Shown: one piece after another, positions 1 to 64,000 of the stretch | Numbering within the stretch: position 1 is the stretch's first letter | Layout: the number at the start of each line of letters is the position of its first letter | NCBI RefSeq assembly: GCF_030812675.1 | Contig: NZ_JAUSTE010000011.1 | Span: 62,001 to 126,000, forward strand | Length of the DNA: 64,000 nt | Reading direction: 5' to 3' | Origin: Sinomonas atrocyanea | Lineage (GTDB): Bacteria; Actinomycetota; Actinomycetes; Actinomycetales; Micrococcaceae | The notes under the pieces: generated by a model | Told to the model about the DNA's origin: nothing | The model's database searches: none | Seen by the model: only the letters and a program-made list of their open reading frames with translations | Position numbers and translations under genes: made by a program

Positions 1-88
1 GGACTGAGGGGCTGAGAGTGCGGGGCTGAGGGCCAGGGCCGAGGGGGCACCGGACGGTTCTGCTCAGACTGGACGTGCTCGGACCCGT

Positions 89-122
89 GGGCCCGGCGCG
101 TCTGTCCCGCCACGCCGGGCCC
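89..122 (-). terminator. Hairpin downstream of the 154-9112 operon
   Basis: A perfect 10-bp inverted repeat (89-98 GGGCCCGGCG, 113-122 CGCCGGGCCC) with a 14-base loop lies about 30 bases past the stop codon of the last gene of the minus-strand operon. There is no T-run, which is common for actinobacterial terminators. It is read as a likely transcription stop from position and symmetry only. Confidence 0.5.
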
Positions 123-153
123 TCCCCGCCAATCTGGGCAGGAGCGGACGGCG

Positions 154-1929
154 TCAGGCCCGGGTATGCTCGGCGGGCACCGCGCCGTCGTCCTCGTAGC
201 GCTCGGCCCGGGCCAGCTCGCGGCCGGCGACGTACCCGAAGGTCAGCGCCGGCCCGAGGTTGATCCCTCCGGCCGGGTAGAAGCCGCCCATGATGCTGGC
301 CTGGTCGTTTCCCGCCACGTACAGCCCCTCGACAGCGGAGCCGTCCGCCCGGAGCACCCGCGCCCGCCCGTCTGCCGCGAGACCGGCGAAGGTCCCGAAC
401 GAGCCGGGCACCACCTTGACCGCGTAGAACGGGCCCTGCTCGATCGGCGCGAGCGAGGGGTTCGGCCCGACCTTGGGGTCGCCGCCGTACCGGTTGAACT
501 CGGTCTCGCCGCGCTCGAACTCAGGGTCTGCCCCGCGCCGGGCGCCCTCGTTGAACCGCTCGACCGTCTCGCGCAGCCCGGCGGGGTCGATGCCGCACGC
601 CGCGGCGAGCTCCTCGAGCGTCCGCCCGCGCTTGAGGTAGCCGGAGCGCAGGTACGGGAACAGGGGCACGGGAAGCGGCTTGGCCATGCCGAGCGGGTAC
701 CTGCGCACGAACCGCGAGTCGGCGATCTGCCACGACTCGACCGCTTCGCCCTCGGGCGTCGCGGCGACGAGCGCGGAGACGTAGTCGTAGTAGCCGTTGG
801 CCTCGTTGACGAACCGCTTCCCGTCCCGGCGCACGCCGATCGATCCGGGCTTGGCGCGGTCCATGATGTGCGGGAAGGTCCCGACCCGGCCGCTGCGGTA
901 CGGGACGAGCGAGACGGGGCACCACGCCGCGGGCGACTCGACGTCGGTGACGAACTGCGCCCCGACCGACTCGCCGAGCGTGATCCCGTCGCCGTCGGCC
1001 TCCTTCGGCGCGAGCGTCCAGTGCTCGCGCCCGGTGGGCGTCTTGGGGAACAGCGCGGCGCGCCGCTGCACATCGTTCGGGAATCCGCCGGCCGCGAGCA
1101 CGACGCCGCGCGCGGCCTCGATCTCGTAGCGTCCTTCCGGTCCGCTCACCACGGCGCCGGTGACGCGCCCCGAGTCGTCGGTGGTGAGCCTGACGGCGGG
1201 GGTCGAGACCCGTACGTCGACGCCGAGGTCCTCCGCGCTCTGCAGGAGCCGCCCCACGAGCGCGATCCCGTTCACCAGGTGCATGCCCCTGCGGTGCACC
1301 GCGAGGTCGAGGATGTGCCGCCCCACCCGCCAGGCCGCGTACGCGAGGCCCTGCAGCGAGCCCTGGGACGCCGAGAGGAACCTGGTCAGGTCCGGGCCGG
1401 CCATGATGCCCATGCCGAGGAACGAGGTCTCGTAGAGCTGACCGCGCAGGAGCCTCCGCACACGGGGCGAGAGGCGGCGGGCGCTGATCGGCGCCGGGCC
1501 GACGGAGCGGTGTCCCGTCCCCGCGCCGGGGGTCTTGCCGTAGATGTCCCTGATCTTCGCGCCGGGGGTGAACTGCAGCCGCGTCCTGTCCTCGAAGAAG
1601 CCGACCATGTGAGGCACGGCCTCGAGGAACGCGTCGATGCGGGCGGCGTCGTACCGGTCTCCGAGCCGGTGGCGGAGGTAGGTGCGGAACTGCTCGGGAT
1701 CCTCGTCCACGCCGTCGGCCTTCGCGAGCGGGTTGCCGGGGGTCCACGCCCAGCCGCCGGACCATGCCGTGGCGCCGCCGCAGACCTCGGCCTTCTCGAC
1801 CACCACGACGCGCAGTCCGTGGTAGGCGGCCGTCACGGCCGCGGACAGGCCGCCGGCGCCGGAGCCGATGACGAGGACGTCGGTCTGGACGGCGGGGGCG
1901 GCAGAGGATGTCGGGGCGGGGGCGGTCAT
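154..1929 (-). CDS. FAD-dependent oxidoreductase, KstD / fumarate-reductase flavoprotein type
   Basis: This 591-residue flavoprotein belongs to the family that includes 3-ketosteroid delta-1-dehydrogenase and fumarate-reductase flavoproteins, which dehydrogenate or reduce C-C bonds next to a carbonyl or carboxylate. The dinucleotide-binding motif GSGAGG is at residues 22-27 after a short disordered N-terminus. The C-terminal FAD-closing block with YPAGGINLGP is near residues 550-560. No signal peptide is seen, so it is probably cytoplasmic. It is the last gene of a seven-gene minus-strand operon and its ATG overlaps the stop of the upstream TIM-barrel gene (ATGA). The longer open frame upstream is the shadow of the next gene, so the ATG at 1929 is chosen. 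In this context a dehydrogenase that desaturates or aromatises a six-membered ring ketone is plausible; the substrate is inferred, not shown. Confidence 0.88.
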   Translation of the reverse strand: MTAPAPTSSAAPAVQTDVLVIGSGAGGLSAAVTAAYHGLRVVVVEKAEVCGGATAWSGGWAWTPGNPLAKADGVDEDPEQFRTYLRHRLGDRYDAARIDAFLEAVPHMVGFFEDRTRLQFTPGAKIRDIYGKTPGAGTGHRSVGPAPISARRLSPRVRRLLRGQLYETSFLGMGIMAGPDLTRFLSASQGSLQGLAYAAWRVGRHILDLAVHRRGMHLVNGIALVGRLLQSAEDLGVDVRVSTPAVRLTTDDSGRVTGAVVSGPEGRYEIEAARGVVLAAGGFPNDVQRRAALFPKTPTGREHWTLAPKEADGDGITLGESVGAQFVTDVESPAAWCPVSLVPYRSGRVGTFPHIMDRAKPGSIGVRRDGKRFVNEANGYYDYVSALVAATPEGEAVESWQIADSRFVRRYPLGMAKPLPVPLFPYLRSGYLKRGRTLEELAAACGIDPAGLRETVERFNEGARRGADPEFERGETEFNRYGGDPKVGPNPSLAPIEQGPFYAVKVVPGSFGTFAGLAADGRARVLRADGSAVEGLYVAGNDQASIMGGFYPAGGINLGPALTFGYVAGRELARAERYEDDGAVPAEHTRA

Positions 1930-2834
1930 GCGGAGGCTCCGTTCGGTGCGGTGCGGGTGGGGTGGGCAGGCCCGGTGGCCCGTGCTCGGACGAGCGCCTC
2001 GGCGTCCGCGAGCACGCGGTCGGCGCCCTGCTTCAGGCGCCGCGCCCAGCCGAGCGCGCCGAGGCGCTCGACGTCTCGCGGTGACGGCGTCTCGACGCTC
2101 ACCGGCAGCGCCGGGGCCAGGGCGGCGACGATCTCGGCGAGCGCGAGGCCTCCCTCGCCCGGGACCAGGCGGGCGGCGCGGGACTCGTGGACGAGGCCCT
2201 CGCGGTCGCCGGGGCGCTGGGCGGGGGCGTCGCAGAGCTGGAGCATCGGGACGAGGTCGGCGATGGCCGCGAGCTCCCCGAGCGTGCCGCCGAAGCGGCG
2301 GAAGTGCAGGGTGTCGACGACGACCTGGGCGCCGGCGGCCCGGGCGGCCGTCGCGGCGGCGGGCAGCGAGCTGATGCGCTGGTAGGAGATGGGCTCGAGC
2401 GTGGGGGTGATGCCGAATTCCCGTCCGTCCTCGGCCATCCGGGCGAGGTTCTCGGCGAACCGGGCAGGCTCGGGATCGGCTCCCGCCACGGTCATAGTCC
2501 GGGCGCCGAGGGCGTGCCCGGCCTCGAACATGCGCAGCCAGGCGTCGCGCTGGCCATGGGCCCCGCTTGTTCCGTCCATGAGGAGGAATTCGATGTCCAC
2601 CAGGCGGACGCCGGTGGCGCGGGCGTTGGCGAGCGTCTGGGCGAGCATCGGCGAGCCGGGCTGCAGGTCGTACGGCCGCTCGGCCGAGGTCACGGGACGG
2701 ACGCGGGCGCCGATGAAGTCGAACCCCGCCTCGGCGGCGACGAGGACGAGGTCGGGCGGGGCGGTCCCGAGGAGGGAGAGCTGGGCGAGGCCCACGGGGC
2801 GCCGCGGCGCGGAGGCGGTCTGGGCGGCGGTCAT
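1926..2834 (-). CDS. Xylose-isomerase-like TIM barrel protein (3-dehydroshikimate dehydratase-like?)
   Basis: This 302-residue protein is of the sugar phosphate isomerase/epimerase TIM-barrel fold. The expected metal ligands are visible: E147 in LEPISYQ, D174 and H177 in VVDTLHF, Q199 in LQLCDAP and E248 in VSVETPS. This E/D-H/Q/E set is the divalent-metal site of IolE, hydroxypyruvate isomerase and AsbF/QuiC-type 3-dehydroshikimate dehydratases. It lacks the C-terminal dioxygenase-like half found in the gene at 39359. It overlaps both neighbours by four bases (ATGA). A shikimate-dehydrogenase homologue in the same operon makes dehydration of a dehydroshikimate-like compound a reasonable guess, but isomerase or epimerase activity on another cyclic polyol is equally open. 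Confidence 0.82.
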   Translation of the reverse strand: MTAAQTASAPRRPVGLAQLSLLGTAPPDLVLVAAEAGFDFIGARVRPVTSAERPYDLQPGSPMLAQTLANARATGVRLVDIEFLLMDGTSGAHGQRDAWLRMFEAGHALGARTMTVAGADPEPARFAENLARMAEDGREFGITPTLEPISYQRISSLPAAATAARAAGAQVVVDTLHFRRFGGTLGELAAIADLVPMLQLCDAPAQRPGDREGLVHESRAARLVPGEGGLALAEIVAALAPALPVSVETPSPRDVERLGALGWARRLKQGADRVLADAEALVRARATGPAHPTRTAPNGASA

Positions 2835-4960
2835 GCAGATGCTCCTTCGAGGATCGGGGCGGAGGGGGTGGGCGATGCGGCGGGTGCGAGGGCGGCGGCG
2901 AGGCGCTGGGCGGCGTCGTACCCGCTCTTGATCGCATTCGACGCCGTGGGCGGGGTCTGGTCGACCACAGTCCCGGCAAGCACCACCGGAACGCCCGCGC
3001 CGAGCCCGAGCGCGGCCTCGCGGCCCTCCCGGTCCACGGCCGCGCTGAGGGGCACCACGCCGCGGGAGACCAGGAGGGGTCCGGGCGCCCCGAGCCACCG
3101 CTCGCCGTCGGCCCCGACGACGCGGACGCGGCCTTCCGGCGTGCCGGGCGCAACCGCCTCGATGATGCGCGCGTCGAGCACGATCCGCACGTGCGGACTG
3201 GCCTCGAGCCGCGGGACGGCGAGGATCTTGGCGCGGCGCCCGGATTCCGGGGCGATGGCCTGCTCGGGCCCGATGAGCAGCACGCGCGTGCCGTGGGCCG
3301 CGAGGGTGTCCGCCACAGACAGGGCCACCGAGTCGGCGCCCCAGATCGTCACCGCGGCGGGCCAGGCGCCCTCTTCGGCGCGGCGGTCGCCGTCGAGGAG
3401 GCCCGGGCGGGCGGCGAGCCAGTCGCGGACGTCGAGCACGCCGTCGGGCGCCTCGGCGCGACTGCCGGTGACCGGAAAGCCGGGTGCGGGGCGGGCCCCG
3501 CCGGTGGCGAGGACGATCCCGTCGGCGCCGAGCGTCTGCGCGAGGCCTGCGAGGTCCCGGACGTCCGCGGCGGCGCCGAGGCGCACCTCGACCCCGAGGC
3601 GCGCGAGCTCGGCGCGGTTCCAGTCGAGGTAGCGGTGGAAGTCGGGAGTTGGGCGCATCCCGGCGGCGAGCGCGAACTGGCCGCCGATCCGCTCCCCCGC
3701 CTCGAGCAACGTGACGCGCGCACCGGCCTCGGCGAGCTCGCGCGCGGCGGTCAGGCCCGCGGGCCCGGCGCCGAGGACCACGGTGCGAGGCGGGGCGGGG
3801 CGCACGACGGCGCCCGGCCGCCCCGCGTCGTCGGCCGCCACGAGGCGCGGGGCCGCCACGGGAACCCGCGAGCGCCCGACCGCTGGATTGACGGTGCACG
3901 TCACCTGGCCAAGGCCGAGGTTGTCGATGCAGACGTTGCAGGCGATGCACGGCCGGTACGGCGAGCCGTCCAGGACGCCCCGGACGAAGGCCGGGTCGGC
4001 GTGCACCGCACGGCCGAGGGAGACGAAGTCGCACACGCCGTCGGCGAGCACCGCCTCGATGGCCTCGGGCGAGTTGAGCCGCCCCGCGAGGCCGAGGGGC
4101 AGGCCGAAGCGCCGGTAGGCGCGGGCGTAGTCGGCGAGGATGCCGGGCCTCCACTCCCCCGGCTGCACGATCCACTCGCCGGCCTCGTAGGAGCCGGCGG
4201 AGAGGTCCAGGAAGTCCAGCGCCGCCAGGTCGAGCCGCGAGACGACCTCGAGGGTCTGCTCGGCGCCGAGTCCGTCCGGGACGCCCTCGAGCACGGAGAG
4301 GCGGATCCCGACGAGTGCCTCGGGCGCGGCCGCCCGGACAGCCCGGATCACGAGGTTGGCGAACCGCTCCGGGGCGCCGAACTCGTCGGAGCGGCCGTTG
4401 GTGCGGGCGGACATGAACTGGTGGACGAGGTAGCCGTGGCCGCCGTGGATGCTGATGGCGTCGAACCCGGCCGCGACGGCCCGGCGGGCCGCCTGGGCGT
4501 AGGCGTCCACGAGCTCGTGGCACTCGCGCGTGCTGAGCGCCCGGGGCAGCTCGCCGCCTGCGACCTCGCACGCAACCGCGGCGGGCGCGACGGGCGGGAG
4601 CCCGCTCACCGCGGACTGCGCGGTGCATCCGCCATGGTTGATCTCGACGGCGGCGAGCGCACCCGCTGCGTGGATGGCGTCGGTGAGCTCCCGGAATCCC
4701 GGGAGGACGGCGTCGGTGTGCAGGCCGAGCTGGTGGGTGCGGCCCTTGCCGTCGGCGCGCACGTACGTGGCCTCGGTGGTGACGATGGCGAGGCCTGCCC
4801 GGGCGCGGGCCACGAGGTAGTCCGTGTACTGGGCGGTCATGCGACCGTCGGTGGTGCCGTAGTTGCGCTCCATCGGGGAGCTCACGAGCCGGTTGCGGAG
4901 GGTGCGCGCCGGGCGGCCGTTGCGGCCCAGGACGAGCGGCTGGGAGGCATGGTGGGTCAT
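2831..4960 (-). CDS. Old Yellow Enzyme / 4Fe-4S / FAD fusion (2,4-dienoyl-CoA reductase-like)
   Basis: This 709-residue protein has the layout of 2,4-dienoyl-CoA reductase, trimethylamine dehydrogenase and the bile-acid enzymes BaiCD/BaiH. An FMN-binding OYE TIM barrel covers residues 1 to about 330 and carries the HGGHGYLVHQF active-site block. A cysteine cluster CIACNVC with a further Cys near residue 352 binds a 4Fe-4S cluster. A FAD/NAD(P) domain starts with GAGPAGL near residue 397 and a second nucleotide-binding segment (WGADSVAL) follows. Such enzymes reduce or oxidise C-C double bonds conjugated to carbonyls or CoA thioesters. Stop and start overlap neighbouring genes by four bases on both sides. 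Together with the KstD-like protein it gives the operon two opposing ring-redox enzymes. The substrate is unknown. Confidence 0.9.
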   Translation of the reverse strand: MTHHASQPLVLGRNGRPARTLRNRLVSSPMERNYGTTDGRMTAQYTDYLVARARAGLAIVTTEATYVRADGKGRTHQLGLHTDAVLPGFRELTDAIHAAGALAAVEINHGGCTAQSAVSGLPPVAPAAVACEVAGGELPRALSTRECHELVDAYAQAARRAVAAGFDAISIHGGHGYLVHQFMSARTNGRSDEFGAPERFANLVIRAVRAAAPEALVGIRLSVLEGVPDGLGAEQTLEVVSRLDLAALDFLDLSAGSYEAGEWIVQPGEWRPGILADYARAYRRFGLPLGLAGRLNSPEAIEAVLADGVCDFVSLGRAVHADPAFVRGVLDGSPYRPCIACNVCIDNLGLGQVTCTVNPAVGRSRVPVAAPRLVAADDAGRPGAVVRPAPPRTVVLGAGPAGLTAARELAEAGARVTLLEAGERIGGQFALAAGMRPTPDFHRYLDWNRAELARLGVEVRLGAAADVRDLAGLAQTLGADGIVLATGGARPAPGFPVTGSRAEAPDGVLDVRDWLAARPGLLDGDRRAEEGAWPAAVTIWGADSVALSVADTLAAHGTRVLLIGPEQAIAPESGRRAKILAVPRLEASPHVRIVLDARIIEAVAPGTPEGRVRVVGADGERWLGAPGPLLVSRGVVPLSAAVDREGREAALGLGAGVPVVLAGTVVDQTPPTASNAIKSGYDAAQRLAAALAPAASPTPSAPILEGASA

Positions 4961-6042
4961 GAGGCACCTTCTGGGGCGGCGGCGGGCTGGGCCAGGCGGA
5001 CCGGACGCCCGGTGCGGGAGGACTCGTAGACGGCGAGGAGGATCGTCAGGGCCGCGGTGGCGTCGCGACCCGTGACGGCGGGCGCGCGGCCGGCGCCGAG
5101 GGCCTCGACGAAGTCGCGGATCTGGGTGGTGTGGTGCGGGACGAGCTGGCCGTTGATCGTGGCCAGGTCCACGTCCGGGTCGATGCCGGCGGGGTGAGCG
5201 GGCTGGGACTCAATGGTGCGGCCGCGGGCGAGGATGGTCACCCGGCCGTCGGTGCCCTCGGGGAACTCCGTGAGCTCGGCGGTCGCGCCGGTCTCGCCCG
5301 TGATGCGGATGCTGACCCCGAGGCTCGGGGCGGCGGCAGTCGTCGCGGAGAGCGTGGCCATCGCCCCGGAGGCGAAGCGGAGCAGGGCGGCGGCGGTGTC
5401 CTCGACCTCGATCGCGTGCGTGAAGGTGCCGAGGCAGCCGTGCACCTCGACGACCTCGCCCATGAGCCACTGCAGGAGGTCGAGGTAGTGGATGGCCTGG
5501 GTCATGAGCACGCCGCCGCCGTCGGTGGCCCACGTCCCCCGCCAGGCGGCCGCGCTGTAGTACTCCGGCTCCCGGTGCAGCAGCACCGAGGCGTGGCCGA
5601 GGATCGGCCGCCCGAGCGTGCCGTCGTCCACCGCGGCGCGGAGGCGCTGCGCGGCCGGCCAGAAGCGGCGCTGGAACAGGACTCCCAGACGCACGCCGGC
5701 GGCGTCGCACGCGGCGACCATCCGCTCGGCGGAGGCGAGGTCGATCGCGATCGGCTTCTCGCAGAGGACGTGCGCCCCCGCCGCCGCGGCGGCGAGGACC
5801 ACGGCCTCATGGGTGGGGTGCGGGGTGCACACCGAGACGAGGTCGACGCCGGCGGCCAGCAGCTCCCCGACCGAGCCGAACGCGTGGGGGATCCCCCAGC
5901 GCTCGGCGGTCTCGCGGGCGCGGCCCGGGTCGACGTCGCACACGGCCACCACCGCGGCCTCGGGGATCGCGGCGAACGCCTCGAGGTGGTTGCGGCTGAT
6001 GGCTCCGCAGCCCACGATCCCGACGCGGTAGGGCGCGCTCAT
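4957..6042 (-). CDS. Gfo/Idh/MocA family oxidoreductase
   Basis: This 361-residue NAD(P)-dependent dehydrogenase belongs to the glucose-fructose oxidoreductase / inositol dehydrogenase family. The Rossmann motif GCGAIS is at residues 11-16, the conserved EKP triad at 95-97, and the D174-x10-H185-x2-D188 segment carries the usual catalytic His/Asp. Family members oxidise hydroxyls of sugars, inositols and cyclic diols, including aromatic dihydrodiols. The frame is open far upstream, but that region is the shadow of the aroE-like and SDR genes. The ATG at 6042 overlaps the upstream stop (ATGA) and is chosen. In this operon it probably oxidises a ring hydroxyl of the imported compound. Confidence 0.88.
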   Translation of the reverse strand: MSAPYRVGIVGCGAISRNHLEAFAAIPEAAVVAVCDVDPGRARETAERWGIPHAFGSVGELLAAGVDLVSVCTPHPTHEAVVLAAAAAGAHVLCEKPIAIDLASAERMVAACDAAGVRLGVLFQRRFWPAAQRLRAAVDDGTLGRPILGHASVLLHREPEYYSAAAWRGTWATDGGGVLMTQAIHYLDLLQWLMGEVVEVHGCLGTFTHAIEVEDTAAALLRFASGAMATLSATTAAAPSLGVSIRITGETGATAELTEFPEGTDGRVTILARGRTIESQPAHPAGIDPDVDLATINGQLVPHHTTQIRDFVEALGAGRAPAVTGRDATAALTILLAVYESSRTGRPVRLAQPAAAPEGAS

Positions 6043-6980
6043 GACACCTCCGTTCCGGCCCGCGCGGCCAGCTCGAGGAAGTGGGCGCGCATGCGGGCAC
6101 GGTCTGCGCGGCGGCCGGTGAAGAGCTCGAACGAGTCGGCGGCCTGCGCCACGGCCATCCAGCCGCCGTCGAGCACGCGGCACCCGGCGGCCAGGGCGGC
6201 CTTCACGAGCTGGGTCTCGAGGGGGCGGTAGACGACGTCGGCCACCCAGTGCCGCGGCGTGAGCGCGGAGGCGTCGAAGGGGGTGCCCGGGTGCCCGACC
6301 ATGCCGATCGGCGTCGCGTTGACCACGCCGTCGGCCCCCGCGAGGCGGGTGGGCACCTCGTCGAGGACGACGGCGGCGACCCGCCCCGCGCCGTCGGCCG
6401 CGGCTGGGTTCCCGGCGCGGTGCCCGGCGAGGCGGGCAGCGAGCTGCTCGGCGCGGGCGGGCTCGGCGTCCGCCACGAGCAGGGTCCCGGCGCCGGCGTC
6501 GAGGAGGGCGCGGGCCACGGCCGAGCCGGCCCCGCCCGCGCCGACGAGCAGCACCGTGCCGAGGGCCGCCCCGGGCAGGCCCTCCAGGAGCGCTGCGCGG
6601 AAGCCCGTGTGGTCGGTGTTGCGGCCGGTGAGCCGCGCGGCGGCGCCGGATCCGCCGCGGCGCGGGCCGCGATCGTGCGTGTCGATGACCACCGTGTTGA
6701 CCGCCCCCAGCTCCCGCGCGTCGTCGGAGAGCCCGTCGAGGCCGGCGATGACCGACTGCTTGCACGGGTGCGTCACGTTCAGGCCCGTGTAGCCGAGCCG
6801 GGCGGCGTCCCGCGCGAGCTGCCCGGCGTCGTCGGGCGCGAGGCCGAGCGCGTCGAGGTCCAGCGTGCGGTAGGCGTAGCGGAGGCCGTGGGCGGCGGCC
6901 TCGCGCTCGTGCAGGAGCGGGCTGAGCGAGCCGGCGACGTTGGCGCCGATGAGTCCGATGAGGTGGCTGGGGGCGGTCAT
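6039..6980 (-). CDS. Shikimate/quinate dehydrogenase family protein (AroE-like paralogue 1)
   Basis: This 313-residue homologue of shikimate/quinate 5-dehydrogenase has the substrate-binding serines S18 and S20 (GSLSP) and catalytic K74 in NVTHPCKQ. Catalytic D123 lies in GRNTDHTGF and the nucleotide motif GAGGAG is at 147-152. These are the hallmark residues of AroE and QsuD, so activity on a quinate- or shikimate-like polyol is likely. The close resemblance to the QsuD-like gene at 41338, including HWVADVVYRP and the C-terminal LFTGRRADRARMRAHF block, shows the two are paralogues. A catabolic rather than biosynthetic role is inferred from the importer and oxidoreductases around it. A 21-base gap separates it from the SDR gene upstream. 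Confidence 0.88.
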   Translation of the reverse strand: MTAPSHLIGLIGANVAGSLSPLLHEREAAAHGLRYAYRTLDLDALGLAPDDAGQLARDAARLGYTGLNVTHPCKQSVIAGLDGLSDDARELGAVNTVVIDTHDRGPRRGGSGAAARLTGRNTDHTGFRAALLEGLPGAALGTVLLVGAGGAGSAVARALLDAGAGTLLVADAEPARAEQLAARLAGHRAGNPAAADGAGRVAAVVLDEVPTRLAGADGVVNATPIGMVGHPGTPFDASALTPRHWVADVVYRPLETQLVKAALAAGCRVLDGGWMAVAQAADSFELFTGRRADRARMRAHFLELAARAGTEVS

Positions 6981-7001
6981 GGTGGTCCTTGTCGGTGGGG
7001 G

Positions 7002-7739
7002 TCAGTAGGTGGCGCGGCCGCCGGAGAGGTCGTACACGAACCCGGTGGTGTAGGAGGCGCCCCGGGAGGCGATGTACTCGACGAGCGCCGCGGCCTCCTC
7101 GGCCGTGCCGAGCCGGCCCATCGGGATCCGGGCGAGGTCCGCGTCCGTCACCGCGAGGTCCCGGATGAGGGGCGTGGCGACCTTGCCGGGCGCCACCGCG
7201 TTCACGGTGACGCCCGAGGCCGCGCACTCCTTGGCCAGGGCCTTGGTGAGGCCCATGAGCCCGGCCTTGCTCGCGGAGTAGGCGGCCATTCCCGCCACGC
7301 CCTCCTTGCCGGCGGTCGAGGCGAAGTGGATGAGCCGGCCCGAGCCGCTGCGCGCCAGGTGCGGCAGGACGGCCCGGGAGACGAGGAACGCCCCCGTGAG
7401 GTTGACCCGCAGCATCCGCTCGAAGGACTCGACGGTCTCCTCGGCCGCCGGACGGACCTCGCCGACGATCCCTGCGGTGTTGACGACGACGTCGAGCCGC
7501 CCGCCGGTCTCGGCGAGGGCCTTGGCGACGCCCGCCTCGACGGACGCCTGATCGGAGACGTCGAGGTCCACGTGGGCCACGCCGGCGTCGGCGCCGTGCC
7601 GCGGGGCACCGGGCAGGTCGGCGGCGACCAGGGCCGCCGCGGCAGGGGCGAGGCGCTCGACCACCGCGCGGCCGATGCCCGACGCGGCCCCGATCACGAG
7701 GCACCGGCGCCCCGCAGGGACTGGCCCACTGCGCGCCAT
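7002..7739 (-). CDS. SDR family NAD(P)-dependent oxidoreductase
   Basis: This 245-residue classical short-chain dehydrogenase has the cofactor motif GAASGIG at 17-23, NTAG at 87-90, N113, and the catalytic S141, Y154 and K158 in AAYSASK. Length and motifs match the FabG-like classical SDR group. It oxidises or reduces a secondary alcohol/ketone pair; the substrate is unknown. The start ATG shares one base with the stop codon of the transporter gene (TGATG), which implies translational coupling. It is the second gene of the seven-gene operon. Confidence 0.9.
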   Translation of the reverse strand: MARSGPVPAGRRCLVIGAASGIGRAVVERLAPAAAALVAADLPGAPRHGADAGVAHVDLDVSDQASVEAGVAKALAETGGRLDVVVNTAGIVGEVRPAAEETVESFERMLRVNLTGAFLVSRAVLPHLARSGSGRLIHFASTAGKEGVAGMAAYSASKAGLMGLTKALAKECAASGVTVNAVAPGKVATPLIRDLAVTDADLARIPMGRLGTAEEAAALVEYIASRGASYTTGFVYDLSGGRATY

Positions 7740-9112
7740 CAGTTCCCCGCCGTTCCAGGGGCCGGGACGGCGAGCGCCTGGGCCGGGTCCGCGCGGCGGG
7801 AGCGGCGGCCGAGCTCGTCCTTGGGCACCCGGTACGTCTCGCGGGCCGAGAGCACGGCCAGGGCGGAGACGAGGCAGAAGGCCACCGTCATCCAGCCCAC
7901 GGGGCCCCAGTTGGCGGAGTTGCCCGCGGTGATCGCGGCGCCGATGGCCGGGGTGAAGCCGGCCACGACGAGGCCGAGCATGAGGCTCACTGCCATGCCG
8001 GAGTAGCGCGTCCTGGCCGGGAACAGCTCGGGGAAGTAGGCGGGGTAGACGCCGTTGGGCATGGCGTAGAAGATGCCCGTGAGGCCGATCCCGGCGGCGA
8101 AGATCAGCGGCCAGCTCCGGGTCGAGAGGGCTCCGAAGAACACGAAGACCATGACGGCGCTGCCCAGGGCGCCGACGATGAAGACCGGCTTGCGGCCGAT
8201 CTTGTCTGCCAGGAGTGCGAAGAGCGGCTGCGTGAAGACCGTGACGGCATTGGCCACAGCGATGACCACCAGCATGGTCGGCTTGTCCAGCTTCACCACC
8301 GCGGTCGCGTAGGTCAGCGCGAAGACGGTGAAGACGGTGCCGACCATCGTCACGAGGGCGGCGAGGGTCACGCGGACCACGTTGGGGAAGTCGTTGCGGA
8401 ACAGGTCCACGAGCGGGACCGCGGCAGTCTGGGCGTCCTCCTTGATCTCGGCGAACAGCTCGGGCTCCTCGAGCCGGCGGCGCAGGTAGAAGGCGACGAA
8501 CGTGACCACTGCGCTGAGCAGGAACGGGATGCGCCAGCCCCAGGACATGAGGACCGGCTGCGGGAGCATGGTGACCGGGATGAACACGATGCTCGAGACC
8601 ACGATGCCGAACTGGATCCCGCTCATGGTGAAGCTCGTGAAGAAGGCCCGGCGGCCCTCCGGCGCGTGCTCGAGCGTCAGGGAGCTCGAGCCCGGCGACT
8701 CTCCGCCGGCGGAGAGCCCCTGGATGAAGCGCAGCGCGATGAGCGCGGCCGGGGCGAGGCCCCCGACGGCGCTGTAGGTGGGGAGGCAGCCGATGAGGAA
8801 CGTCGAGGCGCCCATGAGCACGAGGGTCAGCAGCAGGACGTTCTTCCGCCCCATCCGGTCGCCGAAGTGGCCCCAGATGACGGCGCCGAGCGGGCGGGCG
8901 ACGTAGGCGACCCCGAGGGTGGCGAACGAGAGCAGCGTCCCGGCCGCGCCGGCGTCGGGGAAGAACAGCTTGCCGAAGAACAGGGCCGCGGCGGAGCCGA
9001 AGATGAAGAAGTCGTAGTACTCGAGCGTGCTGCCCAGGAAACCGGACAGGGCCGCAATCCGCGCGTTCTGGGTGCGCGGCGTGCGGGAGTCGGTGGATGT
9101 CGACGCTGACAT
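7739..9112 (-). CDS. MHS-family MFS transporter (shikimate/aromatic-acid importer type), copy 1
   Basis: This 457-residue MFS protein of the metabolite:H+ symporter (MHS) subfamily is related to ShiA, ProP, KgtP and PcaT. The N-terminal STLEYYDFFIFGSAAALFF block and the loop motif GHFGDRMGRKN are diagnostic, and about twelve hydrophobic segments follow. It is the first gene of the minus-strand operon, so it most likely imports the compound that the six downstream enzymes degrade. MHS members typically carry carboxylates, quinate/shikimate, betaines or aromatic acids. It starts at ATG 9112, downstream of a promoter region containing a 17-bp palindrome. Three further MHS genes lie in this window (36972, 45249, 48802). 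Confidence 0.92.
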   Translation of the reverse strand: MSASTSTDSRTPRTQNARIAALSGFLGSTLEYYDFFIFGSAAALFFGKLFFPDAGAAGTLLSFATLGVAYVARPLGAVIWGHFGDRMGRKNVLLLTLVLMGASTFLIGCLPTYSAVGGLAPAALIALRFIQGLSAGGESPGSSSLTLEHAPEGRRAFFTSFTMSGIQFGIVVSSIVFIPVTMLPQPVLMSWGWRIPFLLSAVVTFVAFYLRRRLEEPELFAEIKEDAQTAAVPLVDLFRNDFPNVVRVTLAALVTMVGTVFTVFALTYATAVVKLDKPTMLVVIAVANAVTVFTQPLFALLADKIGRKPVFIVGALGSAVMVFVFFGALSTRSWPLIFAAGIGLTGIFYAMPNGVYPAYFPELFPARTRYSGMAVSLMLGLVVAGFTPAIGAAITAGNSANWGPVGWMTVAFCLVSALAVLSARETYRVPKDELGRRSRRADPAQALAVPAPGTAGN

Positions 9113-9200
9113 GGATGCTCCCTTCGGGTGATGCCGCCCACGGGAGGTGGCGGCTCATCCAGCATGGGGGCGCCCATTGTGGCGCGTCCAACACTTAGTT

Positions 9201-9230
9201 GATCTAGGACTATGTGCGTATCACGCACAA
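9201..9230 (-). promoter_or_regulatory. Putative promoter and operator of the seven-gene operon
   Basis: On the minus strand a -35-like TTGTGC (9230-9225) is followed after 18 bases by a -10-like TAGATC (9206-9201). The -35 end overlaps a perfect inverted repeat TGTGCGT-ATC-ACGCACA at 9213-9229, a good candidate operator. The binding protein is not identified; the LysR gene at 10170 is the nearest regulator but lgt lies between them. Confidence 0.45.
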
Positions 9231-9240
9231 TTCTGGAGGG

Positions 9241-10122
9241 TCACTCCACGGCGGGGGCCGCGGCCTCCTCGGGCCGGGCCTGCGAGCGCGGGCGCCGGAA
9301 CGTGAGCAGGAACGCGATCACGGCCGCCACGAACAGCAGGCCGGAGACCCAGGTGTTGACCCGGAGCCCGAGGATGAGGTTCGCGTAGTCCGAGCGCATG
9401 AGCTCGAAGACGAACCGCCCGGCCGTGTAGACGGCAATGTAGAGGGCGAGCACGCTCCCGGCGCCGAGCCGGACCTTCCGGTCGAGCCAGATGATCGCTG
9501 CCGCGGTCGCGAGGCACCAGATCGACTCGTAGAGGAAGGTGGGCTGGAAGTAGCCGAGCACGACGGGGTTGCCGGCGGCATCCGTGACCGCACGGCCCGT
9601 GGAGAGGTCCATCTGGTGGATCTGCAGCCCCCAGGGAAGGTCGGTCGGGTCGCCGTAGAGCTCGTTGTTGAACCAGTTGCCCCACCGTCCGATCCCCTGG
9701 GCAGCGAGCACCCCGGGCGCCACGGCGTCCGCGAACGCCAGGAAGGAGGCGCCCGCGCGTCGGCACCCGATCCACACGCCCACGGCGCCGAGCGCCACAG
9801 CGCCCCAGATGCCGAGCCCGCCGTCCCAGATCGCGAACGCGTTCCAGGGGTTCCTGCCCGGCAGGAAGTACAGCTCGGGGTCGGTGATGACGTGGTAGAT
9901 GCGCCCGCCCACGATCCCGAACGGAATGGCCCACAGGCTGATGTCGATCGCCTCTCCGGCCCGCCCGCCCCGCTGCCGCCACCGGCGTGCCGTGATCCAC
10001 ACGGCGACGGCGATGCCGAGCATGATGCACAGGGCATAGAAGTGGATGGTCAGCGGCCCAAGGGGGAAGCCGCTCACTGTGGGGGAAGGGAAATAGGCCG
10101 GAACCGACGCGTTCACGCTCAC
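9241..10122 (-). CDS. lgt: Prolipoprotein diacylglyceryl transferase
   Basis: Lgt transfers the diacylglyceryl group from phosphatidylglycerol to the lipobox cysteine of prolipoproteins at the membrane. This 293-residue copy shows the family signature GRWGNWFNNELYGDPT (residues 145-160) with the essential Arg146 and Asn149. It also has the WDGGLG block at 99-104 and, near residues 246-254, the Y-x3-R-x3-E triad (YTAGRFVFE) that matches catalytic Y235/R239/E243 of the E. coli enzyme. Several membrane segments are evident. The start is GTG at 10122. In Arthrobacter relatives lgt normally follows trpA. Here it stands between a catabolic operon and a LysR gene, so it may be a second copy. Confidence 0.95.
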   Translation of the reverse strand: MSVNASVPAYFPSPTVSGFPLGPLTIHFYALCIMLGIAVAVWITARRWRQRGGRAGEAIDISLWAIPFGIVGGRIYHVITDPELYFLPGRNPWNAFAIWDGGLGIWGAVALGAVGVWIGCRRAGASFLAFADAVAPGVLAAQGIGRWGNWFNNELYGDPTDLPWGLQIHQMDLSTGRAVTDAAGNPVVLGYFQPTFLYESIWCLATAAAIIWLDRKVRLGAGSVLALYIAVYTAGRFVFELMRSDYANLILGLRVNTWVSGLLFVAAVIAFLLTFRRPRSQARPEEAAAPAVE

Positions 10123-10169
10123 TGCCGGATCCTACCAATTCCAGGTGGCCGGGAACCGGGCGCCGCGGG

Positions 10170-11063
10170 TCAGGCCGGGGTGGGCAGCACCTGCTCGGCA
10201 ACCTCGAGCACGTGCGGCAGCACGCGCGAGGGGTTGGCGGGCGCCCACGCGAGCCCGTGCTGGAGGTAGGGCTGCGGGCCGGAGAGCGGGATGTACACGG
10301 CCCCGTGCGGCAGGATGTCGCTCATGCCCTCGCTCACGAGGCTCACGCCCATCCCGGCGGCGACGAACGTGAGGATCATGAACGGGTCGCCGATCGTCTG
10401 CACCACGCGCGGCCGGAACCCCGCCGCGACGCAGGCGGCCGTGGCCGTGCGCTCGAGGTCCGACCCGCCGCCGGAGGGCATCATGACGAAGTCCTCGCCG
10501 CGCAGCTCTGCGAGGTCGAGCGAGGGCCGGTGGGCGAGGGCGTGGTCCACAGGGACGACGGCGCCGAGCGCCTCCCGCGCGATCAGGCGGGAGGCGAGCG
10601 GGGACGGGTCGAGCGGGAGTCCCACGAAGGCCAGGTCGAGCGTTCCCTGCATGAGCTGCGCGACGGCGTCGCCCGTCACCACGCGGCCCTGCAGCGAGAG
10701 GACCACGTCCGGGTAGCGGCGGCGCAGCGCCCGGGTGAGCCGCGGGAGGGTGCGGTGGTTGATGGCGCCGGTGAAGCTCATGGTCAGGTGCCCGTAGACG
10801 GTCCCCACGGAGGCGTGGGCGGCCTGCCGGGCGACCTCGAGCTCGTCCAGGGCGCGGTAGGCGTGCGGCAGCAGGGAGCGGCCGGCGGGGGTGAGGGCCA
10901 CGCTGCGCGTGCTGCGGTCGAACAGCGGCACGCCCATGTCCTTCTCGAGCTTGCGGATGGTCTGGCTCAGCGGCGACTGGGCCATGTGCAGCCGCGTGGC
11001 TGCGCGCCCGAAGTGCAGCTCCTCGGCCACGGCGACGAACGCCTCGAGCCACCTGATCTCCAC
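10170..11063 (-). CDS. LysR-family transcriptional regulator
   Basis: This 297-residue LysR regulator has its winged helix-turn-helix at about residues 18-37 (FGRAATRLHMAQSPLSQTIR), followed by a periplasmic-binding-like effector domain. The GTG at 11063 gives the canonical LysR N-terminus MEIRWLEAFVAVAEEL. The longer open frame is antisense to the MFS gene and is ignored. It is divergent from the MFS gene at 11136 with 72 bases between, the classic LysR arrangement, so it probably controls that transporter and itself. Confidence 0.9.
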   Translation of the reverse strand: MEIRWLEAFVAVAEELHFGRAATRLHMAQSPLSQTIRKLEKDMGVPLFDRSTRSVALTPAGRSLLPHAYRALDELEVARQAAHASVGTVYGHLTMSFTGAINHRTLPRLTRALRRRYPDVVLSLQGRVVTGDAVAQLMQGTLDLAFVGLPLDPSPLASRLIAREALGAVVPVDHALAHRPSLDLAELRGEDFVMMPSGGGSDLERTATAACVAAGFRPRVVQTIGDPFMILTFVAAGMGVSLVSEGMSDILPHGAVYIPLSGPQPYLQHGLAWAPANPSRVLPHVLEVAEQVLPTPA

Positions 11064-11123
11064 GGGCCCATTCAAGCACCTGCCCAGCCGCTCCCGGCTC
11101 CCCGCCCCCGCCGGGCGGCTGAG

Positions 11124-11138
11124 TAGGGTGGACGGGTG
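11124..11138 (+). promoter_or_regulatory. -10 box TAGGGT placed for a leaderless mRNA
   Basis: TAGGGT at 11124-11129 ends six bases before the GTG start at 11136, the distance at which transcription would begin on the start codon itself. No Shine-Dalgarno sequence precedes the GTG. Leaderless mRNAs are common in actinobacteria; no clear -35 box is visible. Confidence 0.4.
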
Positions 11139-12314
11139 ACCGCGGCGAAGGACTCCCCCACAGCACTGCCCACCGAGGGGATCCCGGACCGGGTGCTGAT
11201 GTCCATCGGCTTCCTGTCCTTCTTCGACCGGTTCGCCACTCCCCCGATGCTCGTGGTCCTCGCGGCCCGGACCGGCATGTCCCTCGCGGAGGCGGTGGGA
11301 CTGGTGGCCGCCTACTCGCTCCTGTACGCCCTCGGGCAGCCCGTGTGGGGGTTCATCAGCGACCGGTTCGGCCGGGTGGCGGTGCTCCGCACGGCCCTGG
11401 CCGGCCTGGCCGTGGCGGCGGTGGCCAGCACGCTGTTCAGCGCGCACGTCCCGCTGCTCGTTGCCCGCTCGGCCGCCGGGCTCATGGCCGGGTGCCTGTA
11501 CCCGACACTCCTGACCATCATCGGCGACACGCGCACCGGCGTCGCGAAGGCCCGCGGCCTCTCCGAGCTGCAGGTCTACTCGGCCCTCGGCACCACCGGG
11601 GCCACCCTCGCCGCCGGCACCATCGCGGCGTACACGGATTGGCGGGTGGTGTTCGGGCTGCCCGCCCTCGGCTGCCTCGCCCTCCTGATCCTCCTCCGCC
11701 GCGCGCACGACGGCGGCACGCACCGCCGCGGTCCCGTCGACTTCCGCGCGGCGTTCTCGGGCGCGGCCCTCGGCGTGTACGGGGTGGCCGTGCTCGAGGG
11801 CGCGGTGCTCATGGGCGTGCTGACCTACTTCGTGCCGGCACTGCAGCACGCGGACGTGCCCATCGCCCTCGCGGGAGTGCTCGCCGCCGGCTACGGCGTC
11901 GGGGTGATTGCGGGCGCCCGGCTCATGCGCCGGCTCGTGCAGCGCCTCTCGCGCACGCGGCTCATGGGCCTGGGCGGGGCGGTGCTGCTGGTGGGCTATG
12001 CGGCGTCGTCGGTCGTGCAGAATCCGGCGGCGATCACCGCCACCGCGGTCCTCGTCGGGGCCTCGAACGCGATCCTGCACTCCTCGGTGCAGGGCTGGGC
12101 CACCGAGGTCGCGCCGGCGGCCAGGGCCACCGCGGTGGCCCTGTTCGCCTGTGCGCTGTTCCTCGGCAGCTCGGTGGGGACCTTCCTCACGGCGCCGCTC
12201 GCCGGGGCCGGCCAGTACGGGGCGATCTTCCTGCTCGGGCTCGGCGCCACGGCGGTGCTCATCGCGGTGGTGACGGCCGGGCACTCGGCGTGGCAGCGGC
12301 GTCGGGCGCGGTAG
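11136..12314 (+). CDS. MFS transporter (DHA1-like, 12 TM)
   Basis: This 392-residue MFS permease has about twelve hydrophobic segments and the cytoplasmic loop motif GFISDRFGRVAVLR after TM2. The overall form resembles DHA1-type drug or metabolite efflux carriers. It is divergent from the LysR gene at 10170-11063 and is probably its target. The GTG start at 11136 lacks a ribosome binding site but sits just after a -10 box. The gene ends in a hairpin that overlaps its stop codon. The substrate cannot be told from sequence. Confidence 0.88.
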   Translation: MTAAKDSPTALPTEGIPDRVLMSIGFLSFFDRFATPPMLVVLAARTGMSLAEAVGLVAAYSLLYALGQPVWGFISDRFGRVAVLRTALAGLAVAAVASTLFSAHVPLLVARSAAGLMAGCLYPTLLTIIGDTRTGVAKARGLSELQVYSALGTTGATLAAGTIAAYTDWRVVFGLPALGCLALLILLRRAHDGGTHRRGPVDFRAAFSGAALGVYGVAVLEGAVLMGVLTYFVPALQHADVPIALAGVLAAGYGVGVIAGARLMRRLVQRLSRTRLMGLGGAVLLVGYAASSVVQNPAAITATAVLVGASNAILHSSVQGWATEVAPAARATAVALFACALFLGSSVGTFLTAPLAGAGQYGAIFLLGLGATAVLIAVVTAGHSAWQRRRAR

Positions 12315-12335
12315 GGGCGGCCAGGAGATCGCCCC
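12314..12335. terminator. Short hairpin between convergent genes
   Basis: A 6-bp inverted repeat (GGGGCG 12314-12319, CGCCCC 12330-12335) with a ten-base loop fills the 23-base gap between the convergent MFS and monooxygenase genes. It may stop transcription from both sides. The stem is short and the call is weak. Confidence 0.35.
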
Positions 12336-12337
12336 GG

Positions 12338-12643
12338 TCAGAACATGTCCGGTGAGTCGACCCGCTCCCCGACGGTGATCTGCGGGGCCACGGTGAGGTC
12401 GGCGCCGACCGTGCCCATGAAGTCCCGCAGCGCCGGATCGCTGAAGAAGCTCTCGAACTCCTGCGCGGATTCCCACTCGTCGTTGATGAGGATGTAGCCC
12501 TCTCCCACACCGAACTGGTGGTGGAGGGCGCCGTGCTCCTTGGCACTCGCGGCAATCTTCCGGTACTCCTCAGCATGGTCCTCGAGGGACTTCGTGAAGA
12601 CGCCTGTGTCCCCGGAAACCTTGACCGCGACGATGACAGACAT
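12338..12643 (-). CDS. Antibiotic biosynthesis monooxygenase (ABM) domain protein
   Basis: This 101-residue alpha/beta-barrel protein of the dimeric ABM family (quinol monooxygenase YgiN-like) has the typical pattern: an initial VIVAVKV strand, an acidic helix, a HHQFGVGEGYILINDEW hairpin and a final helix with FF. Members either oxidise quinols without cofactor or act as small ligand-binding proteins. It stands alone and convergent to the MFS gene. A good ribosome binding site (GGAGG) lies ahead of ATG 12643. No catalytic role is established. Confidence 0.82.
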   Translation of the reverse strand: MSVIVAVKVSGDTGVFTKSLEDHAEEYRKIAASAKEHGALHHQFGVGEGYILINDEWESAQEFESFFSDPALRDFMGTVGADLTVAPQITVGERVDSPDMF

Positions 12644-12828
12644 GGCGATTGACCTCCTGCTAAGTGAGACCGCTGCTCATGGTAGGAAGCGGTGCCGCGG
12701 CCCGCAAGGGTGCAGGGCGGCCTTCCCGCGGGCGCCCGGCGGGCCTACCCTGAAACCGTCCACAGAGACCGTCCCCGCTGGGAAGCTGGAGGCTCGTCTG
12801 GGGCGGCTTCGAGTCCAAGGAGCACGCC

Positions 12829-13215
12829 ATGAGCACCAACGCGTCCATCAACACCGTCACGAGCCTGAACGTGAAGTCCCACGACGACCCCGACGAGAAG
12901 CGCCGGCCCGACAAGTCCGAGATCGACCTCGTGACCGTGGGGGACTACACGATCGGGCGCCTCACGTTCGCCCCCGGCTGGCGCTGGTCGGACTGCATCA
13001 AGCCGGTCGCGGGTACCGACACCTGCCAGAACAACCACGTGGGCTATTGCGTTTCCGGCACCCTCGAGGTCCGCCTCGCCACGGGTGAAAGCGCAACGAT
13101 CACGGCCGGCAGCTCGTACACGATCCCGCCGGGCCACGACGCCTGGGTCGTGGGCGAGGAGAAGTTCGTGGGGCTGGAGTTCCTCAGCGCCGCGGTCTTC
13201 GCGAAGCCGGAGTGA
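12829..13215 (+). CDS. Cupin-domain protein
   Basis: This small 128-residue protein has a single cupin barrel. The motif-1 region (NNHVGYCVSGTLEVRLATGE) and motif-2 region (IPPGHDAWVVGEEKFVGLEF) are recognisable, though the metal-binding His/Glu set is incomplete: one His in motif 1 and one in motif 2. It begins a plus-strand series cupin, OYE, FAD-linked oxidase. It may be an enzyme accessory or small-molecule sensor; the function is unknown. Confidence 0.85.
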   Translation: MSTNASINTVTSLNVKSHDDPDEKRRPDKSEIDLVTVGDYTIGRLTFAPGWRWSDCIKPVAGTDTCQNNHVGYCVSGTLEVRLATGESATITAGSSYTIPPGHDAWVVGEEKFVGLEFLSAAVFAKPE

Positions 13216-13234
13216 GCCACGCCGTGGGCGCCAT

Positions 13235-13264
13235 TTGACGGCGGGGGCACCGCGCGGAAGCCTT
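13235..13264 (+). promoter_or_regulatory. Possible promoter for the OYE gene
   Basis: A consensus-like -35 TTGACG (13235-13240) lies 18 bases before a weak -10 AGCCTT (13259-13264), which ends six bases before ATG 13271. This suggests the OYE gene has its own, possibly leaderless, start. Confidence 0.3.
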
Positions 13265-13270
13265 GGCACC

Positions 13271-14359
13271 ATGCGTGCCGAGAAGCTCTTCACCCCCGTC
13301 GACATCCGGGGCGTCCATGTCAGGAACCGCCTGTGGGCCTCGCCCATGTGCCAGTACTCGGTCGAGGAATGGGACGGGGTGCCCACCGACTGGCACCTCG
13401 CCCACCTCGGCTCCCTCTCCCGCGGCGGCGCCGGCCTCGTGATGACCGAGGCCAGCGCCGTCAACCCCGAGGGGCGCATCACCAACTGGGACACGGGCAT
13501 CTGGAACGATGCCCAGGCGGACGCGTGGCGCCGGATCGTCGGCTTCGTCCACTCCCAGGGGGCCACCGCCGCGATGCAGCTCGCCCACGCGGGCCGCAAG
13601 GCCTCGACCTTCCGCGAGTGGAGCGGCAGGGGCAGCCAGCCGATCGAGGACGGCGGCTGGGAGACCGTGGCGCCGTCCGCGGTCGCCTTCGACGGCTACG
13701 CGACGCCGCGCGAGCTGAGCGTGGAGGAGATCGCGGGCATCGTCGCGGACTTCGCCGCCGCGGCCCGCCGGGCGCTGGACGCCGGCTTCGACGTGCTCGA
13801 GATCCACGGCGCCCATGGCTACCTCGTGCACCAGTTCCTGTCCCCGCTCTCCAACCTGCGCACCGACGAGTACGGCGGCAGCCTCGAGAACCGGGCCCGC
13901 ATCCTGCTCGAGATCGTCCGGGCCGTTCGGGCAGAGGCGGGCGACGCCGTCCCCCTCCTCGTGCGCCTCTCGGCGACCGACTGGGTGGACGGCGGCTGGA
14001 ACCTCGAGGACACCATCACGGTGGCCGGATGGGCGGCCGAGGAGGGCGCCGACTGGTTCGACCTGTCCTCCGGCGGCCTCGTGGCCCGGGCCAGCATCCC
14101 GGTCAAGCCCATGTACCAGGTGGGGTTCGCCACGGCCGTCCGCCAGGGCACCGGGATGCCGGTCAACGCCGTCGGCCTCATCACCACCCCGCAGGAGGCC
14201 GCGCAGATCGTGGGCAACGACGAGGCCGACGCCGTCATGGTGGCGCGCGAGTTCCTCCGCGATCCCCACTTCGGGCTCCGGGCCGCGCACGAGCTCGGAG
14301 TCGAGCTCGACTACTGGCCGCCGCAGTACACCCGCGCGAAGTGGCGCACCGAGGCCTGA
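13271..14359 (+). CDS. NADH:flavin oxidoreductase, YqjM-like Old Yellow Enzyme
   Basis: This 362-residue FMN ene-reductase of the YqjM subclass has the redox-tuning C27 and Y30 (SPMCQYS), flavin-contacting Q103, and the substrate-binding H179/H182 with Y184 (IHGAHGYL). The subclass-typical LSPLSNLRTDEYGGSLENR segment follows. Such enzymes reduce alpha,beta-unsaturated carbonyls using NAD(P)H. Unlike the protein at 2831 it has no FeS or FAD domain. It lies 26 bases before the FAD-linked oxidase gene, suggesting co-transcription. Its physiological substrate is unknown. Confidence 0.93.
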   Translation: MRAEKLFTPVDIRGVHVRNRLWASPMCQYSVEEWDGVPTDWHLAHLGSLSRGGAGLVMTEASAVNPEGRITNWDTGIWNDAQADAWRRIVGFVHSQGATAAMQLAHAGRKASTFREWSGRGSQPIEDGGWETVAPSAVAFDGYATPRELSVEEIAGIVADFAAAARRALDAGFDVLEIHGAHGYLVHQFLSPLSNLRTDEYGGSLENRARILLEIVRAVRAEAGDAVPLLVRLSATDWVDGGWNLEDTITVAGWAAEEGADWFDLSSGGLVARASIPVKPMYQVGFATAVRQGTGMPVNAVGLITTPQEAAQIVGNDEADAVMVAREFLRDPHFGLRAAHELGVELDYWPPQYTRAKWRTEA

Positions 14360-14385
14360 CCCCGGAACCCGACCGGAGGACCTCC

Positions 14386-15762
14386 ATGCCCCTCGCCCAG
14401 CTCGCCGCCGTCGTCGAGTCCCTCCACGCAGCCCTGCCGGGCAGGGTGGAGGCCGACCCCGGGCGGCTCCTGCCGTACACCACCGACCGCTCGGGCCACC
14501 GCTCAGCCGGAGCCCCGCTGGCCGCGGTGTACCCGGCCAGCGTCGAGGACGTGCAGGCCGTGTGCCGGATCGCGTCCGCGGCCGGGGTGCCGATCGTGGG
14601 CCGCGGCGCCGGCACCGGGCTCGCCGGCGGGGCCATCGCCGGCCCGGGAGAGATCGTGCTGTCCCTGAGGGACATGGACCGGATCCTGGAGGTCTCCGAG
14701 GCGAACCGGCTCGCCGTCGTCCAGCCCGGCATCCTCAACGGCGACCTCAACCGGGCCCTCGCCGGGCACGGCCTGTGGTGGGCGCCCGACCCGGCGAGCA
14801 AGGACATCTCCACCGTGGGCGGGAACATCGCCATGAACGCCGGCGGACTGCTCTGCGCGAAGTACGGGGTCACGCGGGAGGCGGTGCTCGCCCTGAAGGT
14901 GGTCCTGGCCGACGGGCGGCTCATCTCCGTGGGCCACCGCACCGTCAAAGGGGTCACCGGCTACGACCCGTGCGCCCTCATGATCGGCTCCGAGGGGACC
15001 CTCGGGATCATCGTCGAGTGCACCCTCAAGCTCACCCCGCTCGTCACCGGGGAGACCGCCACGCTCGGGGCGTTCTTCGCCACGCTCGAGGACGCCGTCG
15101 CGGCCGTCACCGAGGTGACCCGGCAGGGGCACGTGCCCGCGATCATGGAGCTCATGGACCGCCGCACGCTCGACTGCGTGCGCCAGCACACGGGCCACGA
15201 CGTGGCACCGGGCGCCGAGGCCTACGTGCTCGTCCAGTGCGACGGCCCCTCCGCCCTCGCCACCGCCGAGCAGATCGCCGCCCTGGCGCGCGGCGCCGGT
15301 GCCACTGTCCGGACCACCACCGACCCCGAGGAGTCCGCGCGCCTGGTCGGCTTCCGCCGCAGCGCCTTCCCGGCGCTCGAGGCGATGGGCACCCTGCTGG
15401 TCGAGGACATCGCCGTGCCCCGGGACAGGGTGGGCGAGGCCTTCGCCGCGGTCCGCCGGATCGAGGAGAAGTACCAGGTGATGATCCCGACCACCTGCCA
15501 CGCCGGGGACGGGAACCTGCACCCCACGTTCGTCTTCACCGGCGAGGACGTCCCCGAGCACGTCTGGGCCGCGGCCGGAGAGATCTTCGCGACCGCCCTG
15601 GACCTCGGCGGGACGCTCACGGGCGAGCACGGCATCGGCCTGCTCAAGCGCCGGTGGCTCGGCGACGAGCTGGGCGCGGAACAGTACGCCCTCCAGCGCG
15701 AGATCAAGCGCGTCTTCGACCCCCACGGCATCCTCAACCCCGGCAAGGTCTTCGCCGAGTAG
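14386..15762 (+). CDS. FAD-linked 2-hydroxyacid oxidase (GlcD/D-lactate dehydrogenase type)
   Basis: This 458-residue flavoprotein of the VAO/PCMH family is a GlcD-like D-2-hydroxyacid dehydrogenase. The FAD phosphate motif GRGAGTGLAGG is at residues 72-82, the metal/substrate block HAGDGNLHP is near 370 and GEHGIG near 413. These enzymes oxidise D-lactate, glycolate or other 2-hydroxyacids. The subunits GlcE and GlcF are not adjacent, so it acts alone or with unlinked partners. A strong GGAGG lies seven bases before ATG 14386. A paralogue with the same motifs lies at 35526-36920. A GC-rich hairpin follows the gene. Confidence 0.92.
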   Translation: MPLAQLAAVVESLHAALPGRVEADPGRLLPYTTDRSGHRSAGAPLAAVYPASVEDVQAVCRIASAAGVPIVGRGAGTGLAGGAIAGPGEIVLSLRDMDRILEVSEANRLAVVQPGILNGDLNRALAGHGLWWAPDPASKDISTVGGNIAMNAGGLLCAKYGVTREAVLALKVVLADGRLISVGHRTVKGVTGYDPCALMIGSEGTLGIIVECTLKLTPLVTGETATLGAFFATLEDAVAAVTEVTRQGHVPAIMELMDRRTLDCVRQHTGHDVAPGAEAYVLVQCDGPSALATAEQIAALARGAGATVRTTTDPEESARLVGFRRSAFPALEAMGTLLVEDIAVPRDRVGEAFAAVRRIEEKYQVMIPTTCHAGDGNLHPTFVFTGEDVPEHVWAAAGEIFATALDLGGTLTGEHGIGLLKRRWLGDELGAEQYALQREIKRVFDPHGILNPGKVFAE

Positions 15763-15789
15763 CGCTAGACGCCGGTCGCCCACGGGCGG

Positions 15790-15813
15790 CCGGCGCGGCC
15801 GGGCCCGCGCCGG
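15790..15813 (+). terminator. GC-rich hairpin after the FAD-linked oxidase
   Basis: A perfect 9-bp stem (CCGGCGCGG 15790-15798 and CCGCGCCGG 15805-15813) with a six-base loop sits 28 bases past the stop at 15762. There is no T-run. Likely terminator of the 12829-15762 series. Confidence 0.55.
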
Positions 15814-15880
15814 TTGCGTGCCCCGCCCCTGTGTGCGATCGTTCAGAGGAATCGTGGCCCGTCGGCAGGAGGTGAGACCC

Positions 15881-15931
15881 ATGAACGCACAGGAGTGGGT
15901 GCTCCCCCGCCGTCCACGAGCGCGCGACTGA
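15881..15931 (+). CDS. 16-codon ORF with strong ribosome binding site, possible leader peptide
   Basis: ATG 15881 is preceded by a near-perfect Shine-Dalgarno (AGGAGGTGAG) and encodes MNAQEWVLPRRPRARD followed by TGA. Its stop codon lies inside a perfect 7-bp hairpin, GCGACTG-ACG-CAGTCGC (15924-15940), 45 bases before the patatin start. The arrangement is like a leader peptide whose translation controls a downstream hairpin. No run of a single regulatory codon is obvious, though arginine is frequent (four of 16). This is a prediction from layout alone. Confidence 0.4.
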   Translation: MNAQEWVLPRRPRARD

Positions 15932-15984
15932 CGCAGTCGCCACCGGGAGCGCCCTGCAGGCACCGATCGCGAAAGGCGACTCCC

Positions 15985-16953
15985 ATGGACGCAGCATCAT
16001 CTTCACCCCTTCATCCCGAACCCCCGCACTCCGGCCCCGGGCAGCCTGGCGCCACCCGCCGGACCCCTGGCACCGGCGGCCGCGCACTGGTCCTCCACGG
16101 CGGCGGATCGGCGGGCAACGCGTGGGAGATCGGCATCATCGCCGGTCTTTCCGAGGCAGGCCTCGACGTGACCGCGGCCGACCTCATCATCGGCACCTCG
16201 GCCGGCTCGACCGCGGCGGCCCAGATCACGGCCGCGAGCCCCGCCGAGCTGATGGCCGCCATCCTCGACGCTGAGCACCAGCCGAGGACCCGGCCAGGCG
16301 GCGCCGGAGCAGCGCGCGGGCCGGGGCGGCCGGCCGTGGACCACCTGGAGCGCACGGGCAGGATCATCGCCGCCGCGCACTCGGCGGCGGACATGCGCCG
16401 CCGGATGGGTGCGGCCGCGCTGGAGCTGGAGGGGGCCTCCGACCCCTCCGTCCGGGAGCGCTGGCGCGCCACGGTCGGCGCGCGGCTGCCCCGTGAGGGC
16501 TGGCCGGAGCAGGAGGTCCTCATCACGGCCGTGGACGCCCGCACCGGCGAACCGGTGGTCTTCGACCGCCACAGCGGCGTCGGCCTCGTGGACGCCGTCG
16601 CGGCGAGCTGCTCGAGCGGCGTTCCGTACGCCATCGGGGACCGGCAGTACATCGACGGCGGCTACCGCCGCAACGAGAACGCCGACCTTGCACTGGGATA
16701 TCGGCGGGTCCTGGTGCTCTCGCCGTTCGGCGGCCGGACCCGCCACCCGCTCGAGTGGGGCATGCAGCTCGCGGCGCAGGTCGCCGAGCTGCGCGCCGCG
16801 GGCAGCGAGGTCGAGACGGTCTTCCCCGACGGCCCTTCCCGTGAGGCGTTCGGCGGCAACATGATGGACCTGTCGGCACGGCCCCCGGCCGCCCGCGCCG
16901 GCCACCGCCAGGGAATGGCCCTGGCGGAGCAGCTCATCGCCTTCTGGCGCTGA
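15985..16953 (+). CDS. Patatin-like phospholipase family protein
   Basis: This 322-residue protein has the patatin serine-hydrolase signatures. The glycine-rich oxyanion loop HGGGSAG is at 38-44, the nucleophile elbow GTSAG at 70-74 (Ser72) and the catalytic aspartate in DGGYR near residue 224. It resembles the single-domain bacterial RssA/YlbK-like patatins, which hydrolyse acyl esters of lipids. The first 33 residues are proline- and glycine-rich and likely unstructured; no signal peptide is seen. ATG 15985 is taken, with GAAAGG upstream as a modest ribosome binding site. A short ORF and hairpin precede it. Confidence 0.9.
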   Translation: MDAASSSPLHPEPPHSGPGQPGATRRTPGTGGRALVLHGGGSAGNAWEIGIIAGLSEAGLDVTAADLIIGTSAGSTAAAQITAASPAELMAAILDAEHQPRTRPGGAGAARGPGRPAVDHLERTGRIIAAAHSAADMRRRMGAAALELEGASDPSVRERWRATVGARLPREGWPEQEVLITAVDARTGEPVVFDRHSGVGLVDAVAASCSSGVPYAIGDRQYIDGGYRRNENADLALGYRRVLVLSPFGGRTRHPLEWGMQLAAQVAELRAAGSEVETVFPDGPSREAFGGNMMDLSARPPAARAGHRQGMALAEQLIAFWR

Positions 16954-16991
16954 GCTCCGCGGGATTGGGCGCCGTCCCGGCGGGTAAGTCG

Positions 16992-17025
16992 GCAGGTGCG
17001 GGACGCGGCAGCGCCCAGCACCTGC
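16992..17025 (+). terminator. Inverted repeat after the patatin gene
   Basis: GCAGGTGC (16992-16999) and GCACCTGC (17018-17025) form an 8-bp stem with an 18-base loop, 39 bases past the patatin stop and 18 bases before the next start. It could be a terminator or a 5' UTR element of the small gene. Confidence 0.3.
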
Positions 17026-17043
17026 GAACCGAAGGAGTGGATC

Positions 17044-17268
17044 ATGATCGAACGCGGCAGCAACAAGCACGGTCCGGAACTCGACGAGCAGATGAAGCAC
17101 GAGGTCGAGGAGGAAGTCAGGGGCGGCCTCCCCTCCGGCGATCAGGACTGGCAGAACCCGGAGCCGTTCCCGGACGACACGGACGATGTGGAGACCCGGG
17201 CCGCCGTCGAACGGGACCTCGGGCCGGATTCCGATCCCGCGGCGCGGGCCGCCCGCGAGGCGGAGTGA
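17044..17268 (+). CDS. Small acidic hydrophilic protein, function unknown
   Basis: This 74-residue protein is rich in Glu, Asp, Pro and Gly, with no hydrophobic core and no Cys. It looks intrinsically disordered, with the acidic pattern EVEEEVRGGLPSGDQDW and a C-terminal AARAAREAE tail. GAAGGAG nine bases before ATG 17044 is a good ribosome binding site. It is convergent with another small acidic protein at 17370, with a long hairpin between. Short proteins of this type occur in many Micrococcaceae and are often thought stress-related; I cannot assign a role. Confidence 0.75.
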   Translation: MIERGSNKHGPELDEQMKHEVEEEVRGGLPSGDQDWQNPEPFPDDTDDVETRAAVERDLGPDSDPAARAAREAE

Positions 17269-17295
17269 GGCTCTGAGGGGCTGATCGGCACACAG

Positions 17296-17338
17296 CAGGT
17301 CCGGCCGCGCGGTGCAGAGCACTGCGTGGCCGGACCTG
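17296..17338. terminator. Long bidirectional hairpin between two small convergent genes
   Basis: CAGGTCCGGCC (17296-17306) is the exact reverse complement of GGCCGGACCTG (17328-17338). The intervening bases continue the stem for nine more pairs (two of them G-T), leaving a three-base loop, for a stem of about 20 bp. It lies midway between convergent stops and should end transcription from both sides. Confidence 0.75.
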
Positions 17339-17369
17339 TGGTGTGTGGACCTCTGGTGCGCGCCCCCGC

Positions 17370-17567
17370 TCAGCCGGGCAGCGGCACGTTCGGCGGCTCG
17401 TCGTCGCCGCCGTAGGCCTTCTCCTCGAGGTCCTTGGCCTTCTCGTCGCCTTTGTCCGAGGCGATGCCGGTGTCGCGCTGGAACCCGTCGAGGCGCTCCT
17501 GGTCGGGCTGGATCTCGTCGGGGTGGACGTCCTCGGGACGGGTGCCCTTCGGCTGCTCTTCGCTCAT
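17370..17567 (-). CDS. Small acidic hydrophilic protein, function unknown
   Basis: This 65-residue charged protein (MSEEQPKGTRPEDVHPDEIQ...) is rich in Asp, Glu, Pro and Gly with no membrane segment or Cys, and is likely disordered. A ribosome binding site GAGAGGA precedes ATG 17567. It is convergent to the similarly acidic gene at 17044. The two share composition, not obvious sequence. No function can be assigned. Confidence 0.72.
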   Translation of the reverse strand: MSEEQPKGTRPEDVHPDEIQPDQERLDGFQRDTGIASDKGDEKAKDLEEKAYGGDDEPPNVPLPG

Positions 17568-17686
17568 CGTTCCTCTCCCTGTGCCGGTAGTCGGGTGCGG
17601 ACGCCCTGACTCCTACCCGGCCGCGGGCAGATCAACCGCCGCGGGCAGGACGGCGCCGACGCCAGACCGGCCCCGCCGGAGCGCCC

Positions 17687-18718
17687 CTACCGGCCGCCCT
17701 CGACCTTGCGGCTGCGCTGCTGGATCGCCTGCGACCCATACGGGTACACCTCGTGCTCCGGCTCGCTCACTCGCGTGAGCTCGTCGTTCTCCTCCGGGGT
17801 CAGGCGCAGGTCCGCAGCCGCGAGGTTGTCGGCGAGCTGCTCGCGGGTGCGGGCGCCGAGGATCACCGACGTCACGGCGGGCTGGTCCGCGACCCAGCGC
17901 AGCGCGACCTGGGCGTGGGAGACGCCGTGGGCCTGGGCAACCGAGCCGACCGTGTCGATGATGTTCCAGGTCTTCTCGCGGGCGTTGCGCGGCCCCCACG
18001 CCTCCATGCCGCGCTGCGGGTTCTCGCCGAGGCGGGTCGCGCCGGTCGGCTCGGTGTCGCGCTGGTACTTGCCGCTGAGCCAGCCCCCGCCCAGGGGAGA
18101 CCACGGCAGGAGCCCCATGCCGGCGTCGAGCGCGGCGGGCACGATCTCCGCCTCGATCCCGCGTACCAGCAGGCTGTACTGCGGCTGAAGGGTCACGGGT
18201 GCGGCCCAGCCGTGGGCCCTGGCCTCATAGACGGCCTTGGTGAGCTGCCAGCCGAGGAAGTTGGAGAAGCCGTAGTAGCCGATCTTGCCCGCGGCGACGG
18301 CGTCGTCGAGGAAGCGCAGCGTCTCCTCGATGGGCGTGTGCGGGTCCCAGGCGTGCATCTGGTACAGGTCGACGTGCTCGACGCCGAGCCGGCGCAGCGA
18401 CGCGTCGAGGGCGGTGCGCAGGTGGCGGCGGGAGGTGCCGAGGTCGTTGGGGCCCTCCCCCATCGGGAACCGGCCCTTCGTGGCGACCACCATCTGCTCG
18501 GCCTTGGCGGGGTTCGCGGCGAGCCAGCGGCCCACGATCTCCTCGGACGTGCCGCGCGTGTAGACGTCGGCGGTGTCGAGGAACGTGCCGCCGGCGGCGG
18601 CGTAGTCGTCGAGGATGGCGTGCGATGTCGGCTCGTCGGCTTCCGCTCCGAACGTCATGGTTCCGAGGGCGAACTCCGAGACGATGGCGCCGCTGCGCCC
18701 GAGCGTGCGGTACTCCAT
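17687..18718 (-). CDS. Aldo/keto reductase, copy 1
   Basis: This 343-residue NADPH-dependent aldo/keto reductase has the catalytic tetrad D48, Y53, K81 and H122 (LDTADVY, VATKG, YQMHAWD). The barrel-end NADP-binding segment with SVILGART follows. It belongs to the YajO/Tas-like group that reduces aldehydes and ketones. A second AKR of the same general type lies at 20170 and a third, more distant one, at 32511. No operon partner is seen; the repeat-rich region 18842-18939 lies upstream. Confidence 0.92.
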   Translation of the reverse strand: MEYRTLGRSGAIVSEFALGTMTFGAEADEPTSHAILDDYAAAGGTFLDTADVYTRGTSEEIVGRWLAANPAKAEQMVVATKGRFPMGEGPNDLGTSRRHLRTALDASLRRLGVEHVDLYQMHAWDPHTPIEETLRFLDDAVAAGKIGYYGFSNFLGWQLTKAVYEARAHGWAAPVTLQPQYSLLVRGIEAEIVPAALDAGMGLLPWSPLGGGWLSGKYQRDTEPTGATRLGENPQRGMEAWGPRNAREKTWNIIDTVGSVAQAHGVSHAQVALRWVADQPAVTSVILGARTREQLADNLAAADLRLTPEENDELTRVSEPEHEVYPYGSQAIQQRSRKVEGGR

Positions 18719-18841
18719 GAATGCTCCTTCGAGAAAGGGGACTGGTGGGATCCCTGCCCACCCTAGGGGCCGCTGAGAGCCGCGGGAAGGGCGTTGCCGC
18801 CCCTGAGGGTGGGCCTGTGAGAACCCCCCAAACCCGGTCTG

Positions 18842-18939
18842 GGAGTCACCTCCTGGAGGTCACCTTCTGAGGGTCACCTTCTGAGGGTCACCTCCCGAGG
18901 GCACACCCGCAAGAGCTGACTCCCAGGAGGTGACCCTCA
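18842..18939. repeat. Iterated GGTCACC repeats with inverted copy
   Basis: Three 14-base units in perfect register (18854-18867, 18868-18881, 18882-18895), consensus TGAGGGTCACCTTC, are preceded by a diverged unit at 18842. The reverse complement of the third unit follows at 18926-18939 (GGAGGTGACCCTCA, exact), giving a possible 14-bp stem with a 30-base loop. It lies between the start of one minus-strand gene and the stop of another, so it could end transcription of the MFS gene. The layout resembles REP-type intergenic elements; compare 50232-50299. Confidence 0.7.
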
Positions 18940-18967
18940 GACGGGAGGGGCGCCGCGGGTCAGCCGG

Positions 18968-20170
18968 TCACCCGGTCACGAGCGGGCCGCGCCGGCCGAG
19001 GGCCCACGCGGCGAGGGCCATGAGGCTCAGGGCGGCCCCGGCGAGGCTGACCGCCGTCCAGCCGCCGGCTGACCAGAGGAGCGCTGCGGCGCCCGAGCCC
19101 GCGGCGCCGCCGATGAAGTTGGACGTGATGTACGCCGTGTTGAGCCGGCTGCGGCCCTCGTGGGACAGCGAGAGCAGGCGGGTCTGGTTGAGCACGTTCT
19201 GCCCCTGGATCGCGATGTCGAGGAGGAACACCACGAGCACGAGCATCCACACGGCAGAGCCGGACAACGCCGCGATGGCGAACGAGGCGAGCACGAGCAC
19301 CCACGCGATGCCGGTGGCCGGCAGGGACCAGCCCCGGTCGTGGAGGCGCCCGGCCCGCTGGGCCGTGACCGCCCCGGCGATCCCGACGAGCCCGAACAGG
19401 CCGATCACCGACACCGGGTAGTGGAACGGCGGCCCCGCGAGCAGGAACGTCAGCGAGGTCCAGAACAGCGTGAACACCGCGAACCCGGTGGTGGACAGGA
19501 TGAGCGTCCACCGCACCGCCCGCTCGCGGACGACGACGGCCCCCACCGAGGCGATCAGCTTCGGGTACGCGACCCGCGCCTTGGGCGCGAGCGGCGGCAG
19601 CGCGCGCCACACGAGCCCGGCGAGGAGCACCATCGCGACGGCCGCCGCGCCGTACACGAGGCGCCAGCCGCCGATCCCGGCGACGAGGCCGCTGACGGCG
19701 CGCGAGGCCAGGATCCCGGTGAGGATCCCGGCCACGACGGTCCCGACCACCCGGCCCCGGTGGGCGTCCTCGGCGAGGTCCCCGGCGAGCGGGGTCAGGA
19801 TCTGCCCGGCGATCGTCGTGACCCCGAGCAGGCACAGCGCCACGAGCAGGAACGGGAAGGACGGCGCGAGCGCGCACGCGACGAGCACCGCGGCCGAGAC
19901 CAGCATCATCGCGGCCGTGAGCCGCCGCCGGTCGACCACGTCGCCGAGCGGGACGATGAGCAGGATCCCGACCGCATAACCGATCTGGGTGGCGGTCACG
20001 AGCCAGCCGGCCGAGGCCGTCGTGGTGTGGAACTCGCGGGCGATGGTCTCGAGCAGGGGCTGGGCCCAGTAGAGGTTGCCCACGGCGGCGCCGGAGGCGA
20101 GGGCGAACAGGAGCGTCAGGCCGCGCGTCATGGCCGGCTGGCGCGCGGCGGTCCCGGTCCCGGCGGGCAC
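18968..20170 (-). CDS. MFS transporter (YgaY/NepI-like DHA1 type)
   Basis: This 400-residue MFS permease has about twelve hydrophobic segments, an N-terminal SGAAVGNLYWAQPLLETIAREF block and the loop VPLGDVVDRRRLT. These features resemble the YgaY-like actinobacterial efflux carriers. The start is GTG 20170, sharing a base with the stop of the aldo/keto reductase gene (TAGTG), so the two genes are probably translationally coupled. An internal ATG near 20130 is an alternative start. The substrate is unknown; coupling to an AKR suggests export of a reduced product. Confidence 0.88.
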   Translation of the reverse strand: MPAGTGTAARQPAMTRGLTLLFALASGAAVGNLYWAQPLLETIAREFHTTTASAGWLVTATQIGYAVGILLIVPLGDVVDRRRLTAAMMLVSAAVLVACALAPSFPFLLVALCLLGVTTIAGQILTPLAGDLAEDAHRGRVVGTVVAGILTGILASRAVSGLVAGIGGWRLVYGAAAVAMVLLAGLVWRALPPLAPKARVAYPKLIASVGAVVVRERAVRWTLILSTTGFAVFTLFWTSLTFLLAGPPFHYPVSVIGLFGLVGIAGAVTAQRAGRLHDRGWSLPATGIAWVLVLASFAIAALSGSAVWMLVLVVFLLDIAIQGQNVLNQTRLLSLSHEGRSRLNTAYITSNFIGGAAGSGAAALLWSAGGWTAVSLAGAALSLMALAAWALGRRGPLVTG

Positions 20171-21153
20171 TAAGTCCAGGTCCCGGCGAGCGTCTCGGTC
20201 CGGTCCGTGGCCGGCGGCGGTGTCGCGGAGAGCTCGGAGACCTTCCGCCGCAGCTCGGGCGTCATCTCGACCTCGAGCGCGGCGAGGGAGCCCTCGAGCT
20301 GCTCGAGGTTCCGTGCGCCGACGATCGGGGCCGTGACGCCCGGGTGGCCCATCGCCCAGGCGACGGCGAGCGCGGCCGGTGCGATCCCGGCGTCGTCCGC
20401 GAAGGCCGCGAAGCGCTCCGCGGTGGCCCGGTCGCCCTCGAGGCCGTAGCGCCGGGCGTACCGCTCGTTCTCGACGAGCCGGCCGCCCTCGGGCCGCTGT
20501 CCGCCGCGGTACTTGCCGGTGAGCAGGCCGCCGCCGAGGGGGCTGTAGGTGATGACGCCGAGGTTCTCAGCCTGGGCCAGGGGCAGGATCTCGACCTCGG
20601 CCTGCCGCTTGACGAGGTTGTACATCGGCTCGATGAGCTCGAACCGGGCGAGCCCCTCGCGGGCCGAGATCCCGAGCGCGGTCGCAATCTGCCAGGCCGC
20701 CCAATTGCTCACGGCCGGGTAGAGGATCTTGCCCTGCCGTTGGAGGTCGTCGAGCGCCCGCAGCGTCTGCTCGATCGGCGTGCGGGGGTCGAAGGCGTGG
20801 ACGAAGTAGAAGTCGATCCGGTCCGTCCCGAGCCGGGACAGGCTGGCCTCCACGGCCTGCAGGATGTGCCGGCGTGAGAGGCCTCCCGCGTTGGGGTCCT
20901 CGCCCGTGGGGAAGAAGACCTTGGAGGTGATGACGATGTCATCCCGCTCGTGGGCCGCGAGCCGGCCGAGGATCTCCTCGGATCGGCCGCCGCTGTAGAT
21001 GTTGGCCGTGTCGAAGAAGTTGATGCCGAGCTCGCGGGCCCTGCGGTACATCGCTGCCGAGGTGTCCTCGTCGGCCTCCGAGCCGAACGACATCGTGCCG
21101 AAGCACAGCGGCGAGACCTGGACGCCCGTGGCGCCCACTGTCCTGTAGTCCAT
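20170..21153 (-). CDS. Aldo/keto reductase, copy 2
   Basis: This 327-residue aldo/keto reductase has tetrad D48, Y53, K78 and H119 (FDTANIY, ITSKV, FYFVHAFD). The NADPH-binding C-terminal GARNLEQLEGSL segment follows. It belongs to the family of YrpG- and AKR11/12-type enzymes acting on aldehydes and sugar-like carbonyls. A GGAG ribosome binding site precedes ATG 21153. It overlaps the MFS gene by one base and lies just downstream of the TetR/DHA2 pair, with 40 bases between; it might be part of the same transcript. Confidence 0.92.
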   Translation of the reverse strand: MDYRTVGATGVQVSPLCFGTMSFGSEADEDTSAAMYRRARELGINFFDTANIYSGGRSEEILGRLAAHERDDIVITSKVFFPTGEDPNAGGLSRRHILQAVEASLSRLGTDRIDFYFVHAFDPRTPIEQTLRALDDLQRQGKILYPAVSNWAAWQIATALGISAREGLARFELIEPMYNLVKRQAEVEILPLAQAENLGVITYSPLGGGLLTGKYRGGQRPEGGRLVENERYARRYGLEGDRATAERFAAFADDAGIAPAALAVAWAMGHPGVTAPIVGARNLEQLEGSLAALEVEMTPELRRKVSELSATPPPATDRTETLAGTWT

Positions 21154-21193
21154 GGAACTCCTTCCGTCGGCCTCTGATGTACCCGGTCCGGGA

Positions 21194-21814
21194 TCAGGCC
21201 GAACCAGATTCCCCCTCGCCCCTGCCGACCGCGCACAGCCGGGCCACGGTCTCGCGCAGGTCGGCCGGCGAGGCCGGCCCGGTGCCCCCCGAGTAGGAGG
21301 CGTCCGCGTGGAGCATGAGCGCGGCGAAGACCAGGCCGACGGCGAGGCGGGCGCGCTGCGGCGCGGCACGCTCCTCGGCGAGCCGGATCACGCCCTTGCG
21401 GGCCCCGGAGGACCACTGGTGCAGGGCGGCCAGGAGGTCCGGCTCGAACCCCATGAGCTCCTTGATCCGCGGGATGTCCCCCTCGGGGCCGCCGGCGATG
21501 CCCGAGACGAGCTCGCAGAGGTCGTCCACGAGGGTCCCGTGGCCGGCGAGGAACGTCCGCTCCTGCTCCTCGGAGAGCGCCGTGGCCGGCAGGCCGAGCA
21601 CCGCGGCCGCCTTCGAGGGGAAGTAGTTGAAGAACGTCCGCTCCGAGATCCCGGCGCCCGCGCAGATGTCCGCGACGGTCACCTGCGCGAGCCCCCGCTC
21701 GGCCGCGAGCGCGAACGCTGCGTCGTGGATGGCGCGCCGGGTCAGCTGCTTCTTGCGTTCGCGCAGCGTCCCCGGCCCGTCCTCGACCGCGGCGCCGTGC
21801 TCCACCCCGCTCAC
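21194..21814 (-). CDS. TetR-family transcriptional regulator
   Basis: This 206-residue TetR regulator has its N-terminal helix-turn-helix at about residues 25-60, with ADICAGAGISERTFFNYFPSK as the recognition region, and a variable ligand domain behind. The GTG start at 21814 overlaps the stop codon of the pump gene upstream (GTGA), so it is coupled to the transporter it probably represses. The inverted repeat upstream of the pump at 23980-24011 is the likely operator. Confidence 0.9.
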   Translation of the reverse strand: MSGVEHGAAVEDGPGTLRERKKQLTRRAIHDAAFALAAERGLAQVTVADICAGAGISERTFFNYFPSKAAAVLGLPATALSEEQERTFLAGHGTLVDDLCELVSGIAGGPEGDIPRIKELMGFEPDLLAALHQWSSGARKGVIRLAEERAAPQRARLAVGLVFAALMLHADASYSGGTGPASPADLRETVARLCAVGRGEGESGSA

Positions 21815-23934
21815 CCCCGGTGGACCCGGATGGCGCCGGTGTCCGGGCTGGTCGGCGAGCCGGTCTCGGCCGCGGCCAGGGCCGCGTCGGAGCCGAGGTC
21901 GTCGGCGGTGCCGGCGGCGTCGGCCTGCTCCTGCAGGGCCGAGCGCTGGCGCAGCGGCGGGACCTTGAAGAACCACGAGAGGATGAACGCGAGGACGATC
22001 ACCCCGAAGCCGACCCAGTAGATGACCACGGCGGAGCTGTTGAAGCCCGTCATGAACGGGCGGGTGAGCCGCGCGTCGGCGCCCTTGAGGAAGGACGTGT
22101 CCGAGGTCGTGGAGGACGAGGAGCTGTTCGAGGACGAGTTCTCCTTGAGCTTGTCGATCAGCGTCGGCGCGACCTTGTCCACGATCGCGTTGCGCTGGCC
22201 CTGGTCGGCGTAGTCGACGGCGAGCTTGCCGTTGACCACCGAGGCGCCGGCCTTCTGGGCGGCCGCCTGCAGCGCGGACTGCTCCGCGGCGGGCTTCGCT
22301 GCCGCGACCTGGCTGTCGATGATCCCCGGCGCGGCCGACGCCGGCACCACACCGGCGGCGACCTGCTTCTGGACGGCGGCGGTCACCTGGGCGGTGACGG
22401 CCTGGTCGGCTGCGGCCTTCGCGGCGGCCGCGCCCTGGTCGAGGCCGGACTGCACCTGGGCCTTGACGGGGGTGACGATCGGGGACCAGATCTGGTCCAT
22501 GACGCCCTTGTTGGCCGGGTTCGCCGCGACGGAGGGGGTGAGGGCCGCGTCGAGCGCGCTCGTGAGGTCGCCCTTGTTCTGCATGGCCGTGGCGATGTTG
22601 GCCGGCATCAGGGCGAAGAGGATGGAGAGCAGGACGGCGGTGCCCATGGTTCCGCCGATCTGGCGGAAGAACGTGGACGAGCTCGTGGCCACGCCCATGT
22701 CCCGCGGGGCGACGGAGTTCTGCGAGGCGAGCACGAGCGACTGCATGAGCTGGCCGAGGCCGAGGCCGATCAGGAACATGGCGCCCATGAGGTACCAGAG
22801 CGGCTTGTCGATCGACATTCCCGTCAGGACGAGGTAGCCCAGGGCCACGAGGAACGTGCCCGTGATGGGGAAGATGCGGTACTTGCCGGTGCGGGAGACG
22901 ATCTGGCCCGAGGCGATCGAGGCGATCATGAGGCCGCCGATCATGGGCAGCGTCGCGAAGCCGGACTCGGTGGGCGTCAGGCCCGTGACGAGCTGGAGGT
23001 AGAGCGGGAGGGTCAGCATGGCGCCGAACATGGCGAAGCCCACGAGGAAGCCGAGGACGGTGGCCATGGAGAACGTGCGGGAGTGGAAGAGGCGCAGCGG
23101 GATGATCGCGTCCGCCCCCATGGCCCGCTCGATGAGGATGAAGGCGATGAGCCCCACGCCGCCGACCACGAAGCACGTGATGGACGCGGCGGATCCCCAG
23201 CCCCATTCGCGGCCCTGCTCGGCCACGAGGAGGAGCGGGACGAGGGTGACGACCACGGCGGTGGCGCCCCACCAGTCGATGCGCGGCGCGGCGTGCTTGT
23301 GGAACTTGGGCAGGTGCAGGAAGGCGAGCACCATGAGCAGGGCGACGACGCCGATCGGGACGTTGATGAGGAACACCCAGCGCCAACCGGTGATCCAGGC
23401 GATCTGGCTCGCGTCGGCGAAGACGCCGCCGATCAGCGGTCCCACCACCGAGGAGACGCCGAAGACGGCGAGGAAGAAGCCCTGGTACTTGGCGCGCTCG
23501 CGCGGCGCGAGGATGTCGCCCATGATCGCGAGCGGCAGCGACATGAGCGCGCCCGCGCCGATGCCCTGGAAGGCCCGGAACGCGGCGAGCATGATCATCG
23601 ACGTCGAGAACGAGGACAGGAACGAGCCCAGGATGAACACGACCAGGCCGAAGATGTACAGCGGGCGGCGGCCGAAGATGTCGGAGAGCTTGCCGTAGAT
23701 GGGCGTCGCGATCGTCGAGGTGATCAGGTAGGCGGTGGTGACCCAGGCCTGCTGGTCGAGGCCGTGGAGGTCGTCGCCGATCGTGCGGATGGCGGTGCCG
23801 ACCACCGTCTGGTCGAGCGAGGAGAGGAACATGCCGGCCATGAGGGCGTAGATGACCAGCATGATCTGCCGTTGGGTCATCACGGCGCCGGACGGCGCGG
23901 CACTCGTCGAGGGGCCTGTCGCTGCTTGAGACAT
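21811..23934 (-). CDS. DHA2-family (EmrB/QacA) MFS efflux transporter
   Basis: This 707-residue, 14-TM drug:H+ antiporter has the motif-A loop GKLSDIFGRRPLY, the motif-C-like GSAVGP counterpart VSSVVGPLIGG, and LDQTVVGTAI in TM1 typical of DHA2. It is about 200 residues longer than the usual family size. Residues 460 to about 635, before the last membrane segment, form an Ala/Gln/Val-rich, mostly non-hydrophobic insert ending in a serine-rich stretch. The insert probably forms an extracytoplasmic domain. ATG 23934 is chosen because the frame above it crosses the operator region. It probably exports toxic compounds under control of the coupled TetR gene. Confidence 0.9.
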   Translation of the reverse strand: MSQAATGPSTSAAPSGAVMTQRQIMLVIYALMAGMFLSSLDQTVVGTAIRTIGDDLHGLDQQAWVTTAYLITSTIATPIYGKLSDIFGRRPLYIFGLVVFILGSFLSSFSTSMIMLAAFRAFQGIGAGALMSLPLAIMGDILAPRERAKYQGFFLAVFGVSSVVGPLIGGVFADASQIAWITGWRWVFLINVPIGVVALLMVLAFLHLPKFHKHAAPRIDWWGATAVVVTLVPLLLVAEQGREWGWGSAASITCFVVGGVGLIAFILIERAMGADAIIPLRLFHSRTFSMATVLGFLVGFAMFGAMLTLPLYLQLVTGLTPTESGFATLPMIGGLMIASIASGQIVSRTGKYRIFPITGTFLVALGYLVLTGMSIDKPLWYLMGAMFLIGLGLGQLMQSLVLASQNSVAPRDMGVATSSSTFFRQIGGTMGTAVLLSILFALMPANIATAMQNKGDLTSALDAALTPSVAANPANKGVMDQIWSPIVTPVKAQVQSGLDQGAAAAKAAADQAVTAQVTAAVQKQVAAGVVPASAAPGIIDSQVAAAKPAAEQSALQAAAQKAGASVVNGKLAVDYADQGQRNAIVDKVAPTLIDKLKENSSSNSSSSSTTSDTSFLKGADARLTRPFMTGFNSSAVVIYWVGFGVIVLAFILSWFFKVPPLRQRSALQEQADAAGTADDLGSDAALAAAETGSPTSPDTGAIRVHRG

Positions 23935-23979
23935 GAGGGGTCCGAATCTTCTCGGGTGGGATGTGGGAGCCACGCAACT

Positions 23980-24011
23980 TTGCAGGCTCTGCAAGTTTAC
24001 ACACTCTGCAA
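23980..24011 (-). promoter_or_regulatory. Candidate TetR operator upstream of the DHA2 pump
   Basis: A perfect inverted repeat TTGCAG-GCT-CTGCAA spans 23980-23994, followed by a further CTGCAA half-site at 24006-24011. On the minus strand this reads as two CTTGCAGAG direct repeats. It lies 46-77 bases upstream of the pump ATG, a normal position for a repressor site. Confidence 0.55.
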
Positions 24012-24042
24012 GAAGCTGCCCACCCCTCGGGCGGTGTGATCC

Positions 24043-24384
24043 CTACGACTCGTCGATCCGCTTGAGCAGGTCGCCGAGCGCCTCCCGGATCTCGTCGTGG
24101 TCGTACTGGGATGCCCGGCTCTCCCCCGAGATCACGGCGCAGCGGTGCACCTTCTTCAGGTCACTGAAGGGGAACTTGTACCTGGACTTGCTGCCCTCGG
24201 GGGCGTCGTCGTCAATCCCGAGGAACCACTGCGAGTACTCGCCCTCACCGTGCTTGTCGAGGAATGCGCTCAGCTCCTTCGTGGCCGGCGAGTGCTCGCT
24301 CCAGTCGTCGCGCGAGTCGCGCACCACTTTGCCCTCGCGCACGAGCGCCTTCGCGTGCTCGTAGGCCTTCTTGTTCAGCTTCAT
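24043..24384 (-). CDS. Conserved actinobacterial hypothetical protein
   Basis: This 113-residue basic and acidic soluble protein has no membrane segment or Cys pair. It matches from memory a widespread actinobacterial family of short proteins with the pattern DSRDDWSEHSP, GEYSQWFLGIDD and HRCAVISGESRASQYDHDEI; the family has no known activity to me. A strong ribosome binding site (GGGAGGTGAG) precedes ATG 24384. It stands alone between the DHA2 operon and the MarR gene. Confidence 0.82.
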   Translation of the reverse strand: MKLNKKAYEHAKALVREGKVVRDSRDDWSEHSPATKELSAFLDKHGEGEYSQWFLGIDDDAPEGSKSRYKFPFSDLKKVHRCAVISGESRASQYDHDEIREALGDLLKRIDES

Positions 24385-24462
24385 GCTGGCTCACCTCCCT
24401 GGCGTCCGGCGGACGACGACGGCGCGCCGCCCCTTCCGCAGGGAGGGTTACCCGCGGCGGAG

Positions 24463-24915
24463 CTACTGAACCGCGGCGACCGGGATGCCGTGGAGGGCGC
24501 GGGCGAGGACCGCGAGCTCGGGCCGGTCCTCAGCCTCGGCGAGGACGCGCTCCAGGGTCTCGTCGTGGACGGGCCTGGCCTCCAGGTACAGCTCGCGCCC
24601 CGCCGCGGTGAGCTCGGTGTAGATCCCGCGGCGGTCGTCAGCGCAGAGGATCCGGGTGAGCAGACCTCGGTCCTCGAGCCGCGTCACGAGGCGCGTCGTG
24701 GCACTCGGACTGAGGGCCGTGGCGCGCGCGAGCTGCTGCATGCGCATGTGCCAGCCGTCCTGGCGGCTGAGGGCGTCGAGCACTGTGTACTCGACCACCG
24801 AGAGCCTGAGCGCCGTGAGGGAGCGCTCGAGCTCCGACTCGATCATCCCGTGCAGCGCGGCGAGGGTGCGCCACCCCTGCGCGCGCACCTCGACGGCGCC
24901 GTCGTCGATGCTCAT
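24463..24915 (-). CDS. MarR-family transcriptional regulator
   Basis: This 150-residue winged-helix MarR repressor has its recognition helix in LARATALSPSATTRLVTRLEDRGLLTR (about residues 60-87) and the wing in the CADDRRGIYTELT hairpin. A GGAGG ribosome binding site supports ATG 24915. It is divergent from an MFS gene at 25046, with three copies of a ten-base motif between. It most likely represses that exporter and itself, releasing DNA on binding a phenolic or other small ligand. Confidence 0.9.
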   Translation of the reverse strand: MSIDDGAVEVRAQGWRTLAALHGMIESELERSLTALRLSVVEYTVLDALSRQDGWHMRMQQLARATALSPSATTRLVTRLEDRGLLTRILCADDRRGIYTELTAAGRELYLEARPVHDETLERVLAEAEDRPELAVLARALHGIPVAAVQ

Positions 24916-24966
24916 GCGGACCTCCTCGGGGACGGGTATGCAGACCAGGCTTGCGGGCAAGTCTTT

Positions 24967-25013
24967 GCGTGTGCAACTATTGCGTCTGCAATCGCAATAT
25001 CCAGCGTCTGCAA
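24967..25013. promoter_or_regulatory. Triple direct repeat GCGTNTGCAA, candidate MarR operators
   Basis: GCGTGTGCAA (24967-24976), GCGTCTGCAA (24982-24991) and GCGTCTGCAA (25004-25013) lie in the 130-base gap between the divergent MarR and MFS genes. The middle copy also forms ATTGC-GTCT-GCAAT, an imperfect palindrome typical for MarR dimers. The reverse-strand core TTGCAGA is shared with the TetR/DHA2 site at 23980-24011. Confidence 0.6.
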
Positions 25014-25045
25014 CTATCTCGAGTCTAGCAGAGGGGTCATCTGCC

Positions 25046-26248
25046 ATGCCCATGGGGCTTCTTGCGCTGTCGATCGGCGCGTTCGGAATCGGGCTCACCG
25101 AGTTCGTGATCATGGGGCTGCTGCCCGAGGTGGCCGCCGACTTCGCCGTCTCGGAGGCGACCGCCGGCTGGCTCATCTCCGGGTACGCGCTCAGCGTCGT
25201 GGTCGGCGCCCTCCTCCTCACCGCGGCCACCACCCGGCTGCCGCGCAAGCGCGTGCTGCTGGGGCTGCTGGTCCTCTTCATCGTGGGCAACGCCCTCTCC
25301 GCCGCGGCCGGCGACTACGGCACCATGATGGCCGGGCGCATCATCGCGGCCCTGTGCCACGGGGCGTTCTTCGGCATCGGCTCCGTGGTCGCCACGGGGC
25401 TCGTCCCGGCGGCGCGCCAGGCCCGTGCGGTCGCGATCATGTTCACCGGCCTCACCGCCGCCAACGTGCTCGGCGTCCCGTTCGGGACCTTCCTCGGCCA
25501 GCAGGCCGGCTGGCGCGCCACCTTCTGGGCCATCTCCGCCATCGGCGTTCTCGCCCTGGTCGGCATCGCCGCGCTCGTCCCGGCCGATTCCCCCGCCCAG
25601 CAGGCACCCAGCCTGCGCCGCGAGCTCGCGGCGTTCCGGAACGGCCAGGTGTGGCTGTCCCTGCTCGTGACGATCCTGGCCTACGGCGGGATGTTCGGGG
25701 CCTTCACCTACATCGCCTACACGCTCACGGACGTCTCGGGCTTCGCGGCGGCCGCCGTGCCGTGGCTCCTGGTCCTGTTCGGGGTGGGCCTGTTCGCGGG
25801 CAACGCGCTCGGCGGCCGGCTCGCCGACCGGGGCATCGACCGCACCCTCATCCTCTTCATCGCCGCCCTCCTGGCCGTCCTCGTGCTCTTCGCGCTCCTG
25901 GCAGCGGATGCGGCAGCCGCCGCCGTCGCCCTCTTCCTGATGGGCGGGTTCGGCTTCGGCACCGTGCCCGGGCTGCAGGCGCGGATCATGCGCTATGCCT
26001 CCCACGCGCCGACCCTGGCCTCGGGCGCGAACATCGGGGCGTTCAACGTGGGCAACGCGCTCGGCGCATGGGCCGGCGGGCTCGGCATCAGCGCCGGGCT
26101 CGGCTACACCTCTCCCCTGTGGATCGGGGCGCTCATCACCGCGCCGGCGCTCGTGGTCATGGTCGGCGCAGCGTGGGCGGCCCGGCGTCGTACGGCTGTC
26201 CGGCCCGCTACCGACCTGCCCGGACTCGAGGCCGACCGGGTGGGGTGA
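25046..26248 (+). CDS. MFS transporter (AraJ/ProP-like DHA1 exporter)
   Basis: This 400-residue, 12-TM MFS protein of the AraJ/PbuE-type DHA1 group has TM1 with FGIGLTEFVIMGLLPEVAADF, the loop TRLPRKRVLLG and a TM5 containing CHGAFFGIGSVVATGLVP. Such carriers export sugars, purines or drugs. It is divergent from the MarR gene, which should control it. The ATG at 25046 is used; a second ATG six bases on is also possible. The frame continues upstream without support. Confidence 0.9.
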   Translation: MPMGLLALSIGAFGIGLTEFVIMGLLPEVAADFAVSEATAGWLISGYALSVVVGALLLTAATTRLPRKRVLLGLLVLFIVGNALSAAAGDYGTMMAGRIIAALCHGAFFGIGSVVATGLVPAARQARAVAIMFTGLTAANVLGVPFGTFLGQQAGWRATFWAISAIGVLALVGIAALVPADSPAQQAPSLRRELAAFRNGQVWLSLLVTILAYGGMFGAFTYIAYTLTDVSGFAAAAVPWLLVLFGVGLFAGNALGGRLADRGIDRTLILFIAALLAVLVLFALLAADAAAAAVALFLMGGFGFGTVPGLQARIMRYASHAPTLASGANIGAFNVGNALGAWAGGLGISAGLGYTSPLWIGALITAPALVVMVGAAWAARRRTAVRPATDLPGLEADRVG

Positions 26249-26298
26249 GCGCCTGAGGGAACAGACCGCGCGGTCTGGGGAGAACTCCCCGCGAGGTG

Positions 26299-26326
26299 TT
26301 GCCCGTCCACTGCGGGACGGTAGGGT
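26299..26326 (+). promoter_or_regulatory. Promoter-like pair upstream of the giant surface protein
   Basis: TTGCCC (26299-26304) and TAGGGT (26321-26326) are separated by 16 bases and lie about 50 bases before the GTG at 26375, which has a strong AGGGGGG ribosome binding site. Confidence 0.35.
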
Positions 26327-26374
26327 GACGCGGGGCGCGGCGCGACCGGGCGCGCTGCTCGCAGGGGGGATCAC

Positions 26375-26524
26375 GTGGGAATCAGGGCATGGCTTGACCG
26401 GCGCCGTCGTGGCGTCGCCGCGGCGGCGAGCATCACGACGGCGAGCGCGGTCACCGCCGCGGCCCTCCTGTACCCGGGCTTCACCCAGACGAACCTCGAC
26501 CTCTCGGACGGCGGGTGTGGGTGA
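26375..26524 (+). pseudogene. N-terminal signal-anchor fragment, frameshifted from 26515-32475
   Basis: GTG 26375, preceded by AGGGGGG at good spacing, opens a 49-codon frame. It encodes a basic cluster (DRRRRG), a hydrophobic Ala-rich segment and then PGFTQTNLDLSDGG, ending at TGA 26522. Homologues of this family, as I recall them, read this same start continuing directly as ...DGG-VWVTN. In the DNA that continuation is in the +1 frame at 26515. Adding one base near 26513-26515 (GGCGGGTG read as GGCGGCGTG) would restore one frame. It is therefore the detached N-terminus of the next gene, by mutation, sequencing error or, less likely, programmed frameshifting. Confidence 0.6.
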
Positions 26525-29500
26525 CCAACAACGGCCGCAACGCGGTCGGGCGACTCAACTTCGCGTCGAAGACGCTCGACGGCGCAGTGGTCGCCGCCTC
26601 GCCGTCGTTCGACGTCCTCCAGCACGAGAAGACGGTGGTGGTCGACGACTCCGGGGCGTCGGCTGCGCAGAAGATCGATCCCGCGGAGGTCAGGCTCGGC
26701 AGCATCCAGTCCCTCCCGGCCGGGACGCACGTGGCGCTCGGGGCCTCGAGCGTGGCGGTCGACGATCCGGGCACCGGGCGGGTCTGGACCCTGCCCGAAT
26801 CGGCGATCCCGGGCACGGACCTGTCCCAGACTCCCCCCTCCCTCGAGGGCGGCAAGGGCGCCGTCGCCGCGATCGGCCCCACGGATGCCGTGGCCGTCGC
26901 CCAGCCCGCGACCGGCGTGGTCTCGACCGTCCGGGCCGCCCCAGGCGCCCCGGCCGTGTCCGAAGATTCCTACACACAGCTCAAGGGCGTCCGGGACGTC
27001 CAGTCCGCCGTGGTCGGGGAGCAGGCCGTGGCCTACGATCCCGGGGCCGGGCGGCTGTTCCTGCCCGGTGGCAGGACCGTGGACGTCCCGGGCGGCGTGG
27101 ACGGGAAGCTCCAGCAGAGCAGCGCGGCCAGCGGCTCGGTCGCCGTCGCGACGCCGACGGGGCTCGTCCTCGCCCCGCTCGACGGCGGGCAGCCCACCGT
27201 CATCCCCGCCAATGCCAAGGGGCTCCCCGCTGCACCCGTGGACGTCAACGGCTGCGTCCACGCCGCGTGGGCCGGCCCCGGCGTGTACGTTCGCGCCTGC
27301 GGGAGCGACGTCGAGCGCAGGCCGATCCCGTCCGCCACGCCCAAGTCGGACTTCGTGTTCCGCGTGAACCGCAACCTCGTGGTCCTCAACGACGTCGCTG
27401 CCGGAACCGTGTGGCTCGTCACAGAGAACATGTACATCGTCAACAACTGGGACGAGGTCATCCCGATCCAGTCGAGCACGCAGGACGCCGAGAAGGAGTC
27501 CCCGGACGAGGTCCAGACCACGCAGCTCCCGGACCGGACCAAGCCGAACCAGCCGCCGGTCGCGAAGCCGGACCACTTCGGCGTCCGCCCCGGCCGCACC
27601 ACCCTGCTGCCGGTCCTCGACAACGACTCGGACCCCGACGGCGACCTCCTCACCGTCAAGGCGCAGTCGCAGCCCTCGGTCGGCACCCTCGAGCAGGTCT
27701 ACGGCGCCACCGGGTTCCAGGTCACCGTGCCGCCCGACGCCCACGGCTCGACGTCCTTCACGTACACCGCCGACGACGGCCGGGGCGGCACGGCGACCGC
27801 GCCGGTGAACGTCGACGTCGTCCCGCTCGACACGAACCGGCCCCCGCAGCTCAAGCCCGGTCGCAACAACCCCATGATCGTGGGCCTCGGCAAGGAATCC
27901 TCCCGCAACGTCCTCGACGACTGGGCCGATCCCGACGGCGACGACATGTTCCTGGCGTCCGCCACGACGAAGGACCCGGCGGACAAGGTCAAGTTCACCC
28001 CCCAGGGCACACTCACGTTCACCGACTCGGGCACGGCGCCCGGCCGCAAGGCCGTGACGATCACCGTCTCAGACGGACGCTCGACGACGACCGCGGACAT
28101 CGCGGTCGAGGTCCGTGCCGGCGGCAAGGACGCCCCCGCCGCGGTGGCAGACCACGTGACCGCGATCGCCGGCATCGACACCAAGGTCTCCCCCCTCCTG
28201 AACGACTCCGATCCCGAGGGCGGGAACCTCCGCCTGGCCCTCGTCACGCCGCCCGCGGGGGTCACCTCGACGATCGACGCGAACCAGCAGACCTTCACCT
28301 TCCGCTCCGACACCGCCGGCACGTACTACGTCGAGTACGTGGTGACCAATGGGCCGGCGAGCGCCAAGCAGTTGGTGAGGGTCGACGTCGTGCCTCCCGA
28401 CGGCCAGGGCAAGCCGGTCGCGGTCCGCGACCTCGCGGCGGTGCCCGCCGGAGGCAGCACGCTCGTGGACGTGCTGGCGAACGACTCCGACCCGGCCGGC
28501 GGCGTCCTGGTGGTCCAGTCCGTCGATGCGCCCCAGCAGTCCGGGCTGAGCGTGTCCATCCTCGACCACTCGGTGGTGCGCGTGACGGACGTCCACGCGC
28601 AGGATCCCGTGACAGTCCACTACACGATCTCCAACGGCCACGACAGCGCGGTCGGCGAGATCTCCGTCCTCGTGCTGCCTCCGCCGGAGAAGCCGCTGCC
28701 CCCCGAGGCCGTCCCCGACTCGGCAGACGTGCGTGCGGGAGACCTCGTGACGGTCCCGGTCCTCGCGAACGACTCCGACCCCAACGGCGGCGACCTCACC
28801 CTCGACCACAAGCTCGTGCAGACCCCCGACCCGGCGGACGGGACCATGTTCGTCTCGGGCAAGGCCCTGCGGTTCATCGCCGGGCCGACCGCGAAGACCG
28901 TCTACGCGATCTACCAGGTGCGCAACGCCTCCGGGCAGGTCAACTCCGCCCAGGTCGCGATCCGCATCCACGCGCGGGACAGCTCGAACGTCGCGCCGCA
29001 GCCGCGCAGCCTCACCGCGCGGGTGATCGCCGGGCAGACCGTCCGCATCCCGGTCCCGCTCGACGGGATCGACCCGGACGGGGACTCGGTCAAGCTCATC
29101 GGGCTCGACCGCGGGGCCGCGCAGGGCACCGCGAGCGCCGGGGCACTCGCGTTCGACTACACCGCCGGCCCCAAGGCCGCAGGAGTGGACACCTTCACGT
29201 ACCGCGTGCGGGACCGCGTCGGCGCCGAGGCCATCGGCACCGTGATCGTCGGGATCGCACCGCCGAGCGCCGTCAACCATGCCCCCCAGCCTGTCGACGA
29301 CCGCCTGCTGGTGCGGCCCGGGCGGCACGTCGCCGTCGACGTCCTGCAGAACGACTCCGACCCGGACGGAGATCCGCTCAGCCTCGTGCCGGACGGGTTC
29401 GAGGGCAGCCAGGCGCTCAAGGCCGAGGCGGACAAGCACGGCTTCGCCGAGGTCGTCACGCCCTCGACCCCGAGCGTCGAGAACCTGCGCTACACCGTGC

Positions 29501-32475
29501 AGGACCCCAAGGGTGCCCGCTCCTCCGCGACCCTGCGGGTCGAGTCGAAGGCCGATGCCCCGCTGCTGGCCCCGACCGCCGTGGACGACTTCGTGACCAA
29601 TGCTGAGGCCGAGGGGCACACCACCGCCCAGGTCCCGGTGCTCGCCAACGACTACGACCCGGACGGCCGCGCCGAGGACCTGAAGGTCTCCCTCCCGGCA
29701 GGCTCCCCCGCCCACCTCGCCCCGGACCAGACCGTCGTGGTGCCGCTCACTGCGGGCGACCAGATCCTCCCGTACACCGTGACCGATGTGGACGGCCTCA
29801 CCGACACCGCCTTCATCTGGGTCCCGGGAGTGGACCTCCAGCGGCCGCACCTGTCCAAGGAGGACGTGACGGAGGTCAAGGCCGGAACGTCCGTGGACTT
29901 CAACCTCAGGGACTGGGTGGCCGTCCGGGACGGGCGCACGCCGCGCATCACCTCGGTGGACCGGGTGAGCGCGGTCGGCGCGTCGGACCGCGGCCTCGTG
30001 GCCTCGGACAGCGTGCTGCACTACGCAGCGCTGCCCGACTTCGTGGGCCCGGGCTCGGTCACGTTCGAGGTCACGGACGGCTCGGGGCCCGACGACCCGA
30101 CCGGCCTGAAGTCCACGATCACGCTCCAGACCAAGGTGCTGCCCTCGGACGCGAACCACCCGCCCGCGTTCCAGGGCTCCGCCGTGGACGTCCCGGCCGG
30201 CGAGGAGGCCCGGCTCGACCTCGGCCCCCTCGCGCAGGACCCGGACTCCGCCGACCAGGGGCACCTCGCCTTCGCCCTCCGGGGCGCGGTGCCGGACGGC
30301 TTCACGGCGTCCGTGGACGGCTCCACGCTCAAGGTCCGCACGAAGGACGGCGTGCTGGCCGGCCGCACCGGAGCGCTCACCGTCACGGTGACCGACGGGC
30401 ACTCCGAGCCTGTCGCCGCACAGTTCACGCTCACCGCGACGGCGTCGAACAGGCCGCTCGCGATCGCAAACGACGTCCTCGTGCCGGACGCGAACGCGGG
30501 ACGGACCGAGCGGGTGGACGTCCTCTCCCACACGGTGGACCCGTTCCCCGAGGCGCCGCTGACGATCGTCTCTGCGGTCGTGGAGGCGGGCCAGGCCGAG
30601 GGCGGCGCCCAGATCGACGGCGGGAACGTCATCGTCACGCCCGCCAAGGACTACCGCGGCATGCTCGTGGTGCGCTACACGGTCCAGGACAAGACCGGCG
30701 ACCCGGGCCGCCAGGTGGACGGGCGCATCCGCCTCACCGTCCGCGGGGTGCCCGACGCGCCCGGGGCGCCCACCGCCACGGACATCCGCGACCAGACCGC
30801 GGTGCTGCACTGGGCCCCGGCCGCGGACAACGGCGCGCCGATCCTGAAGTACACGGTCCGCGGCGACGGCTTCAGCCAGGACTGCCCGGCCACGACCTGC
30901 ACGCTCTCCGGGCTGACGAACAACAAGGTGTACCACTTCACCGTGACGGCGACGAACGACGTCGGCGAGTCGGCGCCGTCGTCCGCCTCGCCGGAGGTGC
31001 GGCCCGACGCCCGTCCCAGCGCCCCCGGCGCGCCCGTGGCGGTGTTCGGCGACGGCAGGCTCGACCTCTCGTGGGGCGCCGCGAAGACCACCGGCTCGCC
31101 CGTGACCTCGTACAACCTCGAGATCTCGCCCCCGCCGGCGAGCGGGAACTCGGGCAAGCAGGGCGTCACCGGGACGTCCACCACGTGGACGGGCCTGACC
31201 AACGGGGTGAAGTACACGGTGCGGGTCCAGGCGGTGAACAACGCGCCCAAGCCCTCGGACTGGAGCCCGTACTCGGCGCCCGTGAGCCCCGCGGCGCCGC
31301 CCGGGCAGCCGGCGGCCCCCCTCGCGCAGAGCGCCCCCGCGCTGGGCAGCACGGCGCAGGTGTCCGTGTCCTGGAAGGAGCCGGCCACGAACGGGGACGC
31401 GATCAGCGCGTACTACGTCACGATGAGCGGCGGGGGCGGAGCGGACCGCACGCAGAAGGTCGCCGGCACCTCGACCACGGCCACGTTCGACGCGCCGACG
31501 TCGGAGAACCCGTACACGTTCACCGTGCAGGCCGAGAACAAGGCCGGCAAGGGCTCGGCCAGCCCGCCCTCGGCGCCCCGCCGTGCGGTCGGGAAGCTCG
31601 GGCCGGTGACGAACGTGAGCGCCACTCCGGCGAACACCGGCGGCACCGGAACCCAGCTGACGGTCAACTTCACCCCGCTCACGGCCAGCCAGCGCAATGG
31701 CTCGGCGGCCAACGAGGTCAGCTACACCTACTCGGCCTCCACGGGCCAGTCAGGACCGATCGCGCCGGGCCAGACCGTGGGCGGCTTCCAGAACGGCGCG
31801 GCCACAACCATCTCGGTCATCGCCCACTCGAGCACGGGCGCGGCGGACTCCGACCCGGCGAGCGCGCCGCAGACCAGGCCCTACGGGTCGCCGGGGACCC
31901 CCTCGGCGTCGGGCCAGGACGGGGCGACGAACCAGCGCTCGCTCACCCTGAGCTGGTCCTCTCCATCGACCTCGACCAACGATGTGGCCCGGACAGCCAT
32001 CAGCATCGACGGCGGGGCGTGGGAGAACGTCGCGGCGTCCGGCTCGCGCACCGTCAACACCTCGGGCTACAGCGAGACCCACTCCATCCGCGTCCAGACC
32101 TTCAACTCGGTCGGCACGGGCGGCGGGGTGGCGAGCGCCTCGGCGCGCAGCGGCCCGCAGCAGACCTCGTGGCAGACGCAGCTCTCGGGCTCCGCCACCC
32201 GAAACTGCACGGACAACGGCTCGGGGCAGTCGTGGTACAGCCCGACCACCACCGCCCACACCTGCGACGGGGTCACCAACGGCTTCCCCTGGCTCTACCC
32301 GGGGACCACCATCACGGTGAACTGCTGGAGCACCATCAACACGCGGTATGGTCCGAAGGACTTCTACCACATCATCGCCGGCAGCTATCAGGGCAGGAGC
32401 TACGCGAACCGCTGGCAGGAGGACAACAACGTGACCATCGGCGGGCCGGCGCAGAGCGGCGTGCCGCACTGCTGA
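26515..32475 (+). CDS. Giant Ig-like / fibronectin type III repeat protein (surface-associated)
   Basis: The open frame has 1986 residues from GTG 26515; the true start is probably 26375, in another frame. Residues 1 to about 340 are a beta-rich region resembling a propeller (repeated AVDDPGTGRVW-like units). About ten cadherin-like/tandem-95 Ig repeats follow, most with a calcium-type NDSDPDGD motif (for example near 27622, 28203, 28482, 28770, 29348 and 29647). Then come about five Fn3-like repeats from 30745 to 32090 and a Cys-containing C-terminal domain (CTDNGSGQSW to CWSTINTRY). Relatives in actinobacteria are membrane-anchored and usually adjoin MoxR ATPase, DUF58, transglutaminase, PP2C and Ser/Thr kinase genes. 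None of those is present here. Probable role in cell-envelope adhesion or scaffolding, inferred from domains only. Confidence 0.85.
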   Translation: MWVTNNGRNAVGRLNFASKTLDGAVVAASPSFDVLQHEKTVVVDDSGASAAQKIDPAEVRLGSIQSLPAGTHVALGASSVAVDDPGTGRVWTLPESAIPGTDLSQTPPSLEGGKGAVAAIGPTDAVAVAQPATGVVSTVRAAPGAPAVSEDSYTQLKGVRDVQSAVVGEQAVAYDPGAGRLFLPGGRTVDVPGGVDGKLQQSSAASGSVAVATPTGLVLAPLDGGQPTVIPANAKGLPAAPVDVNGCVHAAWAGPGVYVRACGSDVERRPIPSATPKSDFVFRVNRNLVVLNDVAAGTVWLVTENMYIVNNWDEVIPIQSSTQDAEKESPDEVQTTQLPDRTKPNQPPVAKPDHFGVRPGRTTLLPVLDNDSDPDGDLLTVKAQSQPSVGTLEQVYGATGFQVTVPPDAHGSTSFTYTADDGRGGTATAPVNVDVVPLDTNRPPQLKPGRNNPMIVGLGKESSRNVLDDWADPDGDDMFLASATTKDPADKVKFTPQGTLTFTDSGTAPGRKAVTITVSDGRSTTTADIAVEVRAGGKDAPAAVADHVTAIAGIDTKVSPLLNDSDPEGGNLRLALVTPPAGVTSTIDANQQTFTFRSDTAGTYYVEYVVTNGPASAKQLVRVDVVPPDGQGKPVAVRDLAAVPAGGSTLVDVLANDSDPAGGVLVVQSVDAPQQSGLSVSILDHSVVRVTDVHAQDPVTVHYTISNGHDSAVGEISVLVLPPPEKPLPPEAVPDSADVRAGDLVTVPVLANDSDPNGGDLTLDHKLVQTPDPADGTMFVSGKALRFIAGPTAKTVYAIYQVRNASGQVNSAQVAIRIHARDSSNVAPQPRSLTARVIAGQTVRIPVPLDGIDPDGDSVKLIGLDRGAAQGTASAGALAFDYTAGPKAAGVDTFTYRVRDRVGAEAIGTVIVGIAPPSAVNHAPQPVDDRLLVRPGRHVAVDVLQNDSDPDGDPLSLVPDGFEGSQALKAEADKHGFAEVVTPSTPSVENLRYTVQDPKGARSSATLRVESKADAPLLAPTAVDDFVTNAEAEGHTTAQVPVLANDYDPDGRAEDLKVSLPAGSPAHLAPDQTVVVPLTAGDQILPYTVTDVDGLTDTAFIWVPGVDLQRPHLSKEDVTEVKAGTSVDFNLRDWVAVRDGRTPRITSVDRVSAVGASDRGLVASDSVLHYAALPDFVGPGSVTFEVTDGSGPDDPTGLKSTITLQTKVLPSDANHPPAFQGSAVDVPAGEEARLDLGPLAQDPDSADQGHLAFALRGAVPDGFTASVDGSTLKVRTKDGVLAGRTGALTVTVTDGHSEPVAAQFTLTATASNRPLAIANDVLVPDANAGRTERVDVLSHTVDPFPEAPLTIVSAVVEAGQAEGGAQIDGGNVIVTPAKDYRGMLVVRYTVQDKTGDPGRQVDGRIRLTVRGVPDAPGAPTATDIRDQTAVLHWAPAADNGAPILKYTVRGDGFSQDCPATTCTLSGLTNNKVYHFTVTATNDVGESAPSSASPEVRPDARPSAPGAPVAVFGDGRLDLSWGAAKTTGSPVTSYNLEISPPPASGNSGKQGVTGTSTTWTGLTNGVKYTVRVQAVNNAPKPSDWSPYSAPVSPAAPPGQPAAPLAQSAPALGSTAQVSVSWKEPATNGDAISAYYVTMSGGGGADRTQKVAGTSTTATFDAPTSENPYTFTVQAENKAGKGSASPPSAPRRAVGKLGPVTNVSATPANTGGTGTQLTVNFTPLTASQRNGSAANEVSYTYSASTGQSGPIAPGQTVGGFQNGAATTISVIAHSSTGAADSDPASAPQTRPYGSPGTPSASGQDGATNQRSLTLSWSSPSTSTNDVARTAISIDGGAWENVAASGSRTVNTSGYSETHSIRVQTFNSVGTGGGVASASARSGPQQTSWQTQLSGSATRNCTDNGSGQSWYSPTTTAHTCDGVTNGFPWLYPGTTITVNCWSTINTRYGPKDFYHIIAGSYQGRSYANRWQEDNNVTIGGPAQSGVPHC

Positions 32476-32510
32476 CGGGCCGGCCCGCTGGCCCCGGACC
32501 AAGGAGGACG

Positions 32511-33458
32511 ATGATGGCTTCCCGCCTCATCTATGGATGCATGGGCCTCGGCGGCCCCTGGGACGCCCCGGACTACGGGTCCGAGCAGGTCCGCCAGGCG
32601 GAGGCGGCCGTCGAGGCCGCCCTGGCCCTCGGCATCACGCGGTTCGACCACGCGGACATCTACGGCATGGGCAAGTCGGAGGCGGTGTTCGGCGAGCTCC
32701 TGCAGGGCAGCCCGGGCCTGCGGGACCGGATCCAGCTCCAGAGCAAGGTCGGCATCCGGCTCGGCGAGGGCGGCGGATTCGGGCACTACGACCTCAGCGC
32801 CTCGGCGATCCTCGACGGCGTGGCCGGGACGCTCCGCCGGCTGCGCACGGACTACCTCGACCTGCTCCTCCTGCACCGCCCCGATCCGCTGCTCGACCCC
32901 GCCGAGGTGGGCTCCGCGCTGACCCGCCTGCTCGCCGACGGTGCGGTCCGCGCCGTGGGCGTCTCGAACATGTCCGCGGCGCAGATGGGCGCCCTCCAGG
33001 ACCACCTCCACGTGCCGCTCGCCGCGGACCAGCTCGAGCTGAGCCTGCACCACCACTGCTTCGTGGACAGCACGGTGCTCGTGAACCATGCGGACGGCGC
33101 CGCCACGGGCTTCCCCCACGGCACCCTCGAGCACTGCCTCCGGCACGGGATCGAGGTCCAGGCGTGGTCGCCGCTCGCGGGCGGCCGCTACACGGGGCGC
33201 AACGTCGCGGAGCCGGGCCCGCACGACGGCGCCGTGGCGGCGCTCGTCTCCGAGCTCGCCGCCGCGAAGGGCACCACTGTCGAGGCCGTGGTGCTCGGCT
33301 GGCTCCTGCGCCACCCGGCGCGGATCGCCCCTGTCATCGGCTCCGCCACTCCGCAGCGCATCGCGGCGTGCGCCGACGCCGAGGCCGTGGGCGGCGCGAT
33401 GACCCGCGAGGAGTGGTTCGCGCTCTACCAGACCGCGCGCGGGCGCAGCATTCCCTGA
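32511..33458 (+). CDS. Aldo/keto reductase, copy 3 (YdhF-like)
   Basis: This 315-residue aldo/keto reductase has tetrad D46, Y51, K79 and H122 (FDHADIY, LQSKVG, LLLHRPD). The FDHADIYG and RPDPLLDP patterns resemble E. coli YdhF-type oxidoreductases. AAGGAGG precedes two adjacent ATGs; the second, at 32514, has the better spacing. It follows the giant surface gene by 35 bases and may be read from the same transcript, though functionally unrelated. Confidence 0.9.
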   Translation: MMASRLIYGCMGLGGPWDAPDYGSEQVRQAEAAVEAALALGITRFDHADIYGMGKSEAVFGELLQGSPGLRDRIQLQSKVGIRLGEGGGFGHYDLSASAILDGVAGTLRRLRTDYLDLLLLHRPDPLLDPAEVGSALTRLLADGAVRAVGVSNMSAAQMGALQDHLHVPLAADQLELSLHHHCFVDSTVLVNHADGAATGFPHGTLEHCLRHGIEVQAWSPLAGGRYTGRNVAEPGPHDGAVAALVSELAAAKGTTVEAVVLGWLLRHPARIAPVIGSATPQRIAACADAEAVGGAMTREEWFALYQTARGRSIP

Positions 33459-33462
33459 TGCG

Positions 33463-33687
33463 TCAGACGCCGAGCAGCTCGCTGCCGGCCGGGGCATCCG
33501 TCCTCAGAGCCCGGAAGTGCTCGACGAGCGCCAGCTCCGGGCGCCCGGGATGCTGGGCGATGAGGAGGCGGAGGCGGTCCTTGGAGTCCTCCGGGAGGCG
33601 AGGGCCTTCGAGGACCTCGTGGAGGATGGCCCACACCTGGCCTGCGAGCGCGCTGTCATCCGGGCGGAGGCCGGTCACCTGCGTCAT
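33463..33687 (-). CDS. Small hypothetical protein
   Basis: This 74-residue soluble protein (MTQVTGLRPDDSALAG...) is mostly helical in appearance, with Leu/Arg heptad-like spacing and no Cys or membrane segment. It ends five bases from the convergent AKR stop. No ribosome binding site is clear before ATG 33687, so the call rests on the open frame and its sensible amino-acid make-up. I do not recognise a family. Confidence 0.5.
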   Translation of the reverse strand: MTQVTGLRPDDSALAGQVWAILHEVLEGPRLPEDSKDRLRLLIAQHPGRPELALVEHFRALRTDAPAGSELLGV

Positions 33688-33783
33688 GGGGTGAGACTAC
33701 GTCGCCGGGGTGGCCGCGGCCGTCAGGGCGCGCCGCGCCGATGCGGCCGAGCACCCGGACAGGAACGGCAGTCCACCGAGGTG

Positions 33784-35460
33784 CTACCGGCGAGATGCCG
33801 AAGCGTCTCGCTCGCGCGCCTTGGAGGCGGCGGCAAGAACCTCGTCCATGTAGGGAGCGCGAACGGCTGGACTGATGCGGCAGTCGACGAGGTGGAGGCC
33901 ACGCGCGCCGAGGGCGATCCACTCCCTCAGACCCTCGAGGTCTTCGAGGCGGGTCACCGTGGTGCCCGTGGCGCCTACGGCCCGGGCGAGGGAGGCGAAG
34001 TCCACATCGGGGATGAGCATGGGGGCCCTGCTGAGCCCCTGGCTGGCGTACTGGTGGATCTCGGCGCCGTAGGCGCCGTCGTTGAAGACGACGATGACGG
34101 CGCTCGTGGCGGTGCGGGCGACGGTCTCGAGGTCGGCGAGTCCCATGAGCAGGCCGCCGTCTCCTGTCGTGAGGACCGCGGTGCGGCCCGGGGCAGCAGC
34201 CGCCGAGGCTCCGGCAAGGCTGGCGAGGCCAAGCCCGATGGTCTGGTACGCGGTGCCGACCATGGCCAGGTCCTGGGGGCGCTGGATGTCCCAGTACATG
34301 GGTACCCACCCGCTGAAGTGCCCGCCGTCCTGAACGACGACCCGGTGGGCGGGCAGCAGTGCGTTCAGGGCCCGGGCGGTCGAGCGCGGGTCGAGCCTGC
34401 CATCCTCTGCGAGCTCCTCCCCCTGCGCGCGGTCGGAGGCGCGGGCGGTACGGGGCGCAGACTGCGTGCGCCACGTCGTTGGAGGCGCCTCTTCAGGGAC
34501 CAGGCGGGTGAGGATCTCGACGGCGTCGCGCGCGTCGGCGTGGATGAAGTGGTCCACGCGCGGGCTGGTCGGCTCAGGCGCAGTGTCGATCTGGATCAGG
34601 GTGGCCGTCTCTCCGACGAGGTCTCCGAAGCGCATGGTGAACTGGTTGAGGCGGGCCCCGACAGCCAGGACGACATCGGCCTCGGCCATCAGCTCCGCCG
34701 AGACCTCGCTTGAGAATCCGCCGGCGACCCCGAGGTCGCCCTCGTGGGCGAAGATGCCCTGGCCGAGCACGGTGCCGGCGGTGAGCGCGCCGGTCGTGGC
34801 CGCCAGGACGCGCAGGGCGGGCCCGGCTCCGGCGAGGTGTGCCCCTCGGCCGGCCAGGATCAGCGGGCGCCGGGCGCTGGCGAGGAGCTCGGCGGCCATC
34901 TCGAGGAGCTCGTGGACGAGTGGTGGCTTCGTCCTGGCGGGAAGGGGTGATGCATCCACCTGTTCGTCTTCTGCCGGCTCTGCGGCGAGATCGTAGGGGA
35001 TGGCGAGGACAACGGCGGTCCTGTGCTCGATGGCGTGCTCGATGGCCTGGCGGGTGATGGAGGCGGCTGCGGAACGGGTGACGGTGAAGGTCGGCGCCCC
35101 GACGGCCTCTGCGACGGCAGGCTGGTCGATGTCCCAGGGCCGCGGGCCGCCCGTGGGGATGTCGCCGGTGATCAGTACGGCGGGGATCTGGGCGCGGACG
35201 GCCTCGATCAGGCCCGTGAGGGAGTTGGTGTAGCCGGCCCCGTAGGTGGTCGTGGCGGCGGCGAGGCGGCCGGAGGTGCGGTAGTAGGCGTCGGCCGCTG
35301 CCACTGCTGCGCCTTCGTGGCGGACTGCCGTGAACGTCAGGCCGAGGCGTTCGGCGGCGTCGAGGAAGTAGGCGTTGCCGTTCCCCATGACTCCGAAGAT
35401 GTCGCTGATGTGCGGGACGAGGGCCTGCGCGACGCGCTCCGAGACAGTTGGTGAGGTCAT
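33784..35460 (-). CDS. Thiamine diphosphate-dependent enzyme (acetolactate synthase / benzoylformate decarboxylase family)
   Basis: This 558-residue ThDP enzyme has three domains. The PYR domain carries the activating glutamate E49 in AVRHEGAA. A central Rossmann-like domain starts near residue 205 (ARRPLILAGRGAHLAG). The PP domain has the GDGGLLMGLADLETVARTA...VFND cofactor motif near residues 440-470. It belongs to the superfamily of acetolactate synthases, benzoylformate and indolepyruvate decarboxylases. It is the third gene of an operon behind an MHS importer and a FAD-linked 2-hydroxyacid oxidase. Decarboxylation of the 2-oxoacid made by that oxidase is therefore a reasonable inference. 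It has no FAD-binding features strong enough to call it an acetolactate synthase. Confidence 0.88.
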   Translation of the reverse strand: MTSPTVSERVAQALVPHISDIFGVMGNGNAYFLDAAERLGLTFTAVRHEGAAVAAADAYYRTSGRLAAATTTYGAGYTNSLTGLIEAVRAQIPAVLITGDIPTGGPRPWDIDQPAVAEAVGAPTFTVTRSAAASITRQAIEHAIEHRTAVVLAIPYDLAAEPAEDEQVDASPLPARTKPPLVHELLEMAAELLASARRPLILAGRGAHLAGAGPALRVLAATTGALTAGTVLGQGIFAHEGDLGVAGGFSSEVSAELMAEADVVLAVGARLNQFTMRFGDLVGETATLIQIDTAPEPTSPRVDHFIHADARDAVEILTRLVPEEAPPTTWRTQSAPRTARASDRAQGEELAEDGRLDPRSTARALNALLPAHRVVVQDGGHFSGWVPMYWDIQRPQDLAMVGTAYQTIGLGLASLAGASAAAAPGRTAVLTTGDGGLLMGLADLETVARTATSAVIVVFNDGAYGAEIHQYASQGLSRAPMLIPDVDFASLARAVGATGTTVTRLEDLEGLREWIALGARGLHLVDCRISPAVRAPYMDEVLAAASKARERDASASRR

Positions 35461-35525
35461 GTGGGTTCCTTGGGATGGGAGGGGACTCGTCGGTGGTGGG
35501 CCGGTTTCGGCTCGGAAAGTCTTTC

Positions 35526-36920
35526 TCAGATCCCGCGACCGGGCGTGAGGATCTGCTTCGGGTCGAGCGCGTGTTTGACGGCGCGCTGGACCTCGAGGAG
35601 GCCTGCATCGAGCTGGAGGTGCAGTTCGTGGTGCTTCACCGCGCCGATGCCGTGTTCGCCGCTGATGGTGCCCCCCAGGGACAGGGCCAGCCTTGTGATG
35701 TCATCGAGGACGCCTTCGGCGAGGCGGTGCTCCTCTGGGGTGTCCCCCGCTTCGACGGTGGGGTGCAGGTTTCCGTCGCCGGCGTGCGCGACGATGGAGA
35801 TCCTGCGCCTGTGCCTCTCCGAGATCTCGCCGATGCCGTGGAACATTGCGGCGAGCTGGGCGACGGGGACGCCCACGTCGCAGGACACCCGGAGTCCTTG
35901 GGCGGTGAGGGCGGGATTCGCCAGCCGGCGGGCCTCCAGGAGTTCGTCGCCCTCCGAGGTGCCCACCTCGACCGCCCCGTGGGTCCGGCACACCGCGACG
36001 AGCACCTCAGCTGCCTCGGCGGCGTCGTGGCCGACGGTCTGGCCGATGAGCACGGCCGCTTTCGGCATCGGAAGCCCGGAGGGGCTGTACTGCTCGATGA
36101 TGGCCACGCTCTGTGCGTCGAGGAGCTCGAGCACTTCCGGCTGGGCTGTTCCGGCGGCGATGGCCGTCACGGCCCTTCCGGCTGCTTCGATGGAATCGAA
36201 GCTCGCCCGGAAGGTGCGGGGCCTGCCTGGGGGGACGGGCTTGAGGCGGACGGTGGCAGCAGTGATGACGCCGAGGGTTCCCTCCGAGCCGACGAAGAGG
36301 CTCGTCAGATCAAGGCCGACGACGTTCTTGCGCGTCCTGGCACCCGTGCGGATGATCCTGCCGTCGGCGAGGACGACTTCGAGGGCCGCAACCGCGTCAC
36401 GGGTGACACCATGGGCGATGCACCTGAGCCCGCCGGCATTCGTCGCGATGTTGCCGCCGATCGTGGATGTCTGGGCGCTTGCCGGATCGGGCGGGAAGAA
36501 GAGTCCGTGCTCCCGTGCGGCCGCGTCGAGGTCCGCGGTGACGACCCCCGCCTGAACCGTTGCAAGACAGTTGGGTACATCGAGCTCCACGATGCGGTCC
36601 ATCCGTTCAAGGGAGAGGACGAGGCCTCCCTGGTAGGCCACCGCCCCCCCTGCAAGCCCGGTGCCGGCCCCGCGCACCGAGACAGGAACGGAATGGGCGT
36701 GCGCCCAGGAGAGCGCCAGGGAGACGTCTTCCGTCGATTCCGCCCGCACCAGGGCCAGCGGGAGGCCCGCGGGCTGGAAGCGCGAGCTGTCCCGGGATGC
36801 GCGGGCGAGCTGGACGGGATCAAGGACGACCCGCTCCCCGATGAGCTGCTGCAGCTCGTCGAGTGCAGCGATGGCCGGCGGCCTGACGGTCCGCGTGGTT
36901 GTTTCCATGAGTCGTTTCAT
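35526..36920 (-). CDS. FAD-linked 2-hydroxyacid oxidase (GlcD type), copy 2
   Basis: This 464-residue flavoprotein is homologous to the gene at 14386. GAGTGLAGG is at residues 84-92, HAGDGNLHP near 381 and GEHGIG near 418. It should oxidise a D-2-hydroxyacid to the 2-oxoacid, passing electrons to a quinone or other carrier. It lies between the MHS importer (51-base gap) and the ThDP enzyme (65-base gap) on the same strand. ATG 36920 is used; ATG 36908, the M in METTTRT, is as likely since AAGGA touches the first ATG and is 12 bases from the second. Confidence 0.9.
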   Translation of the reverse strand: MKRLMETTTRTVRPPAIAALDELQQLIGERVVLDPVQLARASRDSSRFQPAGLPLALVRAESTEDVSLALSWAHAHSVPVSVRGAGTGLAGGAVAYQGGLVLSLERMDRIVELDVPNCLATVQAGVVTADLDAAAREHGLFFPPDPASAQTSTIGGNIATNAGGLRCIAHGVTRDAVAALEVVLADGRIIRTGARTRKNVVGLDLTSLFVGSEGTLGVITAATVRLKPVPPGRPRTFRASFDSIEAAGRAVTAIAAGTAQPEVLELLDAQSVAIIEQYSPSGLPMPKAAVLIGQTVGHDAAEAAEVLVAVCRTHGAVEVGTSEGDELLEARRLANPALTAQGLRVSCDVGVPVAQLAAMFHGIGEISERHRRRISIVAHAGDGNLHPTVEAGDTPEEHRLAEGVLDDITRLALSLGGTISGEHGIGAVKHHELHLQLDAGLLEVQRAVKHALDPKQILTPGRGI

Positions 36921-36971
36921 TCCTTGAAGGGGTGGATGACGGAGGTGTCTGCACTTGGGGCCTGAGCCGTT

Positions 36972-38348
36972 TCAGTGCTTGGCGAGCCCAAAGATCGGGC
37001 TACGGGCCTGCTCTTCCTCGTGCTCGGGCCCGAGGGGAATGCCGCTGCGGTCGCGGAGGATGAGGGTCGCCGCCAGGCCGACGAGTGTCATTCCGGCCAG
37101 GTACCAGCTCACGGCGTCGGTCGAGCCTGTCTGCTGCACGAGGAGGGTGGCGATCGTCGGGGCGAAGGCCCCCCCGAGGATGCATCCGAGGGCGTAGGCG
37201 ATCGACACCCCTGAGAAGCGCACGGAGGCAGGGAAGAGCTCCGCGTACAGGGCTGCCTGCGGCCCGTAGGTGAACCCCAGCCCGACCGTGAGCAGGGCCA
37301 CTCCCAAGAAGAGCATGCCGACGTGCCCGGTGTTCACGAGCGGGAAGACTGCCAGGACGCCGACCAGCTGCAGCACCCAGCCGAGGATGTAGGTGGTGCG
37401 GCGATTGATCCTGTCGCTGAGCCAGCCGGCGAACCAGGTGGAGAGCAGCCAGGTCACCCCTGAGGCTGCCACCGCGAGCAGCACCTGGCCGCGATCCAGG
37501 TGCAGCTTCCCGGCGGGGTCGGTGGCGTAGTTCTGGATGTATCCCCCGGTCGTCATGTAGCCCACGGCGTTGTTCCCTGCCACGAGCAGCGCAGCCACGA
37601 GTACCAGGAGGGTGTGCCTTTTGAACAGCTTCGCGACGGGCCGGCTCGTGCGCTGGCGCCGCTCGGCGATCTCAAGGAAGACCGGACTCTCCTCGACCCT
37701 CCGGCGGACGTAGTAGCCGACGAGGATCAGCACGACAGAGAACAGGAAGGGGACCCGCCAGCCCCACTGGCTGAAGGCGGCGCCCGGGGCGAGGGCAGCC
37801 ATGAGGGCCATCGCGCCCGAGGCCAGGAGCAGTCCGATCGGCACACCGACCTGAGGGGAGGATCCGAAGAGTCCCCGGCGCTCCTTGGGAGCATGCTCCA
37901 CGGCCATCAGGACCGCTCCGCCCCACTCCCCTCCGGCGGAGATGCCCTGGAGTACGCGCAGCAGGATCAGCAGAGCTGGGGCTGCGAGACCGATCACCGA
38001 GTAGTCGGGGAGAAGGCCCACGAGCGCGGTCGCGAGACCCATGAGGACGAGCGTGAAGACGAGGACCATCCGGCGCCCGTGCCGATCGCCGAAGTGACCT
38101 GCGAGGAAGGCGCCAAGAGGCCGGAACAGGAAGCTGATCCCGACCGTGATGAACGACAGGACCGTGGCGAACTCGGGGCCAGCGGGCGCGAAGTACAGCT
38201 TTCCGAACACCAGGCCGGCCGCCGAGGCATAGATGAAGAAGTCGTACCACTCGACAGTTGTGCCGACCACCGTGGCGAAGGCGACCCGGCGGCGGTCCCG
38301 GGCAGCGGAGATGGACTCGGCCTCGGAGAGGGCTGAGGAGAGACTCAT
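36972..38348 (-). CDS. MHS-family MFS transporter, copy 2
   Basis: This 458-residue MHS symporter has the VVGTTVEWYDFFIYASAAGLVF signature, the GHFGDRHGRRMVL loop and about twelve membrane segments. It is the first gene of a three-gene operon with a 2-hydroxyacid oxidase and a ThDP enzyme, so it probably imports a hydroxy- or oxoacid. AAAGGAG precedes ATG 38348. It is divergent from the GntR gene; its promoter (-35 TTGACT on the minus strand at 38432-38427) is overlapped by an AT-rich palindrome. Confidence 0.92.
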   Translation of the reverse strand: MSLSSALSEAESISAARDRRRVAFATVVGTTVEWYDFFIYASAAGLVFGKLYFAPAGPEFATVLSFITVGISFLFRPLGAFLAGHFGDRHGRRMVLVFTLVLMGLATALVGLLPDYSVIGLAAPALLILLRVLQGISAGGEWGGAVLMAVEHAPKERRGLFGSSPQVGVPIGLLLASGAMALMAALAPGAAFSQWGWRVPFLFSVVLILVGYYVRRRVEESPVFLEIAERRQRTSRPVAKLFKRHTLLVLVAALLVAGNNAVGYMTTGGYIQNYATDPAGKLHLDRGQVLLAVAASGVTWLLSTWFAGWLSDRINRRTTYILGWVLQLVGVLAVFPLVNTGHVGMLFLGVALLTVGLGFTYGPQAALYAELFPASVRFSGVSIAYALGCILGGAFAPTIATLLVQQTGSTDAVSWYLAGMTLVGLAATLILRDRSGIPLGPEHEEEQARSPIFGLAKH

Positions 38349-38403
38349 GGACGAATGACTCCTTTGTCATCGGGAACTGGGAGCAGCGGAGCGCTGCTGA
38401 ACC

Positions 38404-38432
38404 GATATTATATTATAATATCCTCGAGTCAA
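38404..38432. promoter_or_regulatory. 19-bp AT palindrome over divergent -10 boxes, candidate GntR operator
   Basis: 38404-38422 is a perfect palindrome GATATTATA-T-TATAATATC, strikingly AT-rich for this genome. It contains TATAAT on both strands (38414-38419 plus; 38412-38407 minus). On the minus strand a -35 TTGACT (38432-38427) precedes it with 14-16 bases spacing. Binding of a GntR dimer here would block the importer operon and gntR together. Confidence 0.7.
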
Positions 38433-38518
38433 GGGCTCGGCCGGGTGCGTTATCGTCGGACCGTCAGCTCGGCATGGGCGTGGCTTGGCCGCTGGCCCAG
38501 AGTGGAAGGTGGAGGCAT

Positions 38519-39211
38519 ATGGCCCCCGCAGGCATCGGCCCTGCCAACGCGCGCCCGACGAGCAAAGCAAGGAGGGCCTACGATCACCTGCGCGGTCTGA
38601 TCGAACGCGGGGAGCTGGAGCCTGGGGAACGCATCCTGGCCGGCCAGATCGCGGCTGAGCTGGAGATCAGCATCGTCCCAGTGAGGGAGGCGATCCGCCG
38701 CCTCGAAGCGGAGCGATTCGTCACTGTCGAGCACAACGTCGGTGCGAGGGTCGCAGCCTTGGACGACGCGGCCTACCGGCATGGCATGGAGGCGCTCGCG
38801 ATCATCGACGGCGCAGCGACCGCCTTGGCCGCCGGGGAGCTCACCTTCGACGACCTTGCCCGCGCGGAGGCGATCAACGAGGAGATCATCGCGCTCCTCG
38901 AGGACTTCGACCCCGGCCGCTACAGCGCCTTGAATATGGCCTTCCACGAGGCCCTCTTCGGCCGCTGCCCGAACGACCGGGTGCTAGAACTGGCCCGGGC
39001 CGAATGGGCACGCTTCGCCAACGTCCGCTCCCCGTCCCAGATTGTCGATGAACCCCGTGCGCGGGAGACGGTGCACGAGCACCGTCATCTCCTCGACCTC
39101 ATCGCGCGCCGGGCACCCGACGACGAGGTCGAGCGTGCCGCCCGGGAACATGTCCTCGCTACGCTGGCCTGGACCCTGCAGGCGGGTACCGGCGGCACCG
39201 AGGATCGGTGA
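38519..39211 (+). CDS. GntR-family transcriptional regulator (FadR/FCD type)
   Basis: This 230-residue regulator has an N-terminal GntR winged helix (about residues 18-80, with ELEISIVPVREAIRRLEAERFV as the recognition region). An all-helical C-terminal effector domain of the FCD type follows, with HEALF and HEHRHLLDLI metal-binding histidine patterns. GGAGG precedes ATG 38519. It is divergent from the importer/oxidase/ThDP operon and very likely represses it in the absence of an organic-acid inducer. Confidence 0.9.
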   Translation: MAPAGIGPANARPTSKARRAYDHLRGLIERGELEPGERILAGQIAAELEISIVPVREAIRRLEAERFVTVEHNVGARVAALDDAAYRHGMEALAIIDGAATALAAGELTFDDLARAEAINEEIIALLEDFDPGRYSALNMAFHEALFGRCPNDRVLELARAEWARFANVRSPSQIVDEPRARETVHEHRHLLDLIARRAPDDEVERAAREHVLATLAWTLQAGTGGTEDR

Positions 39212-39237
39212 TCCTCAGAAGCGCGGCACAGCCGTTC

Positions 39238-39263
39238 CCCCTGCCTCGGGGGGCGGGCAGGGG
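39238..39263 (+). terminator. Hairpin after the GntR gene
   Basis: CCCCTGCC (39238-39245) and GGCAGGGG (39256-39263) form an 8-bp stem with a ten-base loop 27 bases past the gntR stop. Confidence 0.45.
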
Positions 39264-39328
39264 CCGCCGGCCACGGTCCGGCGTGTGCCTCCTGACGGCG
39301 CCGCTCAGGTCAGCCGGTCGGGGCAGCC

Positions 39329-39349
39329 GGTCGGACATGCCGTCCGACC
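39329..39349 (-). terminator. Hairpin after the qsuB-like gene
   Basis: GGTCGGAC (39329-39336) and GTCCGACC (39342-39349) form a perfect 8-bp stem with a five-base loop, ten bases past the stop of the minus-strand gene at 39359. Together with 39238-39263 it separates two convergent operons. Confidence 0.5.
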
Positions 39350-39358
39350 AGCCCCCGC

Positions 39359-41338
39359 TCAGCCCCCGTGCCGCGCCGCGTGCTGCACCGCGTGGCGCAC
39401 GGGCGCGTTGGGCGCGCCGAAGCCGTCGTACCCGCCGAGCCGCTGCACCACCTCGAAGAAGACGCTGCCCACGCTCGCGGTGTAGAAGTGCAGGAATGCG
39501 CCCTGGGCGTCCCGGTCGTAGAGCAGGTCGAGCTCGCGCAGCGTCGCCAGGAACCCGGGCTCGAGGCCGTACCGCGCGTCGAGGTCCTCGTAGTAGTTCT
39601 CGGGGATCGGCAGGAACGGCAGGCCGCGGCCCCGGCAGGCCCGGGCGTGGGCCACGAGGTCGTCCACCTCGATCGCCACGTGCTCCTGGAAGGTGTCCGT
39701 CCGTGCGCCCTTGACCGAGTCCGACTGGATCCACGGCGCGAGGTTCAGCGCGAGCCGCACGTCCCGCCGGCCAGCCTCGTCCTCGGGCCGGGCCGTCTGC
39801 ATCACCTGCGAGCGCACGAGCCCCGAGGGGCTCGAGACGTCCTGCGACGCCTCGGGCGTGAGGGCGAGCACCGAGGAGTAGAACAGCACCGCCTCGTCGA
39901 AGTGCTGCCAGGGCTGGGCGAGGTTGATGTGGTCGATCCGCGCGGCGCCGGATCCCGCCGGCGGCGCGCCGGCGGACGACGGCGACCACTCGCCGTCCTC
40001 CGTCCCCCCGGCTGCCGCCGGGGTGCGGGCCTGGTCCTCGCCGAACTCGGCGATCCAACGGGTATCCTCGCAGAGGAAGACCTCGGTGCCGTCCGGGGCG
40101 TTGACAGCCTGGAGGATCTCCTCGTTGGCCTGCGAGGGCCGGGGCACGGGCACGGCCCGCAGCTGCACGGCGCGGGCGGCGGCGGCGACGCCGTCCTCGA
40201 CGTCGAAGCCGAGCGCGGAGATCGCCGGCTCGAGCCCGCGGGCCTGCTGCCGGTTGAGCACGATCCGGGCGTCGCCGAGGGTCCACAGCGAGACGGGCTT
40301 GGTGCGGTGCTCGCCGCGAGAGGCGAAGCCGAGCTGGGCCAGGAGCCGCTCGAGCTCGGCCGTGCGGGGCGCGCCGTCGGCCGAGATGACCTCGGCGAAG
40401 TTGATGCCGGTGGGCGGGGCGACCTGCGGGAGCGTGGTGAGGGGCATGGCGTAGGCGCGGGAGGCCCGGGCGAGCTCGGCAGGCGAGGGCGCGTCGGCGC
40501 CGGGCCCCGAGGCCTCGGCGGCGAGGTGCCGCGCGGTGCGCTCCTCGAGCCAGATGAGCGAGCGCATGGCGTCCACGGCGGTGCGCGCCACGTCGGCCTG
40601 GCGGAAGGTGTCGTTGAAGACCTCGAGGGATACCGGGCCGTTGTAGCCCGCCCGTGCTACATGGCCGAGGAACTTGGGCAGGTCGAACTGCCCCTCCCCC
40701 GGGAACACGCGGTAGTGGCGGCTCCAGGAGAGCACATCGAGAGAGAGCTTGGGGGCGTCGGCGACCTGGACGAAGAAGATCTTCTCCCCGGGGATCTTCT
40801 CGATCGGCTCGGTGTCCCAGCCGCGGGAGAGGATGTGGAACGTGTCGAGGCACGTGCCGAGGTTCGGGTGGTCGGCGTCGGCCACGATCTTGACGGCGTG
40901 CTCGTAGTCGTTCACGTACGTGCCCCACGCGAGTGCCTCATACGCGACCTTCACGCCGTGGTCCCCAGCGAGTTCGGCGAGCCCGTGGAGCTGCTCGGCG
41001 CGCAGGGCGTCGTCGTCGATGCTCGCGGTGGCCACGTTCGAGCACACGAGGACCGTGTCCATCCCGAGCCGGCCCATGAGGCGGAACTTCGCCTCGGCGC
41101 GGCGCAGGTTGGCGCGGTAGAGCTCCTCGGGCACGGAGTCGAAGTCCCGGAACGGCTGGTACAGGTCCAGCCCGAGGCCGAGGTCCGCGGCGAGGGCACG
41201 CACGCGCTCGGGGCTCAGGGGTGAGGTGACGAGGTCCGTCTCGAAGATCTCGACGCCGCCGAACCCGGCCTTCGCGGCCGCGCGCAGCTTCTCCTCGAGC
41301 GTGCCCGAGAGGCAGACGGTCGCGATCCCGGTGCGCAT
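39359..41338 (-). CDS. qsuB: 3-dehydroshikimate dehydratase, TIM-barrel plus HPPD-like fusion (QsuB/QuiC1 type)
   Basis: This 659-residue protein should convert 3-dehydroshikimate to protocatechuate, the entry of quinate and shikimate into the beta-ketoadipate pathway. The N-terminal TIM barrel shows metal ligands E134, D165, Q191 and E239, the same numbering as in Pseudomonas QuiC1, with H168 in DTFHIL. The C-terminal half is a vicinal-oxygen-chelate, 4-hydroxyphenylpyruvate-dioxygenase-like domain. It keeps H in RIDHINL (near 468), H in QEHVAIEV (near 553) and E in FFEVVQR (near 628). ATG 41338 shares a base with the stop of the qsuD-like gene (TGATG). A 3-dehydroquinate dehydratase gene (qsuC) is not in this window. 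Confidence 0.92.
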   Translation of the reverse strand: MRTGIATVCLSGTLEEKLRAAAKAGFGGVEIFETDLVTSPLSPERVRALAADLGLGLDLYQPFRDFDSVPEELYRANLRRAEAKFRLMGRLGMDTVLVCSNVATASIDDDALRAEQLHGLAELAGDHGVKVAYEALAWGTYVNDYEHAVKIVADADHPNLGTCLDTFHILSRGWDTEPIEKIPGEKIFFVQVADAPKLSLDVLSWSRHYRVFPGEGQFDLPKFLGHVARAGYNGPVSLEVFNDTFRQADVARTAVDAMRSLIWLEERTARHLAAEASGPGADAPSPAELARASRAYAMPLTTLPQVAPPTGINFAEVISADGAPRTAELERLLAQLGFASRGEHRTKPVSLWTLGDARIVLNRQQARGLEPAISALGFDVEDGVAAAARAVQLRAVPVPRPSQANEEILQAVNAPDGTEVFLCEDTRWIAEFGEDQARTPAAAGGTEDGEWSPSSAGAPPAGSGAARIDHINLAQPWQHFDEAVLFYSSVLALTPEASQDVSSPSGLVRSQVMQTARPEDEAGRRDVRLALNLAPWIQSDSVKGARTDTFQEHVAIEVDDLVAHARACRGRGLPFLPIPENYYEDLDARYGLEPGFLATLRELDLLYDRDAQGAFLHFYTASVGSVFFEVVQRLGGYDGFGAPNAPVRHAVQHAARHGG

Positions 41339-42243
41339 CAGGCGGCCCCCGCCGCGAGCGCCCCGCGCCCGTTCTCCTCCTCGATGAGCGCGAGGAAGTG
41401 CGCGCGCATCCGCTCGGCATCAGGCTCGAGGCCGGTGAAGATGCGGAACGCGTCCACGGCTTGGCCCACGGCCATGCGGCCGCCGTCGAGCACGCGGCAG
41501 CCGATCGCCCGGGCCTCGCGCACCAGCTGGGTCTCGATGGGCCGGTAGACGATGTCCGCGACCCAGTGGCGCGGGGTCAGGAGCGAGGTGTCGAAAGGGG
41601 TGCCCGGGTGGGCGGCCATCCCCACAGGGGTGCAGTGCACGACGCCGTCCGCCTCCGCGAGCAGCGTGGCGAGGGCCGGCGTCGTGCCCGCCGTGACGGA
41701 CGCCGCGGGGAAGAGCGCGGCCAGCTCGGCGGCGCGCTCCCCGGCGCGTGCCGGGTCGAGGTCCACGATGGTGAGGCGCCGGACGCCGGCGGTGAGCAGG
41801 GCGTAGGCCACGGCGGAGCCGGCGCCGCCCGCGCCGAGCTGGACCACCCGGCCGAGCGCGGCGTCGGGCAGGCCCGCGCGGAACGCGGTGAGGAAGCCGG
41901 AGAAGTCGGTGTTGTGGCCCACGGTGCGCCCGTCCGCGCCGACCACCACGGTGTTCACGGCGCCGAGCCGGGCGGCGTTCTCGTCCACCTCGTCGAGGTG
42001 GCCGATCACGAGCTGCTTGCACGGGTGGGTGATGTTCAGGCCGTTGTAGCCGAGGCTCCGTGCCGCCCGGACCAGCTCGCCCACGCTCTCGGGCGGGAGC
42101 CCGAGGACCTCGAGGTCGATGGGCCGGTACAGGTAGAGGAGCCCGTGCGCGGCCCCCTCGCGCTCGTGCATGGCCGGGGTGAGGGAGGGGGTGACGCCGT
42201 CACCGATCAGGCCGATCAGGTACGACTCGCTGGGCAGGCTCAC
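41338..42243 (-). CDS. qsuD: Quinate/shikimate dehydrogenase (QsuD-like, AroE paralogue 2)
   Basis: This 301-residue protein closely resembles Corynebacterium QsuD. It has substrate-binding S20 and T22 (PSLTP), catalytic K76 in NITHPCKQ and D113 in HNTDFSGF, and GAGGAG at 137-142 for NAD. The C-terminal FRIFTGLEPDAERMRAHFL segment follows. It should oxidise quinate and/or shikimate to the 3-dehydro forms, feeding the dehydratase encoded just downstream. GTG 42243 is preceded by GAAAGGA at good spacing. It lies 30 bases after the IclR gene on the same strand. The gene at 6039 is a paralogue. Confidence 0.92.
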   Translation of the reverse strand: MSLPSESYLIGLIGDGVTPSLTPAMHEREGAAHGLLYLYRPIDLEVLGLPPESVGELVRAARSLGYNGLNITHPCKQLVIGHLDEVDENAARLGAVNTVVVGADGRTVGHNTDFSGFLTAFRAGLPDAALGRVVQLGAGGAGSAVAYALLTAGVRRLTIVDLDPARAGERAAELAALFPAASVTAGTTPALATLLAEADGVVHCTPVGMAAHPGTPFDTSLLTPRHWVADIVYRPIETQLVREARAIGCRVLDGGRMAVGQAVDAFRIFTGLEPDAERMRAHFLALIEEENGRGALAAGAA

Positions 42244-42273
42244 GTCGGAGTCCTTTCGAAGGTCCGGGGAAGG

Positions 42274-43095
42274 TCAGGGGCGGGGCAGGCGTGCCGCGAG
42301 CTCGTCGGCTGCCTGGCGGAGGGCCGGGAGCTGGGCGACGAGCTCGTCCACGCCCATGCGGACGGTGGGCGCGGAGCAGGCGATGGCCGCGAGCAGACGC
42401 GGCTCGCCGTCCGCGGCCGCCTCGAGGACGGGCACGGCGATGGCGCGCATGCCCACCTCGTTCTCCTCGTCCATGACGGCGTAGCCCTGGGCGCGGACGC
42501 GCTCGATCTCGGCGCGGAACCGGGCGCGGTCGGTGATGGTCCTCGGGGCCACCGGGACCAGCTCGACCGAGTCCACGAGGTGCTCCCGCTCCGGCTCGGG
42601 CGCGAAGGCGATGAGCGCCTTGCCGAAGGCCGAGCAGTGGAGGTGGCCGCGGTAGCCGGGATCGCTCGTGACGCGGAAGGCCTTGGGGCCGTCCACCTTG
42701 GCCACGGTGAGGAAGCGGTCCCCGTCGAGGACGGCGAGGATGCTCGCCTCTCCGGTCGTCGCGGTCAGCCGCTCGAGCACGGGGGTCGCGGTGCCCGCGA
42801 AGCCGAGCGTGTTGGAGACGTGCAGGCCGAGCTGGAACACGCGCAGGCCGAGGCTGTACTTCTTGCCCTCCGGCTCGAAGTCCACGAAGCCCGCGCGCTG
42901 GAGGGACTGCAGGAGGCGGTACGCGGTGCTGAACGGCAGCTCGGCGCGGCGGGACAGGTCCGCGGCCGTGGTGGCGCCGGGGCCGTCGCCGAGCATGACG
43001 AGCAGGCTCAGCGCCTTGCCCACCATGTCGGTCTTGCCGCGCTTCTCGTCGCCGACGGCGGCGTCAGCGGCGTCGTCGGACGTGATGGAGGTCAT
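42274..43095 (-). CDS. IclR-family transcriptional regulator, copy 1
   Basis: This 273-residue IclR regulator has its winged helix at about residues 25-85 (LSRRAELPFSTAYRLLQSLQRAGFV) and a GAF-like effector domain with GYRGHLHCSAFGKALIA and a C-terminal MGVDELVAQL. It is the first gene of the IclR-qsuD-qsuB transcript, so it probably controls the quinate/shikimate genes, as QsuR or PcaU-type regulators do elsewhere. A perfect 6-bp inverted repeat lies 14 bases above its ATG. Confidence 0.92.
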   Translation of the reverse strand: MTSITSDDAADAAVGDEKRGKTDMVGKALSLLVMLGDGPGATTAADLSRRAELPFSTAYRLLQSLQRAGFVDFEPEGKKYSLGLRVFQLGLHVSNTLGFAGTATPVLERLTATTGEASILAVLDGDRFLTVAKVDGPKAFRVTSDPGYRGHLHCSAFGKALIAFAPEPEREHLVDSVELVPVAPRTITDRARFRAEIERVRAQGYAVMDEENEVGMRAIAVPVLEAAADGEPRLLAAIACSAPTVRMGVDELVAQLPALRQAADELAARLPRP

Positions 43096-43108
43096 GCACC
43101 GATGGTCG

Positions 43109-43126
43109 CACGATTTTCATATCGTG
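43109..43126 (-). promoter_or_regulatory. Inverted repeat upstream of IclR gene
   Basis: CACGAT-TTTCAT-ATCGTG (43109-43126) is a perfect 6-bp palindrome with a six-base spacer just upstream of the IclR start at 43095. Size and AT-rich centre fit an IclR operator for autoregulation of the iclR-qsuD-qsuB transcript. Confidence 0.5.
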
Positions 43127-43192
43127 GCAACGTCGTTCGCTCTGTGGCAATAGCCGGGTCGCGGACGACGGCGGGAGCCGGGGCGAGGACCG

Positions 43193-43960
43193 TCACCTCC
43201 GGCGGTCGAAGAAGGCGGCGATGCGCGGCGGGAAGTCCTCCGCGTCGACGGCGGGGCCGGGCGGCTCCCGCCGGGCCGGCCCGGTGAGCGGCTGCAGCCC
43301 GCGGTCCACGGCGGCCTTCGCGGCGCGCAGGGACGCCGGCGCGAGCGCGGCCCACTGGGCGAGGAGCCGCTCGAGCTCGGCCTCGGCGCCGCCGTCCTCG
43401 ACGAGCGTGCTCACGAGGCCGATCCGGTGGGCCTCCTCCCCGCTGAGCATCCGGCCGCCGTACAGCAGGTCCTTGGTCCGCGAGGGCCCGATCCGCAGCG
43501 CCATGCGGGCGGCGAAGGAGGCCGAGGGCAGGATCCCCAGCCGGGAGATGGGCATGCCCACCTGCGCCGTCGCGGCGGTGATCTGCAGGTCGCACGCGAG
43601 CGCGAGCTGGCAGCCGCCCCCGGCGGCCACGCCCTCGATCACCGCGACCGTGGGCATAGGCAGGTCCTCGATGGCCCGCAGCGCCTGCTCGAGCTGCCAG
43701 AAGCTGCGGTCCACCTCGGCCATCGGCGCGTGCTCCCACTCGCGCAGGTCGGACCCGGCGCAGAACACGCCGCCGCGGCCGCGCAGCACCACCGCGCGCA
43801 GCCCGCTGCGGCCGGCCAGGGAGGCGGCGGCCCGGGCGAGCGCCTCCCAGTGCTCGGTCCGCAGCGCATTGAGGCGCCGCCCGCTGCCGAAGGTGATGAC
43901 GGCGAGCGAGCCGTCGTCGTCGACCGTCACGTCCGCGGCCTGCACCGCCACGCCCGTCAT
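43193..43960 (-). CDS. Crotonase-fold protein (enoyl-CoA hydratase/isomerase family) lacking both catalytic Glu
   Basis: This 255-residue protein has the crotonase fold. The CoA-binding and oxyanion segments are FCAGSDLRE (67-74) and GVAAGGGCQLALACD (110-124). In rat enoyl-CoA hydratase the catalytic glutamates are E144 (GGGCE) and E164 (QPE). Here the matching positions are Q118 and I138 (GMPISRLG). It is therefore unlikely to be a standard hydratase and may be an isomerase, decarboxylase, C-C hydrolase or thioesterase. It overlaps the CoA-transferase gene by four bases (ATGA), so it acts on the CoA ester made by that enzyme. Confidence 0.88.
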   Translation of the reverse strand: MTGVAVQAADVTVDDDGSLAVITFGSGRRLNALRTEHWEALARAAASLAGRSGLRAVVLRGRGGVFCAGSDLREWEHAPMAEVDRSFWQLEQALRAIEDLPMPTVAVIEGVAAGGGCQLALACDLQITAATAQVGMPISRLGILPSASFAARMALRIGPSRTKDLLYGGRMLSGEEAHRIGLVSTLVEDGGAEAELERLLAQWAALAPASLRAAKAAVDRGLQPLTGPARREPPGPAVDAEDFPPRIAAFFDRRR

Positions 43961-45252
43961 CCCAGCGCCCCCGTGGCGTGGAGGCGCTCGAGGTCGTCCT
44001 GGCTGTAGCCGAGGCCCGCGAGCACCTCGTCGCTGTGCTGGCCGAGCAGCGGCGGGGGCGTCCGCACGGCGGCGGGGGTGCGCGTGAGGCGGATGGGGCA
44101 GGCCAGCGTCCTGAGGCGCCCCGCGGTGGGGTGCTCGATCTCGGCGACCATCCCCCGGGCCAGGACCTGCGGGTCCCGGACCGCCTCGGCGACGGTCTGG
44201 ATCGGGCCCACGGGGACGCCTGCGTCGGCGAGCGCGGCGAGCCAGTCCGCCGTCGGCCGTGTCCGCAGGATCTCCTCGAGGAGGGGGATGAGCTCGTCGC
44301 GGTGGGCCACGCGGAGCGGGTTGGCGCGGAAGCGGGGGTCCTCGGCGAGGTCGGGGCGCCCCACGGCGTCGGTGAAGCGGCGCCAGAGCCCGTCGTTGCC
44401 CACCGCGACCATGATCCAGCCGTCGGCGGTGGGGAACGCCTGGTAGGGGGCGATGGTGGGGTGGGCCGAACCGTACCGCTTCGGAGTCTCGCCGCTGGCG
44501 AAGTAGCCGCTGGCCACGTAGGTGAGCCAGGAGACCGAGCCGTCGAGCAAGCTGATGTCCACCCATTGGCCGCGGCCCGTGCGGTCGCGCTCGTGCAGGG
44601 CCGCAAGGATGCCGATCACGGCCCAGGTGCCCGCGATGAGGTCCGAGCCGCTCACGCCGAACCGCACCGGGGGGCCGTCCGTCTCCCCCGTGACGCTCAT
44701 GATCCCGCTGCGGGCCTGGGCGATCGCGTCGTACCCGGCGCTGGAGGCCTCGGGCCCGGTCTGCCCGTAGCCGCTGATCGAGGCGTAGATCAGGCCCGGG
44801 TTCTCGGCGGCGAGGTCCTCGTAGCCGAGGCCGAGCCGCTGCGCGGTCCCCGGGCGGAAGTTCTCCACCACCACGTCGGCGCGGCGTGCGAGGCGGCGGA
44901 CCGCGGCGAGCCCCTCCTCGGACTTGAGGTCCACCGCGAGGCTGCGCTTGTTGCGGTTCACGGAGAGGTAGTAGGCGGCCTCCTCGCCCTGGAACGGCGG
45001 GCCCCACTGCCTCGTGTCGTCGCCGTGGCCGGGCTGCTCGACCTTGATCACGTCCGCCCCGAGGTCCGCGAGGGTCATGGTGGCGAACGGGCCCGAGAGG
45101 ATGCGGCTCAGGTCCAGGACCACGAGGTCGCGCAGCGGACCCTCCGGGGCGGAGGACTGGTCTGGGCTGGTGCCGGGCGCGGTGCCCCGGGCCGCGCCGG
45201 GCGCCACCGGGTGGGCCGCGCCCGGGCGGACGCCGGTCTGGTGCACCGTCAT
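43957..45252 (-). CDS. CaiB/BaiF family (class III) CoA-transferase
   Basis: This 431-residue family III CoA-transferase transfers CoA between carboxylates through an aspartyl intermediate. The probable nucleophile is D237 in VDISLLDGSV. The N-terminal LSRILSGPFATMTLADLGADVIKVE block and the GGRP-type NFRPGTAQRLGL segment are typical. The first 38 residues are Pro/Ala/Gly-rich and not conserved, so the start could be further in. ATG 45252 overlaps the stop of the MHS transporter gene. It probably activates the imported acid for the crotonase that follows. Confidence 0.9.
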   Translation of the reverse strand: MTVHQTGVRPGAAHPVAPGAARGTAPGTSPDQSSAPEGPLRDLVVLDLSRILSGPFATMTLADLGADVIKVEQPGHGDDTRQWGPPFQGEEAAYYLSVNRNKRSLAVDLKSEEGLAAVRRLARRADVVVENFRPGTAQRLGLGYEDLAAENPGLIYASISGYGQTGPEASSAGYDAIAQARSGIMSVTGETDGPPVRFGVSGSDLIAGTWAVIGILAALHERDRTGRGQWVDISLLDGSVSWLTYVASGYFASGETPKRYGSAHPTIAPYQAFPTADGWIMVAVGNDGLWRRFTDAVGRPDLAEDPRFRANPLRVAHRDELIPLLEEILRTRPTADWLAALADAGVPVGPIQTVAEAVRDPQVLARGMVAEIEHPTAGRLRTLACPIRLTRTPAAVRTPPPLLGQHSDEVLAGLGYSQDDLERLHATGALG

Positions 45253-46574
45253 GCGTGCCTCATGGACTTGTGCGAGCGGGCCGCGGGCGCCGCGGCCCCC
45301 GCCGTCCGCCTGCTGGGCAGCAGCAGGAGCGCCGCCATGCTGACCGCCGCGCAGATGATGATGTAGATCGAGATCGGGACGGAGCTGCCCGTGCCCGCCA
45401 GGAGGGCGGCGGCGATGAGCGGAGCCGGGCCGCCGGCGATCACGCTCGCGAGCTGGTAGCCCAGGCCCGCCCCGGTGTACCGGATGTCGGCGTCGAAGCT
45501 CTCCGCGATGAGGGCGGCCTGGGGCCCGTACTGGATGTCGTGGAAGATGAGGCTCACCACCACGGCGATGCCGATGAACAGTGCGTTGCCGGTGTTCATC
45601 AGCCCGAAGTACGGGAAGGCGTAGAGGGCGGTGAGCACCACGCCGATGCCGTAGATGAGCTTCCTGCCGAACCGGTCGGAGAGCCTGCCGAACACCGGGA
45701 TGCTGATGAGCCCGAGGGCCGCGGCGATGAGGGTGTCCACGAGGATCGCGTCGCTGTTGAACTTCAGCTGCTTGGTCGCGTAGGTGATGACGAACGTGAT
45801 GAACAGGTAGAACGGCGCCTGCTCGGAGGTGCGCACGAGCGCGGTCAGGAGGATCTCCTTGGGCTGGCGGCGGATGGCCTCGAGCAGCGGCACGCGCACC
45901 ACCTTGTCCTGGGTGCGGACCTCCTCGAACTCCGGGCTCTCCACCACGCGCAGCCGCACGAACAGGCCGACGCCGACCAGGATGATGCTCAGCAGGAAGG
46001 GCACGCGCCAGCCCCAGGCGGAGAAGTCCGCGCCGGTGACCCCGGAGGTCAGGCGGACCAGGCCGGTCGAGAGCACGAGGCCCAGCGGGACGCCCATCTG
46101 CGGCCAGCTCGCCGAGAGGCCGCGGCGCTCCTTGTGGCCCCACTCCATCGCGATGAGCACGGAGCCGCCCCACTCGCCGCCCACGCCGATGCCCTGGATG
46201 ATGCGCAGCACGGTCAGGAGGATCGGGGCCCAGACGCCGATGACCTGATAGGTCGGGAGCACGCCGATCAGCACGGTGCCGAACGCCATGAGGAACAGGG
46301 TGACCATGAGCGTCGTCTTGCGCCCGATCCGGTCGCCGTAGTGCCCGAAGATGGCCGCACCGACGGGGCGGGCCACGAAGCCGACGAACTGGGTGCCGAA
46401 GGCGGCGATGATCCCGGCGAAGTTGTCCCCGCCCGGGAAGAACAGGTGCGGGAACACGAGGGCGGCCGCCGTCCCGTAGAGGAAGAAGTCGTACCACTCG
46501 ATCGTGGTGCCCACCACGCTCGCATAGGTGGCTCGGCGCACGGCCTGTTCGCGGGTTACTGCGTGAACACTCAT
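45249..46574 (-). CDS. MHS-family MFS transporter, copy 3
   Basis: This 441-residue MHS symporter has the SVVGTTIEWYDFFLYGTAAALVF signature, GHYGDRIGRKTTL loop and about twelve membrane segments. GGAGGA precedes ATG 46574; the open frame above it lacks support. It is the first gene of an importer, CoA-transferase, crotonase operon with four-base overlaps at both internal junctions, and is divergent from the IclR gene at 46798. It probably imports the carboxylic acid that the CoA-transferase activates. Confidence 0.92.
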   Translation of the reverse strand: MSVHAVTREQAVRRATYASVVGTTIEWYDFFLYGTAAALVFPHLFFPGGDNFAGIIAAFGTQFVGFVARPVGAAIFGHYGDRIGRKTTLMVTLFLMAFGTVLIGVLPTYQVIGVWAPILLTVLRIIQGIGVGGEWGGSVLIAMEWGHKERRGLSASWPQMGVPLGLVLSTGLVRLTSGVTGADFSAWGWRVPFLLSIILVGVGLFVRLRVVESPEFEEVRTQDKVVRVPLLEAIRRQPKEILLTALVRTSEQAPFYLFITFVITYATKQLKFNSDAILVDTLIAAALGLISIPVFGRLSDRFGRKLIYGIGVVLTALYAFPYFGLMNTGNALFIGIAVVVSLIFHDIQYGPQAALIAESFDADIRYTGAGLGYQLASVIAGGPAPLIAAALLAGTGSSVPISIYIIICAAVSMAALLLLPSRRTAGAAAPAARSHKSMRHA

Positions 46575-46675
46575 CAGTCCTCCATTGGCATGATGCGGGG
46601 TCCAGTGGGCCCTGTCTTCGGGGCGATCTCCCGGCTCGTCTGCAAGCGCTTTCCCTGCTCGTCTTCGAGCTGCGA

Positions 46676-46712
46676 AACCCGTATTGTGATTTGCGTACCC
46701 ATATTCCGGGTT
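46676..46712. promoter_or_regulatory. Divergent promoter region with AACCCG/CGGGTT inverted repeat
   Basis: The 223-base gap between the divergent MHS and IclR genes contains AACCCG (46676-46681) and its reverse complement CGGGTT (46707-46712), bracketing an AT-richer centre. It is a possible IclR site; the spacing is long, so the call is weak. Nothing else stands out in the gap. Confidence 0.3.
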
Positions 46713-46797
46713 GAACAATCGGCATGTCAACGGTTTTTCATCAGAGAATGTGAGCTGGGCCACGGCAGCCAGCCGCCCAGGAGGAGGCATCGCAGTG

Positions 46798-47649
46798 ATG
46801 GCGAAGGAATCAGGCAGCGTCGGCGCACCCCTCCTGGTGCTCGCCAAGGTCTCGGCGATCCTCGACTGCTTCTCGGCGGAGGCGCCCGAGCCCACGCTGC
46901 AGCAGATCATCCGGGGCACGGGCCTGCCCCAGAGCACGTGCCAGCGCCTCGTGCAGAACATGGTGCGCGAGGGTTTCCTCGACAAGGACGGCGACACGTA
47001 CCGGATCGGGATCCAGCTCGTCCGGTGGGCAACGCCGGGCACGATCGGCCTCGACATCGTGCGCACGGTTCGGCCCATCCTCCACGCCCTGCGCGACGAG
47101 ACCGGGGAGACGGCCTGCCTCTACGTGCGAGACGGCGCGCACCGCACCGTGGTGTCCGTGGCCGAGACCCGCCACGTGGTCATGCGGCCGTTCTACGTGG
47201 GCCAGGTGATGCCGATCCACGCCGGGGCGCCGGGGAAGATCTTCCTCGCGTTCGACCCCGAGGCCCGGGCCGCGATCGAGGACGCCGAACTGACCAGGTT
47301 CACGGCCCACACCCCGGACAGCTGGGAGCAGCTGGACGAGCAGGTGGAACAGGCCCGCCTGCAGGGGTTCTTCGCCGCCTTCGGCGAGCGCAACAGCGAC
47401 GTCGGCTCCATCAGCGCCCCGGTCTACAGCCACACCGGAGACCTCGCAGCCGTGCTCGGCGTCGGCTTCCCCGTCCAGCGGGTCGGCCCGGACGACGTCG
47501 ACAGGCTGGGGCCCGCGGTGGCGCGCGCCGCCCGCGAGGCGAGCGAGGCCATGGGCTACCGGGCGCCCGAACCGCACCCGACCGCCGCTCCGCCCGCGCC
47601 CGCGGGAGGCGGCCGCGGCAGCCGGAGGCTCTCCGCCGCAGAAGCGTAG
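46798..47649 (+). CDS. IclR-family transcriptional regulator, copy 2
   Basis: This 283-residue IclR regulator has its winged helix at about residues 12-70 (LQQIIRGTGLPQSTCQRLVQNMVREGFL), with the effector domain following (MPIHAGAPGKIFLAF). GGAGGAGG precedes both GTG 46795 and ATG 46798; ATG is taken. It is divergent from the MHS/CoA-transferase/crotonase operon and likely controls it. The C-terminal 30 residues are Pro/Ala/Gly-rich and low in conservation. Confidence 0.9.
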   Translation: MAKESGSVGAPLLVLAKVSAILDCFSAEAPEPTLQQIIRGTGLPQSTCQRLVQNMVREGFLDKDGDTYRIGIQLVRWATPGTIGLDIVRTVRPILHALRDETGETACLYVRDGAHRTVVSVAETRHVVMRPFYVGQVMPIHAGAPGKIFLAFDPEARAAIEDAELTRFTAHTPDSWEQLDEQVEQARLQGFFAAFGERNSDVGSISAPVYSHTGDLAAVLGVGFPVQRVGPDDVDRLGPAVARAAREASEAMGYRAPEPHPTAAPPAPAGGGRGSRRLSAAEA

Positions 47650-47675
47650 GTCGCCACTGCACCGGTTCCAGCCGA

Positions 47676-47705
47676 TTTCTGCAACGGCTTGACGCGTTGC
47701 AGAAA
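47676..47705 (+). promoter_or_regulatory. LacI-type operator overlapping the -35 box
   Basis: TTTCTGCAACG (47676-47686) and CGTTGCAGAAA (47695-47705) are perfect 11-bp arms separated by GCTTGACG. The spacer carries a -35 hexamer TTGACG (47689-47694). It lies 68-97 bases before the LacI ATG at 47773, so repressor binding would cover the promoter. This fits autoregulation plus control of the downstream transporter. Confidence 0.75.
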
Positions 47706-47772
47706 CGGTGTCAATCTGGAGTGGTCGCTGTGATGGCGGCCACAGGATGTGAACCGGAACGAGGAGGTCCCG

Positions 47773-48747
47773 ATGGCGACGATCGCTGACATCGCCAGCG
47801 CCGCCGGCGTCTCCAAGTCCACGGTCTCCCGGTCCTTCACGCGCCCCGACTCGGTCAACACCGAGACGCGGGAGCGGGTCCTGGCCGTGGCCGCGGAACT
47901 GGGCTACAGCGCCGCTCCGGCCAAGGCCGAGTCGACCGGGACCGTCGCCCTGTACATCCCGGACATCTCCAACCCCTACTACCCGCCGCTCGTGCGGGCC
48001 ATCCAGTCCTCGTGCCGCAGGCAGTCGCTCTCGCTCATCATGGTCGACGGCGACGACGACCCCGAGGCCGACGCCGAGGAGCTCGAGCGGATCATCGGGC
48101 GCGTGGACGGCGCGATCGTCTTCGCCCCGAGGCTGGACGCCGCCCGCATCCACGCGCTCGACGCCGTCTCGCCCGTGGTGCTCATCAACCACGTGGTCGA
48201 GGGCCTGCCCTCGGTGATCCTCTCCGCACCGGAGGGGGCCCGCCAGGCGGTCGAGCACCTTGCGGCGCTCGGCCACCGGGCCATCGCGTACCTCGCCAGC
48301 TGGGAGGACAACTACACCTCCCGGGTACGCCTGGCCGCCGCGGAGGAGGCCGCCGACCACCTCGGCGTCACCCTGCGCGTGCTCACGCACGCCGAGCCGA
48401 CCTACATCGCGGGGGTGCGGGGAGCGGACCTGGTCCTGGCCGAGCCCGTCACCGCCGTGATCGCGCACAACGACCTCATGGCCTTCGGGTGCATGAACCG
48501 CCTCGCGGACCGCGGGATCCGCGTGGGCAAGGACGTCAGCGTCATCGGGTTCGACGACGTCTGGCTCGCCTCCGCCTCCCGTCCCACCCTGACCACGGTG
48601 AACACACCGTACGAGCGGGGCGGCGCCGTCGCCCTCCGCATGCTGACCGAGCGCATCGGCGACCCCGATCGCCCGGCCAGCACGGTCCATCTGTCGGGGG
48701 ACCTCGTGGTCCGCGACAGCACTGGCCCCGCCCCCGCGCTCGCCTGA
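47773..48747 (+). CDS. LacI-family transcriptional regulator
   Basis: This 324-residue LacI/GalR regulator has the N-terminal helix-turn-helix MATIADIASAAGVSKSTVSR with the hinge near residues 47-55 (the usual YxPN element is replaced by YSAAPAKA). A periplasmic-binding-like core follows, with ISNPYYPPLVRAI and the GFDDVWLASASRPTLTTV C-terminal strand. GAGGAGG directly before ATG 47773 rules out the GTG at 47749. It precedes an MHS importer gene by 54 bases. LacI proteins usually sense sugars or related polyols, which hints that this importer carries a cyclitol or sugar acid. Confidence 0.92.
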   Translation: MATIADIASAAGVSKSTVSRSFTRPDSVNTETRERVLAVAAELGYSAAPAKAESTGTVALYIPDISNPYYPPLVRAIQSSCRRQSLSLIMVDGDDDPEADAEELERIIGRVDGAIVFAPRLDAARIHALDAVSPVVLINHVVEGLPSVILSAPEGARQAVEHLAALGHRAIAYLASWEDNYTSRVRLAAAEEAADHLGVTLRVLTHAEPTYIAGVRGADLVLAEPVTAVIAHNDLMAFGCMNRLADRGIRVGKDVSVIGFDDVWLASASRPTLTTVNTPYERGGAVALRMLTERIGDPDRPASTVHLSGDLVVRDSTGPAPALA

Positions 48748-48801
48748 CCGGCCCCGCGCTCCCCCTTCTCCGTTCCGCCCTCAGTGACGAAAGACGAGCT
48801 C

Positions 48802-50166
48802 ATGAGCAGCTACTCCGACACGCCGTCCGGCATCGTCGATCCCGACATCGCAACCCCCGAGGAGCAGACGCGCCGCGTCCGTCGGGCCAAGAAGGCCGCC
48901 CTCGCCGCCTTCCTCGGCGGCGCCCTCGAGTACTACGACTTCTTCGTGTACGCGACCGCGGCGTCCCTCGTGTTCTCCAAGATCTTCTTCCCCGCCGGTG
49001 ATCCGGTGGTCGCGCAGATCTCCTCGTTCGCCACCTTCGGCGTGGCCTACGTGGCACGGCCGTTCGGCGCGATCGTCTTCGGGCACCTCGGCGACCGGAT
49101 CGGGCGCAAGAACACGCTCGTGCTCACGCTCGTGCTCATGGGCGCATCGACGTTCCTCATCGGCGCGCTGCCGGACTTCCATGCGGTCGGCTACCTCGCA
49201 CCGGTCCTGCTCGTGGCCCTGCGGCTGCTGCAGGGGCTCTCGGCCGGGGCCGAGACCGCGGGCGCATCGGCCCTGACCATGGAGGAGTCCCCGGTGGGAC
49301 GCCGCGCATTCTTCCCGTCGTTCTCGATGAGCGGCATCTCCACGGGCATCGTCCTGGCCTCGCTCGTGTTCCTCCCCGTCGCCGCGATGTCCAACGCCGA
49401 CCGCCTCGCCTGGGGCTGGAGGATCCCGTTCTGGTCCTCGATCGTGGTCCTGATCGTCGCGTTCCTCGTCCGGCGCACCCTCGAGGAGCCCGAGGTCTTC
49501 GAGGAGAAGGCCCAGCACCACGAGCTGGTCAAGCTTCCCTTCCTGGACATGCTCCGGACCCACCCGGCGCAGTTCATCCAGGTCGCCCTGATGTCCTTCG
49601 AGACCGTGACCAACACGTTCATGCAGTCCTTCGGCCTGGCCTACGCCGTCTCGGTGGGCATCAACGCCCAGACCATGCTGTGGGTCAGCATCGTCGGCAA
49701 CGTCATCGCCATCGCCACCCAGCCGCTCTCCGCGATGTTCGCCGACAAGTTCGGCCGGAAGCCGATCTTCATCGCCGGCGTCAGCGGCTCGGCCGTGCTC
49801 ATCTTCGTCTACTTCTGGGCCATCTCGACGGCGAACATCCCGCTCGTCTTCGTGGTCTCGACGCTCATCACGGCGGGCACGTACGCGATGTCCAACGCCA
49901 TCTACCCGGCCTGGTTCGCCGAGCTGTTCAACGTCCGCGTCCGCTACTCGGGAATGGCCGTCGGCCTCCAGATCGGCATCCTCTGCGCAGGCTTCACGCC
50001 GCTGCTCGGCACCGCCCTCGTCGGCAAGGTCGCGGCCAACTGGGGACCGGCCGCCTGGATCGTGGCAGGCTCCACGATCCTCGCCCTCATCGGCGCCATC
50101 TGGGCCCGCGAGACGTTCCGGACGCCGATCCACGAGCTCGGCAACCCCGTCCGCGGCAGCAAGTAG
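48802..50166 (+). CDS. MHS-family MFS transporter, copy 4
   Basis: This 454-residue MHS symporter has the FLGGALEYYDFFVYATAASLVF signature, GHLGDRIGRKNTLVLTLVLMGASTFLIG and about twelve membrane segments. It is closer in wording to copy 1 (7739-9112: same GRKN...LTLVLMGASTFLIG run, ATLGVAYVARP, GNSANWGPVGW against VAANWGPAAW) than to copies 2 and 3. ATG 48802 is preferred to GTG 48784, with AAAGACGAG as a weak ribosome binding site. It follows lacI on the same strand; no enzyme gene is attached, unlike the other three importers. Confidence 0.9.
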   Translation: MSSYSDTPSGIVDPDIATPEEQTRRVRRAKKAALAAFLGGALEYYDFFVYATAASLVFSKIFFPAGDPVVAQISSFATFGVAYVARPFGAIVFGHLGDRIGRKNTLVLTLVLMGASTFLIGALPDFHAVGYLAPVLLVALRLLQGLSAGAETAGASALTMEESPVGRRAFFPSFSMSGISTGIVLASLVFLPVAAMSNADRLAWGWRIPFWSSIVVLIVAFLVRRTLEEPEVFEEKAQHHELVKLPFLDMLRTHPAQFIQVALMSFETVTNTFMQSFGLAYAVSVGINAQTMLWVSIVGNVIAIATQPLSAMFADKFGRKPIFIAGVSGSAVLIFVYFWAISTANIPLVFVVSTLITAGTYAMSNAIYPAWFAELFNVRVRYSGMAVGLQIGILCAGFTPLLGTALVGKVAANWGPAAWIVAGSTILALIGAIWARETFRTPIHELGNPVRGSK

Positions 50167-50231
50167 GCCCCCGGCCCCCAGCGGCCGGCGGACCTGACCC
50201 CTCAGACGGGCGGATCCCACTCCTCACCATC

Positions 50232-50299
50232 AGGGACATGACCCCTCAACGCGAACACCGTTGAGGGGTCATGTCCCTGCGTTGAGGGGTCATGTCCCT
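50232..50299. repeat. Triple 20-bp palindromic element (REP-like)
   Basis: A 20-base arm AGGGACATGACCCCTCAACG (50232-50251) is followed after seven bases by its exact reverse complement (50259-50278). That complement is repeated as a direct copy at 50280-50299. A partial copy TGACCCCTCA lies at 50205-50214. The last copy contains the stop codon of the GH15 gene at 50290. The hairpin could act as a terminator for the convergent MHS and GH15 genes; the exact triplication resembles a dispersed intergenic repeat family. Confidence 0.8.
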
Positions 50300-52128
50300 G
50301 TCGATGCGGGGTCCTTCTGGGGGTGCCGGCGCCGCTTGTGTCCGCCCACGGGCGCGTCGCTGCCGTGGGCGCGCCCGTGGTGGAGCTGCATCGCCGTCGT
50401 GATCAGCGCGAAGTGGCTGAATGCCTGGGGCGTGTTGCCGAGCTGACGGCGCGCGTCCGGGTCCCATTCCTCGCTCAGCAGGCCCACGTCGTTGCGCAGC
50501 TCGAGCAGGCGGGAGAACAGCTTCTCGGCCTCGTCCCTCCGGCCGGCCCCGAGGAGGGCCTCGACGAGCCAGAACGAGCAGGCCACGAAGATGCCCTCGC
50601 GGCCCGGGAGCCCGTCGTCGCTGCTCTGGGGGTTGTACCTGAGCACGAAGCCGTCCTGCGTCAGGTCGCGCTGGATGGCCTCGATCGTGCCGATCACGCG
50701 GGGGTCGTCGCGCGGGAGGAAGCCCACGCGCGGGATGAGCAGCAGGCTCGCGTCGAGCTGGTCGCTGCCATAGGACTGGACGAACGTGTTCCGCTCCTGG
50801 TCGAAGCCGTGCTCGAGTATGTCGGCGTGGATGCGGTCGCGCAGCGCACGCCAGCGGTCCACCGGCCCGGGCAGCCCTGACTCCTCAACCCCTTTGACCA
50901 TGCGGTCGGCGGCGACCCACGCCATCACCTTCGAATGGGTGAAGTGCCGGCGGGGCCCCCGCATCTCCCACAGCCCGTTGTCCGGCTGGTCCCAGATCTT
51001 CTCGAGGTGCTCCATGATGGCGATCTGGAGGTCCCACGACTCGTCGCCGTCGTCGGAGAGGGTGTTGCGGGTCAGCGCGAGGCCGTCGAGCACCTCGCCC
51101 CAGACGTCGAGCTGGAACTGGCCCGCGGCCGCGTTCCCCGTGCGTACAGGGGAGGACCCCTCGAAGCCGGGCAGCCAGTCGAGCTCCGCCTCCGGCAGGC
51201 GGCGGGCCCCGTGGAGCGAGTACATGATCTGCAGGTCGGCGGGGTCGCCGGCCACCGCGCGCAGGAGCCAGTCCCGCCACGCCGCGGCCTCGTCGGTGTA
51301 CCCGCCTGCCATGAGGGACTGCAGCGTCCACGTCGCATCCCGCAGCCAGCAGTAGCGGTAGTCCCAGTTGCGGGGGCCGCCGATCTGCTCGGGCAGGGAC
51401 GTGGTCGCGGCCGCGACGATCCCGCCGGTGGGCATGTAGGTCAGGGCCTTGAGCGTGATCAGCGAGCGCTGGATCGCCTCGCGGTACGGTCCCGTGGCCT
51501 GGCTCCGGGCCGTCCACTGCTCCCAGTAGTCCACGGTCCGCTTCAGGGCCTTCTCGGCGTCCACGCCCCGGGGAGGCTTCTCGTGGCTCGGGCCCCACGT
51601 GAGGACAAAGGATGCCCTCTCCCCTGCGGCGACGGTGAAGTCGCCCACCGTGCGGAAGTGCTCGCCGCGGACCGGGACGCTGCTGGCAAGGTAGACCGAG
51701 TCGGGGCCGGCGACGGCGTGCACGCCCCTCTCGGTGCGCCGCACCCACGGGACAACGTGCCCGTAGTCGAACCTGAGCACGAGCTCGGTGTGCATCTTCA
51801 CGCTGCCGCTGACGCCCTCGACGATCCGCACCACATCGGCCACCCCGTCGCGCGGGGGCATGAAGTCGATGACCCGGACGGTGCCGCCCTCGGACTCCCA
51901 CTCCGTCTCGAGGATGAGCGTTCCCTCGCGGTAGTGCCGGCGGGTGCAGGCCCCGGCGCCCTCCGGGGCGATGATCCACCGCCCCGCCTCGGAGTCAGCC
52001 AGAAGGGACGCGAAGCAGGCCGGTGAGTCGAAGTGCGGCAGGCACAGCCAGTCGATCGACCCGTCGGTGGCCACGAGGGCCGCCGTGTGCAGGTCGCCGA
52101 TGAGGGCGTAGTCCTCGATCCGCGCCAT
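50290..52128 (-). CDS. Glycoside hydrolase family 15 protein (glucoamylase/trehalase-like), copy 1
   Basis: This 612-residue GH15 enzyme has an N-terminal beta-sandwich (about residues 1-200), then the (alpha/alpha)6 barrel with NWDYRYCWLRDATW near 254. The probable acid Glu is in WEMRGPRRHFTHSKVMAW near 387 and the base region in SEEWDP near 551. Actinobacterial members of this form include trehalases as well as glucoamylases. No signal peptide, so intracellular. It starts one base after the stop of the glucose dehydrogenase gene, implying release and oxidation of glucose. The C-terminal tail is basic (GGHKRRRHPQKD) and the stop codon comes from a repeat element. Confidence 0.92.
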   Translation of the reverse strand: MARIEDYALIGDLHTAALVATDGSIDWLCLPHFDSPACFASLLADSEAGRWIIAPEGAGACTRRHYREGTLILETEWESEGGTVRVIDFMPPRDGVADVVRIVEGVSGSVKMHTELVLRFDYGHVVPWVRRTERGVHAVAGPDSVYLASSVPVRGEHFRTVGDFTVAAGERASFVLTWGPSHEKPPRGVDAEKALKRTVDYWEQWTARSQATGPYREAIQRSLITLKALTYMPTGGIVAAATTSLPEQIGGPRNWDYRYCWLRDATWTLQSLMAGGYTDEAAAWRDWLLRAVAGDPADLQIMYSLHGARRLPEAELDWLPGFEGSSPVRTGNAAAGQFQLDVWGEVLDGLALTRNTLSDDGDESWDLQIAIMEHLEKIWDQPDNGLWEMRGPRRHFTHSKVMAWVAADRMVKGVEESGLPGPVDRWRALRDRIHADILEHGFDQERNTFVQSYGSDQLDASLLLIPRVGFLPRDDPRVIGTIEAIQRDLTQDGFVLRYNPQSSDDGLPGREGIFVACSFWLVEALLGAGRRDEAEKLFSRLLELRNDVGLLSEEWDPDARRQLGNTPQAFSHFALITTAMQLHHGRAHGSDAPVGGHKRRRHPQKDPASTGT

Positions 52129-52129
52129 C

Positions 52130-53179
52130 TCAGGCCCCCTGGACGTCGAGGACTACCTTGACGTCGTCCTGCTGGCGCTCGAAGGCCTTCGCGAAGTCCT
52201 CCAGGGGCACCCGGCGGGTGATCAGCCGGGCCAGCCAGTCGCCGTCGGCCTTCTTCAGCGCCTCCGCGGCGGCCTCGTAGTGGCCGCGGTTGGCGTTGAC
52301 CGAGCCGAAGACCACGTCGTTGCCGAGCACGGCCTCGCGGTTCGCCGCGCCGACGTCGACCGGGAGCCGCTTCCCCGTGGACGAGACGCCCGTGAGGCAC
52401 GTGACGGCGTCCAGGCCGTGCCGGGTGATGGTCTCCATGACCACGGAGGGCACGCCGGTGCACTCGACGAGGACGTCGGCGAGGACCCCCGAATCGGTGA
52501 GCGTGTCCGTGTGGTAGGTCGCCCCGAGCGCCTTGACGAGCTCCGGCTTCGGGCCGTCCTTCACCTGGTCGAAGACGTGCACCTCGAGGCCCCGCTGGAC
52601 TCCCAGCAGCGCGGCGAGCAGCCCGACCGGGCCCGCGCCCGTCACGACCGCGACCTTCGGGTCGAAGAACGCCCGCTCCCCGATGGCCTCGGTGTGCTGC
52701 CAGGCCTTGGCCACGATCGTGGTCGGCTCGAGCAGGACGCCCACGTCGGCGAGCGCGGGATCGAGCTTCACGACGGCGTCCGGGTCGGCGCGGTACTGCT
52801 CGCGGGCGAACCCGTGGAGGCCCTTGATGCCGTGCTCGGTGTACTTGCCGTTGCGGCACATGTCCCACTGGCCCTGGGCGCACGCTGGGCACGGCACCGG
52901 GTCGGGCCGGCGCACGATGCCCACCACGAGGTCGCCCTCCGCGAGGCCGGAGCCCTCGGGCGCCGAGAGGACGCGGCCGAGGTTCTCGTGGCCGAGGATG
53001 AGGTGGTCGCTGCCGTCCGGCGCCTCCCCGTACTCGCCGGAGACGATCTCCTTGTCTGTCCCGCAGAGGCCGACGGCGATCACCTCCACCAGCACGCTGC
53101 CCTCGCCCTCTGCCGGCGCGTCCACCTGCAGCAGCTCGAGGGAATCCTTCACACCCGGTCGTACGCCCAAAGCCCTCAC
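52130..53179 (-). CDS. Zinc-dependent glucose 1-dehydrogenase-like MDR protein
   Basis: This 349-residue medium-chain dehydrogenase resembles archaeal-type glucose 1-dehydrogenases. It has GLCGTDKEI, GHENLGRV in place of the usual GHE-x-x-G, a structural-zinc loop CPACAQGQWDMC, and a GAGPVGL nucleotide motif near residue 180. The C-terminal VVFGSVNANRGHYE block is typical of that group. GTG 53179 is preferred over GTG 53188 because AAGGTGG lies at ideal spacing before it. The product glucono-lactone would come from glucose freed by the coupled GH15 enzyme. Confidence 0.88.
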   Translation of the reverse strand: MRALGVRPGVKDSLELLQVDAPAEGEGSVLVEVIAVGLCGTDKEIVSGEYGEAPDGSDHLILGHENLGRVLSAPEGSGLAEGDLVVGIVRRPDPVPCPACAQGQWDMCRNGKYTEHGIKGLHGFAREQYRADPDAVVKLDPALADVGVLLEPTTIVAKAWQHTEAIGERAFFDPKVAVVTGAGPVGLLAALLGVQRGLEVHVFDQVKDGPKPELVKALGATYHTDTLTDSGVLADVLVECTGVPSVVMETITRHGLDAVTCLTGVSSTGKRLPVDVGAANREAVLGNDVVFGSVNANRGHYEAAAEALKKADGDWLARLITRRVPLEDFAKAFERQQDDVKVVLDVQGA

Positions 53180-53402
53180 GGGGTCCACCTTCCATCCTGT
53201 CGCTGTCCGTTGTCTCTCTCGCGTGAAGGCTTCCCGCGGGTGGGGGCGTCGAAACGGATTCTGGGCGGACGCCGAGGCAGCTCCCAGCGGACTCCCGGGC
53301 GGCCCCGGGGCACCGCCCGGCGGCGCGCGGCCGCCGCACGCCGGCGGGCGCGGTCCACCGCCCTATGCTGGGGCCATCATCGAGGCAGCTGAGGTGGGAT
53401 CC

Positions 53403-54254
53403 ATGGCGCGCAGGCTATTCGGCGAGATTCACCCGATCACCTACCGCATGTCCGTGGCAAAGGGCAGGGTCCTGCGGAATGTGAGTGACCTCCGGCCGTC
53501 CTTGCGCCTGGCGAGGGCCCGCGATGCGGCCGACCTCCCGGCGGTCGTGTACCGGCACAGTTCCCTGATCCGCAGGCGCCTGGGCAACGTGGACCCGGAG
53601 CTCCGGGAGAACAAGGCGGTGAGCCTGTCCATCGCGGCGCCGAAGGTGGACGGCGTGCTGATCCGCCCCGGAGAGGTGTTCTCGTTCTGGAAGCTCGTGG
53701 GGCCGGTGACCGCCCGGCGCGGCTACAGGGAAGGCCTCACGATCGACCACGACCGGGCCGCGAGCGGGATCGGCGGCGGAATGTGCCAGTTCACCAACCT
53801 CATCCATTGGATGGTGCTCCACGCGCCCCTCGAGGTCGTGGAGCACCATCACCACTCCGGGCTCGACCTCTTCCCGGACTTCAACCGCCAGATCCCCTTC
53901 GGCACGGGGACCTCGATCGTGTACAACTACCTGGACTACCGCTTCCGGAATCCCACCCCGCAGACGTTCCAGCTGCGGGTCTCCGCCGGGGCCGAATACC
54001 TCTCCGGGGAGCTCCGCGCCGAATCCGCCCTCCCGCTCAAGTACCACGTCCATGAGCAGGACTCCTGCTTCTTCCGGCAGGACGGGAACGTCTACCGGCA
54101 CAACTCCATCTACCGGACCGCGCGGGACAAGAGGACCGGGCTCGAGGTGCTGCGGCAGCACGTGTCCACCACCACGGCGCTGGTCTGCTACCCCGAGGAG
54201 CTCATTCGCCACCCGATCCTCGACGGGCGCCCAGCCGCCGTGGCATCCCGGTGA
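53403..54254 (+). CDS. VanW family protein
   Basis: This 283-residue protein carries the VanW domain, with the hallmark SGIGGGMCQFTNLIHWMV, the HHHH-x4-DLFPDF segment and GTGTSIVYNYLDYRF. VanW proteins occur in some glycopeptide-resistance clusters and widely elsewhere. Their biochemical role is not established, and no other van genes are present here. No signal peptide or membrane segment is evident. A TATGCT -10-like box at 53364-53369 and GAGGTGGG before ATG 53403 support expression. The 223-base gap upstream is GC-rich without further recognisable features. Confidence 0.9.
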   Translation: MARRLFGEIHPITYRMSVAKGRVLRNVSDLRPSLRLARARDAADLPAVVYRHSSLIRRRLGNVDPELRENKAVSLSIAAPKVDGVLIRPGEVFSFWKLVGPVTARRGYREGLTIDHDRAASGIGGGMCQFTNLIHWMVLHAPLEVVEHHHHSGLDLFPDFNRQIPFGTGTSIVYNYLDYRFRNPTPQTFQLRVSAGAEYLSGELRAESALPLKYHVHEQDSCFFRQDGNVYRHNSIYRTARDKRTGLEVLRQHVSTTTALVCYPEELIRHPILDGRPAAVASR

Positions 54255-54276
54255 CCGAGGCGGGAACGGACGGGCC

Positions 54277-54681
54277 CTACGGGATGTCCAGGATCTCGCT
54301 GCGGATCAGGAACCGCTGCCCCTCAGGGGCCTCGAGGGAGAAGCCGCTCCCCCGCCCCATCACCACATCCACCGTGAGCTGCGTGTGGGACCAGTAGCCG
54401 AACTGCTCCCGGGACATCCAGAAGGGCAGCTCCCCGCGCCCGGGCAGGTCGAACACGCCCAGGAGCACGTCCGCGTCGCCCGTGATGAGGTCCCCGTCGG
54501 GGTAGCACATGGGCGCGGACCCGTCGCAGCAGCCGCCGGACTGGTGGAACATGAGCGGCCCGTGGCGCTCCCAGAGGGTGTCCAGGAGGGCCAGCGCGGG
54601 CGCGGTCAGCGCGACCCGGGAGAAGTCCTCGCCGGGCCGCACCGGCCGTGCCGCGAGCGCTGCCGCGTGCTCGGTGGCCAT
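54277..54681 (-). CDS. DUF779 domain protein
   Basis: This 134-residue protein of family DUF779 has the conserved HQSGGCCDGSAPMCYP cysteine cluster and GGCGYW-like FGYWSHTQLTVDVV segment. DUF779 genes are almost always adjacent to acetaldehyde dehydrogenase genes, and here it follows ALDH and ADH in the same minus-strand operon. Its start shares one base with the ADH stop. A metal-binding or accessory role is likely given the cysteines; the biochemical function is unknown. Confidence 0.9.
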   Translation of the reverse strand: MATEHAAALAARPVRPGEDFSRVALTAPALALLDTLWERHGPLMFHQSGGCCDGSAPMCYPDGDLITGDADVLLGVFDLPGRGELPFWMSREQFGYWSHTQLTVDVVMGRGSGFSLEAPEGQRFLIRSEILDIP

Positions 54682-55709
54682 CAGTACTTGATGACCACGC
54701 GGCCGTCGATCTTGGCGTGGTGCATCTCGTCGAAGACCTGGTTGATCTCCTCCAGGTCCCGCGTGTGGAACGTCGGGTGGATGAGCCCGCGCGAGTAGAA
54801 GTCGAGCGCCTCCTCGAGGTCCTGCCGCGTGCCGACGATCGAGCCGCGGATCGTGAGGCCCTTGAGCACGATGTCGAAGATCGGCGCCGGGAAGTCGCCC
54901 GGGGGCAGCCCGTTGAACACGATCGTCCCGCCGCGCCGCGCCATGCCGATCGCCTGGCCGAAGGCGGCCGGGTGGACGGCCGTGACGAGGACGCCGTGGG
55001 CGCCGCCGGTGGCCTCCTGGATGGCCGACGCCGGATCCTCGGCGAACGCGTTCACGGTCACCTCGGCGCCGTGCTTCTTCGCGAGGGCGAGCTTCTCGTC
55101 CGCGACGTCGACGGCGGCCACGCGCATGCCCATCGCCACCGCGTACTGCACGGCGATGTGGCCGAGGCCGCCGATGCCGGAGATGACGACCCACTCGCCG
55201 GGACGGACCTCGGTCTGCTTGAGGCCCTTGTACACGGTGACCCCGGCGCACAGGACCGGGGCCACCTCGTACGGGTCGGAGCCCTCGGGGATCCGGGCGG
55301 CGAACCTGGTGTCCACCAGCATGTACTGCCCGAACGAGCCGTCCACGCCGTAGCCGCCGTTCTGCTGGGCCTCGCACAGGGTCTCCCAGCCGGTGCGGCA
55401 GTACTGGCACGTGCCGCACGCGCTCCACAGCCAGGCGTTGCCGACGAGGTCGCCCTCGGCGACGTCGGTGACGCCCTCGCCGACGGCGACGACGGTGCCC
55501 ACGCCCTCGTGGCCGGGGACGAGCGGGAGCTTGGGCTTGACGGGCCAGTCGCCCTGGGCCGCGTGGAGGTCGGTGTGGCAGACGCCGCTCGAGATGAGCT
55601 TCACGAGCGCCTGGCCCGGGCCGGGCGTGGGCACCTGCAGCTCGTCGACGGTCAGCTCGTCCCCGAAGGTGTGGACGACGGCGGCCTTGAAGGTCGTGGG
55701 AGTGGTCAT
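54681..55709 (-). CDS. adhP: Zinc-dependent alcohol dehydrogenase (AdhP type)
   Basis: This 342-residue medium-chain alcohol dehydrogenase has catalytic-zinc ligands in GVCHTDLHAAQGDW and GHEGVG. The structural zinc site is in CGTCQYCRTGWETLC, and the NAD motif GIGGLGHIAVQYA is near residue 170. It is typical of AdhP-like enzymes that interconvert ethanol and acetaldehyde. Three candidate ATGs lie close together; ATG 55709 is taken because AAAGGAG is seven bases upstream. It lies 101 bases downstream of the ALDH stop in the same operon. Confidence 0.92.
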   Translation of the reverse strand: MTTPTTFKAAVVHTFGDELTVDELQVPTPGPGQALVKLISSGVCHTDLHAAQGDWPVKPKLPLVPGHEGVGTVVAVGEGVTDVAEGDLVGNAWLWSACGTCQYCRTGWETLCEAQQNGGYGVDGSFGQYMLVDTRFAARIPEGSDPYEVAPVLCAGVTVYKGLKQTEVRPGEWVVISGIGGLGHIAVQYAVAMGMRVAAVDVADEKLALAKKHGAEVTVNAFAEDPASAIQEATGGAHGVLVTAVHPAAFGQAIGMARRGGTIVFNGLPPGDFPAPIFDIVLKGLTIRGSIVGTRQDLEEALDFYSRGLIHPTFHTRDLEEINQVFDEMHHAKIDGRVVIKY

Positions 55710-55810
55710 GGTCATGCTCCTTTGCATGGCGGGGTGGGGGTGGAAGGCGGGGCGCACGACGGCGGGGGGTCGCCGCCGTCGTGCGCCCTGGGGCAGGCGT
55801 GGGGTGCGGC

Positions 55811-57334
55811 CTAGAAGAAGCCGAGCTTGGACTCGGCGTAGGAGACGAGCAGGTTCTTGGTCTGCTGGTAGTGCTCGAGCATCATGAGGTGGGTCTCGCG
55901 CCCGATGCCGGAGGACTTGTAGCCGCCGAACGCCGCGTGCGCGGGGTAGGCGTGGTAGTTGTTCACCCAGACGCGCCCGGCCTGGATGTCGCGGCCTGCG
56001 CGGTAGGCGGTGTTGCCGTCGCGGGACCAGACGCCGGCGCCGAGCCCGTAGAGGGTGTCGTTGGCGATCTCGAGGGCTTCCTCGTAGTCGGAGAACTTGG
56101 TGACGGAGACGACGGGGCCGAAGATCTCCTCCTGGAAGATACGCATCCGGTTGCTGCCCTCGAACACGGTGGGCTCGACGTAGTAGCCGCCGGAGAGCTC
56201 CCCGCCGAGGTCAGCGCGCCTGCCGCCGGTGAGGACCTTGGCACCCTCGGCCTTGCCGATCTCGATGTAGGAGAGGATCTTCTCGAGCTGGTCGTTGGAG
56301 GCCTGCGCGCCGATCATCGTCTCGGTGTCGAGCGGATTGCCCTGCTTGATCTTCTTGGTGCGCTCCACGACGTCGCCGAGGAAGCGATCGTAGATGCCCT
56401 CCTGGATCAGCGCGCGGGACGGGCAGGTGCAGACCTCGCCCTGGTTGAGGGCGAAGAGGGTGAAGCCCTCCTGGGCCTTGTCGTAGAAGGCATCGTCCTT
56501 CGCGGCGACGTCGTCGAAGAAGATGTTCGGGCTCTTGCCGCCAAGCTCGAGGGTGACCGGGATGAGGTTCTGGGACGCGTACTGCATGATGAGCCGGCCC
56601 GTGGTGGTCTCGCCGGTGAAGGCGATCTTGCGGATGCGCGGGCTCGAGGCCAGCGGCTTGCCGGCCTCGACGCCGAACCCGTTCACGATGTTGAGCACGC
56701 CGGCGGGGAGGAGGTCGCCGATCAGCTCGGCCAGGACGAGGATGCTCGCCGGGGTCTGCTCGGCCGGCTTGAGGACCACGGCGTTGCCGGCAGCGAGGGC
56801 GGGGGCGAGCTTCCACGTGGCCATGAGGAGCGGGAAGTTCCACGGGATGATCTGCCCGACCACGCCGAGCGGCTCGTGGAAGTGGTACGCGGTGGTGTTC
56901 TCGTCGATCTGGGAGAGCGAGCCCTCCTGGGCGCGGATGGCGCCGGCGTAGTAGCGGAAGTGGTCGACGGCGAGCGGCAGGTCGGCGGCGAGGGTCTCGC
57001 GGACGGGCTTGCCGTTGTCCCACGTCTCGGCGACGGCGAGCATCTCGAGGTTCTCCTCGATGCGCTCCGCGATGCGGTGCAGGATGAGCGCGCGCTCGGC
57101 CACGGAGGTCTTGCCCCAGCCCGGGGCGGCCTTGTGGGCGGCGTCGAGGGCGAGGTCGATGTCCGCGGCCTGCGAGCGGGCGACCTCGCAGAACACCTTG
57201 CCGGTGACCGGGGTGATGTTCTCGAAGTACTCTCCGCCGACGGGGGCGACCCACTCGCCGCCGATGAAGTTCTCGTAGCGGTCCTTGAAGGTGACCTTGG
57301 ATCCCTCGGTACCGGGGAAGGCGTAGACGGTCAT
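55811..57334 (-). CDS. Aldehyde dehydrogenase (acetaldehyde dehydrogenase, ExaC type)
   Basis: This 507-residue NAD(P)+-dependent aldehyde dehydrogenase has the catalytic cysteine in [17 protein letters not shown], the general base Glu in [12 protein letters not shown] and the [22 protein letters not shown] cofactor block. The CTCPSR variant with a second Cys next to the nucleophile is characteristic of acetaldehyde dehydrogenases linked to DUF779. GGGAG precedes ATG 57334. It is first in the ALDH-ADH-DUF779 operon for alcohol and aldehyde oxidation. Confidence 0.95.
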
Positions 57335-57372
57335 GGCGAAACTCCCTTGTCTCCTGGTGCCGGTGGACCGGC

Positions 57373-57435
57373 GTTGCAGTGAGCGTAGGAGTGGAGGGGT
57401 TGCAGGCTGGTTGCAGATGTGTGGTGCGGATCACG
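57373..57435 (-). promoter_or_regulatory. Upstream region of the ALDH operon: three GTTGCAG repeats and a CRP/GlxR-like site
   Basis: GTTGCAG occurs at 57373-57379, 57399-57405 and 57410-57416. TGTGG-TGCGGA-TCACG at 57420-57435 is close to the CRP/GlxR consensus TGTGA-N6-TCACA. All lie 39-101 bases upstream of the ALDH start. This suggests control by a carbon-status regulator and a second protein binding the direct repeats. Confidence 0.4.
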
Positions 57436-57457
57436 GGCGGCAGCGGCCGCCCCCGGG

Positions 57458-57697
57458 TCAGCGCCGACGGAGGCGGTACGGGCCGCCGAGCTGGCCGACC
57501 GGAATCGGGACACCCGCCCACGGCAGGGTGGTTCCCGGGACGAAGACCGTCTCAGCGTTGAAGCTGCGCTGCCGGCGGCGCCCGGAGGCGACCTCCCAGA
57601 CGACGTAGACCCGGCGGCCGTCGGTCGCCACGGCGTACCCGTGGACCTCCATCCCGCCGTCCCTGACGATGACCCTCTGGGCGTCAGGGGACGTCAC
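57458..57697 (-). CDS. Small hypothetical protein coupled to 57694
   Basis: This 79-residue beta-rich, basic protein (RVIVRDGGMEVHGYAVATDG then VFVPGTTLPWAGVPIP) has no Cys or membrane segment. Its GTG start overlaps the stop of the upstream small gene (GTGA), good support for both. I do not recognise the family. Confidence 0.6.
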   Translation of the reverse strand: MTSPDAQRVIVRDGGMEVHGYAVATDGRRVYVVWEVASGRRRQRSFNAETVFVPGTTLPWAGVPIPVGQLGGPYRLRRR

Positions 57698-57900
57698 GTG
57701 CGGTCTGCCCCCTGGGCGTGGAACGAGAGGCCGCGCTCGTGCAGCGCCGCGACGATCTCCTGCTCGCGCTCCGCCAGCGCGTCAGCGGATCCACGCGTCC
57801 CGCGGTCGCCCGCCTGGCGCAGGGCATCCTCCACTTCGGCGAGCTCCACGATGAGTTCGCGGACCGTGGCGTGGTCCCTTTCGGCTGGCCTCTGCAACAT
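57694..57900 (-). CDS. Small helical hypothetical protein
   Basis: This 68-residue acidic and helical protein (RELIVELAEVEDALRQAGDR then ALAEREQEIVAALHERGL) has a likely short coiled coil. ATG 57900 is chosen; no clear ribosome binding site. It is divergent from the LuxR gene with 76 bases of palindromic promoter DNA between, and coupled to 57458. Function unknown. Confidence 0.6.
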   Translation of the reverse strand: MLQRPAERDHATVRELIVELAEVEDALRQAGDRGTRGSADALAEREQEIVAALHERGLSFHAQGADRT

Positions 57901-57919
57901 AACGTCCACGCTAGGAGGA

Positions 57920-57969
57920 ACAGACAAGTCTGTCTTCACCCCAAAGGGTGAAGGCCGGATGCATAGAAT
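57920..57969. promoter_or_regulatory. Two tandem palindromes and a -10 box in a divergent promoter
   Basis: ACAGAC-AA-GTCTGT (57920-57933) and TTCACCC-CAAA-GGGTGAA (57935-57952) are perfect inverted repeats side by side. TAGAAT (57964-57969) is a strong -10 box whose predicted start falls on ATG 57977, so the mRNA would be leaderless. The second palindrome occupies the -25 to -42 region, a natural site for a regulator, perhaps the LuxR protein itself. Confidence 0.6.
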
Positions 57970-57976
57970 GAGGACC

Positions 57977-58639
57977 ATGGGTGCGATTCGTGCGGCCTTG
58001 GTCAACGACTACGAGGTCGTGGCCCAGGGCCTGGTCAGCATGCTGCGGGAGTACCGCGACGCCGTCCGCGTCGTCGAGGTGGACCTCAGCAGGACCGTGG
58101 GGCAGCCGGTGGACATCACGCTGTACGACACCTTCGCGGCCACGCAGGGAGACGGCGAGGCGGTGCGCAAGCTCGCGGCCAACCCGCTGGCGGGCAAGGT
58201 CGTGGTCTACTCGTGGAATCTGGACCCCGCGCTCGTCTCGGCGGCGCTCGCCAACGGGGCCACGGCCTACGTCTCCAAGAGCCTCCCCGCGCGCCACCTC
58301 GTCTCGGCGCTCCAGGCCGTGCACCGCGGTGAGCTGCGGGCGCTGGCGCCAGCCGACGGATCCGGGACCGGAGTCCGCGGCGACTGGCCTGGCAGGGAGG
58401 AGGGCCTCACGCCGCGCGAGGCCGAGGTGCTGGCCCTCATCACCCAGGGCCTGGGCAACGCGGAGATCTGCGAGAGGACGCACCTCTCCATCAACTCCGT
58501 CAAGACGTTCATCCGCAGCTGCTACCGCCGGATCGGGGTGACGAACCGGAGCCAGGCCATCCTGTGGGGCATCGAGCACGGCTTCCGCCCCGACCGGGCA
58601 CGGATCCGCGTCGACGAGGCGGGGCGGGAGCAGCGCTAG
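57977..58639 (+). CDS. LuxR-family response regulator (orphan)
   Basis: This 220-residue regulator has a receiver-like N-terminal domain (about residues 1-120) and a LuxR helix-turn-helix (about 140-205, LTPREAEVLALITQGLGNAEIC...SINSVKTFIRSCYRRIGV). The receiver keeps an Asp at the end of strand 3 (ITLYDTF), a Ser in VVYSW and the Lys in AYVSKS. The acidic pair of strand 1 is N-D rather than D-D. No histidine kinase is adjacent. ATG 57977 is chosen because it coincides with the start expected from the -10 box at 57964; ATG 57968 is the alternative. Confidence 0.88.
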   Translation: MGAIRAALVNDYEVVAQGLVSMLREYRDAVRVVEVDLSRTVGQPVDITLYDTFAATQGDGEAVRKLAANPLAGKVVVYSWNLDPALVSAALANGATAYVSKSLPARHLVSALQAVHRGELRALAPADGSGTGVRGDWPGREEGLTPREAEVLALITQGLGNAEICERTHLSINSVKTFIRSCYRRIGVTNRSQAILWGIEHGFRPDRARIRVDEAGREQR

Positions 58640-58679
58640 GCCTCCCGCTGTCCCCGGCCCCCTGCCGTCCCGTCGTGGG

Positions 58680-59681
58680 TCAGCCGAGCGCCAGGGCCAG
58701 GCATCCCTCGGCGGCCTGCCACACCGGACGGGTGCCGAGTTCGGCGCAGAGCCGTTCCATCCTCGCGGCGATGGGCTGCGCGGCGCGGCCGGCGAGGGAT
58801 GCTCGGCGGTCCATGATGAGGGTCGGCCAGAGCAGGAGCCCCGCGGGAGCGCCGCGGCCGGCCCCGCCGTCGAGGTGGCCGCCGTCGCGCAGCTCGAGCA
58901 GGAAGACGAAGGACTGGTCGTTGCGCTCGACCGGGTCGACGGCGTAGTCGTCGATGAAGTCGCCCGCGCCGTAGAGGATGGGTCGCCCGCGGTGGACCTC
59001 GACGCCGCGGACGATGTGCGGCGAGTGGCCGAAGACGACGTCGGCGCCGTCCTCGACGAGGGCGTGCGCCAGCGCCCGGTGCGCGGCGGGGACGTCGGAG
59101 CCCCAGTTTCCGCCCCAGTGCGCCGAGACGATGAGGACGTCCACCGCGTCCCGCGTGGCCCGGACGAGCTCGCGGAGCCGGCGCCCGAGCGGGTGCGCGG
59201 CATCCGCGGGGGCGTAGGCCACCCCCGCGGACTGCGGGGCGGCGGCCCAGTCGGGGGTGTTGTCGGTGAAGGCGACGAGGCCGACGTCGAGCCCTCCGGC
59301 GCGCACGACGGCCGGCGACCACGCGGCGTCGTCGTCCCTTCCCGCTCCGGCGTGGGCGATGCCCGCGCCGTCGAGCACCGCGACCGACTCGAGCAGCGCC
59401 GCGGCGCCGAAGTCGAGGGTGTGGTTGTTGGCGAGCGAGACCGCGTCGATGCCGGCCGCGGTCAGGCACGCGACGTTCTCCGGGGCGGAGCGGAAGTGGA
59501 AGGCCTTCCCGGGCCAGGGCGCGCCGTCCCGCGCGAGGACGCACTCGAGGTTGGCGATGCGCAGGTCGGCGCGCGCGAGCACCGGCAGGGTGTCGCCCCA
59601 GACCGACGCGGGCGCCGCGGTGCGCAGCCGCTCGTCGACGAGGCGGCCGAGCATGACGTCGCCCACGAACGCGATCCGCAC
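58680..59681 (-). CDS. CapA family protein (metallophosphatase-like, poly-gamma-glutamate type)
   Basis: This 333-residue CapA/PgsA-family protein has a calcineurin-like fold. GDVMLGR is at 7-13, NLEC at 44-47, NNHTLDFG at 85-92, SAHWGGNWGSD near 185 and the closing GHSPHIVRGVEVHRGRPILYGAGDF. In Bacillus, CapA takes part in poly-gamma-glutamate export, but most homologues have no proven role. No signal peptide or anchor is seen here and no capB or capC is nearby. The start is GTG 59681. Confidence 0.9.
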   Translation of the reverse strand: MRIAFVGDVMLGRLVDERLRTAAPASVWGDTLPVLARADLRIANLECVLARDGAPWPGKAFHFRSAPENVACLTAAGIDAVSLANNHTLDFGAAALLESVAVLDGAGIAHAGAGRDDDAAWSPAVVRAGGLDVGLVAFTDNTPDWAAAPQSAGVAYAPADAAHPLGRRLRELVRATRDAVDVLIVSAHWGGNWGSDVPAAHRALAHALVEDGADVVFGHSPHIVRGVEVHRGRPILYGAGDFIDDYAVDPVERNDQSFVFLLELRDGGHLDGGAGRGAPAGLLLWPTLIMDRRASLAGRAAQPIAARMERLCAELGTRPVWQAAEGCLALALG

Positions 59682-59702
59682 GTGCGGCCCCTCTCAGGCC
59701 CG

Positions 59703-60413
59703 TCAGCCGGCGGCCGGCGCCCTGCCGCCCACCACGAGCTTCTCCATGCGGCCCCCGAGCGCGTCGATGCTCGAGCCGAACTGGCCCCCGAGGCCCGCGA
59801 TGCGCACATAGCCCTCGAAGGCCAGCAGGAGGAGCGCGGTGATGTGCGCGTCGAGCGCGGGCTCCCGCTCCTTGGGAAGGAGCCGGAGCAGCCAGCCGTG
59901 CCGGTCCGCGGACTCCTCGAGGTACGCCGAGGCGCTGGCCGTGCCCGGGTGGGATTCGCGCTGCGCCCGGGTGAAGAGGCGCAGGAGGTCCGAGCCGCCG
60001 TCGGGCTCCACCGCCTGGCCCAGGTGATCATGCTGCAGCGCGCCGAGGAGCTCGAGCTCCTCCTCGCTCAGCCCGCGGCCGGCGTCGAGGTGGACGCCAA
60101 CGAGGATCTCCACGGCCTCGGAGCGCTCCCGGCGCCCCGCCCATACGAGACGCGCGGCGTGCTCCACGAACGAGCACACGAGCGGCGCGGTCTCGGCGCC
60201 GAAGCCGAGGCGGTCGAGCCCGAGCACCGCCTGCGCCGTGCGCTTGGCCCGCATGAGCCAGCCCCAGGCCACGGCGACGGCGCGGGCCTCGTCCAGCTCC
60301 TCCCGCGAGCCGTTCTCGATCCAGTGCGCCGGCACGGGGATGGGGTGGTCGATCAGGGCGACCAGGTCATCGAGGGCGTGGGTCCAGCTGTCAGCAGGCA
60401 CGTTCTCCGCCAT
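59703..60413 (-). CDS. Hypothetical helical protein (DUF5677-like)
   Basis: This 236-residue mostly helical soluble protein has patterns such as RTAQAVLGLDRLGFGAETAPLVCSFVEHAARLVWAG and HITALLLLAFEGYVRIA. They recall the DUF5677-type helical bundle that has Arg/His pairs in the core. Assignment to that family is tentative. It lies 21 bases upstream of the CapA gene on the same strand, so the two may be co-transcribed. Function unknown. Confidence 0.7.
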   Translation of the reverse strand: MAENVPADSWTHALDDLVALIDHPIPVPAHWIENGSREELDEARAVAVAWGWLMRAKRTAQAVLGLDRLGFGAETAPLVCSFVEHAARLVWAGRRERSEAVEILVGVHLDAGRGLSEEELELLGALQHDHLGQAVEPDGGSDLLRLFTRAQRESHPGTASASAYLEESADRHGWLLRLLPKEREPALDAHITALLLLAFEGYVRIAGLGGQFGSSIDALGGRMEKLVVGGRAPAAG

Positions 60414-60547
60414 GCCACCAGTGTGCGCCCGCGCCCCGGCCCCAGGGGAGGCCCATAGCCTCTGGTGCGCCGGGCCGTGCGGCACGCGCGGGCCGCCCGG
60501 GCCCTCCGGCCTTGTCGCGCGCGAGGCGCGGGCCTGAGACTGGGGGC

Positions 60548-61051
60548 ATGTCGATCCTGCCGCAGATCAGCCTCCGCACCCCGCTCCCCTTCGACATCCT
60601 CGGCGCCCAGGTGGCCGTGACAGGACTGGGGTCCGCATTCGAGGGCGTGTACGGGTCCGTCGTGGTGCGCGACGGTGCCGGGCACGTGGTCGCCGAGTCG
60701 AACCTGCTCGGCGGGGGCAACGGGTTCTCGCTCTTCCACAGCGCGTTCGGACTGGGGGTGCCGTCCACCCCGGAGGGCACCGTGACCGTGCAGGCCACCA
60801 ACCCCAGCGGCCTGCCCGAGAACGCCGCCTCCGTGACGGTCCCGGTGACCTTCGGCCGGACCCTCATGGGCGGGACGTACTCGGGGTTCACGCTGCACAC
60901 CGTCCAGGAGGGGGACACGCTCTCGGGGATCGCACGGGACGTCTACGGCGACGAGGGCCGGGCCGGGCTCCTCTTCACGGCGAACCGCGACATCCTCTTC
61001 ACCCCGGACGTCCTCTACCCGGGCCTCGCGCTGCGGGTGCCGATGGCCTGA
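60548..61051 (+). CDS. Gmad2 immunoglobulin-like plus LysM domain protein
   Basis: This 167-residue protein has an N-terminal Ig-like Gmad2 domain (about residues 5-105, with the VAVTGLGSAFEG and GVYGSVVVRDG strands). A LysM peptidoglycan-binding domain follows (about 115-165: HTVQEGDTLSGIARDVYGD, FTANRDI, LYPGLALRVP). There is no signal peptide, so either export is non-classical or it works inside the cell. ATG 60548 may be leaderless: GAGACT ends six bases before it, with TTGTCG at -35 distance. Its stop overlaps the next start by one base (TGATG). Confidence 0.88.
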   Translation: MSILPQISLRTPLPFDILGAQVAVTGLGSAFEGVYGSVVVRDGAGHVVAESNLLGGGNGFSLFHSAFGLGVPSTPEGTVTVQATNPSGLPENAASVTVPVTFGRTLMGGTYSGFTLHTVQEGDTLSGIARDVYGDEGRAGLLFTANRDILFTPDVLYPGLALRVPMA

Positions 61052-61509
61052 TGGTCCGCCTTGCGGGGTCCATCACGATCGCGCGGCCGCCGGAGGCCGT
61101 GTTCGACGTGGTGGCCGACGAGCGCAACGAGCCGCTCTACAACCCCGCCATGACCTCGGTCGAGAAGCTGACCGGGGGGCCGGTCGGGGTCGGGACACGG
61201 TGGCGCGCCACCATGATGGCCCGGGGCCGGCCCACGGACATGGAGCTCGAGGTCACCGAGTTCTCCCGGCCCACCCGGCTCGGGACGGTCACGCGGATGA
61301 CGACGGCGACCGTCACGGGGGCGCTCACGCTCACCCCTGCGCGGGGCGGGACCGTGATGAGCTGGGACTGGAGCCTCCGGCTCCGCGGGCCAATGCGGCT
61401 GCTGGGCCCGCTGTTCGCGCGTGCGGGGCGGCGCCAGGAGGAGCGCATCTGGGCATCGCTCAAGCGCCTGCTGGAGAGCGAGGGGAATCGGCGGCCCGCA
61501 GGGCGATAG
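61051..61509 (+). CDS. SRPBCC family protein (polyketide cyclase/START-like)
   Basis: This 152-residue helix-grip protein has the family-typical SITIARPPEAVFDVVADERNEPLYNPAM start, a central GPVGVGTRWRATM strand and a C-terminal helix. It likely binds a hydrophobic ligand; no enzymatic residue can be assigned. It is translationally coupled to the LysM protein gene. Its last 50 bases overlap the 3' end of the convergent GH15 gene. Confidence 0.88.
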   Translation: MVRLAGSITIARPPEAVFDVVADERNEPLYNPAMTSVEKLTGGPVGVGTRWRATMMARGRPTDMELEVTEFSRPTRLGTVTRMTTATVTGALTLTPARGGTVMSWDWSLRLRGPMRLLGPLFARAGRRQEERIWASLKRLLESEGNRRPAGR

Positions 61510-63268
61510 CGGCCTGCACGAGGGCCGCATGGGTGAGGCACTGCGGGAAGTTGCCGAGCTGTTCGAGGGTCTCCGGATCCATCTCCTCGCCATAGAGGCC
61601 GAGGGGCGTCGCCAGCCGCAGGAGGTCCTCGAAGGCGCTCTCCGCCTCGCCGCGGCGGCCGGTGACCGCGAGCGCCTCGACCATCCAGAAGGAGCAGGGA
61701 AGGAAGGCCCCTTCTCCCCCGGGAAGCCCGTCCCGGCCCGGAGGGTACCGGTACAGGAGGGGTCCTCCCGCCGCGAGCTCGCGGCCGATCCGTTCGACAG
61801 TGGCCGCCAGGCGCGGGGACCCGGGGTCCTCGAACCCGAGCCCGGGCAGCATCAGCAGGGCCGCATCGGGATCGTCCGAGCCGTAGGCGCGGCGGTAGCT
61901 CCCGGTGGACGGATGGATCCCCCGCGCCCGGACCTCCGCTTCGATCCCCTCCCGGGCCTCCTGCCAGCGGCGCAGCTTCCGCGCCCGCGCCCCTTGACGC
62001 GAGGCGATCCGGAGCGCCCGGTCCAGCGCGACCCACGCCATCACCTTCGAGTGCACGTGGTGTGCGGGGGCGCCGCGGACCTCCCAGATCCCGGCGTCGG
62101 GGTCCTGCCAGCGCGCTGCCACGTAGTCGGCGAAGGAGCGCATGGCCCGCCACATCTCCGAGGAGAGGGGATGGCCGGCCTCGACAGACGCCCAGGCCGC
62201 ATCCAGCACCCAGCCGTACCCGTCGAGCTGATGCTGGGCCGCCGCCAGGTTCCCGACGCGGACGGGTTCGCTGCCCCGGTAGCCGGGCCAGCCCGGCAGG
62301 GTCCGCTCGGTGGGCACGGGCGTCCCCCACAGCGTGAGCAGGGCCGGCAGGCGCGGCCGGTCCAACCTGCTGGCATGGAGCAGCCAGCCCAGGAACCGCG
62401 CGGCGTCGTCACCCTTCCCGACCGCGAGGAAGGTCCGCGCCCCCAGGCTCGCGTCCCGGGGCCACGTGTAGCGGTAATCCCAGTTCCGCAGGCCTCCCGG
62501 TTCCTCCGGCAGGGACGTGGTCGGCGCCGCGACGGGCGCACCAGAGGGCGAGAAGCTCAGCAGCCGCAGCGTCAGCAGGCTCCGGACCACGGCTTCGCGG
62601 TGGGGGAGGTCGTCGTCGACTTCCGCGGACCACGCCCGCCACCTCTCCTCGTCCGCGGCGACCAGATCCCAGGCGGCGGCCGGATCCAGGAGCACGAGGG
62701 GCTCACCGGACGCGATGGAGAGGACCAGTGTCAGGGGCCTGCCGGGGACGACGACGGCCCGCGACGGTGCTCCGGGCCGGACGGCCAGGGGCGCATCTGC
62801 GGAGAACGACAGGGCCAGGCGCCCGGCCTCGGCCACGAGGTGCGCTCCCCGACGGCTCCAGCGGCAGGCGGACCCGCCGGGCCGGGGGTCGAGCATGATC
62901 GAGACCTCCACGGGTCCTCGGGAGGCGCTGAGTCGGCGCACCAGGACCGAGGCCGGAGCGAGCGTCCCGGCCGTCTCCGCCACCATCGCCTCCTCCAGCA
63001 GCAGCCGGCCGCCGTTGGCCTCCCACTCCGTCTCCAGCGTGGCGGTCCCGCGCCGGTACCGCCGGGTGACAGGCGGCACGGCCTGCTGGGGGCCAACGGC
63101 GAAGGACCCGCTCCGCTCTCCTCCGACGAGGGCTCCGAAGACGGGAGTGCCATCGAAGGAGGGCGCGCAGAGCCAGTCGACCGAGCCGGCAGAGGACGCG
63201 AGTGCCGCCGTGCGGGTATCGCCCAGCAGCCCGTAGTCGGCGATCGGGACCCCCACAGTGCTGGCCAT
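61460..63268 (-). CDS. Glycoside hydrolase family 15 protein, copy 2
   Basis: This 602-residue GH15 protein is paralogous to the gene at 50290. It shows NWDYRYTWPRDA near 262, WEVRGAPAHHVHSKVMAW near 394 and GEEMDPETLEQLGNFPQ near 561. As in copy 1 a beta-sandwich precedes the alpha/alpha barrel. It is more diverged: TWPRDA replaces CWLRDA. No signal peptide. Its 3' end overlaps the SRPBCC gene tail-to-tail by 50 bases. ATG 63268 is used. Trehalase or glucoamylase activity is plausible but unproven. Confidence 0.9.
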   Translation of the reverse strand: MASTVGVPIADYGLLGDTRTAALASSAGSVDWLCAPSFDGTPVFGALVGGERSGSFAVGPQQAVPPVTRRYRRGTATLETEWEANGGRLLLEEAMVAETAGTLAPASVLVRRLSASRGPVEVSIMLDPRPGGSACRWSRRGAHLVAEAGRLALSFSADAPLAVRPGAPSRAVVVPGRPLTLVLSIASGEPLVLLDPAAAWDLVAADEERWRAWSAEVDDDLPHREAVVRSLLTLRLLSFSPSGAPVAAPTTSLPEEPGGLRNWDYRYTWPRDASLGARTFLAVGKGDDAARFLGWLLHASRLDRPRLPALLTLWGTPVPTERTLPGWPGYRGSEPVRVGNLAAAQHQLDGYGWVLDAAWASVEAGHPLSSEMWRAMRSFADYVAARWQDPDAGIWEVRGAPAHHVHSKVMAWVALDRALRIASRQGARARKLRRWQEAREGIEAEVRARGIHPSTGSYRRAYGSDDPDAALLMLPGLGFEDPGSPRLAATVERIGRELAAGGPLLYRYPPGRDGLPGGEGAFLPCSFWMVEALAVTGRRGEAESAFEDLLRLATPLGLYGEEMDPETLEQLGNFPQCLTHAALVQAAIALRAADSPRSPAGA

Positions 63269-63281
63269 GGTTGCGGTCTCC

Positions 63282-63758
63282 CTACTGAGGCCCCAGGAGC
63301 AGGCCGAGGACCGTGCCGTACAGGACATGGGCTACCGCGGTCACCACGGGGGTCTGGATCCCGTAGTTAAGTCCGAGCAGGCCCGGAGGCTCGAGGACGG
63401 CACGCGTCGACGGGCCGGAGCGCGCCGTCGCCATCCTCGGATGGGCCCCCGGCAGGAGCGGCAGGACCACCGTCAGGGCCACCGAACCGTGCAGTGCCCC
63501 CAGGAGGGCCCCCGCCCACCAGCTGCTCGCGCCCAACAGGGCGAACGCCGCCGCGTAGCCGAGGGCGAAGCACTGCCCGGCGGCCAGATGCAGGAAGAAG
63601 CCGAGGACCCGTGCCCGGTCCGGGTCCGGGGTGACCATGGTCCCCAGGAGCAGCGGCAGGTCCATCCGGGTGAGCCCTGCCATCTGGGCGACGATCATCG
63701 CTGCGGTCAGGGCCCCGGTTGCCATGAGCCCGAAGACCGCCCACCTGGCCCAGTCCAC
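63282..63758 (-). CDS. Small membrane protein
   Basis: This 158-residue hydrophobic protein has four probable membrane segments (near residues 5-27, 50-75, 80-102 and 135-156). GGAGGGAGG precedes GTG 63758, excellent support for the start. It lies 13 bases upstream of the GH15 gene on the same strand and is probably co-transcribed. I do not recognise a named family; an FxDYAR-like metal or lipid motif is not seen. Confidence 0.75.
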   Translation of the reverse strand: MDWARWAVFGLMATGALTAAMIVAQMAGLTRMDLPLLLGTMVTPDPDRARVLGFFLHLAAGQCFALGYAAAFALLGASSWWAGALLGALHGSVALTVVLPLLPGAHPRMATARSGPSTRAVLEPPGLLGLNYGIQTPVVTAVAHVLYGTVLGLLLGPQ

Positions 63759-63872
63759 CGCCGCCTCCCTCCTCCCTAGCTTCTAGGATCTTCCATAATT
63801 TTATTTCTAGATTTTAGACGCTCCGGCGGCGTCCGAGAAGGTCCTCGGACCCGGAGATCCCAGGATCCCACG

Positions 63873-63935
63873 TTGGGATCCCAAATCCTTGACTGTGGTG
63901 GCCCTCACCCCGTACGCTCCTTTTGGGATCCCAAA
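63873..63935 (+). promoter_or_regulatory. Promoter flanked by two TTGGGATCCCAA palindromes
   Basis: TTGGGATCCCAA (63873-63884) and TTTGGGATCCCAAA (63922-63935) are perfect palindromes whose centres are 50 bases apart. Between them lie -35 TTGACT (63889-63894) and -10 TACGCT (63913-63918), 18 bases apart. A half-repeat GATCCCAGGATCCCA precedes them. TGGGATCCCA resembles GntR-type operators. The regulated gene should start beyond the right edge of the window. Confidence 0.7.
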
Positions 63936-64000
63936 CCGGTATCCCATCGAGTTCTCGACCGTTGCGCAGCCCGTTCGGGCACGGCCGGCGCCTTCCCGCC

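Follow-up and report, generated by a model that had tools for sequence, protein, structure and literature searches.

The window analysed here, a 64,000-nucleotide stretch of the Sinomonas atrocyanea genome, contains seven open reading frames that lie co-directionally on the minus strand from 9112 to 154. In order, they encode an MHS/MFS importer of the shikimate-transporter type (7739..9112, 457 aa; Pfam MFS_1, 130 bits; NCBIfam shikimate transporter, 301 bits, not reaching the equivalog cut-off of 538), an SDR dehydrogenase (7002..7739, 245 aa; Pfam adh_short_C2), an AroE/QsuD-type hydroaromatic-acid dehydrogenase (6039..6980, 313 aa), a Gfo/Idh/MocA dehydrogenase (4957..6042, 361 aa; Pfam PF01408/PF22725/PF02894), an OYE (FMN)-[4Fe-4S]-FAD flavoprotein of the 2,4-dienoyl-CoA reductase/BaiCD type (2831..4960, 709 aa; PF00724 and PF07992), a xylose-isomerase-like metal TIM barrel (1926..2834, 302 aa; PF01261) and a KstD-like FAD flavoprotein (154..1929, 591 aa). 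Four junctions are ATGA overlaps (6039-6042, 4957-4960, 2831-2834 and 1926-1929). The importer and SDR genes meet in TGATG at 7739, with the A common to the stop of the former and the start of the latter, and a 21-base gap separates the SDR gene (end 7002) from the AroE gene (start 6980). Re-reading of the frames, all of which are open, bore out the gene boundaries and junction types given in the first-pass annotation, and its family names for the seven proteins agree with the Pfam and NCBIfam matches.

The exact seven-gene order was found again in two further Sinomonas genomes, G162 (locus L021, where the OYE match is split into two overlapping pieces) and G104 (L022). This recurrence, together with a core that is conserved across loci, shows that the arrangement is not due to chance. 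The earlier picture of a seven-gene operon stands for some Sinomonas; the OYE, SDR and AroE genes proved optional, and the conserved core consists of three genes, Gfo-TIM-KstD. In tblastn searches that counted any match of 90 bits or more within a locus, these three occurred together within ~10 kb in 56 of the 73 named TIM loci; Gfo was found in 58/73 (and in 19/20 family loci), KstD in 60/73, AroE in 36/73 and OYE in 35/73. When same-strand runs with gaps below 700 bases were counted, the core formed one run in 52/73 loci and the SDR gene lay inside the TIM run in 15/73, while 13/73 loci (TIM 30-48% identical) had no core gene in the same run. The importer, AroE, SDR, OYE and an extra aldo-keto reductase (AKR) are the variable parts. 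AroE and the QsuD of the window compete for the same gene in the tblastn count, so the tallies for "full seven" and "all but SDR/AKR" are undercounts; in the run count the two were merged. Loci L021-L040 come from genomes that reappear under a second name in several of L041-L113, so the two sets were not summed. Gene ends in relatives were set by a home-made codon-usage caller. Alignment A1 had 19 rows, with L021 and L026 omitted as near-copies; A2 excluded L040 (stop in the stretch), L028 (two pieces), L033 (no Gfo), L021 and L026, and A3 excluded L027 (stop in the stretch), L035, L039, L021 and L026.

The KstD-like protein matched NCBIfam PRK12839 (NF009476) with 1036 bits, passing the cut-off of 940; the name of this model gives no specific reaction. 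Its Y380, Y551 and G555 align with Y318, Y487 and G491 of the 3-ketosteroid desaturase KSTD1, and KSTD1 Tyr119 is not kept, being aligned with Ile129; we take Gly491 and Tyr119 to have roles in KSTD1. By this alignment, the protein keeps the ketone-desaturating Tyr/Tyr/Gly set that handles a 3-ketone in KSTD1, which makes it a candidate ketone alpha,beta-desaturase. Roles of Tyr318 and Tyr487 are described in PMC8220720.

The TIM-barrel protein was modelled with AF2 at a pLDDT of 91, and its residues E147, D174, H177, Q199 and E248 were invariant in 19 aligned rows. The first-pass annotation had proposed comparing it with AsbF and QuiC. Foldseek and VIA placed QuiC among the best folds (VIA Z 29.4) without separating it from Lmo2234 (29.8) and IolI (29.0), and AsbF scored lower (23.5). 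Where the folds align, the protein shares 18% identity with QuiC. E147, D174, Q199 and E248, presumably metal ligands, align to the QuiC structure 5hmq, so that the Glu-Asp-Gln-Glu pattern is matched along with the fold, E-D-(H)-Q-E with the histidine included; this pattern does not discriminate for QuiC, since Lmo2234 has it too. At an E-value of 1e-3 there was no NCBIfam match, including the QuiC model NF042435, which spans DHSD and HPPD-like parts, for this protein of only 302 aa, and searching the genome with QsuB failed to retrieve it. Although it shares the PF01261 barrel with the QuiC/QsuB dehydratase domain, IolI and Lmo2234, the protein differs from QuiC/QsuB in standing alone, without an HPPD-like domain. 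It is proposed as a candidate dehydratase or keto-isomerase. Identities as ChcC2, steroid KstD, IolG and BaiCD were rejected for the operon proteins by curated NCBIfam cut-offs, and the QuiC model gave no match.

The operon AroE belongs to the PRK12549 subfamily (347 bits, cut-off 235), and its best PDB match is QsuD (3jyo, 5e-66). Nine 3jyo positions that we take to be important in the active site or cofactor binding were checked (S17, T19, T69, K73, N94, D110, D158, Y230 and Q258); eight are identical and Thr19 is replaced by Ser. Allowing Ser at this position, the residues are kept in all 22 AroE copies upstream of the core, that is, on the same strand and upstream of TIM (19 inside the TIM run; those of L080, L081 and L083 outside it). 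Against the QsuD equivalog NF010631, the protein scored 246 bits, below 515. The Gfo protein, which matches DgpA structures, is proposed as a candidate for the first oxidation of a ring hydroxyl. In four loci (L071, L075, L099 and L111), TIM and KstD occur without a Gfo match reaching 90 bits; a QsuD-type AroE lies close by in three of these, and L111 has a weak AroE match (32%), as if either Gfo or AroE could supply the ketone. The best PDB match of the OYE protein is 1ps9, and its Fe-S cysteine motif was present in 35/35 aligned relatives; it fell below the mycofactocin OYE equivalog (288 bits, cut-off 793).

From the observed genes, families, residues, conservation and neighbours we infer a substrate, reacting positions, an order of steps and a product. 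On balance, we read the operon as catabolic: it would funnel a cyclohexanecarboxylate, hydroxylated but without the C1-OH of quinate, through oxidation, dehydration and desaturation to protocatechuate. The best candidate substrate appears to be 3,4,5-trihydroxycyclohexanecarboxylate, i.e., dihydroshikimate or a stereoisomer, which is more reduced than quinate and has no C1 leaving group. The MHS protein would bring the acid into the cell, and Gfo or the QsuD-like AroE would convert a C3/C5 hydroxyl to the ketone, with SDR/AKR enzymes possibly serving other stereoisomers. The TIM barrel may then remove water beta to the ketone, as QuiC does, and the KstD-like flavoprotein would take two hydrogens next to the ketone, after which the ring would tautomerise to protocatechuate and enter the pca pathway. 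Desaturation could also precede dehydration, through 3-dehydroshikimate, and the OYE/Fe-S protein may be an accessory ene-reductase/desaturase. The stoichiometry is balanced: C7H12O5 - 2H - H2O - 2H = C7H6O4 (protocatechuate). The route suggested earlier, oxidation of ring hydroxyls followed by desaturation or aromatisation, is partly supported: for a cyclohexane acid it fits the residues, neighbours and carboxylate-type importers, but it found little support for a cyclitol.

Canonical-type quinate/shikimate genes lie in the same window (36972..42243, minus strand): an MHS importer (36972-38348, minus) near the QsuB/QsuD-like genes, a GntR gene (38519-39211, plus), a QuiC/QsuB-like dehydroshikimate dehydratase gene (39359-41338, minus) and an adjoining QsuD-like gene (41338-42243, minus). 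Neither these genes nor the Chc operon described below appeared in the first-pass annotation. The dehydratase matched the QuiC model over its full length with 520 bits, and QsuB-like proteins of the studied loci gave full-length matches of 462-520 bits, all under the cut-off of 1200. The QsuD-like protein beside QsuB also misses the NF010631 cut-off, with 344 bits. The contig also carries a pcaH gene, ~25 kb away from the operon, and pca genes are present in the genome.

The operon shares with the qsu/qui pathway (QsuA-QsuB-QsuC-QsuD) an MHS importer of shikimate type, a QsuD-type dehydrogenase with the checked QsuD residues, a TIM barrel with the QuiC metal-ligand pattern and, at several loci, neighbours and the pca outlet. 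It might accordingly be a second quinate/shikimate operon, in which AroE oxidises quinate or shikimate, TIM provides a further dehydroshikimate dehydratase and the flavoproteins play an accessory redox part. We consider this unlikely. In contrast to the qsu/qui pathway, the operon lacks QsuB/QsuC and has extra Gfo, OYE-FeS-FAD and KstD-type proteins; quinate is converted to protocatechuate without a desaturase, and KstD is more widespread at these loci than AroE. Furthermore, the operon AroE falls outside the qsu-linked clade (operon-type AroE proteins do not form one clade), TIM has no NCBIfam match, QsuB/QsuD-like genes are already in the window, and 42 of 44 TIM genomes have a QsuB. A plain duplicate of the qsu operon was rejected, because no KstD is needed there and a QsuB-like gene is already present.

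In favour of the funnel reading, QsuB was found in 42 of 44 genomes with TIM versus 119/251 without it, a co-occurrence confounded by kinship and tallied for the former by eye from the listed TIM and QsuB matches (the 44 being 47 matches minus G011, G037 and G176, weaker than 1e-55). Since most TIM genomes also have QsuB, the context does not fix the TIM reaction. A QsuB-like gene lies within 10 kb in only 6/73 loci, of which four are Corynebacterium loci sharing one arrangement. Except in Sinomonas and one other genus, TIM is frequently distant from QsuB or on another contig. Citricoccus (L071) has TIM-KstD-QsuD-QsuB, and in C. glyciniphilum (L090) the core is flanked by pcaIJ/pcaR/thiolase/pcaD on one side and qsuD/qsuB on the other. 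Corynebacterium uropygiale (L099) carries importer-TIM-KstD-pcaH-pcaG-pcaB-pcaC-pobA-pcaK-like-qsuB-qsuD on one strand, a gene run from which flux probably ends in protocatechuate.

With pobA in the same run, 4-hydroxybenzoate may instead be the product; together with the PcaK-like importer, this gene fits a Chc-like scheme in which PobA would finish the route after desaturation of a 4-oxocyclohexenecarboxylate. The reference here is the ChcB1/ChcB2/ChcC1/ChcC2 4-hydroxy/4-oxocyclohexanecarboxylate pathway (NCBIfam NF053702, NF053701, NF053676 and NF053677), which likewise uses a dehydrogenase and a KstD-like desaturase to aromatise an oxocyclohexanecarboxylate. The genome has a ChcB/ChcC operon with an MHS-like gene elsewhere (contig C7), and among NCBIfam models whose names give a reaction, ChcC2 (NF053677) scores highest for the KstD-like protein. 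However, this match reached 507 bits of a required 900, identity to the genome's own ChcC2 is 42%, and the latter scores 1025 bits, over the cut-off, so the KstD-like protein would be redundant. Unlike the Chc pathway, the operon has one KstD-like enzyme instead of two, as well as a TIM barrel and a QsuD-like enzyme; by chemical reasoning, the hydroxyls of a 3,4,5-triol would be alpha, not beta, to a 4-ketone, leaving a TIM dehydratase idle. A 4-hydroxybenzoate endpoint thus seems improbable, and the best reading is that the operon combines quinate-type and Chc-type logic.

Catabolism of a sugar, cyclitol or C-glycoside, with Gfo as inositol/glycoside dehydrogenase and TIM as an IolI/IolE-type isomerase, would account for the DgpA and IolG-model matches of Gfo and for the near-tied IolI fold, but is quite improbable: Gfo scored 163 bits against the inositol 2-dehydrogenase model IolG (TIGR04380), below 355, importers across loci are of carboxylate types (MHS, or TctA/TctC in a Kocuria), and qsu/pca genes are neighbours in several loci. 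We also know of no role for a KstD-type desaturase in such paths, which counts against this reading. Steroid or terpenoid ring degradation by a true 3-ketosteroid desaturase and a BaiCD-like OYE is highly improbable despite the family and Tyr/Gly set shared with KSTD1 and AcmB, given missed cut-offs for 3-ketosteroid delta1-dehydrogenase (442 of 789 and 421 of 788 bits) and BaiCD (239 of 825 bits), a small-acid importer and context, and no steroid genes among the assigned neighbours.

More tentatively, and with some doubt, the operon may represent a novel route, common in Micrococcaceae, that mineralises dihydroshikimate-type acids: they would be oxidised, dehydrated and desaturated by a KstD-type enzyme to give protocatechuate, with TIM as a new dehydratase specificity. 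A search of open PMC full text returned no description of such an operon among the matches listed. If true, this would be a third alicyclic-acid entry into protocatechuate, beside quinate and cyclohexanecarboxylate, and would suggest a function for PRK12839 flavoproteins and a PF01261 subfamily without an NCBIfam model match; the desaturases could be used for making phenols from ring acids. Reduction of quinate by lactic acid bacteria, with dihydroshikimate as the product, is reported (Carr et al., 1957, cited in PMC10558750), and soil actinobacteria re-aromatising this product would close a food-chain loop. In a phylum survey, TIM was detected at E ≤ 1e-50 in 9 of 396 sampled genomes, two in the family of Sinomonas and six in one other family.

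Seven minus-strand genes form an operon that encodes, in order from window position 9112 to 154, an MHS importer (7739-9112), an SDR (7002-7739), an AroE-type dehydrogenase (6039-6980), a Gfo/Idh/MocA dehydrogenase (Gfo; 4957-6042), an OYE/[4Fe-4S]/FAD fusion (2831-4960), a TIM barrel of family PF01261 (1926-2834) and a KstD-like FAD protein (154-1929). Pfam and NCBIfam searches confirmed the families named in the first-pass annotation, and its junctions held when the reading frames were checked: four ATGA overlaps, one TGATG overlap and one 21-base gap. The operon is real, conserved and modular, and its role is probably catabolic. It is best read as a funnel that would convert a C1-deoxy hydroaromatic acid to protocatechuate. 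The genes, their residues, conservation and neighbours were observed directly, and the substrate, step order and product are inferred.

Of 295 genomes sampled from the family, 47 contained the TIM protein (E ≤ 1e-20), as did 9 of 396 genomes sampled across the phylum (E ≤ 1e-50). A scan of named genomes yielded 73 TIM loci; Gfo, TIM and KstD occurred together in 56 of these, and within a single same-strand run in 52. The commonest run was MHS-Gfo-OYE-TIM-AKR-KstD (n = 11), followed by MHS-AroE-SDR-Gfo-OYE-TIM-AKR-KstD and MHS-Gfo-OYE-TIM-KstD (n = 8 each), the additional gene between TIM and KstD being an aldo-keto reductase (AKR) in all three loci checked by family search. These run types define a dehydrogenase-TIM-KstD core, with OYE, AroE, SDR, AKR and importer as exchangeable modules. 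Thirteen of the 73 TIM genes had no core neighbour in their run, and their proteins were 30-48% identical. The TIM gene of Arthrobacter sp. H16F315 (L093, 10001-10811) matched as two pieces, perhaps through a frameshift or assembly error.

Residues Y380, Y551 and G555 of the KstD-like protein align with Tyr318, Tyr487 and Gly491 of the 3-ketosteroid delta1-dehydrogenase KSTD1, where Gly491 is presumably part of the same functional set. In KSTD1, the hydrogen at C2 goes to Tyr318, and the 3-keto group forms a hydrogen bond with Tyr487 (PMC8220720). Among 58 KstD relatives more than 55% identical, two motifs surrounding these residues were well kept, NE[AG].GY in all and YP[AG][AG]G in 53. The operon protein lacks KSTD1 Tyr119 and has Ile129 at the aligned position. 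The operon AroE is identical to QsuD at eight of nine positions (Thr19 is Ser), and the same positions were conserved in all 22 AroE copies located upstream of the core, where residue 19 is either Ser or Thr. It falls outside the qsu-linked AroE clade (support 99/97), and operon-type copies did not form a single clade in the AroE tree. TIM residues E147, D174, H177, Q199 and E248 were invariant across 19 alignment rows, a pattern identical to that of QuiC. The TIM model (pLDDT 91) was about as similar to Lmo2234 (Z 29.8) as to QuiC (Z 29.4) and IolI (Z 29.0), and an NCBIfam search gave no match to the QuiC model. The four Fe-S cysteines were conserved in 35/35 OYE relatives.

By formula, conversion of a trihydroxycyclohexanecarboxylate (C7H12O5) to protocatechuate (C7H6O4) takes exactly three steps: oxidation of one alcohol, a single dehydration and a single desaturation. 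Each is known or plausible chemistry for the core families. Quinate carries a C1 hydroxyl; its route requires two dehydrations and does without a desaturase. In a 3,4,5-triol, a beta hydroxyl exists only for a 3- or 5-ketone, position 3 being where QsuD acts. A 3-ketone activates C1-C2 for KstD-type desaturation; it could be made by Gfo or, alternatively, by the QsuD-type AroE. In four loci TIM and KstD were not accompanied by a clear Gfo. A QsuD-type AroE lay nearby in three, and the fourth, the distant locus L111, had only a weak AroE match. Such a pattern is expected if Gfo and AroE are each able to form the ketone.

Known quinate routes (PMC4213383; for R. jostii, PMC10558750) use quinate dehydrogenase, dehydroquinate dehydratase and dehydroshikimate dehydratase. 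The operon resembles them in its QsuD-like dehydrogenase and QuiC-like barrel, but joins these to a desaturase like those of the cyclohexanecarboxylate (Chc) pathway. That pathway has two KstD-like desaturases by NCBIfam names, whereas the operon has one. Assignment of the operon KstD as ChcC2 was rejected, its score being below the cut-off (507 of 900 bits). No description of such an operon appeared among the matches listed in searches of the open PMC full-text library.

Neighbouring genes, in this and other genomes, point to protocatechuate as the outlet. In Corynebacterium uropygiale (L099), one strand carries MHS-TIM-KstD-pcaH-pcaG-pcaB-pcaC-pobA-pcaK-like-qsuB-qsuD; pcaH, pcaG and pcaC exceeded their cut-offs, pcaB fell narrowly below (345 of 356), pobA passed a subfamily model, and the transporter, QsuB and QsuD were named by best match. 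A Citricoccus run (L071) reads TIM-KstD-QsuD-QsuB. In C. glyciniphilum (L090), pcaIJ/pcaR/thiolase/pcaD flank the core on one side and qsuD/qsuB on the other; two genes after KstD (12586-16664; 490 and 851 aa) had no NCBIfam match at E 1e-20. QsuB lay within 10 kb in 6 of the 73 loci, four of them Corynebacterium sharing one arrangement. In the family sample, QsuB was present in 42/44 TIM-bearing genomes (TIM match E ≤ 1e-55) versus 119/251 without TIM (odds ratio 23, Fisher's test, p = 3e-10, values inflated by kinship). TIM and QsuB were 29-75 kb apart in several genomes of the genus (G162, G104, G084, G197, G226) and far apart in others (288 kb in G121, 1.7 Mb in G216).

In the genome studied here, the window covers bases 62001-126000 of contig C11; pcaH lies ~25 kb from the operon on the same contig, beyond the window, adjoined by pcaB-like and pcaD-like genes. 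The first-pass annotation had left out canonical-type quinate/shikimate genes at 36972-42243, which encode an MHS importer, a QuiC/QsuB-like dehydratase and a QsuD-like enzyme, accompanied by GntR (38519-39211) and IclR (42274-43095) regulator genes. Enoyl-CoA hydratase-like and CaiB-type CoA-transferase-like genes adjoin them (43193-45252). On contig C7, ChcB1, ChcB2, ChcC1 and ChcC2, all above NCBIfam cut-offs, form one cluster, ChcB2-ChcB1-ChcC2...ChcC1 (7375-14037 of locus L131, G000:C7:38000-57000). The MHS gene between its two desaturases was called as 10662-11516 and 11601-12041, possibly through a frameshift or calling error.

A further MHS importer in the window (48784-50166), 51% identical to that of the operon, adjoins a LacI-type regulator gene (47749-48747). 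On the plus strand at 12829-15762, a 128-aa ORF, a second OYE-like gene (13271-14359) and an ORF judged by eye to resemble a FAD-linked oxidase (14386-15762) stand in a row, and a very long plus-strand ORF of 1986 aa occupies 26515-32475.
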